From assembly GCF_035982055.1 (NCBI RefSeq), contig NZ_CP108427.1, forward strand, positions 9,051,001 through 9,115,000: DNA of 64,000 nt. The letters are read 5' to 3'. Within the stretch, counting starts at the first letter, position 1. The number at the start of each line of letters is the position of its first letter. Below, one piece after another: positions 1 to 64,000 of this stretch. The DNA is from Streptomyces sp. NBC_01288 (GTDB lineage: Bacteria > Actinomycetota > Actinomycetes > Streptomycetales > Streptomycetaceae). The translations under genes and the position numbers were made by a program. Below the pieces are notes generated by a model. That model worked only from the letters and a program-made list of their open reading frames with translations. It searched no databases and was not told the origin of the DNA.

Positions 1-654
1 GCGCCCGGCGGGTTCGCTGCCGGTGAGGGTGGCGGCCTTGACCCGCTCGTCGCGCAGGATCTCCTCGATCGCGCCGGAACCGACCAGCAGGGTCTGGAAG
101 GCGCCCTCCGGGAAGCCCGCGCGGTGGAACAGGTCCTCCAGGTAGAGGGCGGTCTGCGGGACGTTCGACGCGTGCTTGAGCAGGCCGACGTTGCCCGCCA
201 TCAGCGCGGGCGCGGCGAAGCGGATCACCTGCCACAGCGGGAAGTTCCACGGCATCACCGCGAGCACCGGGCCCAGCGGCCGGTACCGCACCAGGGCCCG
301 TGAACCGCCGGAGTCCTTGATGTCAGCCGCGGCGGGCTGTTCGTCGGCGAGGAGTTCCTCGGCGTGGTCGGCGTACCAGCGCATCGACTTCGCGCACTTG
401 GCCGCCTCCGCGCGGGCCTGCTTGACCGGCTTGCCCATCTCCGTGGTCATGATCCGGCCGATGTCCTGCTGGTCCTCGTCGAGCAGGTCGGCGGCCCGGT
501 GCATGAGCCGGGCGCGCTCGGCGAAGGCGGACGTCCGGTACGTGCGGAACGTGGCCTCCGCGAGCTGGAGCCGGCGCTCGATCTCCTCGGCACCCATGGC
601 CTCGTACGTCTTGAGCGTCTCGCCGTTCGCCGGGTTGACCGTCGCGATGGGCAT
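1..654 (-). CDS. NAD(P)-dependent succinate-semialdehyde dehydrogenase, C-terminus off the window
   Basis: Aldehyde dehydrogenase family protein; 218 codons of the N-terminal part lie in the window and the gene continues leftwards. It starts MPIATVNPANGE at an ATG preceded by AGGAGG. The residues AVMPWNFPLWQ (cofactor-binding region) and, near the edge, the start of the TLTGSE motif are visible. The family oxidises succinate semialdehyde to succinate (GABA shunt) in the cytoplasm. The N-terminal NPANGE...TYEAM and TTEMGKP segments favour the GabD-type subfamily over betaine- or acetaldehyde dehydrogenases, but substrate is inferred. The catalytic Cys lies outside the window. Transcribed in the same direction as the Nudix gene, 79 bp further upstream. 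Confidence 0.85.
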   Translation of the reverse strand, partial: MPIATVNPANGETLKTYEAMGAEEIERRLQLAEATFRTYRTSAFAERARLMHRAADLLDEDQQDIGRIMTTEMGKPVKQARAEAAKCAKSMRWYADHAEELLADEQPAAADIKDSGGSRALVRYRPLGPVLAVMPWNFPLWQVIRFAAPALMAGNVGLLKHASNVPQTALYLEDLFHRAGFPEGAFQTLLVGSGAIEEILRDERVKAATLTGSEPAGR

Positions 655-733
655 GGCTGACCTCCTGGAGCGGGCTGTGCTTCGACCTTCCCGCGTGGCA
701 CGGGTGACCGCAACGCGTACACACGTCGCGCGC

Positions 734-1210
734 TCAGTCCGAGTGCTCCGTCAGCCGGTCGAGAAACGTGGCCTGCGCTGTGACGACGACCTCCCGCGCC
801 CGTTCGAGGCTCAGCCACTCCACCCGGTCCAGCTCCGGGAACTCCTGGACCTGCCCCGACTTCGGCGGCCACTCCATCCGGAAAGTGCCGGGAACCATGG
901 CCGCCGGGTCCAGATCCGCCTCGATCGCCCACGCGGTGACGACCTTCCCGTTGCTCTGCCGCACCTCACCCAGCTCGATCGCCTCACCCTCGGGCGGCAC
1001 GAGCCCCAGCTCCTCCTGGAACTCGCGCCGGGCCGCGTCCCAGGCGGTCTCGTCGGGCTCGTACTCACCCTTCGGCACACTCCACGCCCCCGCGTCCCGG
1101 CGCGCGAAGAACGGGCCACCCATATGGCCGAGCAACACCTCCAGCCCACGATCGGTGTGCCGGAACAACAACAGCCCGGCGCTCCGCTTCCCCCTCGCGT
1201 CCCCCCTCAC
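734..1210 (-). CDS. Nudix hydrolase
   Basis: 158-residue Nudix-fold protein that would cleave a nucleoside diphosphate linked to another moiety. The complete Nudix box GX5EX7REUXEEXGU is present at about residues 47-69 (GEYEPDET...REFQEELGL). Its GTG start overlaps the stop of the upstream ligase gene as GTGA, so the pair is very likely translationally coupled. The coupling hints at nucleotide or adenylate clean-up linked to ligase action (inference). Length is typical for a single-domain Nudix enzyme. Confidence 0.88.
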   Translation of the reverse strand: MRGDARGKRSAGLLLFRHTDRGLEVLLGHMGGPFFARRDAGAWSVPKGEYEPDETAWDAARREFQEELGLVPPEGEAIELGEVRQSNGKVVTAWAIEADLDPAAMVPGTFRMEWPPKSGQVQEFPELDRVEWLSLERAREVVVTAQATFLDRLTEHSD

Positions 1211-2745
1211 GGCTTCACCTCCGGATGCGCCGCCAACAACGTCTCCACCGAGTCCGCCTCCTCCGCCCGCTTGTCCTCCCGATACCGCACGACCCGCGCG
1301 AAGCGCAGCGTGACACCGGCCGGATAGCGGGTCGACTTCTGTAGTCCGTCATACGCGATCTCTACGACGAGTTCGGGCCGTACGGTCACCACGTGGCCGT
1401 CGCTCTCCACGGCCAGCTCCTGGAGTCGCTCGGTCTGCCAGGCCAGCAGGGCGTCGGTCATCCCCTTGAAGGTCTTGCCGAGCATCACGAAGGAACCGTC
1501 CGAACTCCGGGCGCCCAGATGGAGGTTGGAGAGTTTGCCGGTGCGGCGGCCGTGTCCCCACTCGGCGGCCAGGACGACCAGGTCCAGGGTGTGGACGGGC
1601 TTCACCTTCAGCCAAGAGGCGCCCCTGCGGCCCGCGTTGTACGGAGCGTCAAGGCCTTTGGCCACGACCCCCTCGTGGCCGCGCTTCAGGGTCTCGGCGA
1701 GGAAGGCCTCCGCCGCCGGGACATCCTCCGGGCCGGACACGAGAGTTCGGCGGACGCGCATCGGCTCGGGCACCAACTGGGCCAGTTCCGCGTGCCGTTC
1801 GGCGAACGGCAGGTCGAGCAGATCGCGGCCGTCGACGGACAGCACGTCGAAGAACACGGGGGAGACGGGGACGGTCTCGGCGGCCGCGGCCACGTCCACC
1901 CGGGAGCCGACCCGACCCGCCGTCTCCTGGAAGGAACGGGGCCGCCCGTCCTCGTCGAAGGAGATGACCTCACCGTCCAGGATGAACCGCTCGCCTCTCA
2001 ACTCCAGCGCGGCGGCGGTGAGTTCGGGCAGGCGGTCGGTGATTTCGTCGAGGGTGCGGGTGTAGAGCCGTACGACATCGCCGTCGCGGTGGACCTGGAC
2101 GCGGATGCCGTCGAGCTTCTCCTCGACCGCGCAACCGCCCAGCTTCTCGACCGCCTCCGCGACGGACGAAGCGCTGTGCGCGAGCATCGGCAGGACCGGG
2201 CGGCCCACGGTCAGCCGGAAGCGGTCGAGGGAGGTGGGCCCGTCCGCGAGGAGGGCCTCGGCCACCGTCTGGAGCGAACCCGCCAGCATCACGGCCCGCC
2301 GAACACCCGTCGCGGGCGCGCCAGTTGCCTCGGCCAGCCCCTCCACGGCCACCGCGTCCAGTGCTCCCTGCCGGACCTCACCGGTGATCAGCCCGAACAG
2401 GAAACGCTGCTCGTCGGCGGTGGCCGCACCCATCAACTCACCCACCAGGCGGGCGCGTTCGGCCTGCGAACCGGCCCCCGACACCTTGCCGAGGTCGGTG
2501 AGCCGGGCGTCCACCTCGCGCACGGTGAGGGTGGGTTCGGGAGCCGGGTCGACCTGCCGACTCAGCACCTTCCAGCCGATGCCGAGTCGCCCCTGTGGCA
2601 GGCGTCCCGCCAGGTAGGGGATGACGATCGGGACGTCATCCGGCGCCGCGTCCCGGAAGAGCTCCGCGAGCAGGGCGATCTTCCGGGACCGCGCCGAGGT
2701 GGCGGCGACCTCCTGGGACACATGCGCGAGCCGGGTCAGCAGCAT
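1207..2745 (-). CDS. ATP-dependent DNA ligase, LigB type
   Basis: 512-residue ATP-dependent DNA ligase that seals nicks through a ligase-adenylate intermediate. The nucleotidyltransferase motif I, EKLDGIR, has its AMP-accepting lysine at residue 210; other nucleotidyltransferase motifs follow (GEVISF, the FFDVLSVDG segment, EGVVAKGLD, WLKVKP). An N-terminal helical DNA-binding domain (1-190) and a C-terminal OB-fold complete the layout, and the length matches actinobacterial LigB (about 510 residues). The open frame extends further upstream, but MLLTRLAH is the start that gives the normal family length. Such ligases are accessory to the NAD-dependent LigA. Overlaps the Nudix gene downstream. 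Confidence 0.92.
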   Translation of the reverse strand: MLLTRLAHVSQEVAATSARSRKIALLAELFRDAAPDDVPIVIPYLAGRLPQGRLGIGWKVLSRQVDPAPEPTLTVREVDARLTDLGKVSGAGSQAERARLVGELMGAATADEQRFLFGLITGEVRQGALDAVAVEGLAEATGAPATGVRRAVMLAGSLQTVAEALLADGPTSLDRFRLTVGRPVLPMLAHSASSVAEAVEKLGGCAVEEKLDGIRVQVHRDGDVVRLYTRTLDEITDRLPELTAAALELRGERFILDGEVISFDEDGRPRSFQETAGRVGSRVDVAAAAETVPVSPVFFDVLSVDGRDLLDLPFAERHAELAQLVPEPMRVRRTLVSGPEDVPAAEAFLAETLKRGHEGVVAKGLDAPYNAGRRGASWLKVKPVHTLDLVVLAAEWGHGRRTGKLSNLHLGARSSDGSFVMLGKTFKGMTDALLAWQTERLQELAVESDGHVVTVRPELVVEIAYDGLQKSTRYPAGVTLRFARVVRYREDKRAEEADSVETLLAAHPEVKP

Positions 2746-2774
2746 GCAGCCATCGTGCAACGGAGCCGGGCGGT

Positions 2775-3716
2775 CTACACCCGGACGGCCGCGTCGAGAT
2801 CGCTCATGAGCAGCTCGCCGTTGATCGTGGCGCCGGCCCGGTACCCGGCGGAGGCCGCGTTCACCACCTGCTCCGCGAAGCCCATCGCGTTGCCCACGGC
2901 CCACACCCCGGGCACGGTCGTCAGCCCCGTCGGATCGACCACGGGGTACGCGCCGAACGGGGTCTCCTGAAGCTCGGCGCCCAGCTTCTCCAGGAGCCCG
3001 GTCTGCGGGACGGCCCGCGGGGCCACGAACAGGGCCTCGCGGGGGTGCGTGGTGCCGTCCGTGAGGCGGACGCCGGTGAGCCGATCGTCGTCGACGACCA
3101 GTTCCGCGACCCCACCCGGCACGACGGCGACCCCGGCCGCGGCCAGCCTCCGCAGGTCGTCGTCCGTCAGCTCGGACTCGGCGACCGTGTGCAGGAACAG
3201 GGTCACGTCCTTGGACCACTGGGAGACGATCAGCGCCTGGTGCACGCTCATCGCCGTCGTCGCGAGCACCCCGAAGGCCTGGTCACGGACCTCCCAGCCG
3301 TGGCAGTACGGGCAGTGGATCACGTCCCGCCCGAAGCGCTCGGCGACTCCGGGGACGGCGGGCAGCTCGTCCTTGAGCCCGGTGGCGACGACGATCCGCC
3401 GCGCGTGCACGGTCTCCCCACCGGCAAGCGCCACGGCGAAGTCCTCGCCCTTCGTGACGTCCACCGCGCGGTCCCGGACCAGGTCGACGCCGTAGCGCGC
3501 GATCTCCTCGCGGCCCAGGGCGAGGAACTCGGCGGGTGACATGCCGTCCCGGGTCAGGTAGCCCTGCATGTGCGCGGCGGGCGTGTTGCGCGGCTCGCCG
3601 GCGTCGACGACCAGTGTGCGGCGCCGGGACCGGCCCAGGACCAGCGCGGCGGAGAGCCCCGCCGTTCCGCCGCCGATGACGACCACTTCGTAGGTTCCGG
3701 TACGTGTCTCGGTCAC
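2775..3716 (-). CDS. FAD-dependent oxidoreductase, thioredoxin-reductase-like
   Basis: 313-residue two-dinucleotide-binding-domain flavoprotein. It shows the N-terminal FAD Rossmann motif GGGTAG, a CPYC dithiol motif (HCPYCHGWE, about residues 130-138) and a C-terminal VWAVGNAMGF segment equivalent to the FAD-binding GD box. The CxxC suggests a thioredoxin-reductase-like or dithiol-oxidising role; no thioredoxin partner is adjacent. GTG is chosen as start because GGAGGT lies 8 nt upstream. Divergently transcribed from an XRE-cupin regulator, which probably controls it. Confidence 0.85.
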   Translation of the reverse strand: MTETRTGTYEVVVIGGGTAGLSAALVLGRSRRRTLVVDAGEPRNTPAAHMQGYLTRDGMSPAEFLALGREEIARYGVDLVRDRAVDVTKGEDFAVALAGGETVHARRIVVATGLKDELPAVPGVAERFGRDVIHCPYCHGWEVRDQAFGVLATTAMSVHQALIVSQWSKDVTLFLHTVAESELTDDDLRRLAAAGVAVVPGGVAELVVDDDRLTGVRLTDGTTHPREALFVAPRAVPQTGLLEKLGAELQETPFGAYPVVDPTGLTTVPGVWAVGNAMGFAEQVVNAASAGYRAGATINGELLMSDLDAAVRV

Positions 3717-3759
3717 GGTGACCACCTCCACCCCCGAAGGTCGCCCCATCGCTGCCGTA

Positions 3760-3790
3760 TTGACAAACGTGTTTGCCGAAACTGCAATAT
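3760..3790 (+). promoter_or_regulatory. Promoter and inverted repeat between the flavoprotein and XRE genes
   Basis: TTGACA (3760-3765) is followed after 17 nt by TGCAAT (3783-3788). An inverted repeat CAAAC-GT-GTTTG (3764-3775) overlaps the -35 region. The ATG of the XRE gene lies 8 nt after the -10 and no Shine-Dalgarno is present, so the mRNA is probably leaderless. The repeat is a candidate operator for autoregulation. Confidence 0.55.
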
Positions 3791-3795
3791 CGGTC

Positions 3796-4377
3796 ATGAA
3801 CGACGACACGGACGAGGTTCTGGCGGAGGTCGGCCCGCGACTGCGGCGGATCCGGAAGGAGCGGGGCGCGACCCTCGCCGGGCTCTCGGAGACGACCGGC
3901 ATCTCGGTGAGCACGCTCTCCCGCCTGGAGTCCGGCCTCCGCAAGCCCAGCCTGGAACTGCTGCTGCCGATCGCACGGGCCCATCAGGTGCCGTTGGACG
4001 AGCTGGTGGGGACGCCGGCTGTGAGCGATCCCCGGGTCCGGTCCGAGCCGATCCAGCGGCACGGCCGCACCTACTGGCCCCTCACCCGTCAGCCGGGCGG
4101 ACTCCAGGCCTTCAAGGTTCTGGTCCCGCAGCGCAAGGAGGAACCCGACCTGCGCACGCACGAGGGCTACGAGTGGCTCTACGTGATGTCCGGCCGGCTC
4201 CGGCTCGTGCTCGCCGAACACGACGTCGTGCTCGCGACGGGGGAGGCCGTCGAGTTCGACACCCGGGTGCCGCACTGGTTCGGGTCCACGGGGGAGGGTC
4301 CCGCGGAGTTCCTGAGCCTGTTCGGCCCACAGGGGGAGCGCATGCACGTCCGGGCACGCCCCAAGAAGGCCCAGTAG
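3796..4377 (+). CDS. XRE-family regulator with cupin domain
   Basis: 193-residue regulator. An XRE helix-turn-helix occupies roughly residues 15-70 (GPRLRRIRKERGATLAGLSETTGISVSTLSRLESG), and a C-terminal cupin_2 beta-barrel (about 105-180) would bind a small ligand. Its usual role is ligand-responsive repression of a neighbouring metabolic or redox gene, here most likely the divergent flavoprotein. MNDDTDEV is chosen as start because the promoter places transcription at or next to this ATG; the longer open frame upstream would run through the promoter. A hairpin follows the stop codon at once. Confidence 0.9.
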   Translation: MNDDTDEVLAEVGPRLRRIRKERGATLAGLSETTGISVSTLSRLESGLRKPSLELLLPIARAHQVPLDELVGTPAVSDPRVRSEPIQRHGRTYWPLTRQPGGLQAFKVLVPQRKEEPDLRTHEGYEWLYVMSGRLRLVLAEHDVVLATGEAVEFDTRVPHWFGSTGEGPAEFLSLFGPQGERMHVRARPKKAQ

Positions 4378-4379
4378 AA

Positions 4380-4460
4380 GCGCCCCGAAAGGGGCGCGGG
4401 GCTGTATCGATTTGCGGCTCCGCCGCGTGGGCGCGACCAGCCCCCGCCGGCCTGCGGTCA
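4380..4460. terminator. GC-rich hairpin within a recurrent Streptomyces-type intergenic sequence
   Basis: GCGCCCC-GAAA-GGGGCGC (4380-4397) forms a perfect 7-bp stem with a tetraloop directly after the XRE stop. The sequence after it (GGGGCTG...GCGCGACCAGCCCCCGCCGGCCTGCGG) resembles an intergenic element that I remember as recurring in many Streptomyces genomes. There is no T-tract, as is common for terminators in this genus. Confidence 0.55.
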
Positions 4461-4514
4461 AAGAACGACCCGCACCCACCGGCCCGTGACGAACCCAACG
4501 CTTCCCTGATGGGC

Positions 4515-4531
4515 AAGCGACCGCTTAGTAT
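4515..4531 (+). promoter_or_regulatory. Inverted repeat over the -10 of the acyl-CoA dehydrogenase operon
   Basis: AAGCG-AC-CGCTT (4515-4526) is a perfect inverted repeat that runs into TAGTAT (4526-4531), a plausible -10. Position and architecture suit a TetR-type repressor of fatty-acid or acyl-CoA metabolism (inference); no TetR gene is adjacent. Confidence 0.45.
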
Positions 4532-4575
4532 GCAATCGACCCCGGTCAGACAGAGCAGTCCCGTGGAGGCCCCGC

Positions 4576-5553
4576 ATGCAGGCATGGCAAGTGCACCAGA
4601 ACGGCGAGCCGAGTGAGGCGATGCGCCTGGAGGAGGTGCAGCAGCCGACACCCGGTGCGGGCCAGGTCCTGCTCAAGGTGCGCGCCGCGAACATCAACTT
4701 CCCGGACGTCCTGATGTGCCGAGGCCACTACCAGGTAAAGCCCCCGCTCCCGTTCACCCCCGGCGTCGAGATCTGCGGCGAGACCGAGGACGGCCGCCGG
4801 GTGATCGCCAACCCCGCACTGCCGTACGGCGGTTTCGCCGAGTACGCGGTCGCGGACGCCGCCGCCATGCTGCCCGCCCCCGACTCCCTGGACGACGCCG
4901 AGGCCGCCGCCCTCCACATCGGCTACCAGACGGGCTGGTTCGCCCTCCACCAGCGCGCCCACCTGGAGGCAGGCGAGACCCTCCTCGTGCACGCCGCCGC
5001 CGGCGGGGTCGGCAGCGCGGCCGTACAGCTCGGCAAGGCAGCCGGTGCCACCGTCATCGGTGTCGTCGGCGGTGCCGAAAAGGCGGTCGTGGCACGGGAG
5101 TTGGGCTGCGACGTCGTGATCGACCGGCGTACCGAGGACGTCGTCGCGGCCGTCAAGGAGGCCACCGGCGGACGCGGTGCCGACGTGATCTTCGACCCGG
5201 TCGGCGGCGACGCCTACACGCAGTCCACGAAGGTAGTCGCCTTCGAGGGCCGGATCGTGGTCGTGGGCTTCGCGAGCGGCACGATCCCGAGCCCCGGCCT
5301 CAATCACGCCCTGGTGAAGAACTACTCGATCCTGGGCCTGCATTGGGGCCTGTACGCCATCAAGAACCCGAAGCTGATCCTCGACTGCCACGAGCGGTTG
5401 ACCGACCTGGCCGCGCGCGGCGCCATCAAGCCGCTGGTGAGCGAGCGCGTCCCACTGGCCGGTGCGGCCGCCGCCGTGCAGCGGGTCGGCGACGGTGTCA
5501 CCACCGGCCGGGTCGTCGTCGTACCGTCCTTGGAGAACGGAGCCGCCGTATGA
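4576..5553 (+). CDS. Zinc-independent NADPH:quinone oxidoreductase family protein
   Basis: 325-residue medium-chain dehydrogenase/reductase. The N-terminal GroES-like domain (about 1-120) lacks the structural-zinc cysteine cluster, and the Rossmann domain carries AAAGGVGSAAVQLGKAAGA (about 142-160), the NADPH-binding signature of quinone oxidoreductase or enoyl-reductase-like members. GGAGG precedes the ATG. First gene of an operon with two acyl-CoA dehydrogenases (ATGA overlap to the next), so it may handle an unsaturated acyl or quinone intermediate in that pathway. Exact substrate unknown. Confidence 0.85.
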   Translation: MQAWQVHQNGEPSEAMRLEEVQQPTPGAGQVLLKVRAANINFPDVLMCRGHYQVKPPLPFTPGVEICGETEDGRRVIANPALPYGGFAEYAVADAAAMLPAPDSLDDAEAAALHIGYQTGWFALHQRAHLEAGETLLVHAAAGGVGSAAVQLGKAAGATVIGVVGGAEKAVVARELGCDVVIDRRTEDVVAAVKEATGGRGADVIFDPVGGDAYTQSTKVVAFEGRIVVVGFASGTIPSPGLNHALVKNYSILGLHWGLYAIKNPKLILDCHERLTDLAARGAIKPLVSERVPLAGAAAAVQRVGDGVTTGRVVVVPSLENGAAV

Positions 5554-6755
5554 GCGAAGAGACCACGGGAGCGGACTCGGCCGCGGCCGAACTGCGCCGC
5601 CGCACCCAGGAGTTGCTGGCCGCGCACCCACCGCTGGAGACCGACCAGCTCGACTTCCTCAAGGCACGCTTCGACGCCGGGCTCGCCTGGGTGCACTATC
5701 CCGAGGGCCTCGGCGGACTGGGTGCCCCGCGCGCTCTCCAGGCCGTCGTGGACGCCGAGTTGGAGTCGGCGGGCGCTCCCGACAACGACCCGCGCCGGAT
5801 CGGCATCGGCCTGGGTATGGCCGCGCCGACCGTCCTCCGCTTCGGCACCGAGGAGCAGAAGCAGCGCTTCCTCAGGCCGCTTTGGGTCGGCGAGGAGGTC
5901 TGGTGCCAGCTCTTCAGTGAGCCGGGCGCCGGGTCCGACCTGGCCGCGCTCGGCACGCGCGCGGTGCGTGAGGGCGACGAGTGGGTCGTCAACGGGCAGA
6001 AGGTGTGGACGTCCAGCGCCCACCTCGCCCGCTGGGCCATCCTCATCGCGCGCACCGACCCGGACGTCCCCAAGCACGCTGGCATCACCTACTTCATCTG
6101 CGACATGACCGACCCCGGCGTCGAGGTCAGGCCGCTGCGCCAGATCACCGGCGAGGCCGAGTTCAACGAGGTCTTCCTCACCAACGTCCGTATCCCGGAC
6201 GCCCATCGCCTCGGCGAGATCGGCGACGGCTGGCGGGTCGCGCAGACCACGCTGATGAACGAGCGCGTCTCCATCGGAGGCATGCGCATCCCGCGCGAGG
6301 GCGGCATGATCGGCCCGATCAGCCAGACCTGGCGCGAACGCCCGGAGTTGCGCACCCACGACCTCCACCAGCGCCTCCTCAAGCTCTGGGTCGAGGCCGA
6401 GGTCGCCCGCCTCTCCGGCGAGCGGCTGCGCCAACAGCTCGTCGCGGGCCAGCCAGGCCACGAGGGCTCCGGCATGAAGCTCGCCTTCGCCCGCCTCAAC
6501 CAGGAGATCAGCGGCCTGGAGGTCGAACTCCGGGGCGAGGAAGGCCTGTTGTACGACGACTGGACCATGCGGCGTCCGGAACTGGTGGACTTCACCGGCC
6601 GCGACGCCGGCTACCGCTACCTCCGCTCCAAGGGCAACAGCATCGAGGGCGGGACCAGCGAGGTCCTCCTGAACATCGTCGCCGAGCGCGTCCTGGGCCT
6701 CCCGGCCGAGCCGCGCACCGACAAGAACGTCGCGTGGAAGGACCTCTCCCGATGA
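5550..6755 (+). CDS. Acyl-CoA dehydrogenase, larger subunit of a pair
   Basis: 401-residue acyl-CoA dehydrogenase of the FadE family: FAD-dependent alpha,beta-dehydrogenation of an acyl-CoA. Signatures are CQLFSEPGAGSDLA, VNGQKVWTSSAH and the C-terminal SIEGGTSEVLLNIVAERVLGLP. The ATG overlaps the previous stop (ATGA) and its own stop overlaps the next start. Adjacent acyl-CoA dehydrogenase genes of unequal length in actinobacteria often form alpha2beta2 heterotetramers acting on bulky (e.g. steroid side-chain) CoA esters; that is plausible here but not shown. Confidence 0.9.
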   Translation: MSEETTGADSAAAELRRRTQELLAAHPPLETDQLDFLKARFDAGLAWVHYPEGLGGLGAPRALQAVVDAELESAGAPDNDPRRIGIGLGMAAPTVLRFGTEEQKQRFLRPLWVGEEVWCQLFSEPGAGSDLAALGTRAVREGDEWVVNGQKVWTSSAHLARWAILIARTDPDVPKHAGITYFICDMTDPGVEVRPLRQITGEAEFNEVFLTNVRIPDAHRLGEIGDGWRVAQTTLMNERVSIGGMRIPREGGMIGPISQTWRERPELRTHDLHQRLLKLWVEAEVARLSGERLRQQLVAGQPGHEGSGMKLAFARLNQEISGLEVELRGEEGLLYDDWTMRRPELVDFTGRDAGYRYLRSKGNSIEGGTSEVLLNIVAERVLGLPAEPRTDKNVAWKDLSR

Positions 6756-7825
6756 CAGATCTTCTCTACTCGGAGGAGGAAGAGGCGCTGCGCGCCGCCG
6801 TCCGGGACCTGCTCACCGACCACTGCGACGCGGCGAGCGTCATCGTGCGCACCGAGTCGGACGCCCCGCACGACCTGTCCCTCTGGAAGTCCCTCGCCGA
6901 CGGCATGGGCCTGGCCGGCCTCCTGGTGCCCGAGGCACAGGGCGGCCAGGGCGCCACGCACCGCGAAGTCGCCGTCGTCCTGGAGGAGTTGGGCCGCGCG
7001 GTCGCCCCCGTCCCGTACCTCACGAGCGCGGTCGTCGCCACCGAGGCACTCCTCGCGTGCGATGCGGACGACCTGCTCGCCGAGCTGGCTTCCGGGCGGA
7101 AGATCGGCGTCCTCGCCGTCTCCCTGGGCGTCGCACCGGGCGGCGCCCACAAGGTCGTACGGCAGGAAAACGGCTCCCTGTACGGGGAGTTGACCGGCAT
7201 CGCGGACGCTGCCGCCGCCGATGTGCTGCTGGTGCCGGGCGAGGACGGCGGGCTGTACGCCGTCGACGCGGGCGCCGTGACCGTCGTACCGCAGGTGTCC
7301 CTCGACCTGACCCGGCCGTTGGCGCGGGTGGTGTTCGACGGGGCCGCGGGGCGTCGGATCGGGGACGTCGAACCCGCCGTACGACGTGCTCTGCGGGCCG
7401 GGGCCGGGCTGCTCGCGTCCGAGCAACTGGGCCTTGCCGACTGGACGTTGACGGAGACGGTCCGGTACCTGAAGGAGCGCAAGCAGTTCAACCGGCCGGT
7501 CGGCGGGTTCCAGGCGCTGAAGCACCGGCTCGCGCAGTTGTGGCTGGAGGTCGTCAGCCTGCGGGCCGCCGCGCGCAACGCGGCCGACGCCCTCACGACC
7601 GGTGACGACACCGATGTGGCGGTGGCCGTCGCGCAGGCCTACGCGGCGTCCGTCGCCGTCCACGCGGCCGAGGAGGCCGTCCAGTTGCACGGCGGCATCG
7701 GCATGACGTGGGAGCACCCGGCCCACCTCTACCTGAAGCGGGCCAAGGCCGACTCGATCGCCTACGGCACGGCGGGCGCCCATCGCGAGGCGCTGGCGGA
7801 ACTGGTCGATCTGAGCGCTCCCTGA
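6752..7825 (+). CDS. Acyl-CoA dehydrogenase, smaller subunit of a pair
   Basis: 357-residue acyl-CoA dehydrogenase, shorter than typical full-length members and with divergent central sequence. The N-terminal EEEEALRAAVRDLL, the RKQFNRPVGGFQALKHRLA segment and the C-terminal EEAVQLHGGIGMTWEHPAHLYLKRAK, which holds the region of the catalytic glutamate in many members, are all present. Begins at ATGA overlapping the previous gene and ends 22 bp before a strong terminator, so it is the last gene of the operon. Probable partner of the preceding subunit. Confidence 0.88.
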   Translation: MTDLLYSEEEEALRAAVRDLLTDHCDAASVIVRTESDAPHDLSLWKSLADGMGLAGLLVPEAQGGQGATHREVAVVLEELGRAVAPVPYLTSAVVATEALLACDADDLLAELASGRKIGVLAVSLGVAPGGAHKVVRQENGSLYGELTGIADAAAADVLLVPGEDGGLYAVDAGAVTVVPQVSLDLTRPLARVVFDGAAGRRIGDVEPAVRRALRAGAGLLASEQLGLADWTLTETVRYLKERKQFNRPVGGFQALKHRLAQLWLEVVSLRAAARNAADALTTGDDTDVAVAVAQAYAASVAVHAAEEAVQLHGGIGMTWEHPAHLYLKRAKADSIAYGTAGAHREALAELVDLSAP

Positions 7826-7847
7826 CCACCGGTCGTCCCTTCGGTGA

Positions 7848-7875
7848 AGCCCGTCCCACCTGGGGCGGGCTTTTC
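7848..7875 (+). terminator. Intrinsic terminator of the acyl-CoA dehydrogenase operon
   Basis: AGCCCGTCCC / GGGGCGGGCT form a 10-bp stem with one G-T pair and a 4-nt loop, followed by TTTT. One of the few canonical terminators with a T-tract in the window. Confidence 0.85.
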
Positions 7876-8004
7876 CGTGCGCCCCCGCCGAAGGAGTGAA
7901 CAAGCGAGGGCGGTCCGGCCAACTCCTGGCATGTACAGGTTCGTTGGCGTGCTCACCGCCTCATACTCCCTGTGGTTCGAACCCGCCCCACAGGGAGGAA
8001 CACC

Positions 8005-8868
8005 ATGGCCCTCATCACCCGTCGCAGAGCCCTCACCGCGCTCGGCGCCACCGTCGCGGCAGTCCTCGCGCCGCCCGCCGGCAGCGCGTTCGCCGGCGAA
8101 CAAGGGCACCGCGAGCGGCCGTTGTGGCGCGCCCACGCCCACAACGACTACGAGCACCCGCGCCCGCTCTTCGACGCCCTCGACCACCGCTTCGGCAGCG
8201 TCGAGGCCGACATCTTCCTCGTCGGCGACCAACTCCTCATCGGTCACTCCGCGTCCGAACTCGATCCGAGCCGCACACTCGAATCCCTCTACCTCGACCC
8301 GCTCGCCGCCCTCGTGAAGGCCAACCACGGCTCGGTGTACCGGGGTTGGCGCCATCCGCTGCAACTCCTGATCGACATCAAGACCGAGGGTTCCTCGACG
8401 TACCTCGAACTCGACCGCCATCTCCAGCGCTACAAGCACCTGTTCACGACCTACGCCCACGGACGCGTCCACCCCGGCGCCATCACCAACGTCATCTCCG
8501 GCGACCGCGCGGCCCGTGTCCCCATGGAGGCACAGACCGTACGACGTGCCTTCTACGACGGCCGGCTCGCCGACCTCGGCAGCCCGGCGCCCGCCTCCTT
8601 CATCTCGCTCATCAGCGACGACTGGCAGGCCAACTTCACCTGGCTCGGCACCGGCCCCTTCCCCGACGCCGAACGGCGGAAACTGCGCTCGATCGTCGCG
8701 CAGGCGCACGCCCACGAGCAGACCGTGCGGTTCTGGAACACCCCGGACGTGGCGGGCCCGGCCCGTGACGCGCTGTGGGACGAACTGTTCACCGCAGGTG
8801 TGGACTTCCTCAACACCGACGACCTGGCCGGGCTGGAAGCGTTCCTGGACGCGCGCCGGTCTGTGTGA
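8005..8868 (+). CDS. Secreted PI-PLC/glycerophosphodiester-phosphodiesterase-like protein
   Basis: 287-residue TIM-barrel-type phosphodiesterase candidate. The N-terminus TRRRALTALGATVAAVLAPPAGSAFA looks like a twin-arginine-like export signal with AFA cleavage near residue 31. Early motifs HAHNDYEHPRPL and SVEADIFLVGDQLLIGH match the catalytic His and Glu/Asp regions of the glycerophosphodiester phosphodiesterase superfamily, and VDFLNTDD lies near the end. AGGGAGGA precedes the ATG. Substrate unknown; an extracellular phospholipid- or phosphodiester-related role is inferred. Monocistronic by context. Confidence 0.8.
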   Translation: MALITRRRALTALGATVAAVLAPPAGSAFAGEQGHRERPLWRAHAHNDYEHPRPLFDALDHRFGSVEADIFLVGDQLLIGHSASELDPSRTLESLYLDPLAALVKANHGSVYRGWRHPLQLLIDIKTEGSSTYLELDRHLQRYKHLFTTYAHGRVHPGAITNVISGDRAARVPMEAQTVRRAFYDGRLADLGSPAPASFISLISDDWQANFTWLGTGPFPDAERRKLRSIVAQAHAHEQTVRFWNTPDVAGPARDALWDELFTAGVDFLNTDDLAGLEAFLDARRSV

Positions 8869-8975
8869 CACCCGTTCGGGGGACACGTCAGTAGCCCGGA
8901 CGAACCCTCCGCTACGCCACACTTGCGGCCGAACGCCGTGAACCAGACATGGCGGCGTGGCGGAGGAGGGTGACG

Positions 8976-9170
8976 ATGGCGATTTCCATCTCTGTGGTGC
9001 TGCTGCTCCTGATCCTTGCGGTGATCTTCATGCGCAGCGGCGGGCTGAAGCTCTCCCACGCGCTGGTCTGCGCACTGCTCGGGTTCTTCATGGCGAGCAC
9101 CAGCATGGCGCCCACGATCCACAGCGGCCTGACGGCCACCGCGGATCTGGTGAGCGGCCTGCATCCGTGA
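8976..9170 (+). CDS. Small hydrophobic membrane protein
   Basis: 64-residue protein with two hydrophobic segments (about residues 2-18 and 28-44) separated by the short basic turn MRSGGLKLSH. It resembles a small conserved actinomycete membrane-protein type (ALLGFFMASTSMAPTI...LTATADLVSGL), function unknown. GGAGGAGGG 6-8 nt upstream supports the ATG at MAISIS over the longer frame start MAAWRRR. Convergent with the next gene. Confidence 0.6.
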   Translation: MAISISVVLLLLILAVIFMRSGGLKLSHALVCALLGFFMASTSMAPTIHSGLTATADLVSGLHP

Positions 9171-9173
9171 GAT

Positions 9174-9191
9174 CAGCCGGTCGATCGGCTG
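9174..9191. terminator. Hairpin between convergent genes
   Basis: CAGCCG-GTCGAT-CGGCTG, a 6-bp perfect stem lying in the 26-bp gap between two convergent stop codons. A bidirectional terminator is the simplest reading. Confidence 0.5.
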
Positions 9192-9196
9192 ACTGA

Positions 9197-10435
9197 TCAG
9201 TTGGTCGAGAAGACTCCGACACCGTTCGGTACGGGACGTTCGGCGCCGCCGCTGGGATGGTTCCGTACCGTGACGGCGCTCGCGCCGGGTGCGCGGGCAA
9301 CCAGGGTCGTCGAGCCGCCGCCGTCCAGGCTGAAGGCGTCGACCGAGCCCAACTCCCGCATCTGGGTGGCGACTTCGGCGATCGTGAGGCCGCCGCGGTA
9401 GGCGACCGCGCCATCCGTGGCGAACAGCAGCAGACGGTGGCCGTGGTTCGCGATCCCCACGGCGGTGCGGACGGCCGAGGTCGTGTTGTCGAGACCGGCC
9501 GGCGGTCGGCCGTTGCGCAGGACGGGGTAGCCGCCGAGGGCGAAGCGGTACGGAACTCCGGACCTCGACGCCACGAGACGGTGCTTCACCTGGACCGGCT
9601 CGCCGGAGTGCAGCTTCCGCAGCCGCTGCGCACCCGCCTCGCGTCCGACGAGGACGGTGGTGCCCGCGGCGATGGCACCCCTGCCGGGGGTGTTGGACTC
9701 CGACACGACCCGGCCTCCGCGCACCGTCACCTCATAGGTGTCGGCACTACAGGCGCCGGCCCGGTTCGTGTCCGTGCCACATGTGGCACGCACCCGGGAG
9801 ACGCTGCCCCACTGTGTGGTGAACGCACCGATGGAGTTCTCCGGCAGCGCGTACTGATTGAACCCGCCGAGCGTCAGCCGCCCGTGCGGGGTATGGACCG
9901 ACCCGCTGAGGGCGAGGCTGTCCAGCCGGGCCACGCGGTCGACCCCCACACCGAGCACGTTCCGGGTGTTCGTGCCCGGCGGCAGCTCGGGCCCGAAGCG
10001 CTGGCCGTCCGGCACCGCCGCCTTGAGCGCGATGCCGCTGGCGATGGCGGGTCCGTCGGTGGAGCCGGTGGCCTCGACGCCCGGGTGCTGGGTCTCGCTG
10101 ATGTTGAAGAAGTCGCCGTTGACGCCCGCGACGGCGCCCGCGGAGTCGGCCAGCTGGGAGACGGGCTCCCGGGCCGCCACCGCGCCCGGGTACAGCAGGT
10201 TGACGCGCACATGGGTGTTGCGCAGGTCCACGACGACCACATGGGCGTGGGTCACACCCTTGGCCGCGGTGATGTCGAACTGCCGGTAGGTGACACCGGG
10301 CGCGAGCCGCGTGGTGCCCGGGACGGCGTCGGCCGGTGCCGCCCCGACCAGGGCCGCACCGGCCAGCGCGCCGAATGCCGTGAGCTGTGCGAGGACGAAT
10401 TTGCCTGCTCTTAAACGTTTTTGACGGTGCGTCAC
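9197..10435 (-). CDS. Secreted phosphodiester glycosidase (NAGPA) family protein
   Basis: 412-residue protein with an N-terminal signal peptide (FVLAQLTAFGALAGAALVGAAPADA) and a C-terminal NAGPA-type domain: NGDFFN, LGGYPVLRNG, DGAVAYRGGLTIAEVA and SLDGGGSTTLV. The family includes the mammalian enzyme that uncovers mannose-6-phosphate and bacterial wall or exopolysaccharide enzymes. An extracytoplasmic carbohydrate phosphodiester role is inferred. It starts at GTG with a weak AGGGG upstream. Leu8 is encoded by TTA (complement 10412-10414), so translation should depend on the bldA tRNA and be restricted to late growth if this is Streptomyces. Confidence 0.82.
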   Translation of the reverse strand: MTHRQKRLRAGKFVLAQLTAFGALAGAALVGAAPADAVPGTTRLAPGVTYRQFDITAAKGVTHAHVVVVDLRNTHVRVNLLYPGAVAAREPVSQLADSAGAVAGVNGDFFNISETQHPGVEATGSTDGPAIASGIALKAAVPDGQRFGPELPPGTNTRNVLGVGVDRVARLDSLALSGSVHTPHGRLTLGGFNQYALPENSIGAFTTQWGSVSRVRATCGTDTNRAGACSADTYEVTVRGGRVVSESNTPGRGAIAAGTTVLVGREAGAQRLRKLHSGEPVQVKHRLVASRSGVPYRFALGGYPVLRNGRPPAGLDNTTSAVRTAVGIANHGHRLLLFATDGAVAYRGGLTIAEVATQMRELGSVDAFSLDGGGSTTLVARAPGASAVTVRNHPSGGAERPVPNGVGVFSTN

Positions 10436-10510
10436 AGGAACCCCTGATGTCTCGTCAACTCTCTCAAGTCTCAGGGGAAGTGCAGCAGATGACGATGACC
10501 GGCGGGGCCG

Positions 10511-10870
10511 CTAGGCGCCGACTACACGGGAACGAGTGAGAAAACGCACCCCCTCGGGTGCTTCCAACGAGAAACCGCTGCCGCGCCCTGCTACGACGTC
10601 CACGATCAGCCGGGTATGGCTCCACACCTCGTTCTGACTGCGCGAGATCCAGAACGTCACGGGCTCCGGCACGCCCTCGACCACCAGCTCGGCGAGCAGC
10701 ACGTCCGAACCGCCGGTGCGGAACTCGCCCTCCGGGTAGCACATGGGCGCACTGCCGTCACAGCAGCCGCCGGACTGGTGGAACATCAACGGGCCGTGCT
10801 GTGCGTGGAGTTGGCGCAGCAGGTCGGCCGCGGCGGAGGTGAGTTCGACGCGCGGGGTGGTGTCGTCCAT
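10511..10870 (-). CDS. DUF779 family protein
   Basis: 119-residue protein with the family core GPLMFHQSGGCCDGSAPMCYP and C-terminal GFSLEAPEGVRFLTRSR. DUF779 proteins have conserved cysteines and usually sit beside acetaldehyde-type aldehyde dehydrogenases. Here such a dehydrogenase is present, but 33 kb away (43008-44531). The ATG at MDDTTPRVE gives the normal family length; only a weak GGGA precedes it. Biochemical role unknown. Confidence 0.85.
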   Translation of the reverse strand: MDDTTPRVELTSAAADLLRQLHAQHGPLMFHQSGGCCDGSAPMCYPEGEFRTGGSDVLLAELVVEGVPEPVTFWISRSQNEVWSHTRLIVDVVAGRGSGFSLEAPEGVRFLTRSRVVGA

Positions 10871-10970
10871 GTCAGCCGTCCCAGGGAGCCGGGTGGGGTG
10901 CGGGTGGGCCAGCACATCACAGGCAAGGTTGCGAGAGGGTTGCGTGCCCTCGCGGCGCATCCATTGGGCT

Positions 10971-13340
10971 CTACTCGGCGCGGAGCGCGGTCGCCGTGCG
11001 GATGCGTGCCGCCCAGCCGGCCGGCAGCAGGGAGCCGAGTACGGCGACTCCGACACCGGCGAGTCCGAGCAGGACCAGGCCCTGGGCGTCGTAGACCTCG
11101 ATGACGGAGCGGGGCAGCCGTAGGCCCGCCGCGTGGCCCATCGCGGGGATCACCGCGCCGTGCACGGCCAGGCCCAGCGGCACACCGAGGGCGCCGCCGG
11201 CCAGTCCGGGCAGGACGACCGAGGTGACGACCATCGTGACGGTCTGCCGGGGTGTCATGCCGAGCGCCTTGTGGATGCCGAGATCGTGGACGCGCTCATG
11301 GGTGTCGAGGACGACCCCGCCCAGCACACCGAGCCCGGCGACGCACACCAGCATCAGGGTGAGCAGCGCGGTGAGCGAGTCGAGGACGTTGACGGTGCCG
11401 CTGCCGTTCGAGGACTTGCCGGTGCTCGCGGTGACCCCCAGAGGCTTCAACTCGGTGTTGAGCGCGGTGACATACGCGTGCAGGTCTGTGCCGGGTTTCA
11501 GATCGACGTACAGGGTGGTGGAGTTGAGGCCGGGTACGGCGGGCTTGAGCGTGGCCGCGTCCGTGAGGACGGTCCTGCCGTCGTGGCCGGTGTCGAATAC
11601 CTCGCCGACGATCCGGACCTCAACTGCCTTGCCCCGCACGGTGAGTGTGACGGTGTCGCCGACCTTCGCTCCGGTGGCGGTGAGGACGGTGCTGGGCACG
11701 ACGGCTTCGCCTGCCCCGGTGAACCACCGCCCGCTGACCATCGTGTAGCCGCCCCAGGAGGCGTCACCGTCGAACGCGGTCACGGTGACGGGTCCGCTCA
11801 TCCCCGAGACGGTCGCGTCTGTGGTGGCGCTGCCGTAGGAGGCGCGGGTGCCGGGTTGGGCGGCGATGGCGGCGGTGATCGAGGCGACGGTGGCGGGATC
11901 GGTGGAATGGGTGGGATCGGCGGAGGTCGGCTGTCCCTGGCGGACCGCCTGGCCCGGCCCGACCGCTGAACTGACGGTGACGTCGGCCGCGTTGTGGTTC
12001 TTGGACGCGATCACCTCGCCCAACGACGAGGACAGGCCGACGGCGAAGATGACGGCCGCGACACCGAACAACACCGCGACGACCATCGCGACGGCACGCG
12101 CGGGCCGCGCGAACGGCCGCGCCAGCCCCAGCCCAACGGCCCGCGACACCGGCAGCCGGGCGGCGAGTCGGGCTGTCCGCCGCCACCGCCCCACCCCCGG
12201 CGTCCGACCGACCGCCAGCGCGTCGACCGCACGCAGCCGCCCCGCCCGCCAGGCGCTCGCGCACGCGGTGAGTGTGACCAGGCCCAACACCCCGCCGATC
12301 ACCGCGACATCGACCCACAACTCGACGCCGAGCCCGGCCGTGCCGTAGGCGTCCGCGGTGTCGGAGAGGACAGGGGCGGCGAGCAGATGACCGGCGGCCG
12401 TACCCAGTGCGGCCCCTACTGCTGCCGGGATCAGGGCCTGTCCCGCGCATGCCCGTACGACCTGGCCCGGCGTGCAACCGACGGCCTTGAGGATGCCGAT
12501 GCGGCGTCGGCCCGTCGCCACCGCGCCGGCGACCACGTTGCCCACGATCAGTACCGACATGACCAGGCCCAGCACGCCGAACGCGACCAGGAACGGTACG
12601 AACAGGGCGGTCTCCCGTGTGGCGACCTTCTTCACGCCGAGCCAGGACTGCGCCCCCGTGAGTGAGTTCGCGGGTGTCGTCGCGGTGATCGCCTCGCGGT
12701 CCCGGGACATCCGAGCCGAGGTGTCGGCGTGGGTGAAGCGGTAGAGCATTTGGTAGCCGGTGACCTTGCCGGACAGGGTCAACTCGGCTATCTGCGACGG
12801 CAGTACCCAGGCGTCGGCGGTACGGCTGACCGAGCGGGCCACCCCGACCACCGTCAGTGTCGGGCTGCCGGGCAGGTCCGGGAACTCCAGTTTCCGGCCG
12901 AGCCGGCCCTCGGGTCCGGTATCCGCCGAGAGGACGATCTCGCCGGGGCTCTTGACCCAACGGCCCTTGGTCATCGTCATCTTGTCGATCTCGCCGCCGG
13001 GTGTCGAGCGGCCCGCAACGGAGAGCGGTGCGCCGCTCTGGCCGTCGAACCCCGGCGTGACGGTCGCGGTCGGGAACGGGCCAGACGTTGCCGTGACTCC
13101 CAACGCCTTTGCGGAGTCAGCGAGTTGGGCGGCCGTAGTCATCCTCGCGTCGAACTGTGCCGTCAACTGCGCCCCGTTCTGCCGGTCGAAGGCCTTGTCG
13201 AACGGTGCCTCGGACGACATGAGCAGCGCACCGCCGAGGACGGACGCGGTCACAGCGAGCATCGTGGCCAGTCCGATCACCAGCGTCTGTACCCGGCGAC
13301 GGGCCATGCCCGAGCGGATCACCCGGCTCAGCGCGCTCAT
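10971..13340 (-). CDS. FtsX-like ABC transporter permease (MacB type)
   Basis: 789-residue integral membrane permease. One N-terminal membrane helix (RRRVQTLVIGLATMLAVTASVLG) is followed by a large extracytoplasmic domain, then a first FtsX helix group (about 255-400), a further helix at a MVVAVLFGVAAVIFAVGL segment, a second extracytoplasmic domain and a second FtsX helix group near the C-terminus. This duplicated FtsX layout is typical of actinobacterial exporters paired with a LolD-like ATPase. The start overlaps the ATPase stop (ATGA), so both are made together. Cargo unknown; the neighbouring two-component system suggests stress- or peptide-induced export. Confidence 0.9.
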   Translation of the reverse strand: MSALSRVIRSGMARRRVQTLVIGLATMLAVTASVLGGALLMSSEAPFDKAFDRQNGAQLTAQFDARMTTAAQLADSAKALGVTATSGPFPTATVTPGFDGQSGAPLSVAGRSTPGGEIDKMTMTKGRWVKSPGEIVLSADTGPEGRLGRKLEFPDLPGSPTLTVVGVARSVSRTADAWVLPSQIAELTLSGKVTGYQMLYRFTHADTSARMSRDREAITATTPANSLTGAQSWLGVKKVATRETALFVPFLVAFGVLGLVMSVLIVGNVVAGAVATGRRRIGILKAVGCTPGQVVRACAGQALIPAAVGAALGTAAGHLLAAPVLSDTADAYGTAGLGVELWVDVAVIGGVLGLVTLTACASAWRAGRLRAVDALAVGRTPGVGRWRRTARLAARLPVSRAVGLGLARPFARPARAVAMVVAVLFGVAAVIFAVGLSSSLGEVIASKNHNAADVTVSSAVGPGQAVRQGQPTSADPTHSTDPATVASITAAIAAQPGTRASYGSATTDATVSGMSGPVTVTAFDGDASWGGYTMVSGRWFTGAGEAVVPSTVLTATGAKVGDTVTLTVRGKAVEVRIVGEVFDTGHDGRTVLTDAATLKPAVPGLNSTTLYVDLKPGTDLHAYVTALNTELKPLGVTASTGKSSNGSGTVNVLDSLTALLTLMLVCVAGLGVLGGVVLDTHERVHDLGIHKALGMTPRQTVTMVVTSVVLPGLAGGALGVPLGLAVHGAVIPAMGHAAGLRLPRSVIEVYDAQGLVLLGLAGVGVAVLGSLLPAGWAARIRTATALRAE

Positions 13341-14080
13341 CGGACGGACTCCGGATCCGCGACGGGGTTGGCGGTGTCGGACGTGATCCGGCCGTCGACG
13401 AGGCGGATCGTGCGCCGCGTGCACGATCGCGCCAGCTCCGTGTCGTGTGTGACGACGACGATCGTCTGGCCGTCGGTGTTCAACTCCCTTAGCAGGCGGC
13501 TTACTTCCTCGCCGGACGCGGAGTCCAGCGCGCCGGTCGGCTCGTCGGCGAGGAGGAGCGGGGGACGGTTCATCAACGCCCTTGCCACGGCTACCCGTTG
13601 GCGTTCGCCGCCGGACAGCCGGTTCGGATGGGCGCCGGCGTGCCGGGCGACGCCGAGTGACTCCAGCAGTTCGGCCGCCCTGTTCTGCGAGTCGCGTCGC
13701 CCTAGGCCCGCCAGCCGCGCGGGCAGCGCCACGTTGTCGGCGACCGAGAGATCGTCCAGCAGATGGAAGAACTGGAAGACCATCCCGATCTTCGCCCGCC
13801 GGTACCGCGCCGCCCCGGCCTCGCCCAGCCGGTCCACCCGCACCCCGTCCACGGTGACGGACCCGGAGTCCGGCCGGTCCAGACCGGCGATGAGGTTCAG
13901 CAGGGTGGACTTGCCGCTGCCCGACGGCCCGAGGATCGCGACGGCCTCACCGGCCCGCACGCTCAGCGACGCGTCCTCCAGTGCGGGCGGCCCGCTGCCG
14001 TAGCGGCGGCTCACATCGAGGAGTTCGATGAGCGGTGGTGGCAGGGGCTGGGGGAGGGGCAGGGGCAGCGGGTTCGGCAT
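13337..14080 (-). CDS. ABC transporter ATPase, LolD/MacB type
   Basis: 247-residue ATPase with Walker A GPSGSGKST (51-59), Q-loop VFQFFHLL, signature LSGGERQRVAVARAL, Walker B LLLADEPTGALD and the H-loop VTHD. It energises the FtsX-type permease encoded directly downstream. The first 16 residues (PNPLPLPLPQPLPPPL) are a low-complexity Pro-Leu stretch outside the fold; the true start could lie a little later (LIELLDVSRRYG), although no other good start codon is obvious. Divergent from the sensor kinase across 199 bp. Confidence 0.93.
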   Translation of the reverse strand: MPNPLPLPLPQPLPPPLIELLDVSRRYGSGPPALEDASLSVRAGEAVAILGPSGSGKSTLLNLIAGLDRPDSGSVTVDGVRVDRLGEAGAARYRRAKIGMVFQFFHLLDDLSVADNVALPARLAGLGRRDSQNRAAELLESLGVARHAGAHPNRLSGGERQRVAVARALMNRPPLLLADEPTGALDSASGEEVSRLLRELNTDGQTIVVVTHDTELARSCTRRTIRLVDGRITSDTANPVADPESVR

Positions 14081-14279
14081 CGGCGTGGTGGCCCTTCTGG
14101 ATCGGATGCCACGACGCTAGGAAGCCGACCGGCCCGGGCGCGCCGGTCGCCCGGACCAATTGCCGTACCGCACTGGGGTGATGGGCCATGGCGTCATCCT
14201 TGAGATGTAGCCGACGGATGTAGGCGGCCCGTCCGCCGGAGGGATTCCGGGCGCTGTCGGTACCCGAGAGAATGGGCCG

Positions 14280-15599
14280 GTGACGGTGGGAGAGGAAGCT
14301 CCGGCTCGACCGGTCTCGGCTCGACCAGTACCGGATCGGTCGTTTCCGGCTCGGCTGGTCCCGGTCCGGCTGCGCCGGGCGGTCGGCGCGTTGCTGCGCC
14401 CCGGTGGTCAACTGCCGCGCCCCGCAGGGCAACAGCGGCTGGTCGACGCCGCGCTCGCGCTCGTTCTCACCTTCGTGTCGGTGCAGTACGCGTGGGGCGA
14501 CGGCTACGACGAGGCCCACCGGCACCGCATGACCGACCTGGTCATTCTGGTGTTCCTCGCCTCGGCGTCGCTCGCGTGGCGGCGCCGCTACCCCCTCGCC
14601 GTCCTGTGGCTCGTGACGGTCGCGACGGCACTGACCCCGGACGACGTCGCCCGGCTCACCTTCTACGCCTGCGTCATCGCCGCCTACAGCGCGGCGGCCT
14701 ACAGCCCGCACCGCCTGCCGACCCTGGCGAGCCTCGCCGTGGCGGTCGCCGTCATCAGCAGATCGGGCCAGGTCGGCCCGGTCGACCCGTACTTCTACGT
14801 CGCCCCGACCGTGCCCACCCAGTACGTGCCCCTGTTCATCTCGGTGCCGATCGTCGTGGCCGCCATCGGACTGCGCACCTGGAAACTCCGGGCCGCCGAG
14901 ACCCGCACCCGGCTCACCGCGGTGGAGAGCGCCCGGGCCGAGGAGCTGCGTCGGGCCGTAGAACACGAACGGGCCCGGATCGCCCGGGAGTTGCACGACG
15001 TCGTCACGCACAACGTCAGCGTGATGGTCATCCAGGCCGGCGCCGCCCGCACGATCATGGACAAGTCCCCGGAGCGGGCGCGCGAGGCACTCCTCGCCGT
15101 CGAGGCGGGCGGCCGGGCGGCGATGGGGGAGCTGCGTGACGTGATGGGCCTGCTGACCATGGAACTGGGCCAGGATGCATACGAGTTGGAGAACCCGGAC
15201 CTGGATCCGCAACCGGGGCTCGACCGGCTGGAGGCACTGATCGGCCGCATGCGCGGCGCCGGCGTGCCGGTCGAACTGACTGTCTCCGGAGCGCCCCGCT
15301 CCCTCCCCGCCGGCATCGAACTCGCCGCCTACCGCGTGGTCCAGGAAGCCCTGACCAACACCGTCAAACACGCGACCGGCGCCGACGCGAGCGTCCAAGT
15401 GTCGTACAGCGACGGCGAATTGCAGGTCGAGGTCACCGACACCGGCGGCAGGCCGGGCCCCGCCGCGGCCACCGGCAACGGCCGCGGACTGATCGGCCTC
15501 CGCGAGCGCCTCGCCGTCTACGGCGGCACCCTGCGCACCGGCCCCCGCCCGCTCGGCGGCTACCGCGTGCGGGCCCTGATCCCCCTGGAGGCCCCGTGA
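14280..15599 (+). CDS. Two-component sensor histidine kinase, NarL-partner type
   Basis: 439-residue kinase. About five membrane helices occupy residues 55-200, followed by a HisKA_3 dimerisation/phosphoacceptor domain with ERARIARELHDVVTHNVSVMV (phospho-His239) and a HATPase_c domain containing ALTNTVKHA, DTGG and GNGRGLIGLRERL. GTG start with a poor ribosome site. Its stop overlaps the regulator start as GTGA. By position it should control the divergent FtsX ABC exporter, a common arrangement in Streptomyces. Confidence 0.92.
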   Translation: MTVGEEAPARPVSARPVPDRSFPARLVPVRLRRAVGALLRPGGQLPRPAGQQRLVDAALALVLTFVSVQYAWGDGYDEAHRHRMTDLVILVFLASASLAWRRRYPLAVLWLVTVATALTPDDVARLTFYACVIAAYSAAAYSPHRLPTLASLAVAVAVISRSGQVGPVDPYFYVAPTVPTQYVPLFISVPIVVAAIGLRTWKLRAAETRTRLTAVESARAEELRRAVEHERARIARELHDVVTHNVSVMVIQAGAARTIMDKSPERAREALLAVEAGGRAAMGELRDVMGLLTMELGQDAYELENPDLDPQPGLDRLEALIGRMRGAGVPVELTVSGAPRSLPAGIELAAYRVVQEALTNTVKHATGADASVQVSYSDGELQVEVTDTGGRPGPAAATGNGRGLIGLRERLAVYGGTLRTGPRPLGGYRVRALIPLEAP

Positions 15600-16303
15600 A
15601 CCGTGCCCCGCGCGTCGTGGTCGCCGACGACCAGGCCCTCGTACGGACCGGATTCCGGCTGATCCTCGACGCCCACGGCATCGAGGTCGTCGCCGAGGCG
15701 ACCGACGGTGCCGAAGCCGTCGACGCGGTCCGGCGCACGCGGCCCGACGTGGTGCTGATGGACATCCGGATGCCGGAGATGGACGGTCTGGAGGCAACGC
15801 GGCGCATTCTCACGGATGTTGGTGCCGTGGACGCGCCGCGCGTGGTCATGCTGACCACGTTCGATCTCGACCACTACGTCTACGCCGCGCTGGCCGCCGG
15901 AGCGAGCGGCTTCCTCCTCAAGGACGTCACGCCGGAACATCTCGTCGCCGCAGTCCGCACGGTCCGTGCCGGTGACGCGCTGCTCGCCCCCGCGATCACG
16001 CGCCGCCTGGTCGAGCGGTTCGCCCGCCGGGCCCCGGAAACGGCCGCCCTCCATCGCGACCTGGCCGCTCTCACGCCCCGCGAACTCGACGTCCTGCGCC
16101 TGCTCGCCCAAGGCCTGAGCAACGCCGAACTGGCCGCCGGGCTCCACCTCTCCGAGGCCACGGTCAAGACCCACGTCTCCCACATCCTCGCCAAGCTCTC
16201 CCTGCGCGACCGGGCCCAGGCGGTCGTCGTCGCGTACGAGACGGGGCTCGTCAGCCCGGGGGCGCGGCACGAGGACGCCGCCGGCGGCGAAGTGCCGGCG
16301 TAG
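15596..16303 (+). CDS. NarL/LuxR-family response regulator
   Basis: 235-residue regulator: receiver domain with the DD pair at 11-12 and phosphoacceptor Asp56 (VLMDIRMPEMDG), conserved Lys in FLLKD, and a C-terminal LuxR helix-turn-helix (LTPRELDVLRLLAQGLSNAELAAGLHLSEATVKTHVSHIL). Complete and apparently canonical. GTG start within the kinase stop. Cognate partner of the upstream kinase; likely target is the divergent ABC transporter operon. Confidence 0.93.
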   Translation: MNRAPRVVVADDQALVRTGFRLILDAHGIEVVAEATDGAEAVDAVRRTRPDVVLMDIRMPEMDGLEATRRILTDVGAVDAPRVVMLTTFDLDHYVYAALAAGASGFLLKDVTPEHLVAAVRTVRAGDALLAPAITRRLVERFARRAPETAALHRDLAALTPRELDVLRLLAQGLSNAELAAGLHLSEATVKTHVSHILAKLSLRDRAQAVVVAYETGLVSPGARHEDAAGGEVPA

Positions 16304-16343
16304 TACCCGCGGAGCGCCAGTCTCTGCCCGGATTCCGCTCCGG

Positions 16344-16389
16344 TTGACAAGTGCGTGGGCATAACTGAAACTGAATTCAGATTTAGTTT
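16344..16389 (+). promoter_or_regulatory. Candidate TetR promoter/operator
   Basis: TTGACA (16344-16349) could be a -35, but no matching -10 at normal spacing is clear. Downstream, CTGAATTCAG (16371-16380) is a perfect 10-bp palindrome, flanked by AAACT (16368-16372) and AGTTT (16385-16389) as an outer inverted repeat. An AT-rich palindrome in front of a TetR gene is a likely autoregulatory site. Confidence 0.5.
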
Positions 16390-16416
16390 TCTGCTCACGT
16401 GATCGTCGGAGGACCC

Positions 16417-17028
16417 ATGCCCGCAACCGCCACGTCCAAGGGTGAACGCTCCGCGGCCGAGCTCAAGGCCGCCGCCCTGCGGGTGATAGCGCGCCAGGGC
16501 TACCTGTCGACGAAGATCGGCGACATCACCGCCGAGGCGGGCAAGTCGGCCGGGATCTTCTACCGGTACTTCACCGACAAGGACGACCTGCTGCGCTCGC
16601 TAGCGGACGACTTCGCCGCCGCCCTGCGCGAACGCGTCGTCGAGCAGTCCGGGGAAGGGCATGCCCTCGACGGGGTCGACGACATCCGCGGGCACGTGCG
16701 CGCCTACTGGGACATCTACTGCGACCACCGCGCGGAGATGACCGCCATATACGAGGCCTCGCTGGTCAGCGCGGAGTTCGCCGCGCACTGGGAGGGGATG
16801 CGGGCACGGCACGTCACGATCTGGACCGCACATGTGGCGGAAGCACGTCGGCTCGCCGCTCCGGATGTGGACGCGCGACTCACCGCGCTCGCGGTCGTCG
16901 CCATGATCGAGCGCTTCTGTCAGCTCGTGGCCCCGCCGGAGAGCGAGGCGGAGGGCGATGCGGCGGTCGAGGCGCTGACCCGGCTCGCGGCACACGGCCT
17001 GCTCCAGCCCGACCTGCCTCGCCTGTGA
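16417..17028 (+). CDS. TetR-family transcriptional regulator
   Basis: 203-residue regulator. The N-terminal TetR helix-turn-helix (residues about 12-58: ALRVIARQGYLSTKIGDITAEAGKSAGIFYRYFTDKDDLL) is clear, and the C-terminal ligand-binding domain is helical. GGAGG lies 4 nt before the ATG; the upstream frame start MIVGGP lacks a site. First gene of a group of five same-strand genes (to 21507) that it probably controls through the palindrome upstream. Confidence 0.9.
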   Translation: MPATATSKGERSAAELKAAALRVIARQGYLSTKIGDITAEAGKSAGIFYRYFTDKDDLLRSLADDFAAALRERVVEQSGEGHALDGVDDIRGHVRAYWDIYCDHRAEMTAIYEASLVSAEFAAHWEGMRARHVTIWTAHVAEARRLAAPDVDARLTALAVVAMIERFCQLVAPPESEAEGDAAVEALTRLAAHGLLQPDLPRL

Positions 17029-17132
17029 CAGCAGACGGCCGGCTTCAGTCCGACCCGCCCCGCTGATCGAGTCGCCCCGCGCTCCCGCCGTCGTGCACCG
17101 AACCGCTGCCGTACCCCGAATCGAGGAACCAC

Positions 17133-18242
17133 ATGTCCGCCACCCACACACCCCGCCTGACGGAGGTAGGCGCACTGCCCACATCCGGGGCGCGTGCCGT
17201 GGAGCCCTTCGAACTCGACGGCATGCAGCTGCTGGCGATCCCCCAACTCGCCTACGACATCCCCGGGACCCCGGCCGGCATGAACGGCGGGGACAGCGAC
17301 ACCGAACTGCTCCTGCTGCGCCGGGCCGAGGGCGCCGACACGTACGAGCCCTTCCAGGCCCTGCCGGCGCCCGGTGGCGAGGACGCGGAGTTCTTCCGGA
17401 TCGGCGAGCGCGCCTTCCTGGCCGTGGCCGACATCCGCTCGGGCAAGGGGCCGTACGAATACACCACCGATTCCACGGTCTTCGAGTGGGACGGAACCCA
17501 ATTCAAGCCCTTCCAGAGCGTCTTGGGCTTCGCGGCCAAGCAGTGGCGCCATTTCACCATCGGTGAGCGGCACTTCCTCGCCCTGGCCCAGGGAGTGACC
17601 GTCCCCGGCCACGAGGACGAGAACCAGCCCTCCCGCATCTACACCTGGGACGGCACCCGCTTCACCGCACTCCAGGACGTCGACGCGCTCTGGGGCTACA
17701 ACTGGCACGCCTTCGAACTCGGCGGCGAGCACTTCCTCGCCTACGCCGACCATGTGCGCCCCTCGGTACTGCTCCGCTGGAACGGCGAGAAGTTCGAGCA
17801 CGTCCAGGACCTCGCGCCCCAACACGGCCGCGCCTTCGCCCACTTCACCGACGCGCAGGGCGAGACCTACCTGCTGGTCGCCTGTCTGGCGAGCCCCTCC
17901 CGGCTGCTGCGCTGGGACGGGGAGCGCTTCGTCGAACACCAGGTGCTCGACGGGCTCGGGGCGCGCGAGTTCGCCGTCCTCGACACCGAGCACGGGCTGT
18001 ACGTCGTACGCGTCAACTTCATCCTCGGCACCCAGGCCGAGCCCGTCACCGCGCTGGACTCCGAGCTCTACCGGTTCGCGGACGGACGCCTCACGGCCGT
18101 GCGGTCCTTCCCGACCACGGGCGCCACCGATGCCGCCGTGCTGCGCGGCCACGACGGGAGCCTGCTGGTCGCCGTCAGCAACAGCCTCAGCGCGGACGTC
18201 CGTTTCGCGGCCCGGACCGTGCTGTACCGCTTCGACCAGTAG
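17133..18242 (+). CDS. EPTP/EAR beta-propeller repeat protein
   Basis: 369-residue protein of about seven repeats of roughly 45-50 residues, each ending in variants of (I/V)(Y/F)xWDGTxFxxxQ: VFEWDGTQFKPFQ, IYTWDGTRFTALQ, LLRWNGEKFEHVQ, LLRWDGERFVEHQ, LYRFADGRLTAV. This matches the EPTP (epitempin/EAR) repeat, which folds as a beta-propeller and mediates protein or ligand binding in vertebrate LGI proteins. No signal peptide or membrane segment, so probably cytoplasmic. Sits between a TetR gene and a gene of unknown family. Role unknown. Confidence 0.75.
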   Translation: MSATHTPRLTEVGALPTSGARAVEPFELDGMQLLAIPQLAYDIPGTPAGMNGGDSDTELLLLRRAEGADTYEPFQALPAPGGEDAEFFRIGERAFLAVADIRSGKGPYEYTTDSTVFEWDGTQFKPFQSVLGFAAKQWRHFTIGERHFLALAQGVTVPGHEDENQPSRIYTWDGTRFTALQDVDALWGYNWHAFELGGEHFLAYADHVRPSVLLRWNGEKFEHVQDLAPQHGRAFAHFTDAQGETYLLVACLASPSRLLRWDGERFVEHQVLDGLGAREFAVLDTEHGLYVVRVNFILGTQAEPVTALDSELYRFADGRLTAVRSFPTTGATDAAVLRGHDGSLLVAVSNSLSADVRFAARTVLYRFDQ

Positions 18243-18259
18243 GAGTCGGCCGAGGCCAC

Positions 18260-18307
18260 GCCCTTTGAAGATCGTGCCCTTTGAAGATCACGGCCTTTGG
18301 AGATCTG
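18260..18307 (+). repeat. Three tandem 16-bp repeats
   Basis: GCCCTTTGAAGATCGT (18260-18275), GCCCTTTGAAGATCAC (18276-18291) and GGCCTTTGGAGATCTG (18292-18307) lie head to tail immediately before the ribosome site of the next gene. They could be iterated regulator sites or a replication-slippage product. Confidence 0.8.
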
Positions 18308-18323
18308 GAGAAAGGAACCGCCG

Positions 18324-19499
18324 ATGCCGTCCCACCAAAGTCCCGAACTCGTCGACCTGTTCACGACCTACACGGCCGGGCCCGGCAGCATCGGCTCGCA
18401 TCTGACCCGGGCCGCCGTCGAACACGGCAGCGCCGACCCGCTGATCGTGGCCACCAGCGCCGACTTCGCGCTCTATCCCGGCGACGGCCGGCCGCCCACC
18501 GTCGAAGGCTTCCGCGTCTCCACCCGCGGCTTCAAGGAACTGGCCGGTGTCTCGCATCTAGGCCCCGCCGTGGCCACCCTCGTCCAACTCCACGAGAAGT
18601 ACGCCGACTTCGGCTGGCGCGCCGAGGCTGAGCGGCTGCTGCGCGAGGTCGAGCGCTCGCGCGCCGCCAACAGCGCCGAGTTGTGGCGCGAGACCATCGC
18701 CGTGGAGGCGTACCGGGGTCGCGAGCAGGCGATCGCCGACATGGTCGACTACGCGTGCGCGGTCACCGCCCGCTATCTGCGCGCCGCCCTGGCCGACGAG
18801 TCGTACCTCAACTCCCGTACCCTGCGCGAGGATTACCTGGAAGGCGGCCCCTGTGGCCAACTGCCCGTCCCGGTCAACCAGATGATGATCGCGACGTTCT
18901 TCCTCGCCGGCCTGGACATCTCCTACCGCATCCTGCGCTGGTTCACCACGCAGAAGATCGACTGGGCCCGCGCGATGGTCGTGATCGCCGGCCAGCAGGG
19001 CCGCCCCACCGCGGGCGTCACGTGGAACACCTCCAGCGTCGCCACCATGATCCTGGGCGCCTCCGATTACCAACTGCCCCTGGAGCGGCTCTACATGGCG
19101 CCGCACGCCCCCACCTTCGCCACCCCCGTCGACGGCGACCTGACCGAAGTCGCCGCGCTGGAGGAGCCGTTGCGCCGTATCTGGTTCAACACGCGTGCCA
19201 CCGTGGAGCTGGGGGAGTTGATGTTCGACGGCTATCCCCGTTACGCACCGGGGCAGTTGACGGCTCCCGACGTCGCGGACCCCGCCCTCGCGGAGATCAG
19301 CGAGATGCCGGTGATCCACGGCCCCGACGACTGGCGCGCCATGACCACCCGGCTGCGCATGGTCCTGGAGGACCCACGCCAACTGCTCTCCGGCTGCGTC
19401 ACCGACTTCGCCGTACGCCAACTCGTCGAGGCCGGCAACGACCCCGCGAAGGTCGTCGTCCCCGGCCTGGACGGGGTCGCGTACCCCACCGACCTGTAG
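18324..19499 (+). CDS. Conserved protein of unknown function (possibly DUF5624-containing)
   Basis: 391-residue soluble protein starting MPSHQSPELVDLFTTYT, with AAAGGAA 8 nt upstream. No catalytic motif is recognised. The first 100 residues contain IGSHLTRAAVEHGSADPLIVATSADFALYPGDGRPP, which I associate, without certainty, with a DUF5624-type domain. The centre is helix-rich with many aromatic residues (DYLEGGPCGQLPVPVNQMMIATFFLAGLDISYRILRWF). Always in context with the EPTP-repeat protein and two hydrolases here. Function cannot be assigned. Confidence 0.8.
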   Translation: MPSHQSPELVDLFTTYTAGPGSIGSHLTRAAVEHGSADPLIVATSADFALYPGDGRPPTVEGFRVSTRGFKELAGVSHLGPAVATLVQLHEKYADFGWRAEAERLLREVERSRAANSAELWRETIAVEAYRGREQAIADMVDYACAVTARYLRAALADESYLNSRTLREDYLEGGPCGQLPVPVNQMMIATFFLAGLDISYRILRWFTTQKIDWARAMVVIAGQQGRPTAGVTWNTSSVATMILGASDYQLPLERLYMAPHAPTFATPVDGDLTEVAALEEPLRRIWFNTRATVELGELMFDGYPRYAPGQLTAPDVADPALAEISEMPVIHGPDDWRAMTTRLRMVLEDPRQLLSGCVTDFAVRQLVEAGNDPAKVVVPGLDGVAYPTDL

Positions 19500-19540
19500 A
19501 CCCCGCCGCCCCGCGCACACCTTCTGGGAGAGACTCCGTC

Positions 19541-20398
19541 ATGCCCGCGACCCCTCTCGGCCTCGGCCAGGCCCGCCACCTCGACGTACCGGGCGGCCGT
19601 ATCGCCTACTACGAGACCGGCCTGACCGATCCCGCCGCGTCGGTGATCGTCTGGGTGCACGGCCTGCCCCTCGACTCCCGTTCCTGGTCGGCCCAGCGGG
19701 AGTTCTTCGACACCCGCGCCCGCAACGTCTTCCTCGACCTGCGCGGCTACGGCGCCTCCAGCGAACTGCCGCCCGCCGTAACCGGCGTCACCGCCCTGTA
19801 CGTCGCCGACCTCGCGGCGCTGATCCAACACCTGGGACTCACGGCCCCGTTGCTGGTCGGCTTCGCCTCCGCAGGACACGTCGCGCTGCGCTTCGCCGCC
19901 GAACACCCGGACCTCGTGGGCAAGTTGGCGGTCATCAACGGCTCGCCCACGTTCCGTCGCTCCGCCGACTGGCCCTACGGCTTCGATGAGAAGGGGATCG
20001 CCCGCTTCACCGACGCGGCGGCCGAGGGCGGCATCGAGGGCATCACCGACGCCGTGCTCGACCCCGAGGTCGTCTTCGCCGACGTGGACGCCGCCCGCGC
20101 GGCCGAACTCGGCGCCTGGTTCCGGGAGATGAGCCACAACGCCGGCGTACGGACCCTGCTCGGTTTCTTCGAGGACATCTCCCTGGACGACGACCGGGCC
20201 CTGCTCCCGGCCGTCGAGGCGCCCACCCTTCTGATGGCGAGCACCATCGGGCAGGAGGTGCCCACCGAGGTCTCCCTGTACCTGCGCACCACCATCGCCG
20301 ACGCCCGCCTGGCCGAGCTGCCCGGCGCGGACCACTTCGCCTTCGCCACCCGCCCGGAGCTGGTCAACAGTCTCCTGGACTCCTTCCTGACCAGCTGA
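19541..20398 (+). CDS. Alpha/beta hydrolase
   Basis: 285-residue alpha/beta-hydrolase fold enzyme. It has an oxyanion region HGLPLDSRSW, a nucleophile elbow GFASAG (Ser110) and a C-terminal LPGADHFAF with the catalytic His. The elbow departs slightly from GxSxG spacing (G-F-A-S-A-G). Substrate unknown. ATG with a modest GGGAGAG upstream. Third gene of the TetR-headed cluster; 59 bp before a second, unrelated hydrolase. Confidence 0.85.
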   Translation: MPATPLGLGQARHLDVPGGRIAYYETGLTDPAASVIVWVHGLPLDSRSWSAQREFFDTRARNVFLDLRGYGASSELPPAVTGVTALYVADLAALIQHLGLTAPLLVGFASAGHVALRFAAEHPDLVGKLAVINGSPTFRRSADWPYGFDEKGIARFTDAAAEGGIEGITDAVLDPEVVFADVDAARAAELGAWFREMSHNAGVRTLLGFFEDISLDDDRALLPAVEAPTLLMASTIGQEVPTEVSLYLRTTIADARLAELPGADHFAFATRPELVNSLLDSFLTS

Positions 20399-20457
20399 CC
20401 GCCCCCACCTCGGCGAAGGCGCCCGCCGCCTTCCCGACCCCCGGAGGAAGCGACACC

Positions 20458-21507
20458 CTGACCGAACCCACCACCCCGCGCCCCGAGTTCACCCCGGCCG
20501 ATGCCACGCCCCGCGAAGTCCTCGCCTACGCCACCTCGGTGGCCGAGAGCGACACCAGCACCAGCATCGTCGTAGACCCCATGGACGAGCCCCAGATCAC
20601 GCTGGGCAAGCGGAAGCTCTCCGAGCGGCACGACATCGTGTATGCGACGCGCAGGGGCACCGACGGCACCCCGGTTCCGCTACGGCTGGACCTGATGGTC
20701 CCCGACACGGACGAACCCGCGCCGCTCGTGGTCTATGTCCCCGGCGGCGGTTTCATGATCTCCAGGAAGGAACTGGCGCCGGACACCAAGTCCTATGTGG
20801 CGGAGGCGGGATTCGCGGTCGCCAGCATCGAGTACCGCACCATTCCCCAGGACGCCACCTTCCGCGACGCCGTCGCCGACGTGCAGAGCGCGCTGCGCCA
20901 CCTGCGTGCCCATGCGGAGGAGTACGGCATCGACACGGAGCGCGTCGCGCTGTGGGGCGAGTCGGCCGGGGGCTACCTGGTCGCGATGACCGGAGCGCTC
21001 GGCGGACGGTCCCTGTCCGATCCCGCGACGACGGATCCCGAGGCCGCGGACCCCGACGCCGCGGTCCAGGCCGTCGTGGACAACTTCGGCGCCTCGGACC
21101 TGACCCGCATCGTGGCCGACTTCGACCCGGCGACGCGGGCGAGGTTCGAGGGGGCGGACAACATCGCGGCGATGTTCGTCAACGGCCGTACCAGCCGCGC
21201 CTCTTTGGCCGACGCCCCGCAGGCCGCCGCCGAGGCGAACCCGATCAGCCACCTCGACTCCAACCCGGCGCTGCCCGCCTTCCTGCTCCTGCACGGCACC
21301 GCCGACCCGGTCGTCTCGCCCAGCCAGACGCTGCTGCTGCACGAGGCCCTGCGCGCGCACGGCGCCGACTCGACCCGCGTCGTCCTCCTCGGCGCCGGCC
21401 ACGGCGACCTGGCCGTCCTCGACGACGAGGAGGTCGGGCTGCCCTGGTCGACCCGCCGCACGATGGACCTGGTCACGGATTTCCTGGCCCGGACCTTGCA
21501 CGGCTGA
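20458..21507 (+). CDS. Alpha/beta hydrolase fold-3 esterase, probable CTG start
   Basis: Esterase/lipase of the hormone-sensitive-lipase group: oxyanion motif PGGGF (HGGG variant), nucleophile GESAGG, the acid in HGTADPVV and the base in GAGHGDL. From the CTG at 20458 the product is 349 residues (starting TEPTTPRPEF after the initiator) with Ser169 as nucleophile. The CTG has GGAGG 10 nt upstream. The first conventional start in frame is the GTG at 20539, which has no ribosome site and would drop 27 residues. Both readings keep the catalytic domain. Last gene of the cluster; a terminator follows. Confidence 0.85.
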   Translation: MTEPTTPRPEFTPADATPREVLAYATSVAESDTSTSIVVDPMDEPQITLGKRKLSERHDIVYATRRGTDGTPVPLRLDLMVPDTDEPAPLVVYVPGGGFMISRKELAPDTKSYVAEAGFAVASIEYRTIPQDATFRDAVADVQSALRHLRAHAEEYGIDTERVALWGESAGGYLVAMTGALGGRSLSDPATTDPEAADPDAAVQAVVDNFGASDLTRIVADFDPATRARFEGADNIAAMFVNGRTSRASLADAPQAAAEANPISHLDSNPALPAFLLLHGTADPVVSPSQTLLLHEALRAHGADSTRVVLLGAGHGDLAVLDDEEVGLPWSTRRTMDLVTDFLARTLHG

Positions 21508-21563
21508 GGGCGTGTCCCGGCGCCTGCGTGGCGTCTGCCCCGCGGTCCCGCGCCGGACATGCC

Positions 21564-21601
21564 GCGGGCCCCGGCGACGAGACATCATCACCGGGGCCCG
21601 C
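21564..21601. terminator. Strong bidirectional hairpin between convergent genes
   Basis: GCGGGCCCCGG (21564-21574) and CCGGGGCCCGC (21591-21601) give an 11-bp perfect stem with a 16-nt loop, between the convergent esterase and cyclophilin genes. Confidence 0.8.
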
Positions 21602-21626
21602 GATCACGATTGTGTACGGGGGCGGC

Positions 21627-22121
21627 TCAGCCCTCGACGACGCCCGACGCCGCGATCTCGATCTTGGCCTTCGTGGAGCCCGACTGCGAGCCCAGGGACT
21701 CGATCTTGTCGATGATCTCCGTGCCCTCGACGGCCTCGCCGAAGACGACGTGCTTGCCGTCGAGCCACGAGGTGACGACGGTGGTGACGAAGAACTGCGA
21801 GCCGTTGGTGTTGCGGCCGGCGTTCGCCATCGACAGCAGGTACGGGCGGTCGTGCTTCCGGTCGAAGTTCTCGTCCGCGAACTTCTCACCGTAGATGCTC
21901 TTGCCACCGGTGCCGTTGTGGTTGGTGAAGTCACCGCCCTGCAGCATGAACTGCGGGATGACGCGGTGGAAGCCGGAACCGGCGTAGCCGTAACCGTTCT
22001 GCCCGGTGGCCAGCTCGCGGAAGTTGCGGGCGGTCTTCGGGACGACCTCGTCGAAGAGGTTGAAGACGATGCGGCCGGCGGGGGCGCCGTCGATGGTGAT
22101 GTCGAAGTAGACGTTGCTCAT
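21627..22121 (-). CDS. Peptidyl-prolyl cis-trans isomerase, cyclophilin type
   Basis: 164-residue cytoplasmic cyclophilin A-type foldase. Active-site landmarks are present: [16 protein letters not shown] (Arg and Phe of the active site), NTNGSQFF and the W-containing [11 protein letters not shown]. No signal peptide. The start [12 protein letters not shown] gives the normal family length; a GTG five codons upstream is possible. No clear ribosome site. The 247-bp region to the next gene (22122-22368) holds promoters and a tRNA-like fragment. Confidence 0.95.
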
Positions 22122-22334
22122 GGTCAATTCTGTCACTTTCGGTGTATTGCACCCTCTGCCTGGTGTGGCCGTGTGCCGAACACCAGGCCGTTACGTCAAA
22201 GGGCTCTGATCGGAGTCCAGTCCGTCGAACTCTATCCACTGAGCAGAGCTCGTGCGTAGGCGCCGGCTTCCGGAGGCGGGGCGCAGGCCGACGCCGTACG
22301 GCTCTCTCGGGCGGGAACGCGCGTGGTAGCGTCG

Positions 22335-22352
22335 GTATACAAACTGTATGCG
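22335..22352 (+). promoter_or_regulatory. GntR operator, copy 1 (regulator's own promoter)
   Basis: GTATACA-AACT-GTATGCG. Within it ATAC-N5-GTAT is an inverted repeat. The same 7+4+7 architecture with all 14 outer bases identical recurs at 25616-25633 in front of the transporter operon, which supports a real regulator-binding site. Confidence 0.75.
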
Positions 22353-22368
22353 ATGTCTGGGGGTTGCC

Positions 22369-22995
22369 GTGGCGTCCGGTCGGGAGAAGGCCTACACGTA
22401 TCTCAAGGACACGGTGCTGACGGACCCCGAGATGCAGGGGGCGTTCCTGTCGGAGCAGGAGCTGGCCGATCGTATCGGTGTCTCCCGCACCCCCATCCGC
22501 GAGGCGCTGCTGATGCTCGCCGCGGAGGACCTGGTCGAGCTGGTGCCCAAGCGCGGTGCCCGGGTGGCGCCGCTGACGGGGCGCGAGGTCCGGGAGCTGA
22601 TGGAGCTGCGCGGCCTGGTCGAGCGGTACGCGGCCGAGCGGCTCGTCGAGGCCGAGCGGGTGCCCCTGGAGGAACTCCGCTCCCTGCTGGAACAGCAGCG
22701 CGCGCTCACCGGCGCCGAGGAGACCCACGAGTTCATCGCCGTGGACCACCGCTTCCACGCGTCCCTCGTGTCGGCCGTGGGAAACACCCTTCTGGACCGG
22801 CACTACGACGGTCTGCGCAGCCGCCAGGTCCGCGCCGGAGTGGTCGCCGTCTTCAACCAGCAGGGTCGGCAGAAGGCGGTGCTCGACGAGCACGAGGCCA
22901 TCGTCGACGCCCTCGCCGCCGGTGACGCGCAGGCCGCGTGCGCGGCCATCGACCACCACCTGCGGTCGACCCTCAAGGTGCTCCTCGACGGCTGA
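22369..22995 (+). CDS. GntR-family regulator, FCD (FadR) subgroup
   Basis: 208-residue regulator. The winged helix-turn-helix (about 10-70) includes LSEQELADRIGVSRTPIREALLMLAAEDLVELVPKRGARV; the C-terminal all-helical FCD domain contains ELRGLVERYAAERL, a DHRFHASLV metal/ligand motif and DEHEAIVDALAAGD. GTG (VASGREKAY) is preferred because GGGGG lies 5 nt upstream; the ATG at 22348 lies inside the operator. Convergent, 15 bp apart, with the cupin-nitrilase-transporter operon that it probably controls. Confidence 0.88.
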   Translation: MASGREKAYTYLKDTVLTDPEMQGAFLSEQELADRIGVSRTPIREALLMLAAEDLVELVPKRGARVAPLTGREVRELMELRGLVERYAAERLVEAERVPLEELRSLLEQQRALTGAEETHEFIAVDHRFHASLVSAVGNTLLDRHYDGLRSRQVRAGVVAVFNQQGRQKAVLDEHEAIVDALAAGDAQAACAAIDHHLRSTLKVLLDG

Positions 22996-23010
22996 GGCCG
23001 CTCCGCGGAG

Positions 23011-23340
23011 TCAGGGATACGTGATCACGAGCATCGTCACGCCGTCCGCCGAGGTCCACGGCCCGTGCGGCATACCCGGAGGACGGCAGGCGTACATGCC
23101 CGCCGTGAAGGTGCGGTCCAGCGTCAGGTCGTGCATCGCTCCCTCGACGAGATAGACCTCCTCCCACACGTCGTGCAGGGCCACGCCCGCGGCCGAGGAG
23201 TCCGTGCCCGGCGCCCACCGGACGAGCGCGGTACGCCGCCCGCTGTCCGGGTCCTCGGCCAGCACGCACTCCTCGACGCCGGATCCCGCGCCGACCCAGG
23301 GTCCGTCGGGGCGGTGGAACTCCAGCTCGGGTCCGCTCAT
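23011..23340 (-). CDS. Small cupin-domain protein
   Basis: 109-residue single cupin barrel (ALHDVWEEVYLVEGAMHDLT...FTAGMYACRPPGMPHGPWTS), with the His/Glu/His set expected for a metal site. MSGPELEF starts at ATGA overlapping the nitrilase stop. Third gene of the operon MFS-nitrilase-cupin. Similar small cupins act as accessory or catalytic proteins in degradation clusters; the reaction here is unknown. Confidence 0.78.
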   Translation of the reverse strand: MSGPELEFHRPDGPWVGAGSGVEECVLAEDPDSGRRTALVRWAPGTDSSAAGVALHDVWEEVYLVEGAMHDLTLDRTFTAGMYACRPPGMPHGPWTSADGVTMLVITYP

Positions 23341-24128
23341 CGCCACACCTCAGGCCGCCGGTTCGCCAGTACGGACGTCTTCTCGCGGACCGCGCCGACC
23401 TCGTCGACGTCCAGGTCGGTCACGAGCAGCTCCGGCTCGGCGCCGAGGGACGCCCGTACGGTCCCGTCGGGGCCGACCACCAGGCTGTGCCCGATGCCGG
23501 TCGGCACCGGGCCCGGACCGGTGCCGGGATCGGCCTGGCCGACGGCGGCGACCCAGACGGTGGCGTCCAACGCGCGGGCCCGCACCAGCAGTTGCCACTG
23601 GTCGAGCTTGCCGGGGCCCGCACCCCAGGAGGCCGCCAGCAGGGTGCCCACCGCCCCGGCGTCGGCATGCGCCCGGAACAGCTCCGGGAAGCGGACGTCG
23701 TAACAGGTGGCCAGGCCCAGCCGGACCCCGTCCACGTCGATCACGGCGGGGCGCGAACCCGGGGCCACGGTCTCGGACTCGCGGAAGCCGAAGGCGTCGT
23801 AGAGATGGATCTTGTCGTACGACTCCTCGACGCCGGGTCCCGTGGCCAGCAGGGTGTTGGTCACCCGGCCCTCGTCGGCCGGGGTGAACATGCCGGCCAC
23901 GACGACCGTGCCGGTCGTGCGGGCGATCTCGCGGACGCCGTCGGCCCACGAGCCGTCGAGGGGCTCCGTGAGCGGGGTCAGCGGGGTGCCGAAGCAGGCC
24001 ATCGACGCCTCCGGGAAGACGACGACGCGGGCTCCGGCGTCGGCGGCGCGGCGCGTCCACTCCTCGACGAGGCGCAGGTTCTTCTCGGGGTCGGGGCCGG
24101 TGGTGAGCTGGCTCAGGGCGATCCGCAT
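23337..24128 (-). CDS. Nitrilase-superfamily carbon-nitrogen hydrolase
   Basis: 263-residue hydrolase with the catalytic triad Glu40 (VVFPEAS), Lys106 (YDKIHLYD) and Cys142 (ATCYDVRFPEL). The sequence is closer to the Nit2/omega-amidase-like branch (FRESETVAPG) than to true nitrilases (inference). It would hydrolyse an amide or related C-N bond in the cytoplasm. AAGGAGG precedes the ATG. Lies between the transporter and cupin genes of one operon, so its substrate is probably the imported compound or a derivative. Confidence 0.88.
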   Translation of the reverse strand: MRIALSQLTTGPDPEKNLRLVEEWTRRAADAGARVVVFPEASMACFGTPLTPLTEPLDGSWADGVREIARTTGTVVVAGMFTPADEGRVTNTLLATGPGVEESYDKIHLYDAFGFRESETVAPGSRPAVIDVDGVRLGLATCYDVRFPELFRAHADAGAVGTLLAASWGAGPGKLDQWQLLVRARALDATVWVAAVGQADPGTGPGPVPTGIGHSLVVGPDGTVRASLGAEPELLVTDLDVDEVGAVREKTSVLANRRPEVWR

Positions 24129-24171
24129 GGGGCGGTGCCTCCTTGTCCGGGGAGGGTTGGTGTGGGTGGTG

Positions 24172-25569
24172 TCAGTGGAGGTCTGCCGTGGCCGGGGTCT
24201 TCGGCGCCGCGAGCTGTTCGTCCTCGTCCACGGCGGCCTCGGGGTTACGGCCCAGCATGACGCCGACCAGGGAGATCGCGGAGGCGAGGGCGATGTAGAG
24301 GGCCAGCGGCACCCAGCTGTCGTAGGCGCTCAGCAGGGTGGTGAAGAGGAGCGGGGCGATCGCGCCGCCGATGATGCCGGCCAGGGTGTAGGCCAGCGAG
24401 GAGCCGGTGTAGCGCAGGCGGGGCGAGAACTGTTCGGCGATGAAGGCGGCCTGCGGGCCGTAGAGGCAGCAGTGGATCACCAGGGCGACGAGGACTCCGG
24501 CGGCGAGCGGCAGCCAGGAACCGCCTGCGGCCATCGGGAAGAACACGAACGGCCACACGGCGGCGGCGATCGCTGAAATGCCGTACAGCAGGCGGCGGTT
24601 GACGCGGTCGGAGAGGGCGCCGGCCAGGGGCATCAGGAAGACCTGGACCGAGGAGCCGATGAGGACGGCCGCGAGGGCGGAGCCGCGCGACATGTCGAGT
24701 TCCTGGGTGGCGTAGGTCAGGACGAAGACGGTGAACATCGCGTAGAGGACGTCGGGGCCGACCCGGCACAGGATCGCGGCGGTGAGGGCGCGGGGCTGGG
24801 TGGTGAAGACCTCGCGGATCGGGGTCTGGGGGCGGGACTGTTCGGCCTCCATCGCCTTGAAGACCGGGGTCTCCTCCAGCTTGGCCCGGATCCAGAGCCC
24901 GAAGCCGACCAGGACGCCGGACAGCAGGAACGCAACCCGCCAGCCCCACGACTCGAACTGCGCCTCGGTCAGCAGGGCGCCGAGGGCGGCGAGCACACCG
25001 TTGGCGAGCAGGTTGCCCGCGGGCGGGCCCACCTGGGCGGCGGAGGCGTAGAAGCCCCGGCGGCGGGAGTCGCCGAACTCGCTGGACAGCAGTACCGCGC
25101 CGCCCCACTCGCCGCCCACGCCGACGCCCTGGGCGAAGCGCAGCACGACCAGGGCGATGGGCGCGGCCACGCCGATCGTGCCGTAGGCGGGCAGCAGGCC
25201 GATGGCGAAGGTGGCCACGCCGATCAGGACGAGGGTGGCGATCAGCACCTTCTTGCGGCCGATCACATCGCCGAGCCGGCCGAAGACGAAGCCGCCGAGG
25301 GGGCGGGAGAGGTAGCCGACCGCGTAGGTGGAGAACGCGAGGAGGGTGCCGGTGAGCGGGTCCTCGGAGGGGAAGAAGAGGTCGCCGAAGACGAGGGCCG
25401 CGGCGGCGGAGTAGACGGCGAAGTCGTACCACTCCAGGGCGGTGCCGGTGAGGCTGGCGACGAAGGCGCGGCGGACGCCGGAGCGTTTCGCCGAGGCGGC
25501 GGTGTCGCTCCGGGGGGCGCCGGCGTCGCTCTTCGGAGCGTCGGTGCCGCTCTTCGGGGTGTCGTGCAT
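24172..25569 (-). CDS. MFS transporter, metabolite:H+ symporter (MHS) family
   Basis: 465-residue, 12-helix major-facilitator permease. The N-terminal GTALEWYDFAVYSAAAALVFGDLFFP and RPLGGFVFGRLGDVIGRKKVL, and the GGEWGGAVLLSSEF segment, are diagnostic of the MHS group (ProP, KgtP, shikimate permease). It would import a small polar metabolite with protons. MHDTPKSG is chosen as start because AAGGA lies 8 nt upstream. First gene of the leftward operon; a copy of the GntR operator sits 47 bp upstream. Confidence 0.9.
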   Translation of the reverse strand: MHDTPKSGTDAPKSDAGAPRSDTAASAKRSGVRRAFVASLTGTALEWYDFAVYSAAAALVFGDLFFPSEDPLTGTLLAFSTYAVGYLSRPLGGFVFGRLGDVIGRKKVLIATLVLIGVATFAIGLLPAYGTIGVAAPIALVVLRFAQGVGVGGEWGGAVLLSSEFGDSRRRGFYASAAQVGPPAGNLLANGVLAALGALLTEAQFESWGWRVAFLLSGVLVGFGLWIRAKLEETPVFKAMEAEQSRPQTPIREVFTTQPRALTAAILCRVGPDVLYAMFTVFVLTYATQELDMSRGSALAAVLIGSSVQVFLMPLAGALSDRVNRRLLYGISAIAAAVWPFVFFPMAAGGSWLPLAAGVLVALVIHCCLYGPQAAFIAEQFSPRLRYTGSSLAYTLAGIIGGAIAPLLFTTLLSAYDSWVPLALYIALASAISLVGVMLGRNPEAAVDEDEQLAAPKTPATADLH

Positions 25570-25615
25570 GGTGCCCATCCTTGCTCGGAGACATCGACCT
25601 TCCGGCATACTTCTT

Positions 25616-25633
25616 GTATACAGGTCGTATGCG
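25616..25633. promoter_or_regulatory. GntR operator, copy 2 (divergent transporter/DUF2848 promoter)
   Basis: GTATACA-GGTC-GTATGCG, sharing all 14 outer bases and the 4-bp spacing with 22335-22352. It lies between the divergent MHS transporter and DUF2848 genes, so one site could control both. Confidence 0.75.
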
Positions 25634-25751
25634 CAAGCCCTGCGCCGGAAGTTAACCGCGGAGAAATCAGGTTCCGGAGGCCCGCTCTCGGCTCTCCGGC
25701 CCCCGTTTCCCGTGGCCCGTTCCCTGTTCCCCGATCTCTGGGAGTGCCCTC

Positions 25752-26438
25752 ATGTCCGTGCTGACCTTCGAACTGCCCGACGGATCGACCCGCGAGGTCG
25801 ATGTCGTCCAGGTCCTCAACGCCGGGTACGCCGGGCGCAGCCAGGACGATGTCGCCGCGCACGTCGCCGAACTCGCCGAGCTGGGCGTGCCGGGTCCGTC
25901 CGTGACGCCGGCGCTCTATCCCGTCTCCCCGTACCTCGCCCAGCAGACGGAGCGGGTCGCGGTCCAGCACGGGCGCACGTCCGGCGAGGCCGAGTGGGCG
26001 CTGGTCGTCGCGGAGGGCGGGGAGCTGCTGCTGACCGCCGCGTGCGATCACACCGACCGCGAGCTGGAGGTGCACGGGGTGGCGTGGAGCAAGAACGCGG
26101 GCCCGGACGTCCTCGCGCGCCGCGCCTGGCGGCTGGCCGATGTGGAGTCCCGGCTCGACGAACTCACCCTGCGCGCGTGGGTCGGCCACGCCGGCACGGA
26201 GACCGAGATCCAGACCGGCACGCTGGCCGAACTTCTCACCCCGGGTTACTGGGTCGACGTCCTGCGGTCCCGCGGCGACCTGATCCCCGGGACCGTCCTG
26301 ATCTCCGGGACCATCCCCATGGCCGCGGGTGTCGACCAGTTCGCCGACAGCTGGCGCGTCGAACTGGCCGACCCGGCGGGCGGCGACGTCATCGGCCTCT
26401 CCTACGACGTCCGGCCGATGCCGGAGCCCATCGGCTGA
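25752..26438 (+). CDS. DUF2848 family protein
   Basis: 228-residue protein; MSVLTFELPDGSTREV, QTERVAVQHGRTSGEAEWALV and ACDHTDRELEVHGVAWSKNAGPD match what I remember of DUF2848, a family distantly related to fumarylacetoacetate-hydrolase-type enzymes. The conserved CDHTDRE segment and several acidic residues could form a metal site. GGGAG precedes the ATG. Divergent from the MHS transporter and, by shared operator, part of the same regulon. A hydrolase or hydratase acting on the amidase pathway's intermediate is a reasonable guess only. Confidence 0.72.
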   Translation: MSVLTFELPDGSTREVDVVQVLNAGYAGRSQDDVAAHVAELAELGVPGPSVTPALYPVSPYLAQQTERVAVQHGRTSGEAEWALVVAEGGELLLTAACDHTDRELEVHGVAWSKNAGPDVLARRAWRLADVESRLDELTLRAWVGHAGTETEIQTGTLAELLTPGYWVDVLRSRGDLIPGTVLISGTIPMAAGVDQFADSWRVELADPAGGDVIGLSYDVRPMPEPIG

Positions 26439-26442
26439 CGAG

Positions 26443-26508
26443 GTGAGGGAGTGGGAGTTGGGGGGCTACGGATGGTGTGAGGGAGTTACCAGGGCTGGGT
26501 GAGGGAGT
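26443..26508 (+). repeat. Three dispersed GTGAGGGAGT repeats
   Basis: GTGAGGGAGT occurs at 26443-26452, 26477-26486 and 26499-26508 in the gap between convergent genes. Purine-rich, no hairpin partner seen. Function unknown. Confidence 0.6.
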
Positions 26509-26510
26509 CG

Positions 26511-27038
26511 CTAGGGGAAGTACAGTGCCGCCTTCTCCAGGACGTGCCCGGTGAACATCCCGCCGTACATGCTCCCGCCCCGGTACATGGTGACCCGGGT
26601 GACTCCCGATCCCGACGTCTCCACGGTGATGGGCCGCCCGATCAGGGATGTTCCGAGGACCCGGGCGTCCTTGGCGGCCCAGGTCCGCGCGTCGGGCCGG
26701 GCGGTGCCGGTGACCAGTGCGGGCAGGATCAGCGCGGCGTTGCGGGCGCCGGACAGTCCGCCCCGGAGGTTCTTCGCGTAGTCCAGGGCCCACCCGGTGT
26801 ACTCGGTCAGCAAGGCCTGGTCGACCTGGGGGACCGAGGCGGCGAGGACGAACAGTTCCGCCTTGGTGCCGAACCACCGTGCCTTGCGGTCCGACCGGCT
26901 GCCTATCATCACCGGGCGGTCGCGCCAGGTGGTCCCGGTCACCACCGACCCGTCGGCGGCGAGCCGTTCACGGAGTCCAGCCAGGTAGGAGTCGGCCGCG
27001 CCGGTCGCCGGTGCCGGGTCGCTCTGATGTTGAGTCAT
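26511..27038 (-). CDS. Hypothetical protein
   Basis: 175-residue protein starting MTQHQSDPAPATGAADSYLAGLRERLAADG, with GGAAG 8 nt upstream. The body (WRDRPVMIGSRSDRKARWFGTKAELFVLAASVP; YTGWALDYAKNL; YRGGSMYGGMFTGHVLEKAALYFP) is soluble and well composed, codon use is normal for the window, and no motif is recognised. The longer open frame upstream has no ribosome site. Function unknown. Confidence 0.7.
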   Translation of the reverse strand: MTQHQSDPAPATGAADSYLAGLRERLAADGSVVTGTTWRDRPVMIGSRSDRKARWFGTKAELFVLAASVPQVDQALLTEYTGWALDYAKNLRGGLSGARNAALILPALVTGTARPDARTWAAKDARVLGTSLIGRPITVETSGSGVTRVTMYRGGSMYGGMFTGHVLEKAALYFP

Positions 27039-27192
27039 ACGGGGATCTTCCGTCACATCAAGGCCGGGGCACAGCGGATTCCTCGATTTCGGCGACCGGG
27101 CTCCGGTCGCCGGAGTTCGGTCAACAGCCGCTCCCACGGCCCTACTTCACGCCTCCCGTGTCCCTGCTTCGTCCAGGAGACCTCTGCCGGAA

Positions 27193-27306
27193 GTGGCCGT
27201 CCGCGCCCGCGAGGTACGCGACAGCGCGCGCATCGGTGACCTGCCGGCCCTCGTGGGCGCCCTCGCCGTGGCCGGCGAGACCGCCGACGAGGAGCGGCCC
27301 GAGTGA
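27193..27306 (+). pseudogene. Short ORF, possible gene remnant
   Basis: GTG-initiated 37-codon frame (VAVRAREVRDSARIGDLPALVGALAVAGETADEERPE) with AGGAG 12 nt upstream. The composition looks like real protein (amphipathic helix, normal third-position GC), but it is too short to place. It could be a small gene or the C-terminal remnant of a longer one. Confidence 0.3.
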
Positions 27307-27462
27307 CTGCTGCGGTCGGCGGTGAAGGTGTTTTCAGGACATGGCCGGCGCGACCGCGCCCGACCGGATATTCCGATCTTTCGGTGGCCGAAATTCAATG
27401 GTGTCCGTTCCGGCGAGAGTGTCGGCTTGGTGATGGGGAAGCAGAGAATCGGCCGATGTTCG

Positions 27463-27488
27463 TTGCTGTTGTCTGTTGCTGTTGTCTG
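27463..27488 (+). repeat. Perfect tandem 13-bp repeat
   Basis: TTGCTGTTGTCTG occurs twice head to tail in the A+T-richer upstream region of the response regulator gene. Confidence 0.9.
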
Positions 27489-27502
27489 TGACGGGTACCG
27501 GC

Positions 27503-27517
27503 GTGATCGACGATCAC
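27503..27517. promoter_or_regulatory. GTGATC-GAC-GATCAC palindrome
   Basis: Perfect 6+6 inverted repeat with a 3-nt centre, about 160 bp upstream of the TTA-containing response regulator gene. Candidate operator; binding protein unknown. Confidence 0.4.
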
Positions 27518-27677
27518 GGAATACATCCGCGATTTTCCAGGTGGTTCACTTCGCGGGTGGTACGCCTTTGCAAGCACTTGGTTGCGACCGTGTAACTTTG
27601 GATCTTATGCTCGTCAACAAATTGTGTCGGTCGTCGGTGTCGGAAAATGTCGCGGGAGAGTCGGGAGACGCGGATCA

Positions 27678-28343
27678 ATGGCAATGACAGTGCTCGTGTG
27701 CGATTCGGTTCCTGTCGTGCGGGACGGCCTCAAATCTCTCCTTTCCGCGGCGCCGGACGTGACGAGAGTCTCCGCGACCGGCAGTGCCGTCGAATGTCTC
27801 GTGATGACCCGGAAATTAAAGCCCGACGTGTTGATAACCGACCTCAGTCCCGAAGGCATGGACGGGATCGATTTCGTTCACCGGGTGATCCGGGAGAACG
27901 CGCGGGAGCGGGACGGGCGGCCCGGGGTCGTGGTCTTCGCCAGTGACATGACGGACCGGGTCATCGAGAGCCTGTTACGGGCCGGAGCGATCACCCTCCT
28001 CGAAAAGGAGACCGGGCGCGAAATGCTTCTCACCGCGGTGAGGGCGGCGGCCCGGGGCGAGGTCATGCTCGCGCCCCATGTGACCGGAAGGCTCGTCCGC
28101 TGGTTCAGGAGCCGGGAGTTCGGGCCGGATCGCGACCCCGATCCCCAGGTCGAGTCACTCACCCCGCGCGAGCGGGAGATCCTCGTGCTCGTGGGGGAGG
28201 GCCTGCCGATCGAGGAGATCGCCGCGAAGCTCGTCATCGGCTCGGCGACCGTCCGTACGCACATCTACCGGCTGCGGCACAAGCTCAACGTGCGGGACCG
28301 CGCTCAGCTCGTCTCCTTCGCCCACAGCGCCGGCTTGCTCTGA
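27678..28343 (+). CDS. Orphan LuxR-type response regulator with two TTA codons
   Basis: 221-residue regulator: receiver-like domain with Asp55 (VLITDLSPEGMDG), a conserved-Lys-like position in LLEKETG, and a C-terminal LuxR helix-turn-helix (LTPREREILVLVGEGLPIEEIAAKLVIGSATVRTHIYRLRHKL). The usual N-terminal DD pair is CD here, so Mg binding and phosphorylation may be altered. No kinase adjoins. Leu47 and Leu100 are TTA codons (27816-27818, 27975-27977), implying bldA-dependent translation typical of secondary-metabolism regulators. Placed just left of the exporter and carrier-protein cluster. Its last 40 bp overlap the exporter gene tail to tail. Confidence 0.88.
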   Translation: MAMTVLVCDSVPVVRDGLKSLLSAAPDVTRVSATGSAVECLVMTRKLKPDVLITDLSPEGMDGIDFVHRVIRENARERDGRPGVVVFASDMTDRVIESLLRAGAITLLEKETGREMLLTAVRAAARGEVMLAPHVTGRLVRWFRSREFGPDRDPDPQVESLTPREREILVLVGEGLPIEEIAAKLVIGSATVRTHIYRLRHKLNVRDRAQLVSFAHSAGLL

Positions 28344-29353
28344 TCACTCTTCTCGTTCCGGCTGCCCTGAGAGGGTTCCTCACTGCCCTCAGGGAGTTCC
28401 TCGTCGGACTCCGCCGACGGTGAACCCGGTAGCTCGATCAGGAACATCGCCGCCACCACCAACGCCCCGCCGACCAGCGTGGAGACCGTGAGGCGTTCGC
28501 CGCCGACGAGCACGGCGAACAGGCCCGCGAAGACCGGCTCCATGGTCAGGACCACCGCGGCCTGCGTCGCGGTCACATGCTTCTGCGCCCACGTCTGCAC
28601 CATGTACGCGAACGCCGAGGCCAGCACCGCCGTGACGAGGACCGCCATCCAGGTGCTGCCGCTCTGGGGCGGCCGTACGCCATGAGGGACCGCGCCGATC
28701 AGACACATCACCGACGCCGTCGTCAGCTGGACCACGGTGAGGGCGTAGGCGTCCCGGCCCGGGGACCAGCGGCCCAGCGCCAGCAGGTGCAGCGCGAAGA
28801 AGACCGCGCACAGCAGCGTGAGCGCCTCACCCGAACCGAACGAGACCCCGCTGAGCGTGATCAGCGCCAGGCCCGCGGTCGCCGTCATGGCCGCTGCCCA
28901 GGCCGTCAGGGACAGGTGCTGGCGGAACAACGCCCAGGCCAGCAGCGGGGTGATCACCACGAACAGGCCGGTCAGGAATCCGCTGACGGCCGCCGACGTG
29001 TGCTGCAGGCCGAGGGTCTGGAGGATGTACGACATCCCCAGCAGGAACCCCGCCCCCGCACCGCGCGCCAGCGTGCCCCGGTCGATACGCCGTAGGACCG
29101 ACGGGCGGATCGCCGCCATCACCACCGCGGCGAGGGCGAACCGCCAGGTCAGGAAGTCGAAGACGGGCATGCCCACGGTGGCGTCCTTGACCACCAGGAA
29201 CGTGGCGCCCCAGACGGCCGTGACGAGCAACAGCCCGACCACGGCGGTCAGTCGTAACCTGCTGTGCGCCGGATCGCTGTGCGCCGGATCGCCGCGCACC
29301 GAATCGTCGCGCGCCGGCCGGAGCCGGAACCTGCCGTTCATGACGCCGTTCAT
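28304..29353 (-). CDS. DMT-superfamily (EamA) transporter with a TTA codon
   Basis: 349-residue, ten-helix drug/metabolite transporter with two EamA repeats (LLLVTAVWGATFLVVKDATVGMPVFDFLTWRFALA and the ATQAAVVLTMEPVFAGLFAVLVGGERL half). The start overlaps the MarR stop (ATGA) and AAAGGA precedes it. Residues 23-31 contain a DPAHSDPAHS duplication. Leu33 is a TTA codon (complement 29255-29257), so expression should depend on bldA. MarR-DMT pairing and position suggest an exporter for the neighbouring pathway's product, i.e. self-protection (inference). Confidence 0.88.
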   Translation of the reverse strand: MNGVMNGRFRLRPARDDSVRGDPAHSDPAHSRLRLTAVVGLLLVTAVWGATFLVVKDATVGMPVFDFLTWRFALAAVVMAAIRPSVLRRIDRGTLARGAGAGFLLGMSYILQTLGLQHTSAAVSGFLTGLFVVITPLLAWALFRQHLSLTAWAAAMTATAGLALITLSGVSFGSGEALTLLCAVFFALHLLALGRWSPGRDAYALTVVQLTTASVMCLIGAVPHGVRPPQSGSTWMAVLVTAVLASAFAYMVQTWAQKHVTATQAAVVLTMEPVFAGLFAVLVGGERLTVSTLVGGALVVAAMFLIELPGSPSAESDEELPEGSEEPSQGSRNEKSDQSKPALWAKETS

Positions 29354-29898
29354 GACGGTCCTTTCGTCCGGATGACGACCGCGCCGTCGACTGCCGTGTC
29401 GACCGGGCACGTCTGCTTGGGGCACTCGTCCAGGGCGCACATGCGGCAGATGCGTTGGCCGTGATCGGCGTCGGTCGTCAGATGGGCCAGCATCCGTTCC
29501 AGGAGGCCGGTCAGCACCGTTCTCTCGCGCGGTCGGAGCACGGACATCGCGTCCTCCATCAGACCGCCGCGCAGCTCCAGTAGCCGCTTCGCCTCACGTG
29601 TTCCCTCCGACGTGAGGAAGATGGCCACCTTCCGGCCGTTGGCCCCCGGTTCCCGCCGCGCCTTGCCGTCGCGTTCGAGCCGGTCGACCAGGCGGGTGGC
29701 CGCGGACTGTGTCAGACCGAGCGGCCCGGAGATCTGGTCGACGCCCGCGCCGGGCTCCTGCAACAGGTACGTGAGCGCGGCCGGCGTCGCCCCGCTCTGC
29801 CCGGACGTGCTCTCGCTCGCCACCCGCTGCGCGTCGCCCAGCGCGGTGACCAGAGCCCCGAGCAGGTTTCCGGTACGGCCGTCCAGTGAAGCGTCCAT
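29350..29898 (-). CDS. MarR-family regulator with C-terminal cysteine cluster
   Basis: 182-residue MarR winged-helix regulator: DQISGPLGLTQSAATRLVDRLERDGKARREPGANGRKVAIFLTSEG is the recognition helix and wing. The C-terminus adds CRMCALDECPKQTC (four Cys as C-x2-C-x4-C-x4-C), which could bind zinc or sense thiol reactivity. MDASLDG is chosen because the promoter predicts transcription starting at this ATG; upstream ATGs lie in the operator. Encodes the likely repressor of the co-transcribed EamA exporter. Confidence 0.87.
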   Translation of the reverse strand: MDASLDGRTGNLLGALVTALGDAQRVASESTSGQSGATPAALTYLLQEPGAGVDQISGPLGLTQSAATRLVDRLERDGKARREPGANGRKVAIFLTSEGTREAKRLLELRGGLMEDAMSVLRPRERTVLTGLLERMLAHLTTDADHGQRICRMCALDECPKQTCPVDTAVDGAVVIRTKGPS

Positions 29899-29905
29899 AC
29901 CATCG

Positions 29906-29934
29906 ACCATGCATGACTCATGCATGAGTGTCAA
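29906..29934 (-). promoter_or_regulatory. MarR promoter with overlapping palindromes
   Basis: On the minus strand TTGACA (complement 29929-29934) is followed after 17 nt by CATGGT (complement 29906-29911). Between them lies the 19-bp palindrome CATGCATGACTCATGCATG (29908-29926, centre C29917) and, overlapping it, the 14-bp palindrome ACTCATGCATGAGT (29916-29929). Binding here would block RNA polymerase; classic MarR autoregulation. Confidence 0.75.
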
Positions 29935-29942
29935 CGGCAGGG

Positions 29943-30722
29943 TCAGCCCCGCGGTGACAGCCGGTGCCGGTGCAGCTCCTCGTAGTACGGCAGCTGCCGG
30001 CGGTGGAAGTCCGCCAGCGTCGGATGGTTGTCCACGGTGAACTCGTACTCCCGGGGGGCACGTGTGAAGCCGGCGCTCCGGCCCGCGTCCTGGTGCCACT
30101 GCGGGGCCTTGCGCCACTCCTCGCGCATCCCGGTCGCCCAGTTCAGGGTGCCGGGGAGGAAGGGGAGTCCGACCTGGGCGCAGTACTCCCTGACGGTCTC
30201 GGCGGGGTGGTCGAGCAGGTCGTCGGAGTCCACCACCACGGGTACGTCACCGGTCGCCGTACCGACCGCCTCGAACAGTTCGTGCAGCCGCCCGAAGCCG
30301 ATGTCGTCGGCCGTGACGTCGGGGTTGAGTGCGTAGTGGGAGGCGATGACCTCGTCCGGCTTCCGGATGATGAACGTGTGCCGGGCCTCCGTCAGGAAGC
30401 GCTGGTCCGCCAGCACCTCCGGGAAGCGGAAGTCCGTCGTGTCCTTGAAGAAGACCGGGGTGGTCCGGGCCAGTCCGCGAATGGCCTCGATCAGCCCCGT
30501 CTCCGTCTCGATCACACGTCCCGCCACCTCGGTCGAACCGAAGTCCGCCAGGTGTGAGAAGGGCTCGTGCAGCGTGGTGAGGTCCTCGCGCTCCATCATC
30601 ATGCGGAGGAACGCGGTGGAACGGGATCGGGGTGCGCTCCACATCGCGATAATGCGCGGGTTCTCGGGCCGGTTTGAATTGTTTGTCCGGTTCGGATTGT
30701 TCTCTCGGTTCGGATTCTTCAT
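29943..30722 (-). CDS. Sulfotransferase-family protein
   Basis: 259-residue PAPS-dependent sulfotransferase candidate. The PAPS-binding P-loop-like motif is IIAMWSAPRSRSTAFLRMM (about 24-42); further features are HTFIIRKPDEVIASHY (the 3'-phosphate-binding Arg/Ser region), VVVDSDDLLDHP and WRKAPQWHQDAGRS. AAAGGAGG precedes the ATG. Residues 2-22 are an Asn-rich near-repeat (NPNREN-NPNRTN-NSNRPEN). Divergent from the carrier-protein operon that contains its PAPS supply, so it very probably sulfates that pathway's hydroxylated intermediate before aziridine formation. Confidence 0.8.
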   Translation of the reverse strand: MKNPNRENNPNRTNNSNRPENPRIIAMWSAPRSRSTAFLRMMMEREDLTTLHEPFSHLADFGSTEVAGRVIETETGLIEAIRGLARTTPVFFKDTTDFRFPEVLADQRFLTEARHTFIIRKPDEVIASHYALNPDVTADDIGFGRLHELFEAVGTATGDVPVVVDSDDLLDHPAETVREYCAQVGLPFLPGTLNWATGMREEWRKAPQWHQDAGRSAGFTRAPREYEFTVDNHPTLADFHRRQLPYYEELHRHRLSPRG

Positions 30723-30956
30723 CGGTCCTCCTTTCTCTTTCGGACCGTAGCACTGAGACGGTGTGCTGTTGAAGGGTGCGTCCGGCGTCATCATTCTGAT
30801 TACGGCGTGAGCTGCGGGCCTTCGTCGGATTATTAGCCGTACGGCTGTTGCCGTCCTCGAAATTGGCACGCCGATGTAATCGTCTCGGGGAGGTTTCCCG
30901 GAGGTACGAGTGTTTGACTCCAGGGAGACGAGATCCCTACGAGCAGGGGAGTGATC
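30723..30956. promoter_or_regulatory. Divergent promoter region of the sulfotransferase gene and carrier-protein operon
   Basis: 234 bp. It contains the perfect 12-bp palindrome AGCCGTACGGCT (30835-30846), a rightward promoter candidate TTGACT (30914-30919) - N18 - TACGAG (30938-30943), and an AGGGA-N7-TCCCT repeat (30922-30938) between them. The promoter places the start near 30950, close to the first gene. Confidence 0.5.
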
Positions 30957-31577
30957 GTGATCGATACCTCGGCTGCCTCGGCCTATCGCGCCGTGGATCT
31001 GGCGCCGTACTCCAACAACGTCGGCATTTCCGCCGCCGGGCACACCTCGCGGGGTGCTTTCAATGTCTGGGGCAACTCGTTCCCGGCGGAACACCTGCCG
31101 GAATCGGGGGCTCCGGTGAGCGTCGGCGATGTTCCGTTCTGTTTCCCGCGGGTGGGGGTGGGAGACGACAACGTGCGCTGCGACGGGCAGTTCATCGCGG
31201 TCGAGGCGGGGCGTTTTGACTGGCTGCATCTGCTGACCGCGTCCGAACGGCGATCCGAGGACGTCGTGGAGATGCACTTCGCGGACGGCAGCGTCGATCC
31301 CGAGTGGCTGCGCGTCTCGGACTTCTGGGCCGCGCCCGCGTGGTTCGGCGAGACGACCGCGTTCGCGACGCCCGTGATGCACTATCCGCACCATGTCCAG
31401 CGGGGCGTTTCGGCCATGCTGTGGTCGCAGCGCGTCCCCGTCACCCGCCGGGCGGACCTGAGCGGATTCCGGCTGCCGCGTCATGCCGCCGTCCACGTCT
31501 TCGCCGCGACCTTGCAGAAGGCCGCGTTCTCGCGGGAGCCCGTCACCATCGCCCCGGAGGCCGGCCATGACCAGTGA
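30957..31577 (+). CDS. Small unknown protein, candidate aziridine-forming subunit
   Basis: 206-residue soluble protein beginning MIDTSAASAYRAVDLAPYSNNVGISAAG (GTG start with AGGGGAG 5 nt upstream; a GTG two codons earlier is also possible). Predicted beta-rich; DLAPYSNNVGIS...FNVWGNSFPAEHLP resembles the opening of a beta-sandwich domain found at the ends of some glycosidases, but no catalytic motif is known. It overlaps the next gene by 11 bp, so the two are co-expressed subunits. Beside a sulfotransferase and a LysW pathway, the pair corresponds in position and size to Vzb10/11 and AziU3/AziU2, reported to form aziridine by sulfate elimination. Homology is inferred from context, not demonstrated. 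Confidence 0.65.
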   Translation: MIDTSAASAYRAVDLAPYSNNVGISAAGHTSRGAFNVWGNSFPAEHLPESGAPVSVGDVPFCFPRVGVGDDNVRCDGQFIAVEAGRFDWLHLLTASERRSEDVVEMHFADGSVDPEWLRVSDFWAAPAWFGETTAFATPVMHYPHHVQRGVSAMLWSQRVPVTRRADLSGFRLPRHAAVHVFAATLQKAAFSREPVTIAPEAGHDQ

Positions 31578-32640
31578 CTTCGCGACGCCCGCGGTGACCG
31601 ACTCCGTACCGGACTCCGTCCAGACCGAGGCACCCCTCCTCTGGTACCGGGACCCGATCAGCTGCCTCCAGTCCACCTTCGCGTCGGTGCTGGCCCGGGC
31701 CGGTATGAACCCGCTGTTCGCGCTCGGCGCCGGCTGGGAGTTCCTGTACGTCCCGGACGACGTGCGGTCGGAGGAGTTCTACTACCCCTGCCGCTACGAG
31801 GGCGACCTGGGCCGCAGCCTCTTCCCCCACCACGACGTGAGTTCCTCGTGGTGGCGCCCGGCGGACCCGGACGATCCGCTGCGCGAGATACGCGAGGCGA
31901 TGACGGAGGGGCGGCTGGTCATCGCCGCCGTGGACAACTTCTTCCTCCCGTTCAGGCCCGCCTTCGGCGATGTCCACGCCGCACATCTACTGGTCGTCCA
32001 CGGCCTCGACGAGCGGCGCGGGCTCGTTCACGTCTCCGACGCCATGCCGCCCGCGTTCCAAGGGCCCATCCCGCTCGACGACTTCCTGAAGAGCTGGGGG
32101 TCGGCGAACCCGCAGGATCAACAGGACGCGTTCTTCAGCGATTCGGAGATCAGCCGCCGCTGTCTGTCCGTGTCGGTCGGATCCGCCGGAAGCGGTGGCG
32201 CCGACCCAGGTCCCGAGCAACTCGCCGGCTGGCTGCGGGCCAACCTGGAGCGGTTCGACGACCCCGGCACCGTCGCCGGACTCGGCGGACTGGCCGGACT
32301 CGACGGCTGTCTCAGCGAGTTGACCTTCCGGGCGCGAGCCGGTGAGGTGCGCGCGCTGCAGGAGCTGTACCCCTTCGGCTGGGGCATGCAGGCCCAAGCC
32401 GCCCTGCACGGCGAGCTGTTGCGCGACCGGGGGGCCGCGTGGCGGTCACCGGCGCTGGCCGGAGCCGGGCGGGCCGTGGAGAGCGTGGCCCACGCGTGGA
32501 CCCCGCTGCGGATCACCGCCGCCCACGGACTCGACGACCCGGCCGCCGCGGCGGACGACCTGCACCGGCACGCGGGAGTCCTGCGCTGGCGCCACACCGA
32601 GGCGATCGAATCCGTCCGGCGGGCCCTGGACGAGCTGTGA
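31567..32640 (+). CDS. BtrH-N-like protein, candidate aziridine-forming partner subunit
   Basis: 357-residue protein. The N-terminal half resembles the papain-like BtrH_N fold: Cys33 in [18 protein letters not shown], His137/His140 in [14 protein letters not shown], Asp158 in VHVSDAMPP. The C-terminal half is helical. In butirosin synthesis BtrH transfers an acyl group from a carrier protein, so an alternative role is releasing or transferring the LysW-bound product. Overlap with the preceding gene and the sulfotransferase next door favour the two-subunit aziridine enzyme. Distinguishing the two needs a profile search against AziU2/Vzb11. Confidence 0.65.
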
Positions 32641-32723
32641 ACTCCCGTTCCCCGCACACCACTTCAACGACGAACGGTGAGCTGAGCCGAGAGACGGACG
32701 CAGAGCCGAGCCGAGAGGACGAC

Positions 32724-34064
32724 ATGAGCAAGCTCGCAGTACTGGGCGGAACAGCCGCCGTACCACCGGCACGACGTCAGGTCGAGTGGCCGGTGATCGA
32801 GGACGACGACCGCAAGGCCGTGCTCGACGCGCTGGACGGCGGTCGGCTGGTCTCCGACACCGACGGAGAGACGCCGGTGAGCCTGCTGGAGCGCGAGTGG
32901 GCCGAGCGGTTCGGCTACGGCCACTGTGTCGCCGTGGCCAACGGAACCGCCGCGCTCTCGCTGGCCCTGGCCGCGCTCGGCGTCGGACCGGGTGCCGAAG
33001 TCATCGTCCCCGCACTGAGTTTCATCGCCACCGGACTCGCCCCGCTGCACAACCTGGCCGTGCCCGTTTTCGCCGACATCGACCCGGTGACCTTCACCAT
33101 CGACCCGGACGACATCGAGCGGCGCATCACGCCGAGGACCGCCGCGATCATCCCCGTCCATCTGCACGGTGCCCCCGCCGACATGGACCGGATCAACCAA
33201 CTCGCGCGCCGGCACGGCCTCGCCGTGATCGAGGACGCCGCGCAGGCGCCCGGAGCGACGTACCGGGGGCGTCCGGTGGGCGGGTTGGGGGACATGGGGG
33301 CGTTCAGTCTCCAGGTCACCAAGAACATCCCCACCTGCGGAGAGGGCGGTCTGCTGGTGACCGGTGACGCCGGCCTCGCGCAGTCCGCGCGCCGGGCACG
33401 GCAGTTCGGCGAGGACATCGAGAGCGGCAAGGACCGCGACTACGTCTCCCACCGGCTCGGCTGGAACCACAAGATAAACGCCCTCCAAGCAGCCTTCACC
33501 CGGGCGCAGTTGACCCGATTCGACGGCTACGAGCGGTCCCGGCAGCGCAACATCACCCGTTTCCTGGACCGGATCTCCGAGCTGCCGGGACTGACCGTGC
33601 CCACCGCGCCGCCCGGCACCACCCATGTCTGGCACATCCTGCGCTTCCGCCTCGACCCGGCCGCCGCCGGTCTGCCCGGCGTCACCCCGGAGCGCTTCCG
33701 TGACGCGTTGCGGCGGGTGATGCGGGCCGAAGGGGTGCCGATGTCGCGGTACCAGCTGATGCCACTGCCGGACCAGACCGTCTTCCGGGACCGGACCGGG
33801 TTCGGACACGGATATCCCTGGGCGGCACTCCAGGACGAAGCCGAAGGAGCCCAAGGGCGAGACGGAGAAGGGGAGTTCACCGGTTCTCCGGCCCAGGACG
33901 ACGACTACCCCGTCACCCGTGATGTCCTCCGCGACTCCCTCACCCTCCAGAAGCGGCACCTCAACCCCGGCAGCGGTGAACTCCTCGACCGTTACGCCGA
34001 CGCCTTCGAGAAGACCTGGCAACACCTCGACGTGGTGGGGCAGTTCGCGGGGGTGAGCGCATGA
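32724..34064 (+). CDS. DegT/DnrJ/EryC1-family PLP aminotransferase
   Basis: 446-residue PLP-dependent aminotransferase. The aldimine-forming Lys is Lys200 ([15 protein letters not shown]); [11 protein letters not shown] binds the phosphate and EDAAQAPGA holds the pyridine-binding Asp. A 40-residue insertion near 375-410 ([24 protein letters not shown]) is unusual and acidic. In related carrier-protein pathways an aminotransferase aminates the ketone made by the transketolase, giving the C6 amino group; that role is inferred. GAGAGGAC precedes the ATG; ATGA overlap with the next gene. Confidence 0.92.
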
Positions 34065-34933
34065 CCACGGCCGGCGCAGAGGCCACCGGGGCGATCGGGG
34101 CCACCCGGCTCGGCGAACTGCGCGAGAGTGCCACCCGTATCCGCGAGCACGTCGCCGACATGTGCGCGGGCCCCGAGGGAGGCCATCTCGGCGGCGCGTA
34201 CTCGGCCGCCGACATCATGACCGCCCTCTACTTCGACGTCATGAACGTCGATCCGGCCCGGCCGGACGCCCCCGAGCGGGACCGTTTCGTGCTCAGCAAG
34301 GGCCACGCCGCCGTCGGCCTGTACGCGACCCTCGCCGAGCGCGGCTTCCTGCCCCTCGACGAACTCGCCACCTACGGCCGCCCCGGCAGCCGGTTGATGG
34401 GCCACCCGGTCCGCGCGGTACCCGGCGTCGAGGCGGCCACCGGGTCGCTCGGTCACGGTCTCGCGCTGGGCTGCGGCTTCGCGCTCGGCGCCCGCCTGGA
34501 CGGCGTCGACAGCAGGACGTTCGTCCTCATGGGCGACGGCGAACTCCAGGAAGGCTCGGTGTGGGAAGCGGCAACAGGCGCCGCCTCACTGGGACTTGAC
34601 CGGCTGGTCGCCGTCGTGGACCGCAACTCCCTCCAGTTGACGGGTGATACGGACTCCATCGCCGCCATGGAACCCCTCGCCGACCGCTGGCGCGGCTTCG
34701 GCTGGGCCGTCCAGGAGGCCGACGGCCACGATCTCGGGGCGCTCGTGCGCGCGCTCGGCACCGCGCCGTGGGAACCGGGCCGCCCCAGCGTCCTGATCGC
34801 CCGCACCGTCAAGGGCCGCGGCCTGCCCTTCCTGGAGGGGCGCACCGCGTGCCACTACGTCACCTTCTCCGAGCGCAACCACGCCAAGGCCCGCGCTGTA
34901 CTGGGCCGTTCAAGGAAGGAGGACACCAGGTGA
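34061..34933 (+). CDS. Transketolase, N-terminal (TPP-binding) subunit
   Basis: 290-residue half-transketolase. The TPP/Mg motif [14 protein letters not shown]...VVDRNSL (158-190) is complete, and [13 protein letters not shown] and [12 protein letters not shown] are typical. Paired with the C-terminal subunit by a GTGA overlap. It would transfer a two-carbon unit, presumably onto the LysW-bound glutamate semialdehyde, extending C5 to C7. Its place between the aminotransferase and lysW argues against a pentose-phosphate role. Confidence 0.93.
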
Positions 34934-35901
34934 CCACCACCGCAGCTCCCACCGCGGCCACTACGGCAGCGGCTCCCGCCGTGACCCGTGAGGCCTATCG
35001 CGACCGGCTGATCCCGCTGCTCGGGACCGATCCCCGGCTGATGTGCCTGGACACCGACACCGGACTGTTCGGTCCCGGCCACATCGAGGCGGCGGGAGAC
35101 CAGTACGTCAACCTCGGTATAGCGGAACACAATCTGATGGGCATCGCCGCGGGCCTCGCGTTCGGCGGGCGCATGCCGTTCGTCAACACCATGGCGGGCT
35201 TCGCCAGTTCGCGGGCGCTGGAGGCCGTGAAGGTCGACATCGCCTATCCCGCGCTGCCCGTACGGATCATGGCGACGCACGGCGGACTGGCCGCCGGCCA
35301 TCTCGGGCCAACGCACCACGCGTTGGAGGACCTGGCCGTCATGCGGACGCTGCCCGCCATGACGGTGGTCGTGCCCGCCGACGCGGCCGCCACCGCCGCC
35401 GTGGTCGAGCAGAGCCTCGACCTGCCGGGCCCGCTCTACGTACGGCTGGGCCGCAAGGCCACCCCGGCCGTCCCGAGCGACGAACCGATGGTCATCGGCC
35501 GGGCACAGCGGTTGCGCGAGGGCACCGACGTCGTCCTCGTCGGCTGCGGCCCGTACCCGGTGGCCGCATGCACCGAAGCAGCCGATCTGCTGGGCGAGTC
35601 GGGCATCTCCGCCGCCGTCCTCAACATGCACACCCTGAGCCCGCTCGACACCGAGTCCCTCTGTACGGCGGCCTCGGGCGCCTCGCTCGTCGTCACCGTG
35701 GAGGAGCACTGGCGCAGCGGCGGCCTCGGCGGTGCGGTCTGCGAAGCCTTGGCCGAACGGCAGCCGGTGCGGGTGCTGCGGATCGGGATGCCGGACCAGT
35801 TCTCCGACACCGTCGGCGGCCAGGAGTACCTGCTCGACCACTACGGCATCACGGCCGCGCGCACCGCAGCCGCCGTGACCGCGGCCCTCGAAACCAAATG
35901 A
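34930..35901 (+). CDS. Transketolase, C-terminal (pyrimidine-binding) subunit
   Basis: 323-residue partner half. It contains the catalytic Glu region NLGIAEHNLMGIAAGLA, THGGLAAGHLGPTHHALEDLAVMR and the C-terminal transketolase domain (VEEHWRSGGLGGAV). GTG start overlapping the previous stop. The N-terminal 17 residues are Ala-Thr-rich and disordered. Together with the preceding gene it forms one split transketolase, as in other secondary-metabolite clusters. Confidence 0.93.
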   Translation: MTTTAAPTAATTAAAPAVTREAYRDRLIPLLGTDPRLMCLDTDTGLFGPGHIEAAGDQYVNLGIAEHNLMGIAAGLAFGGRMPFVNTMAGFASSRALEAVKVDIAYPALPVRIMATHGGLAAGHLGPTHHALEDLAVMRTLPAMTVVVPADAAATAAVVEQSLDLPGPLYVRLGRKATPAVPSDEPMVIGRAQRLREGTDVVLVGCGPYPVAACTEAADLLGESGISAAVLNMHTLSPLDTESLCTAASGASLVVTVEEHWRSGGLGGAVCEALAERQPVRVLRIGMPDQFSDTVGGQEYLLDHYGITAARTAAAVTAALETK

Positions 35902-35954
35902 CGATCCGTCACCAGTGTGACCAACTTCAACACCGAACACAGGAAGGCGACTTC

Positions 35955-36131
35955 ATGACGACCGCTACCCAGACCTGCCCGGAGTGCGACGGCCCGGTGG
36001 ACGTCGGCGACACCGTCCGCGCCAGCGAGGTCATCGAATGCCCCGAGTGCCGCAGCGAGTTGGAGGTCGTGGCCACCGAGCCGCTGCTGCTCGCCCTGGC
36101 CCCCGAGGTCGAAGAGGACTGGGGGGAGTAA
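35955..36131 (+). CDS. lysW: Amino-group carrier protein (LysW type)
   Basis: 58-residue acidic carrier protein. A zinc ribbon is formed by Cys8, Cys11, Cys29 and Cys32 (CPEC...CPEC), and the C-terminus is EVEEDWGE, the LysW signature whose terminal Glu side chain is joined to the amino group of the substrate. It carries glutamate-derived intermediates through phosphorylation, reduction and later steps and protects the alpha-amino group. Followed 4 bp later by its ligase lysX. The gene is shorter than most ORF callers' threshold. Confidence 0.95.
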   Translation: MTTATQTCPECDGPVDVGDTVRASEVIECPECRSELEVVATEPLLLALAPEVEEDWGE

Positions 36132-36135
36132 CGAG

Positions 36136-37038
36136 GTGGTCTCCTCCACAGCGCCCCGGACGGCGTTGCTGGCTTCCAGGACGCGCTTCGAGGAGAAGCG
36201 CCTCCTGGAGGCCCTGGACCGCCGGGGCATCCCCTGTACGGCCATCGACACCCGCACCGTCCGCCACCACCTGCACGACACCCCGCCGCCGTGGGACCTG
36301 GTGCTCAACCGCGAGATCTCGGCGACCAAGGCCCTGTACGCGGCCCTCACCTACGAATCCGCTGGCGTCACCGTCATCAACTCCGCTACGGCGATCGAGA
36401 CTTGCGGCGACAAGTGGCGCACCTCGCTCGCGCTGCGCGCCGCCGGGATCCCCACACCGCCCGCCGCCCTCGCCCTCACGGCACAGGCCGCGGAAGAGGC
36501 GGCCGAGGAGATCGGTTACCCGGTGGTCCTCAAACCCCTGGTGGGTTCCTGGGGCCGGCGGGTCGCCCTGATCCCGGACGCCGCCGCGCTGCGGACGGTG
36601 CTGGAGTACAGCGAGGCGCTGCCGTCACCGCTGGCCAAACTGGCCTATCTGCAGCGGTACGTCGACAAGCCCGATCGCGACATCAGGGTGATCGTCGTCG
36701 GCGGCATCCCGATCGGCGCCATGTACCGCACGTCGGACGGCTGGCGGACCAACGTGGCGCGCGGGGCGACGACCACGGCCTGCCCCCTCACCGACGACCT
36801 CGCCAAACTCGCGGCCACCGCGGCCCGGGAGACCGGCGCGGACCTCGCGGGAGTCGATCTCGTCGAGGATGCGGACGGCGGCCTCCAAGTCCTCGAAGTC
36901 AACCATGGAGTCGAGTTCAAGGGCTTCCAGGAAGCACACACGGACCGCATCGACGTCGCCGAACTCATCGTGGAGCGCCTGGTGTTGGGGGCGGACAGGC
37001 GGATGGACAGGGAGACGGTCAGGGAGGTGGGCGCATGA
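36136..37038 (+). CDS. lysX: LysW ligase (LysX/RimK-type ATP-grasp)
   Basis: 300-residue ATP-grasp ligase that attaches glutamate's amino group to the C-terminal Glu of LysW. ATP-grasp landmarks: ATCGDKWRTSLALRAAGIPTP, VVLKPLVGSWGRRV, YLQRYVDKPDRDIRVIVVGG, and the metal-binding DLVEDADGGLQVLEVNHGVEFKGF. MYRTSDGWRTNVARGATT resembles the LysX/ArgX substrate-specificity loop. GTG start with GGGGGAG upstream inside the lysW stop region; ATGA overlap to lysY. Confidence 0.93.
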   Translation: MVSSTAPRTALLASRTRFEEKRLLEALDRRGIPCTAIDTRTVRHHLHDTPPPWDLVLNREISATKALYAALTYESAGVTVINSATAIETCGDKWRTSLALRAAGIPTPPAALALTAQAAEEAAEEIGYPVVLKPLVGSWGRRVALIPDAAALRTVLEYSEALPSPLAKLAYLQRYVDKPDRDIRVIVVGGIPIGAMYRTSDGWRTNVARGATTTACPLTDDLAKLAATAARETGADLAGVDLVEDADGGLQVLEVNHGVEFKGFQEAHTDRIDVAELIVERLVLGADRRMDRETVREVGA

Positions 37039-38060
37039 TCAGGGCCGCGGTGTTCGGTGCCGCCGGATACATCGGCGGCGAACTGTTGAGGCTGCTGCTC
37101 GGCCACCCCGAGGTGGAGCTGACGGCCGCCGTGTCGTCCCGGTTCCCCGGCAAACGCCTCGACAGCGTCCACCCCAACCTCCGCTCGGCGACCGACCTCA
37201 CCTTCACCACCCCCGAGCGGGCCGACGACTGCGACGTGGTCTTCCTGGCCACCCCGCACCGCTCCACCATGGATCTCGTGCGGCACTGGGCGGACCGGAC
37301 GGACCTGCTGATCGACCTATCGGGCGACTTCAGGCTCCGCGACACGGACGTGTACGAGCGCTACTACGGAGTGCCGCACGAGGCGCCGGAGTTGCTCGAC
37401 CGGTTCGTCCCCGGCATACCGGAACTGCACCGCGACCGGCTGCGCGCCGCCCGGCTGATCAGTGTCCCGGGCTGCATGGCGAACGCCGCGATCCTCGCAC
37501 TGCACCCGCTGGCTGCCCACCAACTCGCCCTCTCACCAGTGCTGTTGGACGGGCGTACCGGATCCAGCGGTTCGGGCGCCTCCGCCGGCGACTCCAACCT
37601 GCACGCCGAACGCAGCGGCGCCCTAAGGGTGTTCGCCCCCGCCACCCACCGGCACGAGGCGGAAGTCGCCCAGCACACCGGGCTCGACGCCCGGATGACG
37701 GCGACCGGCGTAGAGGCCGTACGGGGCGTGCAGGTCGTCTGCCACACCGAGGTGCCGGAGGGCGTCGAGGAGCGGGCGGTACGGGCGGCGTACCGCGAGG
37801 CCTACGCCGACGAGCCGTTCGTCCGCATGGTCGCCCACAAGCGGGGCACCTACCGCTATCCCGAGCCCAAGATCCTGCTCGGCTCCAACTACTGCGACAT
37901 CGGCCATGTCTGGGACGACGTCTCGCGTCGCCTGGTGGTCGTCGCCGCCCTCGACAACCTCGTCAAGGGCGGCGCGGGCAACGCCGTGCAGTGCCTCAAC
38001 GTACGCATGGACTGGCCCGAATCGTACGGACTGTCCTTTCCCGGGCTGCACCCGGTGTGA
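37035..38060 (+). CDS. lysY: LysW-gamma-glutamyl-phosphate reductase (LysY/ArgC type)
   Basis: 341-residue NADPH-dependent semialdehyde dehydrogenase. The N-terminal Rossmann motif is GAAGYIGGELLRLL, the catalytic Cys147 lies in SVPGCMANAAI and the His region in HRHEAEV. It would reduce LysW-bound glutamyl phosphate to the semialdehyde, the acceptor for the transketolase. ArgC homology alone would allow an arginine role, but the lysW-lysX-lysZ neighbours make the carrier-bound function far more likely. Confidence 0.93.
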   Translation: MIRAAVFGAAGYIGGELLRLLLGHPEVELTAAVSSRFPGKRLDSVHPNLRSATDLTFTTPERADDCDVVFLATPHRSTMDLVRHWADRTDLLIDLSGDFRLRDTDVYERYYGVPHEAPELLDRFVPGIPELHRDRLRAARLISVPGCMANAAILALHPLAAHQLALSPVLLDGRTGSSGSGASAGDSNLHAERSGALRVFAPATHRHEAEVAQHTGLDARMTATGVEAVRGVQVVCHTEVPEGVEERAVRAAYREAYADEPFVRMVAHKRGTYRYPEPKILLGSNYCDIGHVWDDVSRRLVVVAALDNLVKGGAGNAVQCLNVRMDWPESYGLSFPGLHPV

Positions 38061-38095
38061 GGACCGTGCGCGAGTGTGAGAAGGGAGAACCGACC

Positions 38096-39028
38096 ATGGG
38101 CGCGCCCCAGTTGGTCGTCGTCAAGTGCGGCGGCAACAGCGATGTGAACGCCGCCGGTATCTGCGCGGACGTCGCCGGTCTGGTGAAGGAGGGCCACCGT
38201 CTGGTGGTGGTGCACGGCGGATCGGCGGAGATCGACCGGCTGGCCGACGAACTCGACGTACCGCAGCGGCGTTTGGTCTCGCCCGACGGGGTCTCGGCCC
38301 GGCACACCGACGAAGCCACCCTGGAGGTGGTGACGCTGGCGCTGGCCGGCTCGGTGAAGCCGAAGCTCGTGAGCGAGCTGCTGGGCCGGGGTATCCCCGC
38401 CGTGGGCCTCACCGGTCTCGACGGCGGACTCGTGCTGACCCGTCGCAAGAAGGGGCAGAAGGCGGTCGTCGACGGGCGCACCGTGGTCGTGCGCGACGAC
38501 CACAGCGGCCGGATCGAGGCGGTACGCGGGGAGTTGATCGCGACCCTGCTCGCGCACGGGTACGTTCCCGTCGTGTCGCCGCCCGCCGCCGATGAGCACG
38601 GCGATCGGGTCAACGCCGACGCCGACCGGATCGCGGCGGCACTCGCGGCCGAACTCGACGCGGACCGGCTGGTGTTGCTCACCGGAGCGGCGGGGGTGCT
38701 CGCCGACCCGGACGACGAGGACAGCGTCCTGGCCGACTGCGAAGTCGCGCAGGCGGGCGCGCCGGGGGAGTTCGCCCGGGGCGGCATGGCACTCAAACTC
38801 GTCGCCGCCCGGGAGGCGTTGCTCGGCGGCGTCGGCCAGGTGACCGTCGCCGACGGGCGGGGTGAGGGGGCGGTCGGTGAGGCGCTGCGGGGGGCCGGGA
38901 CGGACGTGCGGATCACACCTTCGCCCGACGCGGGAACGGAGACCCGGCCGACGTCCCGTCAACACCCCGATCAGAAACAGGAATTGTCGGAACAGGACGT
39001 GCCGGAACAGACAGGGAGTGACCGATGA
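38096..39028 (+). CDS. lysZ: LysW-glutamate kinase (LysZ/ArgB type)
   Basis: 310-residue amino-acid-kinase-fold enzyme phosphorylating the side-chain carboxylate of LysW-bound glutamate. VVVKCGGNSDVNAAG, VVVHGGSAEIDRLA, GLDGGLVLTRRKKGQKAVVDG and NADADRIAAALAAELDADRLVLLTGAAGVL are characteristic. The C-terminal 35 residues (SPDAGTETRPTSRQHPDQKQELSEQDVPEQ) are a charged tail absent from usual members. AAGGGAG precedes the ATG; ATGA overlap to the peptidase gene. Confidence 0.93.
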   Translation: MGAPQLVVVKCGGNSDVNAAGICADVAGLVKEGHRLVVVHGGSAEIDRLADELDVPQRRLVSPDGVSARHTDEATLEVVTLALAGSVKPKLVSELLGRGIPAVGLTGLDGGLVLTRRKKGQKAVVDGRTVVVRDDHSGRIEAVRGELIATLLAHGYVPVVSPPAADEHGDRVNADADRIAAALAAELDADRLVLLTGAAGVLADPDDEDSVLADCEVAQAGAPGEFARGGMALKLVAAREALLGGVGQVTVADGRGEGAVGEALRGAGTDVRITPSPDAGTETRPTSRQHPDQKQELSEQDVPEQTGSDR

Positions 39029-40161
39029 CCACCGAAACCGCCGTACCGCCTGCGGCCCTCGCCGGTACCGATCCCGGTGCCGCTGTGGACCTGCTGCGGT
39101 CCATGTTGGAGATCCCCTCCCCGTCCGGCGAGGAGGGCCCCTTGGCCCGTCATCTGGCCGATGTCATGAGGGGATGGGGGCTCACCGCCCGCATCGACGA
39201 CGCGGGCAACGTGATCGGCGAGACCCCGGCCCGTCCCGGCCCGCGCATCATGCTGCTGGGCCATATGGACACCGTCCAGGGGCAGTTGGCCGTACACCTC
39301 GAAGGCGGCCGGCTGCACGGCCGTGGCGCGGCCGACGCCCAGGGGCCCCTCGCGGCCATGGTGTGCGCGGTCGCCGCCCACCGTGGCTTCCCCGGACAGC
39401 TCGTGGTCGTAGGAGTCGTGGAGGAGGAGACCCCGAAGTCGCGTGGAGCGGTGCACATCGGGCGGACCCTCGCGCGGCCGGACGCACTGATCGTGGGGGA
39501 GCCCAGCGGGTGGCCGGGGATCGTCATCGGCTACAAGGGGAAGCTGGACCTTGAGTATCGGGTCGGCTGCCCTGCCACGCACCCGAGCAACCCGGTCGAG
39601 AAGGCCACCGAGTCGGCCGCCGCGTTCTGGCAGGACGTGCTGGAGCTGCTCGGACCCGAGCAGGGGCACGCGTCGTTCGCCACCCCGGGTGCGACCCTGG
39701 TCGGGATGCGCGGGGACATCACCGAGGCGGAGCTGGAGGTCAGTATCCGTACGCCCGTCGGATTCGACCAGGACGGGTTCGTCGCCGCTCTGCGCGAGCG
39801 GGATCAAGTCCGGGGCAGGGGCGGCCGGTTGGCGGTCGTGAACGGGGTGCGGGCGGTGGAGGCGGAGCGGCGCGGGCCGGTGGTGCGTGCCCTCAGCGCG
39901 GGGATCCGGTCCATCGGCGGGACCCCTCGGCCGACGCTGAAGACCGCCACCTCCGACATGAACACCCTGGCCGAGGTCTGGGACATCCCCATGGCGACCT
40001 ACGGCCCCGGGGACAGCGCGCTGGACCACTCCGACGAGGAGCACATCCTCGTCGACGACTACCTGCGCGGTATCGCCGTCCTGACCACGGCACTGGGCGA
40101 GTTGACCACCCTGCCGACCGGTGACGCCGGTTCCGCCGGTGAACTCGGGGGCGAGTCATGA
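39025..40161 (+). CDS. lysK: LysW-product releasing M20 peptidase (LysK type)
   Basis: 378-residue dinuclear-metal peptidase of the M20 family. Metal ligands are visible: His80 and Asp82 (LLGHMDTV), Asp104 (GRGAADAQGP), the catalytic Glu/ligand pair in VVEEETPKSRGA (133-135), Asp/Glu in GEPS and a C-terminal His. In LysW pathways LysK hydrolyses the bond between the LysW C-terminal Glu and the finished amino acid. Overlaps lysZ and cysC by ATGA. It should therefore act late, after or before ring formation. Confidence 0.9.
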   Translation: MTTETAVPPAALAGTDPGAAVDLLRSMLEIPSPSGEEGPLARHLADVMRGWGLTARIDDAGNVIGETPARPGPRIMLLGHMDTVQGQLAVHLEGGRLHGRGAADAQGPLAAMVCAVAAHRGFPGQLVVVGVVEEETPKSRGAVHIGRTLARPDALIVGEPSGWPGIVIGYKGKLDLEYRVGCPATHPSNPVEKATESAAAFWQDVLELLGPEQGHASFATPGATLVGMRGDITEAELEVSIRTPVGFDQDGFVAALRERDQVRGRGGRLAVVNGVRAVEAERRGPVVRALSAGIRSIGGTPRPTLKTATSDMNTLAEVWDIPMATYGPGDSALDHSDEEHILVDDYLRGIAVLTTALGELTTLPTGDAGSAGELGGES

Positions 40162-40739
40162 GCGTTGGGCAATCCACCCTGGCGAAGCCGGAGTTCTGCA
40201 CCTGCTGGCCCGGCGCGACCGTATGGCTGACCGGGCTGCCGAGCGCGGGTAAGTCCACCATCGCCGCCGCGCTCGCGGAGCGGCTGCGCCAGGACCGGAG
40301 GCGGGTGGAGGTGCTCGACGGTGACGAGATCCGCACGTTCCTGTCGGCCGGGCTCGGCTTCTCCCGCGAGGACCGGCACGTCAACGTCCAGCGGATCGGC
40401 CTGGTCGCCGAAGTGCTCGCGCGCAACGGGGTGTTGGTCCTGGTGCCGGTGATCGCGCCGTACGCGGACTCCAGGTCGTCGGTCCGCCGGCGCCACGAGA
40501 AGTCCGGGACGAAGTACTTGGAGGTACATGTCGCGACCCCGGCCTCCGTCTGCTCGGAGCGCGACGTCAAGGGCCTGTACGCCCAGCAGGCGGCCGGCCG
40601 GATCTCCGGACTGACTGGCGCGGACGACCCCTACGAGGAGCCCGCGCACCCCGATCTGCGGATCGACGCGCACGCCGAGCGGGCCGTCGAATCAGTGGAC
40701 GCGCTGCACGCGTTGCTCGTGCGAAAGGAGTTGGCATGA
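40158..40739 (+). CDS. cysC: Adenylylsulfate (APS) kinase
   Basis: 193-residue APS kinase converting APS to PAPS. Walker A is GLPSAGKST (26-34); the DGDEIR, GFSREDRHVNVQRIG and IAPYADSR segments are typical. The usual DPYEEP motif for substrate closure is present. Overlaps both neighbours (ATGA). With cysD and cysN it makes a dedicated PAPS supply for the sulfotransferase at 29943-30722. Confidence 0.95.
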   Translation: MSVGQSTLAKPEFCTCWPGATVWLTGLPSAGKSTIAAALAERLRQDRRRVEVLDGDEIRTFLSAGLGFSREDRHVNVQRIGLVAEVLARNGVLVLVPVIAPYADSRSSVRRRHEKSGTKYLEVHVATPASVCSERDVKGLYAQQAAGRISGLTGADDPYEEPAHPDLRIDAHAERAVESVDALHALLVRKELA

Positions 40740-41671
40740 CTGTCGCCGCCAAGCACATGGCCGGCACGGAGAACCCGTATGCGCTGCCGCACTTGGACGC
40801 GCTTGAGTCGGAGGCGGTCCATATCCTCCGTGAGGTGGCGGGTGAGTTCGAGCGGCCGGTGATCCTCTTCTCCGGCGGCAAGGACTCGATCGTCATGCTG
40901 CACCTGGCGTTGAAGGCGTTCGCGCCCGCGCCGGTGCCGTTCTCGCTGCTGCATGTGGATACGGGACACAACTTCCCCGAGGTCATTGAGTACCGCGACC
41001 GTGTGGTCGTCGCACATGGGTTGCGGCTCCATGTGGCTTCCGTACAGGACTACATCGACCGCGGTGCGCTGCGCGAACGCCCCGACGGCACCCGCAACCC
41101 GCTCCAGACCGTGCCGTTGACCGAGAAGATCCAGAGCGAGAAGTTCGACGCGGTCTTCGGTGGGGGTCGTAGGGACGAGGAGAAGGCGCGGGCGAAGGAG
41201 CGGGTGTTCTCGCTGCGGGACGAGTTCGGGGCGTGGGAGCCGCGTCGGCAACGACCCGAGCTGTGGAATCTCTACAACGGGCGGCACGCGCCCGGCGAAC
41301 ACGTCCGCGTGTTCCCGCTGTCCAACTGGACCGAGCTGGACGTGTGGCAGTACATCGCCCGCGAGGGCATCGACCTCCCCGCCATCTACTACGCCCATGA
41401 GCGCGAGGTCTTCCGACGGGGCGAACTCTGGCTGGCGCCCGGGAGTTGGGGCGGGGCGGGGGACGGCGAGACCGTCGAGAAGCGACAGGTGCGGTACCGG
41501 ACCGTCGGCGACATGTCCTGCACCGGCGCGGTCGACTCCGGCGCCGTCACCATCGAGCAGGTCATCGACGAGATCACCGCCTCCCGGCTGACCGAGCGGG
41601 GCGCCACCCGGGCCGACGACAAGCTGTCCGAGGCCGCCATGGAGGACCGCAAGCGCGAGGGGTACTTCTGA
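40736..41671 (+). CDS. cysD: Sulfate adenylyltransferase small subunit
   Basis: 311-residue ATP sulfurylase catalytic subunit of the PP-loop family: SGGKDS (46-51), the FGGGRRDEEKARAKER segment and EKRQVRYRTVGDMSCTGAV. It makes APS from ATP and sulfate, driven by the GTPase subunit CysN. Start overlaps cysC; only 2 bp separate it from cysN. Its presence without CysH or sulfite reductase genes in this operon shows the sulfate goes to sulfation, not to cysteine. Confidence 0.96.
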   Translation: MTVAAKHMAGTENPYALPHLDALESEAVHILREVAGEFERPVILFSGGKDSIVMLHLALKAFAPAPVPFSLLHVDTGHNFPEVIEYRDRVVVAHGLRLHVASVQDYIDRGALRERPDGTRNPLQTVPLTEKIQSEKFDAVFGGGRRDEEKARAKERVFSLRDEFGAWEPRRQRPELWNLYNGRHAPGEHVRVFPLSNWTELDVWQYIAREGIDLPAIYYAHEREVFRRGELWLAPGSWGGAGDGETVEKRQVRYRTVGDMSCTGAVDSGAVTIEQVIDEITASRLTERGATRADDKLSEAAMEDRKREGYF

Positions 41672-41673
41672 TC

Positions 41674-42942
41674 ATGGATACGACCATCGGCACATTGCGC
41701 TTCGCCACCGCGGGCTCCGTCGACGACGGCAAGTCGACCCTCGTCGGACGGCTGCTGCACGACTCCAAGTCGGTCCTCACCGACCAACTGGAGGCCGTGG
41801 AAAGGGCGTCCGCGAACCGGGGCCAGGACGGCCCCGACCTCGCCCTCCTCACCGACGGCCTGCGCGCCGAACGCGAGCAGGGCATCACGATCGACGTGGC
41901 GTACCGCTACTTCGCCACCCCCCGACGGCGGTTCATACTCGCCGACACCCCCGGCCATGTGCAGTACACCCGCAACATGGTCACCGGCGCCTCCACCGCC
42001 GAGCTGACGGTGATCCTCGTCGACGCCCGCAACGGCGTCGTCGAACAGACCCGCCGCCACGCCGCGATCGCCGCGCTGCTGCGCGTCCCGCACGTCGTCC
42101 TCGCCGTCAACAAGATGGACCTCGTCGACTACCGCGAGCCCGTATTCGCCACCATCGCCGAGGAGTTCACGGCCAGCGCGAGCGAACTCGGCATCCCCGA
42201 GGTCACCGCGATCCCCATCTCGGCGCTGGCCGGCGACAACGTCGTAGAACCGTCCGCGCACATGGACTGGTACGGCGGGCCGACCGTTCTCGAACACCTG
42301 GAGACCGTCCCCGTCGGCACCGACCTCGCGCGTGCGGCGGCTCGTTTCCCCGTGCAGTACGTCATCCGTCCGCAGAGCGACGAGCACCCCGACTACCGGG
42401 GATACGCCGGGCAGATCGCCTCCGGCGTGCTGCGCGTCGGTGACCCGGTCACCGTCCTGCCGTCCGGTCTCACCAGCACGATCACCGGTATCGACGTCCT
42501 CGGTACGCCGGTCGACCGGGCCTGGGCGCCGCAGTCGGTGACGCTTCTCCTCGCGGACGACATCGACATCTCGCGTGGCGACCTCATCGCCCCCAGCGCG
42601 CAGGCACCGGCCACCACGCAGGACGTCAGGGCCACGGTCTGTCATCTCAACGAGCGTCCGCTGCACGTCAGTTCACGTGTCCTGCTCAAACACGGCACCC
42701 GTACGGTCAAGGCCGTCGTGCGGGAGCTCCCGCACCGCGTCGACCTCACCCACGGCCTGGCCCACGACACCGACCCCGGCGAGTTCGCCGTCAACGACAT
42801 CGGCTCGATGGTGCTGCACACCGCCGAGCCGCTCCCGTTCGACGCGTACGCCGACTCCCGCCTCACCGGTTCCTTCCTCCTGATCAACCCCGCCGACGGG
42901 GCCGTGCTCGCGGCGGGGATGTGCGCGGGTGCCGATGGGTGA
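41674..42942 (+). CDS. cysN: Sulfate adenylyltransferase large subunit (GTPase)
   Basis: 422-residue EF-Tu-like GTPase that powers CysD. G1 GSVDDGKST (14-22), G2 region EREQGITIDVAYRYF, G3 DTPGH, G4 NKMD and G5 region SALAGDN are intact, followed by two beta-barrel domains. Not fused to CysC, which is separate upstream. Last gene of the operon; a strong terminator follows 12 bp downstream. Confidence 0.96.
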   Translation: MDTTIGTLRFATAGSVDDGKSTLVGRLLHDSKSVLTDQLEAVERASANRGQDGPDLALLTDGLRAEREQGITIDVAYRYFATPRRRFILADTPGHVQYTRNMVTGASTAELTVILVDARNGVVEQTRRHAAIAALLRVPHVVLAVNKMDLVDYREPVFATIAEEFTASASELGIPEVTAIPISALAGDNVVEPSAHMDWYGGPTVLEHLETVPVGTDLARAAARFPVQYVIRPQSDEHPDYRGYAGQIASGVLRVGDPVTVLPSGLTSTITGIDVLGTPVDRAWAPQSVTLLLADDIDISRGDLIAPSAQAPATTQDVRATVCHLNERPLHVSSRVLLKHGTRTVKAVVRELPHRVDLTHGLAHDTDPGEFAVNDIGSMVLHTAEPLPFDAYADSRLTGSFLLINPADGAVLAAGMCAGADG

Positions 42943-42954
42943 GGTCACCGCGCT

Positions 42955-42993
42955 GGGTGCCTGACGTGAGCTTCCCCAGGTCAGGCACCCTTT
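42955..42993. terminator. Terminator of the carrier-protein operon
   Basis: GGGTGCCTGAC (42955-42965) and GTCAGGCACCC (42980-42990) form a perfect 11-bp stem followed by TTT. It lies between convergent cysN and aldehyde dehydrogenase genes and may serve both. Confidence 0.88.
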
Positions 42994-43007
42994 GGGCCCA
43001 TATAGGC

Positions 43008-44531
43008 CTAGAAGAAGCCCAGCTTCTTCGGCGAGTACGACACGAGCAGGTTCTTGGTCTGCTGGTAGTGGTCCAGCATCATCTTGTGGTTCTCACGACC
43101 GATGCCGGACTGCTTGTAGCCGCCGAACGCCGCGTGCGCGGGGTACGCGTGGTAGCAGTTCGTCCACACCCGGCCTGCCTGGATCGCCCGGCCCGCGCGG
43201 TACGCCGTGTTGATGTCCCGGGTCCACACGCCCGCCCCGAGGCCGTACAGCGTGTCGTTGGCGACCTTGATCGCGTCGTCGAAGTCGTCGAACGACGTCA
43301 CCGAGACCACCGGTCCGAAGATCTCCTCCTGGAAGATCCGCATCCGGTTGTCGCCCTCGAAGATCGTCGGCTGGACGTAGTATCCGCCCTTCAACTCACC
43401 GTCGTAGTCGAGGCGTTCGCCGCCCGTGAGGATCTTCGCGCCCTCCTGCCGGCCAATGTCCAGATAGGAGAGGATCTTCTCCAACTGGTCGTTGGACGCC
43501 TGGGCGCCGATCATCGTGTCCGTGTCGAGCGGGTGGCCCGGCTTGATCAACTCGGTCCGGGCCACGGCCGCTTGGAGGAAGTCGGCGTAGTGGCCGCGCT
43601 GGATGAGCGCCCGGGACGGGCAGGTGCACACCTCGCCCTGGTTGAGCGCGAACATCGTGAAGCCTTCGAGCGCCTTGTCGAGGAAGTCGTCGTTCGCCGA
43701 CGACACGTCGTCGAAGAAGATGTTCGGCGACTTGCCGCCGAGTTCCAGCGTGACCGGCTTGATGTTCTCCGAGGCGTACTGCATGATCAGCCGCCCCGTC
43801 GTGGTCTCGCCGGTGAACGCGACCTTCGCCACGCGCGGGCTGGACGCGAGCGGCTTGCCCGCCTCGACGCCGAAGCCGTTGACGATGTTCACCACGCCCG
43901 GCGGCAGCAGGTCCGCGATCAGGCTCATCCAGTAGTGGATGGACGCCGGGGTCTGCTCGGCCGGCTTGATGACGACCGCGTTGCCCGCCGCGAGCGCCGG
44001 CGCCAGCTTCCAAGTCGCCATCAGGATCGGGAAGTTCCACGGGATGATCTGCGCCACGACCCCGAGCGGCTCGTGGAAGTGGTACGCCACCGTGTCGTCG
44101 TCGACCTCGCCCAGCGAACCCTCCTGCGCGCGGATCGCCCCCGCGAAGTAGCGGAAGTGGTCGATGGCGAGCGGGATGTCGGCGGCGAGCGTCTCGCGGA
44201 CCGGCTTGCCGTTCTCCCAGCTCTCCGCGACCGCGAGCGGCTCCAGGTTCGCCTCCATCCGGTCGGCGATCTTCAGCAGGATGTCGGAACGCTCGGTCAC
44301 CGACGTCCGGCCCCACCCCGGCGCCGCCGCGTGCGCCGCGTCCAGCGCCCGCTCCACGTCCTCCGCGGTGCCGCGCGCGATCTCCGTGAACGGCTGCCCG
44401 TTCACCGGGGACGGGTTCTCGAAGTACTGCCCGCGGGCCGGCGGCACGTACTCGCCGCCGATGAAGTGGTCGTAGCGCGCCTGGTAGGAGACGATCGCGC
44501 CCTCGGTGCCGGGTGCCGTGTAACGGGTCAT
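43008..44531 (-). CDS. Aldehyde dehydrogenase (acetaldehyde-type, AldA/ExaC-like)
   Basis: 507-residue NAD-dependent aldehyde dehydrogenase: [35 protein letters not shown], catalytic Glu in [12 protein letters not shown] and catalytic Cys in [16 protein letters not shown]. The EVCTCPSR and C-terminal [30 protein letters not shown] segments mark the ExaC/AldA branch acting on acetaldehyde and similar aldehydes. GGAGG lies upstream of MTRYTAPG. The open frame continues over 700 codons upstream through a minisatellite, which is not coding. A GAF-type activator follows the repeat block on the same strand. Confidence 0.94.
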
Positions 44532-44620
44532 CCTGGTCTGCCTCCCGGAACAGCGCTGCCCGCCGTTGGGCAGCTTTCGGCGCGAGGCTAGGGGGCGGGA
44601 CGTTGCATGTACGTTGCGCG

Positions 44621-44677
44621 GGTGCTGGGGTGCTGGGGTGCTGGGGTGCTGGGGTGCGGGGGTGCTGGGGTGCGGGA
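44621..44677. repeat. 9-bp minisatellite array
   Basis: About six copies of a GGTGCTGGG-like 9-mer with two CGG variants. First part of the 0.7-kb block of arrays between the aldehyde dehydrogenase and its regulator. Confidence 0.85.
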
Positions 44678-44792
44678 GTGCCGGAAGGCGGGTGTCGGGT
44701 GCCCGGTGCCGGAAAGCGGGGGTGGAAGTCGGAAGGCGGGCGGGGAGCCGGGAGTCCGGTGCCGGAAGCCAGAGGGCAGAAGGTGGGCCGCT

Positions 44793-45170
44793 AGGCGGAG
44801 GGCGCGAGGCGGAGGGCGCGAGGCGGAGGGCGCGAGGCGGAGGGCGCGAGGCGGAAGGCGCGAGGCGGAAGGCGCGAGGCGGAAGGCGCGAGGCGGAAGG
44901 CGCGAGGCGGAAGGCGCGAGGCGGAAGGCGCGAGGCGGAAGGCGCGAGGCGGAAGGCGCGAGGCGGAAGGCGCGAGGCGGAAGGCGCGAGGCGGAAGGCG
45001 CGAGGCGGAAGGCGCGAGGCGGAAGGCGCGAGGCGGAAGGCGCGAGGCGGAAGGCGCGAGGCGGAAGGGGGGAGGCGGAAGGCGCGAGGCGGAAGGCGCG
45101 AGGCGGAAGGCGCGAGGCGGAAGGGGGGAGGCGGAAGGCGCGAGGCGGAAGGCGCGAGGCGGAAGGGGGG
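44793..45170. repeat. 14-bp minisatellite, 27 copies
   Basis: 378 bp = exactly 27 tandem copies of AGGCGGAAGGCGCG. Units 1-4 carry AGGCGGAGGGCGCG; units 20, 24 and 27 end in GGGGGG. No unit is lost or out of phase. Every reading frame is open in both directions because the unit has no stop, producing spurious long ORFs. The whole gene-free interval is 44532-45406. Confidence 0.97.
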
Positions 45171-45207
45171 AACCAGGAGCCGGAGCGCGGAAGCTGGAAG
45201 GTGGGCT

Positions 45208-45323
45208 GGGTGCTGGGTGCTGGGTGCTGGGTGCTGGGTGCCGGAGGGAGGAGGGAGGAGGGAGGAGGGAGGAGGGAGGAGACCGGAAGCCGGGAGCCGG
45301 GAGCCGGGAGCCGGGAGCCGGGA
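45208..45323. repeat. Three consecutive 7-bp arrays
   Basis: GGGTGCT/C x5 (45208-45242), GGAGGGA x5 (45243-45277) and GCCGGGA x5 (45289-45323), each with five units. They share the 7-bp register of the adjacent 14-bp array. Confidence 0.95.
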
Positions 45324-45406
45324 GGGTGGAGGGCGGAAGGTGTGCCGGCGCCGGGAGTCGGAGGGCGGGCTGGGCGGTAAGTGGCGTGCGTCGAGCGCGT
45401 GTTGCG

Positions 45407-46684
45407 TCAGCGGGCCGCCTGCCGTGACCATCCAGCCGGTGCCGCCAGCTCGGACTCCAGCGCGGCGAGTCGCGAGCGCACCGGTGCCGTCGGCCGTATC
45501 GCCGCGAGGGCCCGCCATACGTCGAGGTCGTCCTCGCCCCACGGCGCGTGCGCCCAGTCCGCCAGCAGGTCGGGGTCGCGGCGGGCGATCAGCGCCGTAC
45601 GGAGGCCGTCGGCCAGGCGGGTCCTGAGCCGGACCACCGCCGGTGCCTGCGAACCGGGCAGCAACGGACCCGTGTACGCCGTCGCCGCCCCCATGACCGC
45701 ACCCCCTTCCAGCCGCCGCTCGACGATCGCCACGTCGGACTCGGCCGGTGACGTGAGCCGGTAAGGACGCGAGGCGAGCAGGCCCGGGCCCAACAGCCGC
45801 CGCAGTCGCGCCAGTTCGGCCCGCAACGTCACCGGCGGCGCCGACTCGTCCTCGTACAGCGCGCACAGCAACTCGTCGCCGGTCAGCCCCTCGGGATGCC
45901 GGGCCAGCAGCACCAGGATCTCGCTGTGTCGGCGGCTCAGCCTCATCTTGCGGCCGTGGAGGCACAGTTGGGCCTCGCCCCGACCCAGCGCCGTCAGCTC
46001 GGGCCCGTCGACATACGTCTGTTCCGGGGCGAGCAGCGCCAGTTGGGACTCGGCGGCCCGCGCCACCGCCTGCACGAAGCCGAGGCTGTGCGGGTGTGCC
46101 AGCCCGTTCCCGCCGGTGATGTCCACGGCACCGAGCACCCGCCCCGTGCGCGGATCGTGCACCGGAGCCGCCGCGCACGTCCACGGCTGCACCCGCCGGA
46201 TGAAGTGCTCGGCCGCGAACACCTGCACCGGCCGGTCCACGGCGACCGCCGTACCCGGCGCGTTCGTCCCGACCGAGCTCTCGGCCCAGCGCGCACCCGG
46301 CACGAAGTTCATCCGGCCCGCCTTCCGCCGGGTCGCCGGATCCCCCTCGACCCACAACAGCCTGCCCTGCGCGTCGCACACCGCCAGCAGATGCTCGCCG
46401 TCCGCCGCGAACGTACCCACCAACTCCCGTATCAGCGGCATCACCCGCGCCAGCGGATGCTCCGCGCGGTAGACACCCAGGTCGCCGTCGGTCAGCTCCA
46501 CACTCGCCGTGCCCTCGGGACCGACACCGGCCCGCGCGGAACGCCGCCAGGAATCGGCCACCACCGACCGCACCGGCTGCGGCACCGTACCCGCCACGGC
46601 GAACGTCTCGTGCGCCCGGCGCAGCACCCGCACCCGCTCGGCAGGGTCGGCCCCCGGCTCCAGGGCCACCCATGGATCGGTCAA
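45407..46684 (-). CDS. GAF-domain transcriptional regulator
   Basis: 425-residue regulator. The N-terminal part ([19 protein letters not shown], then a GAF sensor domain about 80-250 with [15 protein letters not shown] and [23 protein letters not shown]) resembles AcoR/acetoin-type activators but lacks the sigma-54 AAA domain. A C-terminal winged helix ([27 protein letters not shown]) follows. TTG is chosen as start because GGGGAGG lies 5 nt upstream. Such GAF regulators usually activate ExaC-like aldehyde dehydrogenases; here its target is probably the downstream gene beyond the repeat block. Confidence 0.82.
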
Positions 46685-46902
46685 CTCGGCCTCCCCTGAA
46701 GTCGATACGACGGCGGTGCAGCGGCGGTAGAACGGCGATACGGCGATGACACGACAGCGACACGGCGCCGCAACGGATGCGGCCATCGTCACTCCGCAGA
46801 CCGATCCGGACAACCGTTTCGACCAGGTACGCCCCGAACGAACCGCGACGCTCGCGGAACCGGATCGGAACTGGCTCGGAACCGGCCCTGGTCCGCCCCG
46901 GC

Positions 46903-47502
46903 TCAGGCGAAGTTGACCAGCCTTATGTAGCGCGTCCAATCCCAGTTCGGCCCCGGATCGGTGTGGTCCGTACCCGGCACCTCGTAGTGCCCGATGATGT
47001 GCGCCCGGTCCTTCGGGAGCCCGTACTTCGTGCAGATCGCCGCCGTCAGTCTGGCCGACTGCTCGTACAACGTGTCGGTGAACCACTGGGGTTGATCCAC
47101 CCAGCCCTCGTGCTCGATACCGACACTGCGCGTGTTGTAGTCCCAGTTCCCCGCGTGCCAGGCGATGTCGGCCTCCCGCACACACTGCGCTACATGCCCG
47201 TCGGCCGATCGCACGAGGTAGTGCGAGGACACTTTCTTCTGCGGATTCCGGAAGATGGACAGGGTGTTGGGATACGTCTCCTGCGTGACGTGGATGATCA
47301 CGTAGTCCACGGGATAGGTGCTGGGGCGGTTGGACGCCGTGTAGTTGGAGGCGCTCGCCGGCTGCCACTCGGCCGACGGATAGTCGATGGCCTGGGTCTG
47401 CGCACCGGCTTCCGCGTCGGGAAGTAACGCGTACGGTACGGCGGCCAGCGCGGCACCCTTGAGGATGCGCCGCCTGCTCGGAAGCGGTCTTGAACGGTCC
47501 AC
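46903..47502 (-). CDS. Secreted N-acetylmuramoyl-L-alanine amidase (Amidase_2)
   Basis: 199-residue zinc amidase/PGRP-fold enzyme cleaving the muramoyl-L-Ala bond. Twin-arginine-type export signal [26 protein letters not shown]. Zinc ligands are His in VIIHVTQE and His in [28 protein letters not shown] holds the Tyr/Glu region. GTG start. Leu26 is a TTA codon (complement 47425-47427), so bldA-dependent; timing fits wall remodelling in development. No obvious partner gene. Confidence 0.9.
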
Positions 47503-47562
47503 TGCGGGGTTGCCTTTCAGAGGTCTTCGGGTGTGTCGGGGTGTTCGGAGGGGGCGGCGGGC

Positions 47563-48576
47563 TCAGTGCCGGAGTGCCGCCGCGGTCTCACGCAGCCGCG
47601 CGTGCAGTCCGCGGTGCGTCTCGCGCGCGGGCAGCCACTCCTTCCGGATCTTCGCCACGCAGGTGTAGTTGGTGTCGCACACGTTGGCCAACGGCGATTC
47701 GACCGCCTGGGTTGCGAATTGGTAGGCGTCCAGTTCGCTGAACCCGTAGTCCCGCACCAGCCAACGCACCAGGTCGAGCTGGGAGATCCGGAAGGCGTCC
47801 TCCAACGGACGTGCCGAACCCGTCGAGATGATGTGCGTGTCCGACTCGATGCGCGGCCAGGGTGTGGCGACCCCCTTGAGCAGTTCCACGATCACCACGG
47901 TGTTCATCGCGCACTCCACGGCGACCCCGCAGGTCTCGCCCTCGCCCTGCCGGGCGTGCCCGTCACCGAGGCTGAGCAGTGCACCCTCCACGTTCACGCC
48001 GAGGTAGCAGGTGACCCCGGCCCGCATCTCGGGCGTGTCCATGTTCCCGCCGTGCGCGTCGGGGACCAGCGCCGAACGCACCTCCAGGTTGGCGGGGGCC
48101 ACACCCACCGTGCCGTGCATCGGGTCGAGAGGCAGCTCGACCTCGATGTCGCTGTCCCGCGCGCGGAACAACGCCGTACGCCGGGTCCGGTCCAACTGCC
48201 AGATCCAGACGGTCTCCGGAAGCGGCGGTTGCAGCGTCGCCGTGGTGTGGGTGGAGGTGAGCGCGCCGAAGAGGGGAACCGTGGTCGAGGCGGCCCAGTC
48301 CCGGGCGGGTTCGATCGACACGAAGTGCACGGCGACCGTGTCGCCCGGCTCCGCGCCCTCCACATGGAAGGGACCGGTCTGCGGGTTCAGGAACGGGAAC
48401 TCGCACACCTCGGACACCAGGTCCTTCTCGGACCGCACCTGTCCGGCGAAGCAGTCCTCCGTGTACAGGTCGAGGACCGTGCCGGGCGCGATGCGCGCCA
48501 CGGGCGGGGCGCCGCCGAACGTCCAGGCGTACTCGCCCGGTTCGGGCCGCACCGTCAGGATCCGGGGGTCGTTCAT
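47563..48576 (-). CDS. Acetamidase/formamidase family protein
   Basis: 337-residue FmdA/AmdA amidase. EVCEFPFLNPQTGPFHVEGAEPGDTVAVHF, LPLDPMHGTVGVAP, PDAHGGNMDTPEM and LSLGDGHARQGEGETCGVAVECA are family motifs. It would release ammonia from short amides. Start at ATGA overlapping the APC permease stop, so both are one operon and the permease may import the amide or a related amino compound. Confidence 0.92.
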   Translation of the reverse strand: MNDPRILTVRPEPGEYAWTFGGAPPVARIAPGTVLDLYTEDCFAGQVRSEKDLVSEVCEFPFLNPQTGPFHVEGAEPGDTVAVHFVSIEPARDWAASTTVPLFGALTSTHTTATLQPPLPETVWIWQLDRTRRTALFRARDSDIEVELPLDPMHGTVGVAPANLEVRSALVPDAHGGNMDTPEMRAGVTCYLGVNVEGALLSLGDGHARQGEGETCGVAVECAMNTVVIVELLKGVATPWPRIESDTHIISTGSARPLEDAFRISQLDLVRWLVRDYGFSELDAYQFATQAVESPLANVCDTNYTCVAKIRKEWLPARETHRGLHARLRETAAALRH

Positions 48577-50084
48577 GGCTGTACTGCTCCGTTCTGCGGA
48601 TGACCGGTGGAGGCGGGTTCGTCGAGATGGACACGGGCGGTTTCGGCTATTCGCTCGGGGTGCCGTCGTAGCAGAACGAGCAGGACCACGACCCCGGCCG
48701 CCATCCAGATGCCGACGACCGGACCGGCGTAGGACACGGGAGCGGTCAGTTCGGTCACGAAGTCGAAGGCCGGGATGCCTGCCGCGGTGAGCAGGGCGGG
48801 GACGAACGCGACGATCCCGAGGAGGGGCACCAGCAGGTGCCGCAGCGGCTTGAGCAACTCGCGCCTGCGGCGCAGGAAGTAGCCCGCGCAGGCCAGGTTC
48901 ACGACGATGTAGACACCGATGACGACCGTGACGATCACCGTGGCCAGGAGGAGGAACGCGGTCACCGGGTCGTAGCCCAAGCCGAGACCCAGTACGGCGC
49001 CCACCGCCACGACGGTCTGCACGGCGATCCCGGCGACGGGGGAGCGGTGGCGTGGGTGCAGGGTGGCCAGGATGCGGGGGAGTACCCGGATGCGGGCCAG
49101 GGCGAAGGCGGTGCGGGTCGAGACGGTGGCACACGCGTTGGCGTTGGCGATCGTCGAGTTGACCACGGCGAGGAACACCAGCACCCAGAACAGTCCGAAC
49201 GACGCGCGGGCCACCCCCTCCCAGGACGCGGCACCGGAGGCTCCGAACCCGCTGAAGCGGTCCGGCCCGAAGTACACCGTCATGGCGTAGGTCGTCAGCA
49301 CGTAGAACAGGCCGATCCCGAGGGCCGCGCCGAGCACCGCGCGGTGCATCGTCCGGCGCGGGTCCCGTGTCTCCTCGGCGAGTGGTGCCGCGGCCTCGAA
49401 CCCGGCGAACGCGAGCACCGTGTAGACCGAGCCGGCGAAGACTCCGCCGAGGCCCGAGTGGTCCTTGCCGGTGTGCGAAGTGCCGAACACCGAGAGGGTG
49501 TTGGCGCTACCGGCCTTGCCGATCAGCCAGATGGCGAACACCAGGAAGACGAGGATCTCGAAGACGCCGAGGACCGTGCCGAAGCGGGCGGAGGCGCGCA
49601 CTCCGAACCAGCCCGCCACGGCGATGATCGCGGCGCCCGCGAGTGCCCACGGCCACCACAGGTTCTCCGGATACGAGGGCCACTCCTGGTGCAGGGTGCC
49701 CGCCGTGGTGAAGCCGAGTTGGAGGAGCAGGAGGGGCGGTACCAGTGATTCGACGAAGACGTAGCCCCAGCCGACCAGGAAGCCGACGGCCGGATGCAGT
49801 CCTTGTGCCGCGTAGGTGGCCACCGAGCCGGCGGCAGGCAGTTCGCGGGCCAGCTCGGCGACGCAGGACGCGGTGAACAGGCAGGCCACCAGCGCGATCA
49901 GCACCGACAGCGGCAGACTTCCGCCCGCGAAGGCCGCGCCCGACGGGATCGAGGCGGCGACCGCGGCGGCCGGCGCCATCGCCGTGACGCTTTGGAACAG
50001 GACCTCACGCAGCCCGACGGCATCCCGTCGCAGCATCCCTGTCCCAGCAGCCGTCTCCGGCCCTCGAACTGTCTCCCCCGACAC
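48573..50084 (-). CDS. APC-superfamily amino acid/amine permease
   Basis: 503-residue, 12-helix transporter. The first helix MAPAAAVAASIPSGAAFAGGSLPLSVLIALVA and the SVYTVLAFAGFEAAAPLAEETRDPRRTM segment are typical APC features. GTG start with AGGGGGGA upstream. Coupled to the acetamidase gene. A 7-bp hairpin and repeated GCATCCGCA elements lie upstream. Confidence 0.9.
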   Translation of the reverse strand: MSGETVRGPETAAGTGMLRRDAVGLREVLFQSVTAMAPAAAVAASIPSGAAFAGGSLPLSVLIALVACLFTASCVAELARELPAAGSVATYAAQGLHPAVGFLVGWGYVFVESLVPPLLLLQLGFTTAGTLHQEWPSYPENLWWPWALAGAAIIAVAGWFGVRASARFGTVLGVFEILVFLVFAIWLIGKAGSANTLSVFGTSHTGKDHSGLGGVFAGSVYTVLAFAGFEAAAPLAEETRDPRRTMHRAVLGAALGIGLFYVLTTYAMTVYFGPDRFSGFGASGAASWEGVARASFGLFWVLVFLAVVNSTIANANACATVSTRTAFALARIRVLPRILATLHPRHRSPVAGIAVQTVVAVGAVLGLGLGYDPVTAFLLLATVIVTVVIGVYIVVNLACAGYFLRRRRELLKPLRHLLVPLLGIVAFVPALLTAAGIPAFDFVTELTAPVSYAGPVVGIWMAAGVVVLLVLLRRHPERIAETARVHLDEPASTGHPQNGAVQP

Positions 50085-50129
50085 GTGAATCCCCCCTCGT
50101 CCACTCGCATCCGCACCCGCATCCGCACA

Positions 50130-50149
50130 CCGTCGTCATGACACGACGG
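50130..50149. terminator. Hairpin upstream of the APC permease gene
   Basis: CCGTCGT-CATGAC-ACGACGG, 7-bp perfect stem in the gap between the ROK regulator stop and the permease start (same strand). Could terminate the xylBR transcript or act as an operator. Confidence 0.4.
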
Positions 50150-50273
50150 CTGCGCCTCGCGTGAATCACGGTACGGCGGTTGCGGGTTGGGCAGTAGGGC
50201 GTGGCCGGCTTCCGTGGACGACGGCGGAGCTGTGGATAACTCGATCACTCGGACGGGTGAACCCGGCCGTGTT

Positions 50274-51530
50274 TCAGGCCTGTTCGGCCACGTTGTCCCC
50301 AGCTCGTCCGGCCACGATTCTCCCAGTCCGTTCGGCCACCGCCGCCGGATCGTCGAGGACGGCCCGCACCACCGAGTGCGCGGCTCCCAGCAGCGGACCC
50401 TCGGGCCCCAGCCGCGACACCGACACCGGACAGGCGGGCCCCGCCGTGCGCCGCGCCAACTCCGCCTCCAGCGAGGGCAGTAGCCAGGGCGCGAGACCGG
50501 ACAGCGCGCCGCCCAGCACCACCAACTGCGGATCGAGCAGGTTGACCGCGCCGGTCAGTGCGATGCCGAGCGCAGTACCTGCGTCGTGCAGGGCACGTCG
50601 TACCGCCTCGTCGCCGTCTGCGGCGCGGGTCGCGAGCAGACCGACCCGGTCCGCGCCGGGCTCCAGCCCTGCGGCACGCAGCACCGCCTCCTCGCCCGCG
50701 TACTGTTCGAGGCATCCCCGCCCGCCGCACGCGCACTCCGGCCCGTCCGGACGCACCGGGACATGCCCCAACTCGCCCGCGAATCCTCGGGTTCCGCGCA
50801 GCAGCCCCCCGTCCACCACGACCGCGGCGCCGATGCCGATCTCGGCCGACACATGCAGGAAGTCGCGCGGAGTGGTCTCGCCCAGCCAGAGTTCGGCGAG
50901 CCCGCCGAAGTTCGCCTCGTTGTCCACCGTGGGCGGGAGTTCGGCGGGCAGCAGGGCGCCGACATCCGTGTCGTGCCAGTCGAGGTTCGGGGCGCGGACG
51001 ACCGTACGGCCGTCGCGTGCGACCAGGCCGGGCACGGCGACCGCGAGTCCGGCCGGCCACAGGCCCTCCGCGTCCGCCTCGGCGACGATCTGCCGTACCA
51101 GGGCGGTGAGTTCGGCGAGTACCGGTTCGGGGGAGCGGCCGCGGTTCACGCCGTGCCGTACGGCACGCGCGCGTATCTCGCCGCGCAGATCGACCGCGCA
51201 GACCGCGAGATGGTCGACGCCGATCTCCGCGCCGATCCCGGCCGGGCCGCGTCCGCTGACGGCGAGCGCCGATCCGGGCCGGCCCACCCGGCCGGGCCGC
51301 TCGGGGCCCAGCTCTTCGAGGAGCCCCGACCGGATCAGCTCGTCCACCAGCGTCGACACCGCCGCACGGGTCAGCCCGATGCGCGAGGCCACGGCAGCAC
51401 GCGACAGCGGACCCTCGGCGCTCACCGTGTGCATCACGCGCGCGAGGTTGCGCCGGCGCATGCCCTGCTGGGTATCGGGCAGGGCACGCCCGGACCCCGC
51501 GGGGTGCGCCTCGTGCAGCGGTGCGCTCAT
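50274..51530 (-). CDS. xylR: ROK-family xylose repressor
   Basis: 418-residue repressor: N-terminal winged helix (GPLSRAAVASRIGLTRAAVSTLVDELIRSGLLEELG) and a ROK domain with the zinc motif CACGGRGCLEQ and VDNEANFGGLAELW. Located 28 bp after xylB on the same strand and next to divergent xylA, so it is almost certainly the xylose-responsive repressor binding the xylA-xylB intergenic region. Confidence 0.88.
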   Translation of the reverse strand: MSAPLHEAHPAGSGRALPDTQQGMRRRNLARVMHTVSAEGPLSRAAVASRIGLTRAAVSTLVDELIRSGLLEELGPERPGRVGRPGSALAVSGRGPAGIGAEIGVDHLAVCAVDLRGEIRARAVRHGVNRGRSPEPVLAELTALVRQIVAEADAEGLWPAGLAVAVPGLVARDGRTVVRAPNLDWHDTDVGALLPAELPPTVDNEANFGGLAELWLGETTPRDFLHVSAEIGIGAAVVVDGGLLRGTRGFAGELGHVPVRPDGPECACGGRGCLEQYAGEEAVLRAAGLEPGADRVGLLATRAADGDEAVRRALHDAGTALGIALTGAVNLLDPQLVVLGGALSGLAPWLLPSLEAELARRTAGPACPVSVSRLGPEGPLLGAAHSVVRAVLDDPAAVAERTGRIVAGRAGDNVAEQA

Positions 51531-51558
51531 GCCTCCGTCAGTCCTCGGTCGGTGTGCG

Positions 51559-53004
51559 TCAACGGGCGTCCGGCCCCCGTTCGAGCAGCGGAGCCGCGTC
51601 GGAGAGTACCCCGGAGATCCTGGCCAGCGTCGCCTCGTCGCGCTCCACGGCGTCCAGCACCGGCCCGTCCGCCGTGTTCCAACGCCGGGCCACCGCGGCC
51701 GGGTCCTCGCCGGTCAGCAGCCCCGCGGCCTGCGCGGCGGCACCGAGCGCGACCAGTTCCTTCGCCTCGGGCACCTGGACCGGCCGCCCCGACAGCCGCC
51801 GTACGGTCTCCTGCCAGGCCGTGCCCCGGGCGCCCCCGCCGATCAGCAGCAACGGCGTGGTGCGGTCCGCGTCCTCGTCGAGGACCAGGTCGAGCGCGCC
51901 CAGCAGGGCGTGCACGGCGCCGTCGTAGGCGGCCTGGAGGAGTTGGCCGCCGGTGGTGTCGTGGCGCAGGCCGTGTAGCAGGCCCGAGGCGTTGGGCAGG
52001 TTCGGGGTGCGCTCGCCGTCCAGGTAGGGCAGCAGCGTGACCGAAGTGCCGGGTTCTACGGCTTCCCGGTCCAGGCCCAGCAGTGCCGCGACCCGGTCCA
52101 CGGCGAGCGTGCAGTTCAGGGTGCAGGCCAGGGGCAGCCAGTCGCCGTGCGCGTCGGCGAAGCCCGCGACTGTGCCGGACGGGTCGGCGGGGCGGTGCTT
52201 CGACACCGCGTACACGGTGCCCGACGTGCCGAGGCTGAGCACGGGGACCCCGGGGCGCAGCCCGAGGCCCAGTGCGGCGGCCGCGTTGTCGCCGGTGCCC
52301 GGCGCGACCAACGTGCCCTTGGAGAACGGCAGATCGTGGCAGTCGCGCACCGTCCCCGCCACCTCGCCCGGCCGCACCACCCGGGGCAGCAGCGCCGGGT
52401 CGAGCCCCACATGCCGAAGGATCTCCTCGTCGTACGACTCGGTCCCCGACGCCCACCAGCCCGTGCCGGAGGCGTCGCCCCGGTCGGTGGTGCCCTGCCC
52501 GGTGAGCCGCTCGGTGAGGTAGTCGTGAGGGAGGCGTACGGCCGCCGTGGCGCGCACCGCCTCCGGCTCGTGCTCGGCGAGCCAGGCCCACTTCGTGACC
52601 GTGAAGGAGGCGCCGGGCACACTGCCGGTGCGCTCCGCCCAGGCCTTCGGACCGCCCAGTTCCTCGATCAGGCGGCGGGCCTGCGGCGCGGAGCGCACGT
52701 CGTTCCACAGCAGCGCCGGGCGCACCGGCTCGCCCTGGGCGTCCAGGGTGACCAGGCCGTGCTGCTGGCCGCCGATCGACACGGCCGCCGCCTCGTGGGC
52801 CGCGTCCCCGCACTGGCGCAGGGCCTCGCACAGGGCGTCCCACCACTGGCGGGGGTCGCTCTCGCGGCCCGCCCCCGAGGTGACGGTGTGCGGCGCCTGG
52901 CCACTCGCGACGATCCGTCCGGTGGACACATCGACGACCAGTGCCTTCGTGGACTGGGTGGACGTGTCCACGCCGACGACGAGCGGACCCTCGGCTGCTG
53001 ACAT
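51559..53004 (-). CDS. xylB: Xylulokinase
   Basis: 481-residue FGGY-family kinase phosphorylating D-xylulose. Signatures: GVDTSTQSTKALVVD (phosphate 1), SIGGQQHGLVTLD, LPHDYLTERLTG, GTGDNAAAALGLG, SLGTSGTVYAVS and LIGGGARGTAWQE. MSAAEGP has GGGAG upstream; the frame extends 17 codons further without a site. Divergent from xylA across 184 bp. Confidence 0.95.
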   Translation of the reverse strand: MSAAEGPLVVGVDTSTQSTKALVVDVSTGRIVASGQAPHTVTSGAGRESDPRQWWDALCEALRQCGDAAHEAAAVSIGGQQHGLVTLDAQGEPVRPALLWNDVRSAPQARRLIEELGGPKAWAERTGSVPGASFTVTKWAWLAEHEPEAVRATAAVRLPHDYLTERLTGQGTTDRGDASGTGWWASGTESYDEEILRHVGLDPALLPRVVRPGEVAGTVRDCHDLPFSKGTLVAPGTGDNAAAALGLGLRPGVPVLSLGTSGTVYAVSKHRPADPSGTVAGFADAHGDWLPLACTLNCTLAVDRVAALLGLDREAVEPGTSVTLLPYLDGERTPNLPNASGLLHGLRHDTTGGQLLQAAYDGAVHALLGALDLVLDEDADRTTPLLLIGGGARGTAWQETVRRLSGRPVQVPEAKELVALGAAAQAAGLLTGEDPAAVARRWNTADGPVLDAVERDEATLARISGVLSDAAPLLERGPDAR

Positions 53005-53129
53005 CGGGTTCTCCCTTTTTCCGCGGCTCTGCGGGCTCTGAGCTGGTGTTTTCAAGGCTTTCCGGGGTGCGGTGACCCGTACCCCACTCCTTCAGGGACA
53101 CCTTGTCCCTTCCCAGAGCTGCGTGTGCA

Positions 53130-53141
53130 TACTAATTTGTA
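53130..53141. promoter_or_regulatory. Candidate XylR operator between xylB and xylA
   Basis: TACTAATTTGTA, palindromic at 10 of 12 positions (TAC-AATT-GTA), in the middle of the divergent region and A+T-rich in a G+C-rich genome. Suits a ROK repressor. Confidence 0.5.
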
Positions 53142-53152
53142 AACCGCCATGA

Positions 53153-54355
<1,203 letters not shown>

Positions 54356-54359
54356 CCGC

Positions 54360-54373
54360 ACGCACGCGTGCGT
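54360..54373. terminator. Palindrome after xylA
   Basis: ACGCACGCGTGCGT, a perfect 14-bp palindrome starting 5 bp after the xylA stop. May fold as a small terminator hairpin. Confidence 0.4.
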
Positions 54374-54415
54374 CACTCACGAGCCCGTTGCTGTCCGTGA
54401 GTTGCCGATCGTGAC

Positions 54416-54489
54416 CGACCCCCGCGCGGAATGCTCCGGAATCATGCGATCCATGGCATGAGCCCGTATCAACCACCGCGCGGGGGTCG
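54416..54489. repeat. 14-bp perfect inverted repeat with nested hairpin
   Basis: CGACCCCCGCGCGG (54416-54429) and CCGCGCGGGGGTCG (54476-54489) enclose 46 nt that contain a second stem, TCATGC (54442-54447) / GCATGA (54456-54461). Lies between xylA and the next gene; terminator, or structured leader RNA. Confidence 0.7.
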
Positions 54490-54522
54490 CGCCATGACCT
54501 CTGCGAGGCGACTCTTGGCGGT

Positions 54523-54957
54523 ATGGCCATGCCGCCCGTACCGCCTCGACCGCCCGGGCCTCCGGGCGCCGCCCCGCCTCCGGGAGGCGGCTTCGGACCG
54601 CCACCTCCTGGAGACTTCGGACACCCGCCGGGAGGGGACTACGGGGACGGGGATCATGGGCCGCCTCCTCGCAGGCGCCCCCGGCCGCTGTTCATCCTGC
54701 TCGCCGTGGTCGTGGCCGCCGGAGCCGTCACCGCCATCGTGCTGATGGCTCGCGGGGGACATGACTCACCGGACAAGAAGACGCCGGCGGAGAGCAGTTC
54801 GAGCACGAGCCGCAGCCCGTCCCTCACTCTCCCGACAAAGCTCCCGACCAGCCTGCCGACGAAGCTCCCGACCGCGCTTCCGTCGAACCTCCCCTCGGAA
54901 CTGCCGAGCGAGGTTCCCAGCGACATCGAATCCCTGCTCCCGTCCCTGTTCGGCTAG
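54523..54957 (+). CDS. Proline-rich single-pass membrane protein
   Basis: 144-residue protein in three parts: a Pro/Gly-rich cytoplasmic N-terminus (1-50), one membrane helix (about 56-76, LFILLAVVVAAGAVTAIVLM) preceded by RRRPRP, and an extracytoplasmic tail with about nine LP(T/S)x tetrapeptides (LPTKLPTSLPTKLPTALPSNLPSELP). The tail could span the cell wall. No catalytic domain. ATG at MAMPPVPP has only a weak ribosome site; the second ATG two codons on is equally possible. Function unknown. Confidence 0.65.
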   Translation: MAMPPVPPRPPGPPGAAPPPGGGFGPPPPGDFGHPPGGDYGDGDHGPPPRRRPRPLFILLAVVVAAGAVTAIVLMARGGHDSPDKKTPAESSSSTSRSPSLTLPTKLPTSLPTKLPTALPSNLPSELPSEVPSDIESLLPSLFG

Positions 54958-54980
54958 CCGCCTCAGGAGCCGACGGACGC

Positions 54981-56327
54981 TCAGATGCCGTGCGGCAGCT
55001 TCAGGTACACCACGGTCGTCTCGATACCGCTGTCGACCAACCGCCCCTGCGCGTCGAACGCGCCCGCGCCGTCTGTCATCCCGAAGTCGTTGTCATTCAC
55101 AAGGGCGAGCGTGTCGTGATCCACGCGCGCGATGCCCTCGATCTTCTGCGGCACCCCGGCGACGGTCCCCAGGTCGACGACCAGCTTCTTGGCCAGCACC
55201 GGGACACCCGCGGCGGTCGGGTCGTCGAGCTGCTCCAGCGACGGGGACGTCGTGTCGTCGCCGTAGCGACCACCAAGGATGTTCGACTTGCGCCCCAGCT
55301 GGACCAGTTGGAGCCGGGCCGCCTTGTCGGTGCGCTCCTCGACCAGCAGTCGGTCGTCGCCCACGGCGACCACCGAGGAGATCTTGAGCTCGGAGGTGTC
55401 GTCCTCACTGGGGTCGACCACGTTCACCGGGTCGAAGCGGTACGCGTACTCCGCCGTGACCGCCTTCTTCTTCGTGGAGAAGCGCAGCAGACGGGTGTTG
55501 AGCGACGCGTCCCCGGCGTCCCCGTCCGGCAGCGACAGCGGGCTCTGCAGGGCCATCACCAGGTCGCCGCCGGGCAGTTGGGCGAGCCCCTCGAAGCCGC
55601 GGTTGATCTTCCGGTGCAGCAGGACGGCCGGCAGCGCCTCCACCACCGGGTAGTCGGCCCCGGCCAGGTGCAGCCCCTTGGGCACGTACCGGGTGAGCAC
55701 CTTCCCGCGCGCGGAGACATGCACCAGGGAGGGCCCGTACTCGTCGACGAGCCAAAAGGAGCCGTCCCCGGCCCGCACGATGCCCTCCGTGTCCAGCCCG
55801 TTCGGGTTGTACGACAGCGCCGTCTGCGCGTCGTAGGAGTACGGCGCCTCGTCGCGTCCCTGCTGGTTCGACAGCCCGGTGACCGCCTTCCCGGAGGACG
55901 TGGTGATCGGGTGGGCGTCCAGGACCTTCACCGTGTCCCCGGAGACACGGATCTTCACGATCGCCGGGTCGAAACCGGGCACGGGGAATGTTCGGCGCTT
56001 CGTCCCGCCGACCTTGATCTGGCCGTTGGGCCCGCGGTCGGTGATCGTCCAGTACTCGCCCTTGCGGCCGGCCGGATAGATGTCGCTGCCGATACCGCCG
56101 AGGTCCACTCCCCGGTCGTTGTCCACCGTCCCGGGCAGCAGCGCGTTGCTGAACGTGCCGAGCGGGATGTCGCCCAGCGTCGCCGTCCGCGTGACATGGG
56201 CGGCCCCGGCCTTCGCGGGGGCTCCTGCGGCCGTACCGGCGGCCACGAGGGCGACCACCACGGCGAGCGGAATACCCGCCGCGACGGGACGACGGGCGCG
56301 GGGTCGGACGAGGTCGTGCGGGGACAT
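54981..56327 (-). CDS. Secreted esterase-like-activity-of-phytase family protein
   Basis: 448-residue secreted protein. Signal peptide at about 14-42 (PVAAGIPLAVVVALVAAGTAAGAPAKAGA) and a phytase-like beta-propeller: FSNALLPGTVDNDRGVDLGGIGSDIYPAG, YWTITDRGPNGQ, NPNGLDTEGIVRAGDGSFWLVDEYGPSLVH, NRGFEGLAQLPGGD, KIEGIARVDHDTLALVNDNDFG. The acidic loops suggest calcium binding. Name follows the family; true substrate unknown. AGGAGG before the ATG. Convergent with the proline-rich protein gene. Confidence 0.88.
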   Translation of the reverse strand: MSPHDLVRPRARRPVAAGIPLAVVVALVAAGTAAGAPAKAGAAHVTRTATLGDIPLGTFSNALLPGTVDNDRGVDLGGIGSDIYPAGRKGEYWTITDRGPNGQIKVGGTKRRTFPVPGFDPAIVKIRVSGDTVKVLDAHPITTSSGKAVTGLSNQQGRDEAPYSYDAQTALSYNPNGLDTEGIVRAGDGSFWLVDEYGPSLVHVSARGKVLTRYVPKGLHLAGADYPVVEALPAVLLHRKINRGFEGLAQLPGGDLVMALQSPLSLPDGDAGDASLNTRLLRFSTKKKAVTAEYAYRFDPVNVVDPSEDDTSELKISSVVAVGDDRLLVEERTDKAARLQLVQLGRKSNILGGRYGDDTTSPSLEQLDDPTAAGVPVLAKKLVVDLGTVAGVPQKIEGIARVDHDTLALVNDNDFGMTDGAGAFDAQGRLVDSGIETTVVYLKLPHGI

Positions 56328-56518
56328 CGGGCCTCCTGAGGACAAGTTGGCTGACAGCGGCCAGAGTTGGCGCTCATGAGGAACGATGCTCGACGGTGAG
56401 GTGAATCCGGGGTGTCCGCCGCTTGTCGGGCGAGCGCGGCATCTGGGAGGGGGCGGCCATGTGATTCGATCGCGTCCCGTGGCGCTGTCGACTGCACAGG
56501 CCCGGGGACAGGTCCCTA

Positions 56519-56745
56519 CCCTTCCGCCCGGTCGCCGAGGGCGAGTTCGAGGCCTGGGCCCGTGACCGGGTTGACCGCCGCCGAACTCGGCACGGCCTTC
56601 CTCGGCGGTACCACGCTCGCGTCCCTCCCCGCGGCCGGCCTCGTCGAGGAACTGCGAGCCGGAGCCCTGGCCCGAGCGACGGCGGCGTTCCGCGCGGACC
56701 GGGAGCCGTTCTACCAGGGGGCTGGGCGTTCCCGGCCTACTGGTC
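56519..56745 (+). pseudogene. Remnant of an Eis-like GNAT acetyltransferase
   Basis: Two pieces in different frames. The first, FRPVAEGEFEAWARDR (56522-56569), looks like the extreme N-terminus of an Eis-type acetyltransferase. The second, LTAAELGTAFLGGTTLASLPAAGLVEELRAGALARATAAFRADREPFYQ (about 56576-56721), looks like its extreme C-terminus. A G-run at about 56717-56724 shifts the frame, after which GGWAFPAYW reads in another frame, as expected for the family's last residues. Most of the gene (some 350 codons) is missing. The rest of 56328-56765 shows nothing else. Confidence 0.5.
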
Positions 56746-56765
56746 ACAAGGGTTCGGGAGAGCAT

Positions 56766-58338
<1,573 letters not shown>

Positions 58339-58345
58339 TTGGGTG

Positions 58346-58383
58346 TGGCAAGGAGTGGACGAACTCCTTGCCATCGCCTTTTT
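58346..58383 (+). terminator. Perfect hairpin with T-tract just downstream of the RAE promoter
   Basis: TGGCAAGGAGT (58346-58356) and ACTCCTTGCCA (58363-58373) form an 11-bp stem with a 6-nt loop; TTTTT follows at 58379-58383. It would end a transcript from the promoter above after about 40 nt. Confidence 0.75.
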
Positions 58384-58565
58384 CCGGGTACCTCTCCGCA
58401 GGCTCGATCCCTGGGGACCGACTCGGCGAGGGTGTCGTCAACCCCCCTGTGAGGACCCGGCTGACCCCCGTACGGACACGGGGGGTTCCGCCATGGTCGC
58501 GACCGGTCACCGATTCGTACGTTTGCTCAGGTCAGCCCGTTGCCTGAGAGAGCCGGAGATCGGAC

Positions 58566-59630
58566 ATGTCCCAGACCACCGCAGTCATCGGCGCGCAGGA
58601 TCCGGGGGATGCCGTCGTGGCGCCCCCAGGAAGCGAGTTCGCGCCCCTCCTGCGCACGGTCAAGGGAAGAGGACTGCTGGAGCGGCGATATGCCTGGTAC
58701 GCGCGCTGCATCGCCGCCAACACCCTCGCGCTGGGCGGAATCGTCACCGGCATCGTCCTGATCGGCGACTCCTGGCTGACGCTGCTCCTGGCCCCGCTGC
58801 TGGCTGTGTTCGGCGCCCGCACGGCCTTCATAGGCCATGACGCGGGCCACTCCCAGATCGCCGGCGGCAAGGCCGTCAACCGGATCATCGGCCTGATCCA
58901 CGGCAATCTGCTGCTGGGGATGAGTTACTCCTGGTGGAACGACAAGCACAACCGTCACCATGCCAACCCCAATCACATCGACAAGGATCCGGACGTCGTC
59001 GCCGACGTCCTCGTCTTCACCGGCGAGCAGGCCAAGGACCGTTCAGGGTTCCGGCGGTGGCTCACCCGCAACCAGGCATGGCTGTTCTTCCCGCTCACGC
59101 TGCTCGAAGGCGTCGCCCTCAAGGTCCACGGTTTCCAGGATCTGCGGCGCCAGCCCCGTCGCGAGCGGATCGTCGAAGGCGCTCTTCTGGTGAGCCATGT
59201 CGTGGCCTACGCGACGCTGCTGCTCATCTCGATGTCCCCGGGGAAGGCACTCGCGTTCGCCGCACTGCACCAGGCCCTGTTCGGCCTGCACCTTGGCCTG
59301 GCCTTCGCGCCCAACCACAAGGGCATGGAGATGCCGGACCCGAACGGGGAACGGTGGGGCCACCTCCGCCGCCAGGTCCTCACCTCGCGGAACATCCGGG
59401 GTGGCGTCCTGACCGACTGGTTCCTCGGCAGCCTCAACTACCAGATCGAACACCACCTCTTCCCGAGCATGCCACGCCCCGATCTGCGGCTCGCACAACC
59501 CCTGGTGCGCGCCCACTGTCAGGATGTGGGTATCCCCTACGTGGAGACGGGGCTCGTCGACTCCTACCGGCAGGCCCTGCGCCACCTCCACGAGGTGGGG
59601 GAGCCGCTGCGCATGGAGTGGACGGAGTGA
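58566..59630 (+). CDS. Membrane fatty-acid (acyl-CoA/acyl-lipid) desaturase
   Basis: 354-residue di-iron desaturase. Three histidine boxes: HDAGH (91-95), HNRHH (128-132) and QIEHH near residue 300, with two hydrophobic pairs (about 50-90 and 170-240). Fits the linoleoyl-CoA/front-end-like desaturase family of actinobacteria; it would introduce a double bond into membrane acyl chains. Start MSQTTAV with GGAGA upstream. Divergent from rox; whether the RAE influences it is unknown. Confidence 0.92.
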   Translation: MSQTTAVIGAQDPGDAVVAPPGSEFAPLLRTVKGRGLLERRYAWYARCIAANTLALGGIVTGIVLIGDSWLTLLLAPLLAVFGARTAFIGHDAGHSQIAGGKAVNRIIGLIHGNLLLGMSYSWWNDKHNRHHANPNHIDKDPDVVADVLVFTGEQAKDRSGFRRWLTRNQAWLFFPLTLLEGVALKVHGFQDLRRQPRRERIVEGALLVSHVVAYATLLLISMSPGKALAFAALHQALFGLHLGLAFAPNHKGMEMPDPNGERWGHLRRQVLTSRNIRGGVLTDWFLGSLNYQIEHHLFPSMPRPDLRLAQPLVRAHCQDVGIPYVETGLVDSYRQALRHLHEVGEPLRMEWTE

Positions 59631-59763
59631 CGGAACGACCGACGGCCCGGATACCAGTAGGGGAAGCGCCTCAGGGATGTCTCAGGGTCGCGATCCGGAA
59701 CTGTGCGGAGCGCGGACCCGTTTTCAGATCAGAGAGCGGCTGCGGCCGCGGAGGAGGCGACAT

Positions 59764-59946
59764 ATGTCGAAGAACGCGAAGATCGCCGTAGGAGGTGTGG
59801 CGGTCGGACTGATCCTGTTGATCTGGCTGCCCTGGTGGGTCTCATTCCTGATCGTCGTGGGAGTGCCGACGGCCGCATACCTCACGCTGGACCCCTCGCA
59901 GCGGCGTCGGCTGCGCCGCGTGGCAGGCAAGGAGATCGGCCGCTGA
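59764..59946 (+). CDS. Small single/two-pass membrane protein
   Basis: 60-residue protein with one long hydrophobic stretch (residues 8-43, interrupted by WLPWW) and a basic C-terminus (QRRRLRRVAGKEIGR). GGAGGAGG lies 7 nt before the ATG, making it a convincing small gene. Function unknown. Confidence 0.65.
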   Translation: MSKNAKIAVGGVAVGLILLIWLPWWVSFLIVVGVPTAAYLTLDPSQRRRLRRVAGKEIGR

Positions 59947-59999
59947 CCCACGGATGCCCGGCTGCGATCCCGGGTGGCCTACGGGAGCAGATCACAGCA

Positions 60000-60048
60000 C
60001 AGCGCCGTCCGCGGGACTGCCGGTAGCAGCCCTGCGGACGGTGCGCTG
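60000..60048. terminator. Long stem-loop between convergent genes
   Basis: CAGCGC+CGTCCGC (60000-60012) pairs with GCGGACG+GCGCTG (60034-60048, GT bulge), and an inner GGG/CCC and CTGC/GCAG stem caps it with a 5-nt loop. Bidirectional terminator. Confidence 0.75.
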
Positions 60049-60148
60049 CCGAACACCGTCCACGAACCGGGCTCTCCTCGTCGACCCGGTCGATCGAGCG
60101 TGACCCGGACGTGCGGGCCTTCGGACGCCCAGATCCGCGCCCAAGGGC

Positions 60149-61117
60149 TCAACTCGGCCGCACGGCAAGCTTGTCGAGTGCCTCCAAGAGACCGGGAAGC
60201 TCGGGTCCCCGGCCGACCGGCAGTACCTCGCCGGGCTCGTCGTCGAGGAGGACGAACGCTATGTCGTCGGTTCGGGCGACCAGCGACCAGCCGGGGCCGT
60301 CGGCGCGCAGCGTGCGTGCGTCGCCCGGTGCGAAGGACGATCTGACGCGGCCGAGGGGCGGCGGGGAGTCGACGTACGCGCGGACCTCCGTCAGCACCCG
60401 ACGGACCCCGCTGTGGCCCGCCTGAGGGCCTTCCCCGGTGTCGCCCGCAGAGGCGCCGTCCGCCGCGTTGTCGTCCGCCGGAGTCCCATCCGCCTCCGAC
60501 GCGGCGCCGGGGGTGGCAGCTTCGCGGATGGCGTCCGAGGCGGCCTTGCCCGTCGTCGACGCGTCGCCCGCCCCGTGCTGGGCCTCCTGCGCCTCCTGAA
60601 CCTCCTGGGCCGAGAAGGTCGAGTCGTCGATCTGCTCGCGCCACAAGGCCCATTGCAGCGCGATCTCGTCGGCACCGAGCCGTCGTTGTGCCGGACCCCA
60701 GGTGGTGGTGTCCGGCGGAGTCAGCGGTGGCCGGTCCACGAGGTCGGGGTCCGGATCGTGCGGCGCGGGCACGTTGGGAGCCGCGACGGCGACCGCGAGC
60801 GGCCAGCCCGGCAGGGCGGCGACCACCGTGCGCTCGCTCGGCGACAGGTCGTACTCCATGCCGCAGTCCCAGGACGCGATGGCGACCGCGACCAGTGACA
60901 CGTCGTCGATGACGACCGTCCACCGCGACCCGTCGCCGTCCTGGCCGAGAACCAGGCCGTACCCGTCGGCGAGCGGCGCCATACCGAGCGCAGCACAGGC
61001 CTCCGGGTAGTCGTCGCCCAGCACACTCGGGAACTTCGCCGGCGTCAGCAGCACCGCCGTGAGCACATAGAGCGCATCGTCCTCGGCGGCGACGGCCTCT
61101 TCATCCGTGTCGGCCAT
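60149..61117 (-). CDS. Conserved hypothetical protein
   Basis: 322-residue acidic protein in two folded parts joined by a low-complexity linker. The N-terminal part (1-165) includes LTAVLLTPAKFPSVLGDDYPEACAALGMAPL and GSRWTVVIDDVSLVAVAIASWDCGMEYDLSPSE. The linker (about 170-240) is rich in Ala, Asp, Gly and Ser. The C-terminal part contains GVRRVLTEVRAYVDSPPPLGRVRSSF. No signal, membrane segment or known motif. Streptomyces-like codon use. Function unknown. Confidence 0.72.
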   Translation of the reverse strand: MADTDEEAVAAEDDALYVLTAVLLTPAKFPSVLGDDYPEACAALGMAPLADGYGLVLGQDGDGSRWTVVIDDVSLVAVAIASWDCGMEYDLSPSERTVVAALPGWPLAVAVAAPNVPAPHDPDPDLVDRPPLTPPDTTTWGPAQRRLGADEIALQWALWREQIDDSTFSAQEVQEAQEAQHGAGDASTTGKAASDAIREAATPGAASEADGTPADDNAADGASAGDTGEGPQAGHSGVRRVLTEVRAYVDSPPPLGRVRSSFAPGDARTLRADGPGWSLVARTDDIAFVLLDDEPGEVLPVGRGPELPGLLEALDKLAVRPS

Positions 61118-61252
61118 CCCAGCCTCCCCATCATTCGTCCAACCGCGCGCACCCTAGTGTGCGCGGAAGGCGCTTGTCACGACTCCCAAGTACACCCGGA
61201 GCTGCAGTTTTCCGGCTGGACAGGGCGAAATGACCTCCGGTGACCCGAACTG

Positions 61253-61549
61253 TCAGGCCGCGGGGAGCCCAAGAAGCGCACGAGCCACCGTCCTTGGCGA
61301 CTCGTCACGCTCCCTGGCGAGCGCGACGACGGCCCGGCATGCCAGCTCGCTCACCCCGAAGGACAGCGCCTCCGGCGACACCCAGCCCGCGGCCTCGTCG
61401 ATCCGGTCCTGATCGTCCTCCGCGCGGGCCGAGACGTACACGGCGGCGGCCTCGAAGAGATTGTGCGGGCGCCGTTGTGGGCTGCTGCTCGGTTCCGCGC
61501 GCGTGGAGGTGAGAAATCTGGCGAAGGTCTTACGGGGCCTGTCGAACAT
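61253..61549 (-). CDS. Small hypothetical protein
   Basis: 98-residue protein MFDRPRKTFARFLTSTRAEP..., with helical C-terminal half (EAAGWVSPEALSFGVSELACRAVVALARERDESPRTVARALLGL). GGGGGAAGG 8 nt upstream selects this ATG over the GTG three codons earlier. The GCGCAC-N6-GTGCGC hairpin at 61147-61164 lies between it and the next gene leftwards. Function unknown. Confidence 0.6.
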   Translation of the reverse strand: MFDRPRKTFARFLTSTRAEPSSSPQRRPHNLFEAAAVYVSARAEDDQDRIDEAAGWVSPEALSFGVSELACRAVVALARERDESPRTVARALLGLPAA

Positions 61550-61848
61550 GCTGACCACCTTCCCCCTGCGTGGTTCTCTGTCGCTGACCGTTCATCTACT
61601 GCTGCCCAACGTAGAGTTGGAGTCGCGGCGACAGAAGAGGAACGGTGCGGTGAAGCGCACGCATCGAGCACTCCGCGCGGGGGCGGGTCAGCCGTCGAGA
61701 GAGTCCAACGGGGCGCTCAGCCAGGTCAGTTCGGTGTGGCTCGTGGCCCGGGCGATCGTGAGGATGCCGCGCCGGCGCAGTGTCATGTTCGACAACCCGG
61801 AAGCCTTCACGGCGCCGGTCGCGGGAAACGTGTGACCCGCGCGCGGGC
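61550..61848. other. Gene-poor 299-bp stretch
   Basis: A 32-codon leftward frame (61688-61786, MTLRRRGILTIARATSHTELTW...) has plausible composition but no ribosome site. Nothing else was recognised. Confidence 0.5.
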
Positions 61849-62457
61849 TCAGCTCTCGCGCAACGCCAGTGCCAGGAAGCGGACGTCCTCGTCGGCGTAC
61901 GACGTCATGCGCCACCCCGAACCGGCCAGGAGCGGGCGGAGATTGGGCTCCGCGCGCAGGTCGTCCGGTGTGATCTGCCGTCCCTGACGCGCCGCGAGCG
62001 CCGCCCGGCCGATCGGATGGAACAGGGCCAGCGTGCCGCCGGGGCGCACCACACGCGCCAACTCCCGCAGATTCTTTTCGGGTTGGGGCAGATGGGCGAT
62101 GAGGCCCGCCGCGAACACGGCGTCGAGCGATTCCGACCGCAGCGGCAGCGCGGCGACGTCGGCGAGCAGCAGGTGCCCGTCGCGGCCCCGTCCGGCCCGT
62201 ACGCCGGCCTCCAGCATGGCCGGGGTCAGGTCGGCCCCGAGCACCACTCCGGACCGGCCCACGGCCCCACGGAGCGGCGGCAGCGCACGCCCGGTCCCGC
62301 AGCCCGCGTCCAGCACCCGGTCTCCCGCGCGCAGTCCGAGTTCGGCGACCGCGGCGGCGTAGGCGGGGCCGTCGTCCGGAAAGCGGCTGTCCCAGTCGGC
62401 GGCGCGCGCCCCGAAGAACTCCTGGACGTGTGTGTGGTCGTCGCTCATGTTCCGCAT
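61849..62457 (-). CDS. SAM-dependent class I methyltransferase
   Basis: 202-residue methyltransferase_11/25-type enzyme: motif I VLDAGCGTGRALPPL, motif II GADLTPAMLEAG, DVAALPLRSESLDAVFAAGLIAHLPQPEKNLRELARVVRPGGTLALFHP. GAGGG 6 nt before ATG 62457 selects MRNMSDDH; MSDDH four codons on is possible. Substrate unknown; no pathway neighbours. Confidence 0.88.
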   Translation of the reverse strand: MRNMSDDHTHVQEFFGARAADWDSRFPDDGPAYAAAVAELGLRAGDRVLDAGCGTGRALPPLRGAVGRSGVVLGADLTPAMLEAGVRAGRGRDGHLLLADVAALPLRSESLDAVFAAGLIAHLPQPEKNLRELARVVRPGGTLALFHPIGRAALAARQGRQITPDDLRAEPNLRPLLAGSGWRMTSYADEDVRFLALALRES

Positions 62458-62600
62458 GATCCCTCACCGACACGGATGACGCTTCGGTGCACATGTTCGA
62501 GCGTGACGCGGTCGTTCAGGTACCTCTCTGCGTCACATTGCAACACCTTTCGAAATGCGCCCCCTTTGTGCACCCGTGCCCCTACTAGCGTCCCCTGGTC

Positions 62601-63374
62601 ATGGGACACCTGGACCACGCCACCTTCGGCTGGCTGACCCCCGTGCTGTCATACGTGATGGCCTGCATGGGCTCCGCACTCGGGCTGCGCTGCACCGTCC
62701 GCGCGCTCGGCGCGACCGGCCGGTCGCGCCGCAACTGGCTCATCACCGCGGCCTCAGCACTCGGCACCGGCATCTGGACCATGCACTTCGTGGCCATGCT
62801 CGGCTTCGGCGTCAGCGGCACAGACATCCGTTACGACGTCCCCCTGACCGTGCTCAGCCTCCTCGTCGCCATGGTCGTCGTCTGCGCGGGCGTCTTCGCG
62901 GTCGGCTACGGCCGCGACCGGGGCCGCGCGCTCGTCCTCGGCGGCCTCACCACCGGACTGGGCGTCGCGAGCATGCACTACCTGGGCATGGCGGCGATGC
63001 GGTTGCACGGAGACGTGAGCTACGACCCGATGCTCGTCGGGCTCTCCGTGCTCATCGCCGTGGTCGCGGCGACCGCGGCCCTGTGGGCGGCCCTCAACAT
63101 CAAGTCGCCCGTGGCGGTCACCGCCGCCTCCCTCGTCATGGGAGCGGCCGTCAGCAGCATGCACTACACCGGCATGTTCGCGGTGCGCGTGCACGTCACG
63201 CCCTCCGGAGCGGTCCTTCCCGGCGCCACGGCGATGCAGTTCATCTTCCCCCTCGCCGTGGGCCTCGGGTCCTACCTGTTCCTGACCTCGGCGTTCGTCG
63301 CGCTGTCGCCGACCACGGGAGAACGCGAGGCCACCGCCTCGGCCCAGCGGCCGGTCGAGGGCGTCGCCCGCTAG
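62601..63374 (+). CDS. MHYT-domain integral membrane sensor
   Basis: 257-residue, seven-helix membrane protein with three MHYT motifs (MHFVAM, MHYLGMA, MHYTGMF) whose His/Met residues are thought to bind copper and sense O2, CO or NO. No output domain is fused, so it would signal through another protein. The downstream NIT-domain sensor gene (49 bp after, same strand) is an obvious candidate partner. Starts at ATG MGHLDHATF. Confidence 0.9.
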   Translation: MGHLDHATFGWLTPVLSYVMACMGSALGLRCTVRALGATGRSRRNWLITAASALGTGIWTMHFVAMLGFGVSGTDIRYDVPLTVLSLLVAMVVVCAGVFAVGYGRDRGRALVLGGLTTGLGVASMHYLGMAAMRLHGDVSYDPMLVGLSVLIAVVAATAALWAALNIKSPVAVTAASLVMGAAVSSMHYTGMFAVRVHVTPSGAVLPGATAMQFIFPLAVGLGSYLFLTSAFVALSPTTGEREATASAQRPVEGVAR

Positions 63375-63423
63375 CCCGGCCCGCGCAGCACGCCCTTGAG
63401 AACCACTTCCGAGCGAGGAGGCC

Positions 63424-64000
63424 ATGCGTACCCCCCGTAGGACCCCGAGAGCCGGCGCCGAGACGCCGCCCGTGCGCGGTCGTCGCGCGCACGCCGGACC
63501 ACCCGCCGACGAACTCTTCGACGACCCTCTGGACGCCCCGTCGGAGGACATACCCCCGCGCGCGGGACGATGGCGGATGCGTCCGCGCACCGTGCGGGCC
63601 AAGATCGTCTGCCTCTTGATGGTGCCGGTCGTCTCCCTGCTCGCACTGTGGGCGTACGCCACCGTCAGTACCGCCCAGGACGTCTCCCGGCTACGGCAGT
63701 TGCAGCGCGTGGACTCCGCGGTGCGCAGCCCCGTCGCGGACGCCGTGGCGGCGCTGCAGGCCGAGCGGTCGGCCGCCGTGCGCTACGCGACCGACCCCGA
63801 CGCCGAGCGGAGCGGGGACCTGAAGAAGCTGGCGGTGAGCACGGACCGGTCGGTCGCCAGGTTGCGGCTCGGCGACGACAACACCGTCGCCGACGGCGAG
63901 GAACTGCCCGCCGGGGTCGCCCGCCGCCTGAAGACCTTCGTCACCGGAGCCGAACAACTGCGCTCACTGCGGGCCGACGTGCTCGCCCACCGCGCCGGAT
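63424..64000 (+). CDS. Nitrate/nitrite-sensing (NIT) domain sensor kinase, N-terminal part
   Basis: The 192 codons in the window start MRTPRRTPRAGAE with GGAGG 2-3 nt upstream. Residues about 1-55 are a basic/acidic cytoplasmic region, one membrane helix follows (VRAKIVCLLMVPVVSLLALWAYATV), then a helical extracytoplasmic domain (LQRVDSAVRSPVADAVAALQAERSAAVRYATDPD) matching the NIT sensor of Streptomyces nitrate/nitrite-sensing histidine kinases of the conservon type. Kinase domain would lie beyond the edge. Follows the MHYT sensor gene. Confidence 0.8.
   Translation, partial: MRTPRRTPRAGAETPPVRGRRAHAGPPADELFDDPLDAPSEDIPPRAGRWRMRPRTVRAKIVCLLMVPVVSLLALWAYATVSTAQDVSRLRQLQRVDSAVRSPVADAVAALQAERSAAVRYATDPDAERSGDLKKLAVSTDRSVARLRLGDDNTVADGEELPAGVARRLKTFVTGAEQLRSLRADVLAHRAG

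Follow-up and report, generated by a model that had tools for sequence, protein, structure and literature searches.

A pair of overlapping genes codes, almost certainly, for both halves of an enzyme predicted to build the aziridine ring, the reactive three-membered ring of some DNA-damaging antibiotics. The genes lie near the middle of the window, which is the whole stretch of 64,000 nucleotides analysed here. They very probably specify a synthase of the AziU3/AziU2 (Vzb10/11) type, made of a papain-like subunit (U3) and a jelly-roll subunit (U2), in an NRPS-free cluster that seems to lead to a free aziridine amino acid.

Homology of the gene pair to AziU2 and AziU3

The two genes are arranged as follows.

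30951 (or 30957)..31577, + strand: U2, AziU2-type small subunit, 208 or 206 residues (phmmer match to AziU2, fold, invariant residues)
31567..32640, + strand: U3, AziU3-type large subunit, 357 residues (phmmer match to AziU3, fold, BtrH_N, invariant residues)

Both open reading frames are intact, and the genes overlap by exactly 11 bp (31567-31577), which lends indirect support to a predicted heteromeric complex of the two products. The U2 product has 208 residues if translation starts at GTG 30951 and 206 if it starts at GTG 30957, which is the better placed of the two relative to the GGGG at 30946-30949. An earlier, sequence-only reading had given products of 206 and 357 residues with an 11-bp overlap; these figures agree with the frames, 206 being the count from GTG 30957. 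A search of the organism's own 10.56 Mb genome finds a single match for U3.

The same reading proposed the pair as a candidate two-subunit aziridine synthase, and near-full-length homology supports that candidacy. Against PDB sequences, phmmer matches U2 to AziU2 (7wuw_A, E 2.5e-49, residues 5-195) and U3 to AziU3 (7wuw_C, E 1.2e-66, residues 15-353). Similarity to AziU3/AziU2 is thus clearly detectable by plain phmmer, and profiles are not needed. Since the PDB matches reach about 1e-49 and 1e-66 and relatives occur in many actinomycete genomes, the match of the pair is far beyond chance. Structure prediction of each protein, which had been suggested as a check, finds matching folds. Modelled as single chains, the two products reach pLDDT 92-93; the U3 model aligns with the AziU3 crystal structure at Z 44.8 (326 residues, 1.7 A), and the U2 model with AziU2 8gs1_A at Z 30.0 (193 residues, 2.8 A).

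Conservation provides further evidence. All 34 columns that are invariant in the U3 alignment of 54 sequences (the window plus 53 out of 54 relatives, L058 being omitted) are present in AziU3, and all 24 that are invariant among 50 U2 sequences are present in AziU2/Azi28. The U2 alignment contains the window and 49 of 53 U2 relatives. Three were omitted as their called coordinates crossed a stop codon (L035, L037 and L078), and one as only a 132-residue piece was called (L060).

Vzb10/Vzb11 from the vazabitide A pathway reportedly catalyze the same reaction, in a route with an amino-group carrier protein. AziU3/AziU2 (also called Azi29/Azi28) belong to azinomycin biosynthesis in Streptomyces sahachiroi (PDB 7WUW, 7WUX and 8GS1). 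They resemble the window pair over nearly the full length of both subunits, in fold and in the family-invariant residues, but identity over the aligned structures is only about 42-43%. AziU3/AziU2 have been reported as an aziridine synthase, with the reaction context given in PMC9570651 and PMC12559475, and a figure legend in the AlphaFold 3 paper describes 7WUX as carrying the O7-sulfo form of diamino-dihydroxy-heptanoate (DADH).

Two known folds in one probable enzyme

U3 consists of a BtrH_N/papain-like domain followed by a helical C-terminal part. Pfam places BtrH_N on residues 32-158 (E 1.8e-22, 80.5 bits against a cut-off of 29.7), and the family matches all 54 U3 sequences scanned (E <= 0.01). 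AziU3, like the window U3, matches it too (E 4.8e-13, 49.9 bits). The BtrH_N-like set of Cys33, a histidine and Asp158 pointed out by the sequence-only reading is real, and profile alignment identifies the histidine as His140. Cys33, Asp123, His140 and Asp158 are invariant in the U3 family (54/54). In the predicted model Cys33 occupies the position of the papain nucleophile, at the start of helix 33-44, and it is aligned with the BtrH_N cysteine.

Comparison with 11 ordinary BtrH_N proteins extends this relationship. The U3 profile matches them with an hhalign E of 3e-17 and a score of 129.9, compared with at most 22.8 in 20 column shuffles. Cys33 and His140 align with their Cys and His, and Asp158 falls two columns off. 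A longer hairpin is the likely cause of this offset, because the His and the Asp are spaced 18 apart in 50 rows and 16 apart in the other four.

At the level of structure, the predicted fold of U3 resembles CtaG (Z 21.9 over 290 residues), the papain-like amide synthase of closthioamide, and CcbD of celesticetin biosynthesis (Z 21.0 over 296 residues). U3 has in common with these proteins and with the BtrH_N family (PF14399) a full-length fold and the positions of the triad; CtaG is itself named "Butirosin biosynthesis protein H N-terminal domain-containing protein" in the PDB. Identity in the structural alignments is 11-13%. Among PDB sequences, the only hits of hmmsearch with the U3 profile are AziU3/Azi29 and a keratin, the latter at E 2.5. 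Sequence profiles do not reach CcbD, and the BtrH_N profile gives CtaG only at E 0.51, so the link of U3 to both proteins rests on the fold. Matches of the BtrH_N profile to enoyl-ACP reductases (E 0.011) have poor alignments and were rejected. To our knowledge, neither CtaG nor CcbD has a U2-like partner.

The relatives of U2 lie elsewhere. A U2-type profile aligns over 183 columns with an unnamed jelly-roll module of carbohydrate-active enzymes (hhalign 99.9%, E 2.1e-31), with a score of 197.7, whereas 20 column shuffles reach 18.0 at most. This module of GH92, GH29, GDSL and related proteins is homologous to most of U2. There it is a domain inside larger, presumably secreted enzymes, whereas U2 is free-standing and has its own invariant residues, including Glu99, Arg100, Arg101, Tyr145, Pro146 and His148. 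Two Pfam matches were discarded as weak: MCLC on U2 (E 0.12, below cut-off) and DUF3060 in one of 50 family members (E 0.074). AziU2 itself matches no Pfam family, and neither U2 nor U3 matches anything in NCBIfam or PADLOC.

The best understood aziridine-forming enzyme has reportedly been described as without similarity to known enzymes and as having a new overall fold. The statement that such synthases lack known relatives, made also in the sequence-only reading, no longer holds: U3 is BtrH_N/papain-like, and U2 has a homologous module in carbohydrate-active enzymes. The aziridine synthase looks as if it had been assembled from two known parts.

The cluster and its proposed pathway

The genes surrounding the pair are listed below.

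27609..28343, + strand: LuxR-type response regulator, candidate pathway regulator (PF00196, PF00072)
28304..29353, - strand: EamA-type transporter, subtype-specific, candidate exporter (PF00892, E 1.7e-34)
29350..29898, - strand: MarR-like regulator, subtype-specific (PF01047, E 3.8e-5, just under cut-off)
29943..30722, - strand: sulfotransferase, start approximate, proposed O7-sulfation (PF19798 Sulfotransfer_5, E 2.5e-19)
32724..34064, + strand: DegT-family aminotransferase, proposed C6 amination (PF01041, E 4.8e-86)
34061..34933, + strand: transketolase, N-terminal half (PF00456, E 1.2e-49)
34930..35901, + strand: transketolase, C-terminal half (PF02779/PF02780)
35955..36131, + strand: LysW-type amino-group carrier protein, ending in EVEEDWGE (PF21344, E 8.7e-14)
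36136..37038, + strand: LysX-type carrier-loading ligase (TIGR02144, above cut-off)
37035..38060, + strand: ArgC/LysY-type semialdehyde dehydrogenase (PF01118, PF22698)
38096..39028, + strand: ArgB/LysZ-type kinase (NF010659, [LysW]-aminoadipate kinase, above cut-off)
39025..40161, + strand: LysK-type carrier-releasing hydrolase (PF01546; TIGR01902, above cut-off)
40158..40739, + strand: APS kinase, CysC, for PAPS supply (PF01583, E 9.3e-56)
40736..41671, + strand: CysD, sulfate adenylyltransferase small subunit (TIGR02039)
41674..42942, + strand: CysN, sulfate adenylyltransferase large subunit (TIGR02034)

The pair had been placed between a sulfotransferase and the carrier-protein genes, and this is what the map gives: a divergent sulfotransferase gene lies upstream, and the aminotransferase gene, two transketolase genes and the LysW-type carrier operon lie downstream. 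The carrier set comprises a carrier ending in EDWGE, LysX, kinase, reductase and hydrolase. This C-terminus is found in 35 of the 35 carrier proteins listed. The hydrolase scores 320 bits against NF003367, [LysW]-lysine hydrolase, under its cut-off of 363. Clustering by blastp finds the sulfotransferase family in 43 of 55 loci. Elsewhere the genome has a full-length copy of CysD (87%) and another that is split into two pieces (87-89%). A scan of the sequence gave three terminator-like matches, compared with 3.4 expected, and 0 promoter-like matches, and so was uninformative.

In the window cluster every gene for DADH formation and sulfation is there with an open reading frame. The same set occurs in the four sister loci (L059-L062), with some genes fragmented in L060. 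The EamA-type gene is found in all four and in no other mapped locus. Relatives of the MarR-like regulator occur in L059, L060 and L061 and not in L062; the LuxR-type family occurs in L059, L061 and L062 and was not called in L060. In the table of gene families, "LysK" stands for ArgB or LysK, merged by one long joined open reading frame in L061.

A pathway can be proposed from this content. Carrier-bound glutamate would be reduced, extended by two carbons by the transketolase and aminated by the DegT protein, giving DADH. The divergently encoded sulfotransferase would then sulfate O7, using PAPS supplied by the CysC, CysD and CysN of the cluster. U3 and U2 together would hold sulfo-DADH while the C6 amine attacks C7 and sulfate is expelled. 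The His140-Asp158 pair and Asp123 of U3 probably bind and deprotonate the amine, by analogy with CcbD, whose catalytic residues His131 and Asp114 touch the acceptor at its amine-bearing part. The jelly-roll module of U2 probably completes the pocket for sulfate and substrate. The end product is probably a free aziridine amino acid, for example 2-amino-5-hydroxy-5-(aziridin-2-yl)pentanoic acid, for which the EamA protein is a possible exporter. The cluster appears complete up to this predicted product. For the activity of the pair, the roles of individual residues, the order of the steps and the end product, these proposals draw on homology, folds, conservation and cluster content.

A LysW-type carrier holds its cargo by an amide, not a thioester. 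This bears on the idea that U3 is a BtrH-type acyltransferase whose Cys33 accepts an acyl group delivered by a carrier for amide formation, with U2 as a helper and the ring made by something else. Such an enzyme would fit the BtrH_N match with its whole Cys/His/Asp set, the profile match to ordinary BtrH_N proteins, and a fold that resembles CtaG and CcbD, both amide synthases, over its full length. CcbD does form amides in this way, using an acyl group bound to a carrier and a ping-pong mechanism (PMC12945683), whereas U3 is placed as an aziridine synthase. The triad, which the sequence-only reading took as a possible sign of acyl transfer instead, is not diagnostic: AziU3, a reported aziridine synthase, has the same domain and residues, so that they are no evidence for a different function. 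The choice between aziridine synthase and BtrH-like acyltransferase as an either/or is therefore rejected. The carrier in this cluster is LysW-type, no condensation domain lies within 150 kb, and a U2 gene is located in 53 of 54 relatives' loci, the exception being a 3.5 kb contig with U3 at the contig end. Acyl transfer by U3 from the carrier protein is unlikely, and the acyltransferase reading as a whole highly improbable.

The ring might also close by covalent catalysis: Cys33 would first displace the sulfate at C7, and the resulting thioether would be displaced in turn by the C6 amine. The invariant Cys33 is suitably placed as a nucleophile, and C7 is not stereogenic, so a double inversion would be invisible in the known products. 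A thioether is a poor leaving group, however, and the published view is reportedly that of a direct attack of the SN2 kind, amine and sulfate being antiperiplanar; of the alternatives, this one is the least probable. It is improbable, though slightly less so than the two preceding mechanisms, that the pair is a homolog with lost or changed activity, being inactive or acting on another aminosulfate substrate. The neighbourhood of its clade (EamA, MarR, no NRPS) is unlike that of other mapped loci, but both subunits keep all invariant residues, and the DADH and sulfation genes are retained. PMC12559475 describes another system, in which sulfation by sulfotransferases is followed by cyclisation to aziridines; a pair of this kind is therefore not always needed for ring closure. 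For the window pair, ring closure by a synthase of the AziU3/AziU2 type remains the preferred reading, in which the triad may act in aziridine formation, although its invariance is no proof of this.

Loci without an NRPS

NRPS-family genes occur in 42 of 55 mapped loci (window included). These counts use family clustering, since a strict A-domain motif count is 0 in every locus, including those that bear an NRPS. Seven of the 61 loci L032-L092 (L063, L068, L084-L087 and L092) were left out as coming from the same genome. The one family member scanned with Pfam (in L077) is C-A-T, and the longest member per locus has 510 to 1860 residues, some being cut by locus ends. The 13 loci without the family include the five of the window clade, L045 and L090, and L034. 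The other five (L042, L053, L058, L065 and L073) are truncated by the end of a contig on one or both sides and are uninformative.

No condensation domain lies within 60 kb of the pair in any of the five genomes of the window U3 clade. The nearest is 154 kb off in the organism's own genome and 133 kb off in that of L060, and the contigs carrying the pair in L059, L061 and L062 have none. The nearest condensation matches are about 148 kb and over 1 Mb away for L045/L090, and about 14 kb away for L034. Because no NRPS is nearby, the cluster probably ends at the free aziridine amino acid. That the product has no peptide bond is argued from absence, and a ligase encoded at an unlinked site is possible.

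The window cluster lacks the NRPS of an NRPS-assembled aziridine antibiotic of the azinomycin or vazabitide kind. Vazabitide A is said to be a peptide product. The azinomycin-like loci L046-L048 contain type I PKS (L047 being the one scanned), NRPS-family, P450, thioesterase and acyl-CoA-dehydrogenase-like genes, none of which turned up next to the window cluster. The acyl-CoA-dehydrogenase-like family is present in 30 of 55 loci, its member in L060 being a distant general homolog (28-36% identical). A role for it in C3 oxidation for an azabicyclic ring stays a guess, since several NRPS-bearing loci do without it. The window also has a distant homolog of this type at about 5580-6683, 25 kb from the pair.

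A broader evolutionary proposal is tentative, and rather doubtful as a whole. A carrier-dependent papain-like amide synthase with an intact Cys-His-Asp triad and a glycosidase-type jelly-roll may have been combined into the synthase, with the triad reused for ring closure: His-Asp would deprotonate the amine, and Cys would place or transiently hold C7. The window clade and, separately, L045/L090 would represent NRPS-free routes that release a free monocyclic aziridine amino acid. If true, this would be a natural product class not met in the literature found.

Enzymatic formation of aziridines is rare, and both subunits can now be placed in recognisable families. These relationships single out specific residues as targets for mutagenesis, and they hint at how an enzyme that is protease-like but forms bonds came to produce strained rings. 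In the loci examined, few natural gene sets for an aziridine amino acid are as small as the NRPS-free ones of the window clade and L045/L090, which makes these a practical basis for producing building blocks and for studying the role of the free amino acid. Of 392 sampled Streptomyces genomes, 28, this organism's included, have a U3 match that spans at least 299 of the 357 residues, so aziridine chemistry is probably commoner than the few known products suggest.

The gene pair and its surroundings

The window carries two overlapping genes, U2 and U3, for an AziU2-type small subunit and an AziU3-type large subunit.

30951-31577: U2, 208 residues from a GTG at 30951 or 206 residues from a GTG at 30957
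31567-32640: U3, 357 residues

The two reading frames share 11 bp, and these coordinates confirm where the sequence-only reading had placed both genes. The GTG at 30957 has the better ribosome-binding-site spacing. The genome is a single contig of 10.56 Mb with the window at 9,051,001-9,115,000, and U3 finds one match in all of it.

The pair is surrounded by functions for sulfated diamino-dihydroxy-heptanoate (sulfo-DADH): a LysW-type carrier protein (C-terminus EVEEDWGE), LysX ligase, kinase, reductase, split transketolase, DegT aminotransferase, LysK-type hydrolase and sulfotransferase. The cluster also contains CysC, CysD and CysN for PAPS supply. Thirteen genes, U2 through CysN, share one direction, with spacings of -11 to 83 bp. 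The genome has two further CysD copies outside the cluster, one full-length at 87% identity and one split in two, which makes the cluster's own CysD look like a dedicated supply. For the carrier gene, no convincing second copy turned up in the genome (next best match E 0.29). An aldehyde dehydrogenase gene (43008-44531, opposite strand, PF00171) follows the cluster and is probably not part of it.

Relationship to AziU3/AziU2

In single-sequence phmmer searches of the PDB, both proteins match the azinomycin-pathway synthase over almost their full length: U2 matches AziU2 (E 2.5e-49) and Azi28 (E 2.1e-49), and U3 matches AziU3 (E 1.2e-66) and Azi29 (E 6.6e-66). Neither has another PDB match at E up to 1. 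AlphaFold2 models built from the relatives' alignments (pLDDT 92.4 and 92.7) superpose on the same structures, U3 on AziU3 with Z 44.8 (326 residues, 1.7 A) and U2 on AziU2 with Z 30.0 (193 residues, 2.8 A). The alignment of 54 U3 sequences, window included, has 34 invariant columns, all 34 of which are kept in crystallised AziU3; that of 50 U2 sequences, again with the window, has 24, all kept in crystallised Azi28/AziU2. Searches, fold and invariant residues thus agree with the proposal, made from the sequence alone, that the pair is an aziridine synthase.

The primary paper on AziU3/U2 is said to report 'no similarities to known enzymes' and a 'new protein fold overall', and reportedly describes an SN2-like attack in which the dihedral is close to 180 degrees. 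According to passages in PMC9570651 and PMC12559475, AziU3/U2 expels sulfate from sulfated DADH, closing the aziridine. A figure legend in the AlphaFold 3 paper names the ligand of 7WUX as O7-sulfo-DADH and terms the fold novel. Homology, fold, conservation and gene content of the pair are direct observations, and by transfer from AziU3/U2 the pair would catalyze the same aziridine-forming reaction. Some caution comes from another system, in which a section of the review PMC12559475 describes sulfotransferase-driven aziridine formation through cyclisation, so spontaneous ring closure has to be reckoned with.

The scaffolds of U3 and U2

The alternative raised earlier was that a BtrH-like U3 performs acyl transfer. 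The domain behind it is real: Pfam BtrH_N matches window U3 (E 1.8e-22) and all 54 U3 sequences, with Peptidase_C39_2 in 22 of them and DUF4872 in five. It is no rival to the aziridine synthase, however, since AziU3 itself matches BtrH_N (E 4.8e-13; 49.9 bits, cut-off 29.7). Automatic annotation already tags U3-type proteins as BtrH_N.

The folds closest to the U3 model after AziU3 belong to CtaG (Z 21.9 over 290 residues at 3.9 A; Foldseek E 2.8e-8) and CcbD (Z 21.0 over 296 residues at 4.3 A; Foldseek E 1.1e-5). The next matches, to a designed helical protein and to phytochelatin synthase, reach only Z about 10, and C39-type peptidases 8-9. The U3 profile aligns with 11 ordinary Streptomyces BtrH_N proteins over 298 columns (hhalign 98.9%, E 3e-17; 129.9 against at most 22.8 in 20 column shuffles and 20.2 for the reversed profile), so that Cys33, Asp123 and His140 of U3 fall opposite Cys15, Asp109 and His125 of those proteins. 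In the model, Cys33 lies at a helix start, His140 at a strand start and Asp158 at the end of the following strand, which is the papain arrangement. The PDB entries of CtaG variants C11A, H128A and D144N suggest the same triad there. Given BtrH_N in AziU3, the CtaG/CcbD fold and the matching residues, the synthase and its alternative describe one protein.

In CcbD, according to the review PMC12945683, a Cys-His-Glu triad carries out transfer by a ping-pong mechanism, and Asp114, Leu129 and the catalytic His131 recognise the amine-bearing moiety. The 17 residues from Asp114 to His131 equal the Asp123-His140 spacing in all 54 U3 sequences, a comparison of spacing in unaligned sequences. This fits U3 being an amide-synthase scaffold whose amine-activating half suits an enzyme that has to activate the amine to attack C7. 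In U3, putative roles fall to His140, Asp158, Asp123 and Cys33, and in U2 to the invariant ERR (99-101) and His148.

The portion of PMC10318531 on BtrH_N places it among papain-like enzymes and leaves aziridine unmentioned. No paper joining 'BtrH' with 'aziridine' was found in the literature searched, and papers beyond it may have noted the link.

Among solved structures, those that resemble U2 most after AziU2 are largely carbohydrate-binding jelly rolls (Z about 9), a similarity that would carry little weight by itself. The U2 alignment profile matches 16 of 396 genomes of the phylum (E <= 0.001). Two of these, the window's own and G721, have clear U2 genes by score, and most other matches sit within frames of more than 600 residues. 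Seven such proteins were scanned: two GH92 enzymes, one GH29 fucosidase, two GDSL esterases, a very large protein that combines ThuA with other domains, and a last one with an NPCBM-associated domain only. U2 aligns with eight such modules over 183 columns (hhalign 99.9%, E 2.1e-31; 197.7 against at most 18.0 in 20 shuffles and 15.9 reversed). U2 thus looks like a module recruited from carbohydrate-active enzymes, which are presumed from their families to be secreted. Two GH92-type enzymes encoded in the window's own genome, outside the window, each carry a U2-like module close to the C-terminus.

G000:C1:2500809-2501366: U2-like module L143
G000:C1:1736800-1737324: U2-like module L144

Relatives and a subtype without NRPS genes

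Of 392 sampled Streptomyces genomes, 31 have a U3 match (E <= 0.001), and in 28 of these, the window's own included, it spans at least 299 of the 357 residues. A search of genome contigs gave 34 loci in two metagenome-assembled genomes and in Streptomyces, Kitasatospora, Actinacidiphila, Micromonospora, Herbidospora, Catellatospora, Plantactinospora, Sphaerisporangium, Actinocrispum and Kibdelosporangium. With seven duplicates removed, 54 relatives were compared with the window. A U2 gene is found in 53 of them; the exception is a 3.5 kb contig with U3 at its end.

Several loci have features of their own. Near LysX, four related loci carry second U2-like genes (93-151 residues as called) without a U3 partner, which look like shortened U2 paralogs.

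L049:4371-4799: second U2-like gene
L053:16369-16824: second U2-like gene
L054:15095-15376: second U2-like gene
L056:15038-15319: second U2-like gene

Three Streptomyces loci (L046, L047, L048) resemble azinomycin clusters, with NRPS-family, P450, thioesterase and type I PKS-like genes (the last scanned in L047), and their U3s cluster with AziU3 (support 100/100). L043, L044, L081 and L088 share an arginase-family gene (f28; Pfam on the L088 copy) and two more conserved genes, f29 and f30, hinting at a guanidine-related product. In L041 (4110-6008, 633 residues), L039, L040 and L072, the carrier gene adjoins a gene of one further protein family; the member scanned matched nothing in Pfam at E <= 0.001.

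An NRPS gene family is present in 42 of the 55 loci (C-A-T in the scanned member, L077). The tree requires eight changes of NRPS label. This number was set aside because contig ends truncate several 'none' loci and because AziU3 itself is scored 'none' only for want of an attached locus. One U3 clade (support 100/99) unites the window with four loci.

L059: S. hokutonensis
L060: Streptomyces sp. P3
L061: Actinacidiphila oryziradicis
L062: S. xylophagus

In L061 (16368-18401), kinase and LysK-type hydrolase form one 677-residue open frame, either a real fusion or a sequence error. In L060 (7282-18563), sulfotransferase, ArgC and LysK-type hydrolase lie in pieces among the called ORFs, perhaps through sequencing errors in that assembly.

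All five clade loci lack the NRPS family and have an EamA gene that none of the other mapped loci has; four have a MarR gene. Genome-wide searches put the closest condensation domain 154 kb from the pair in the window's genome and 133 kb from it in that of L060. In L059 (a 429 kb contig, with the pair 62 kb from one end), L061 and L062 the pair's contig has none, and the entire draft genome of A. oryziradicis yields just two condensation matches (E 2e-18 and 1.8e-11). A second lineage, L045/L090, likewise has no condensation domain close by, the nearest being about 148 kb and over 1 Mb away. Judged by the genes that the clade lacks, the simplest reading is that the pathway would stop at a free aziridine amino acid.
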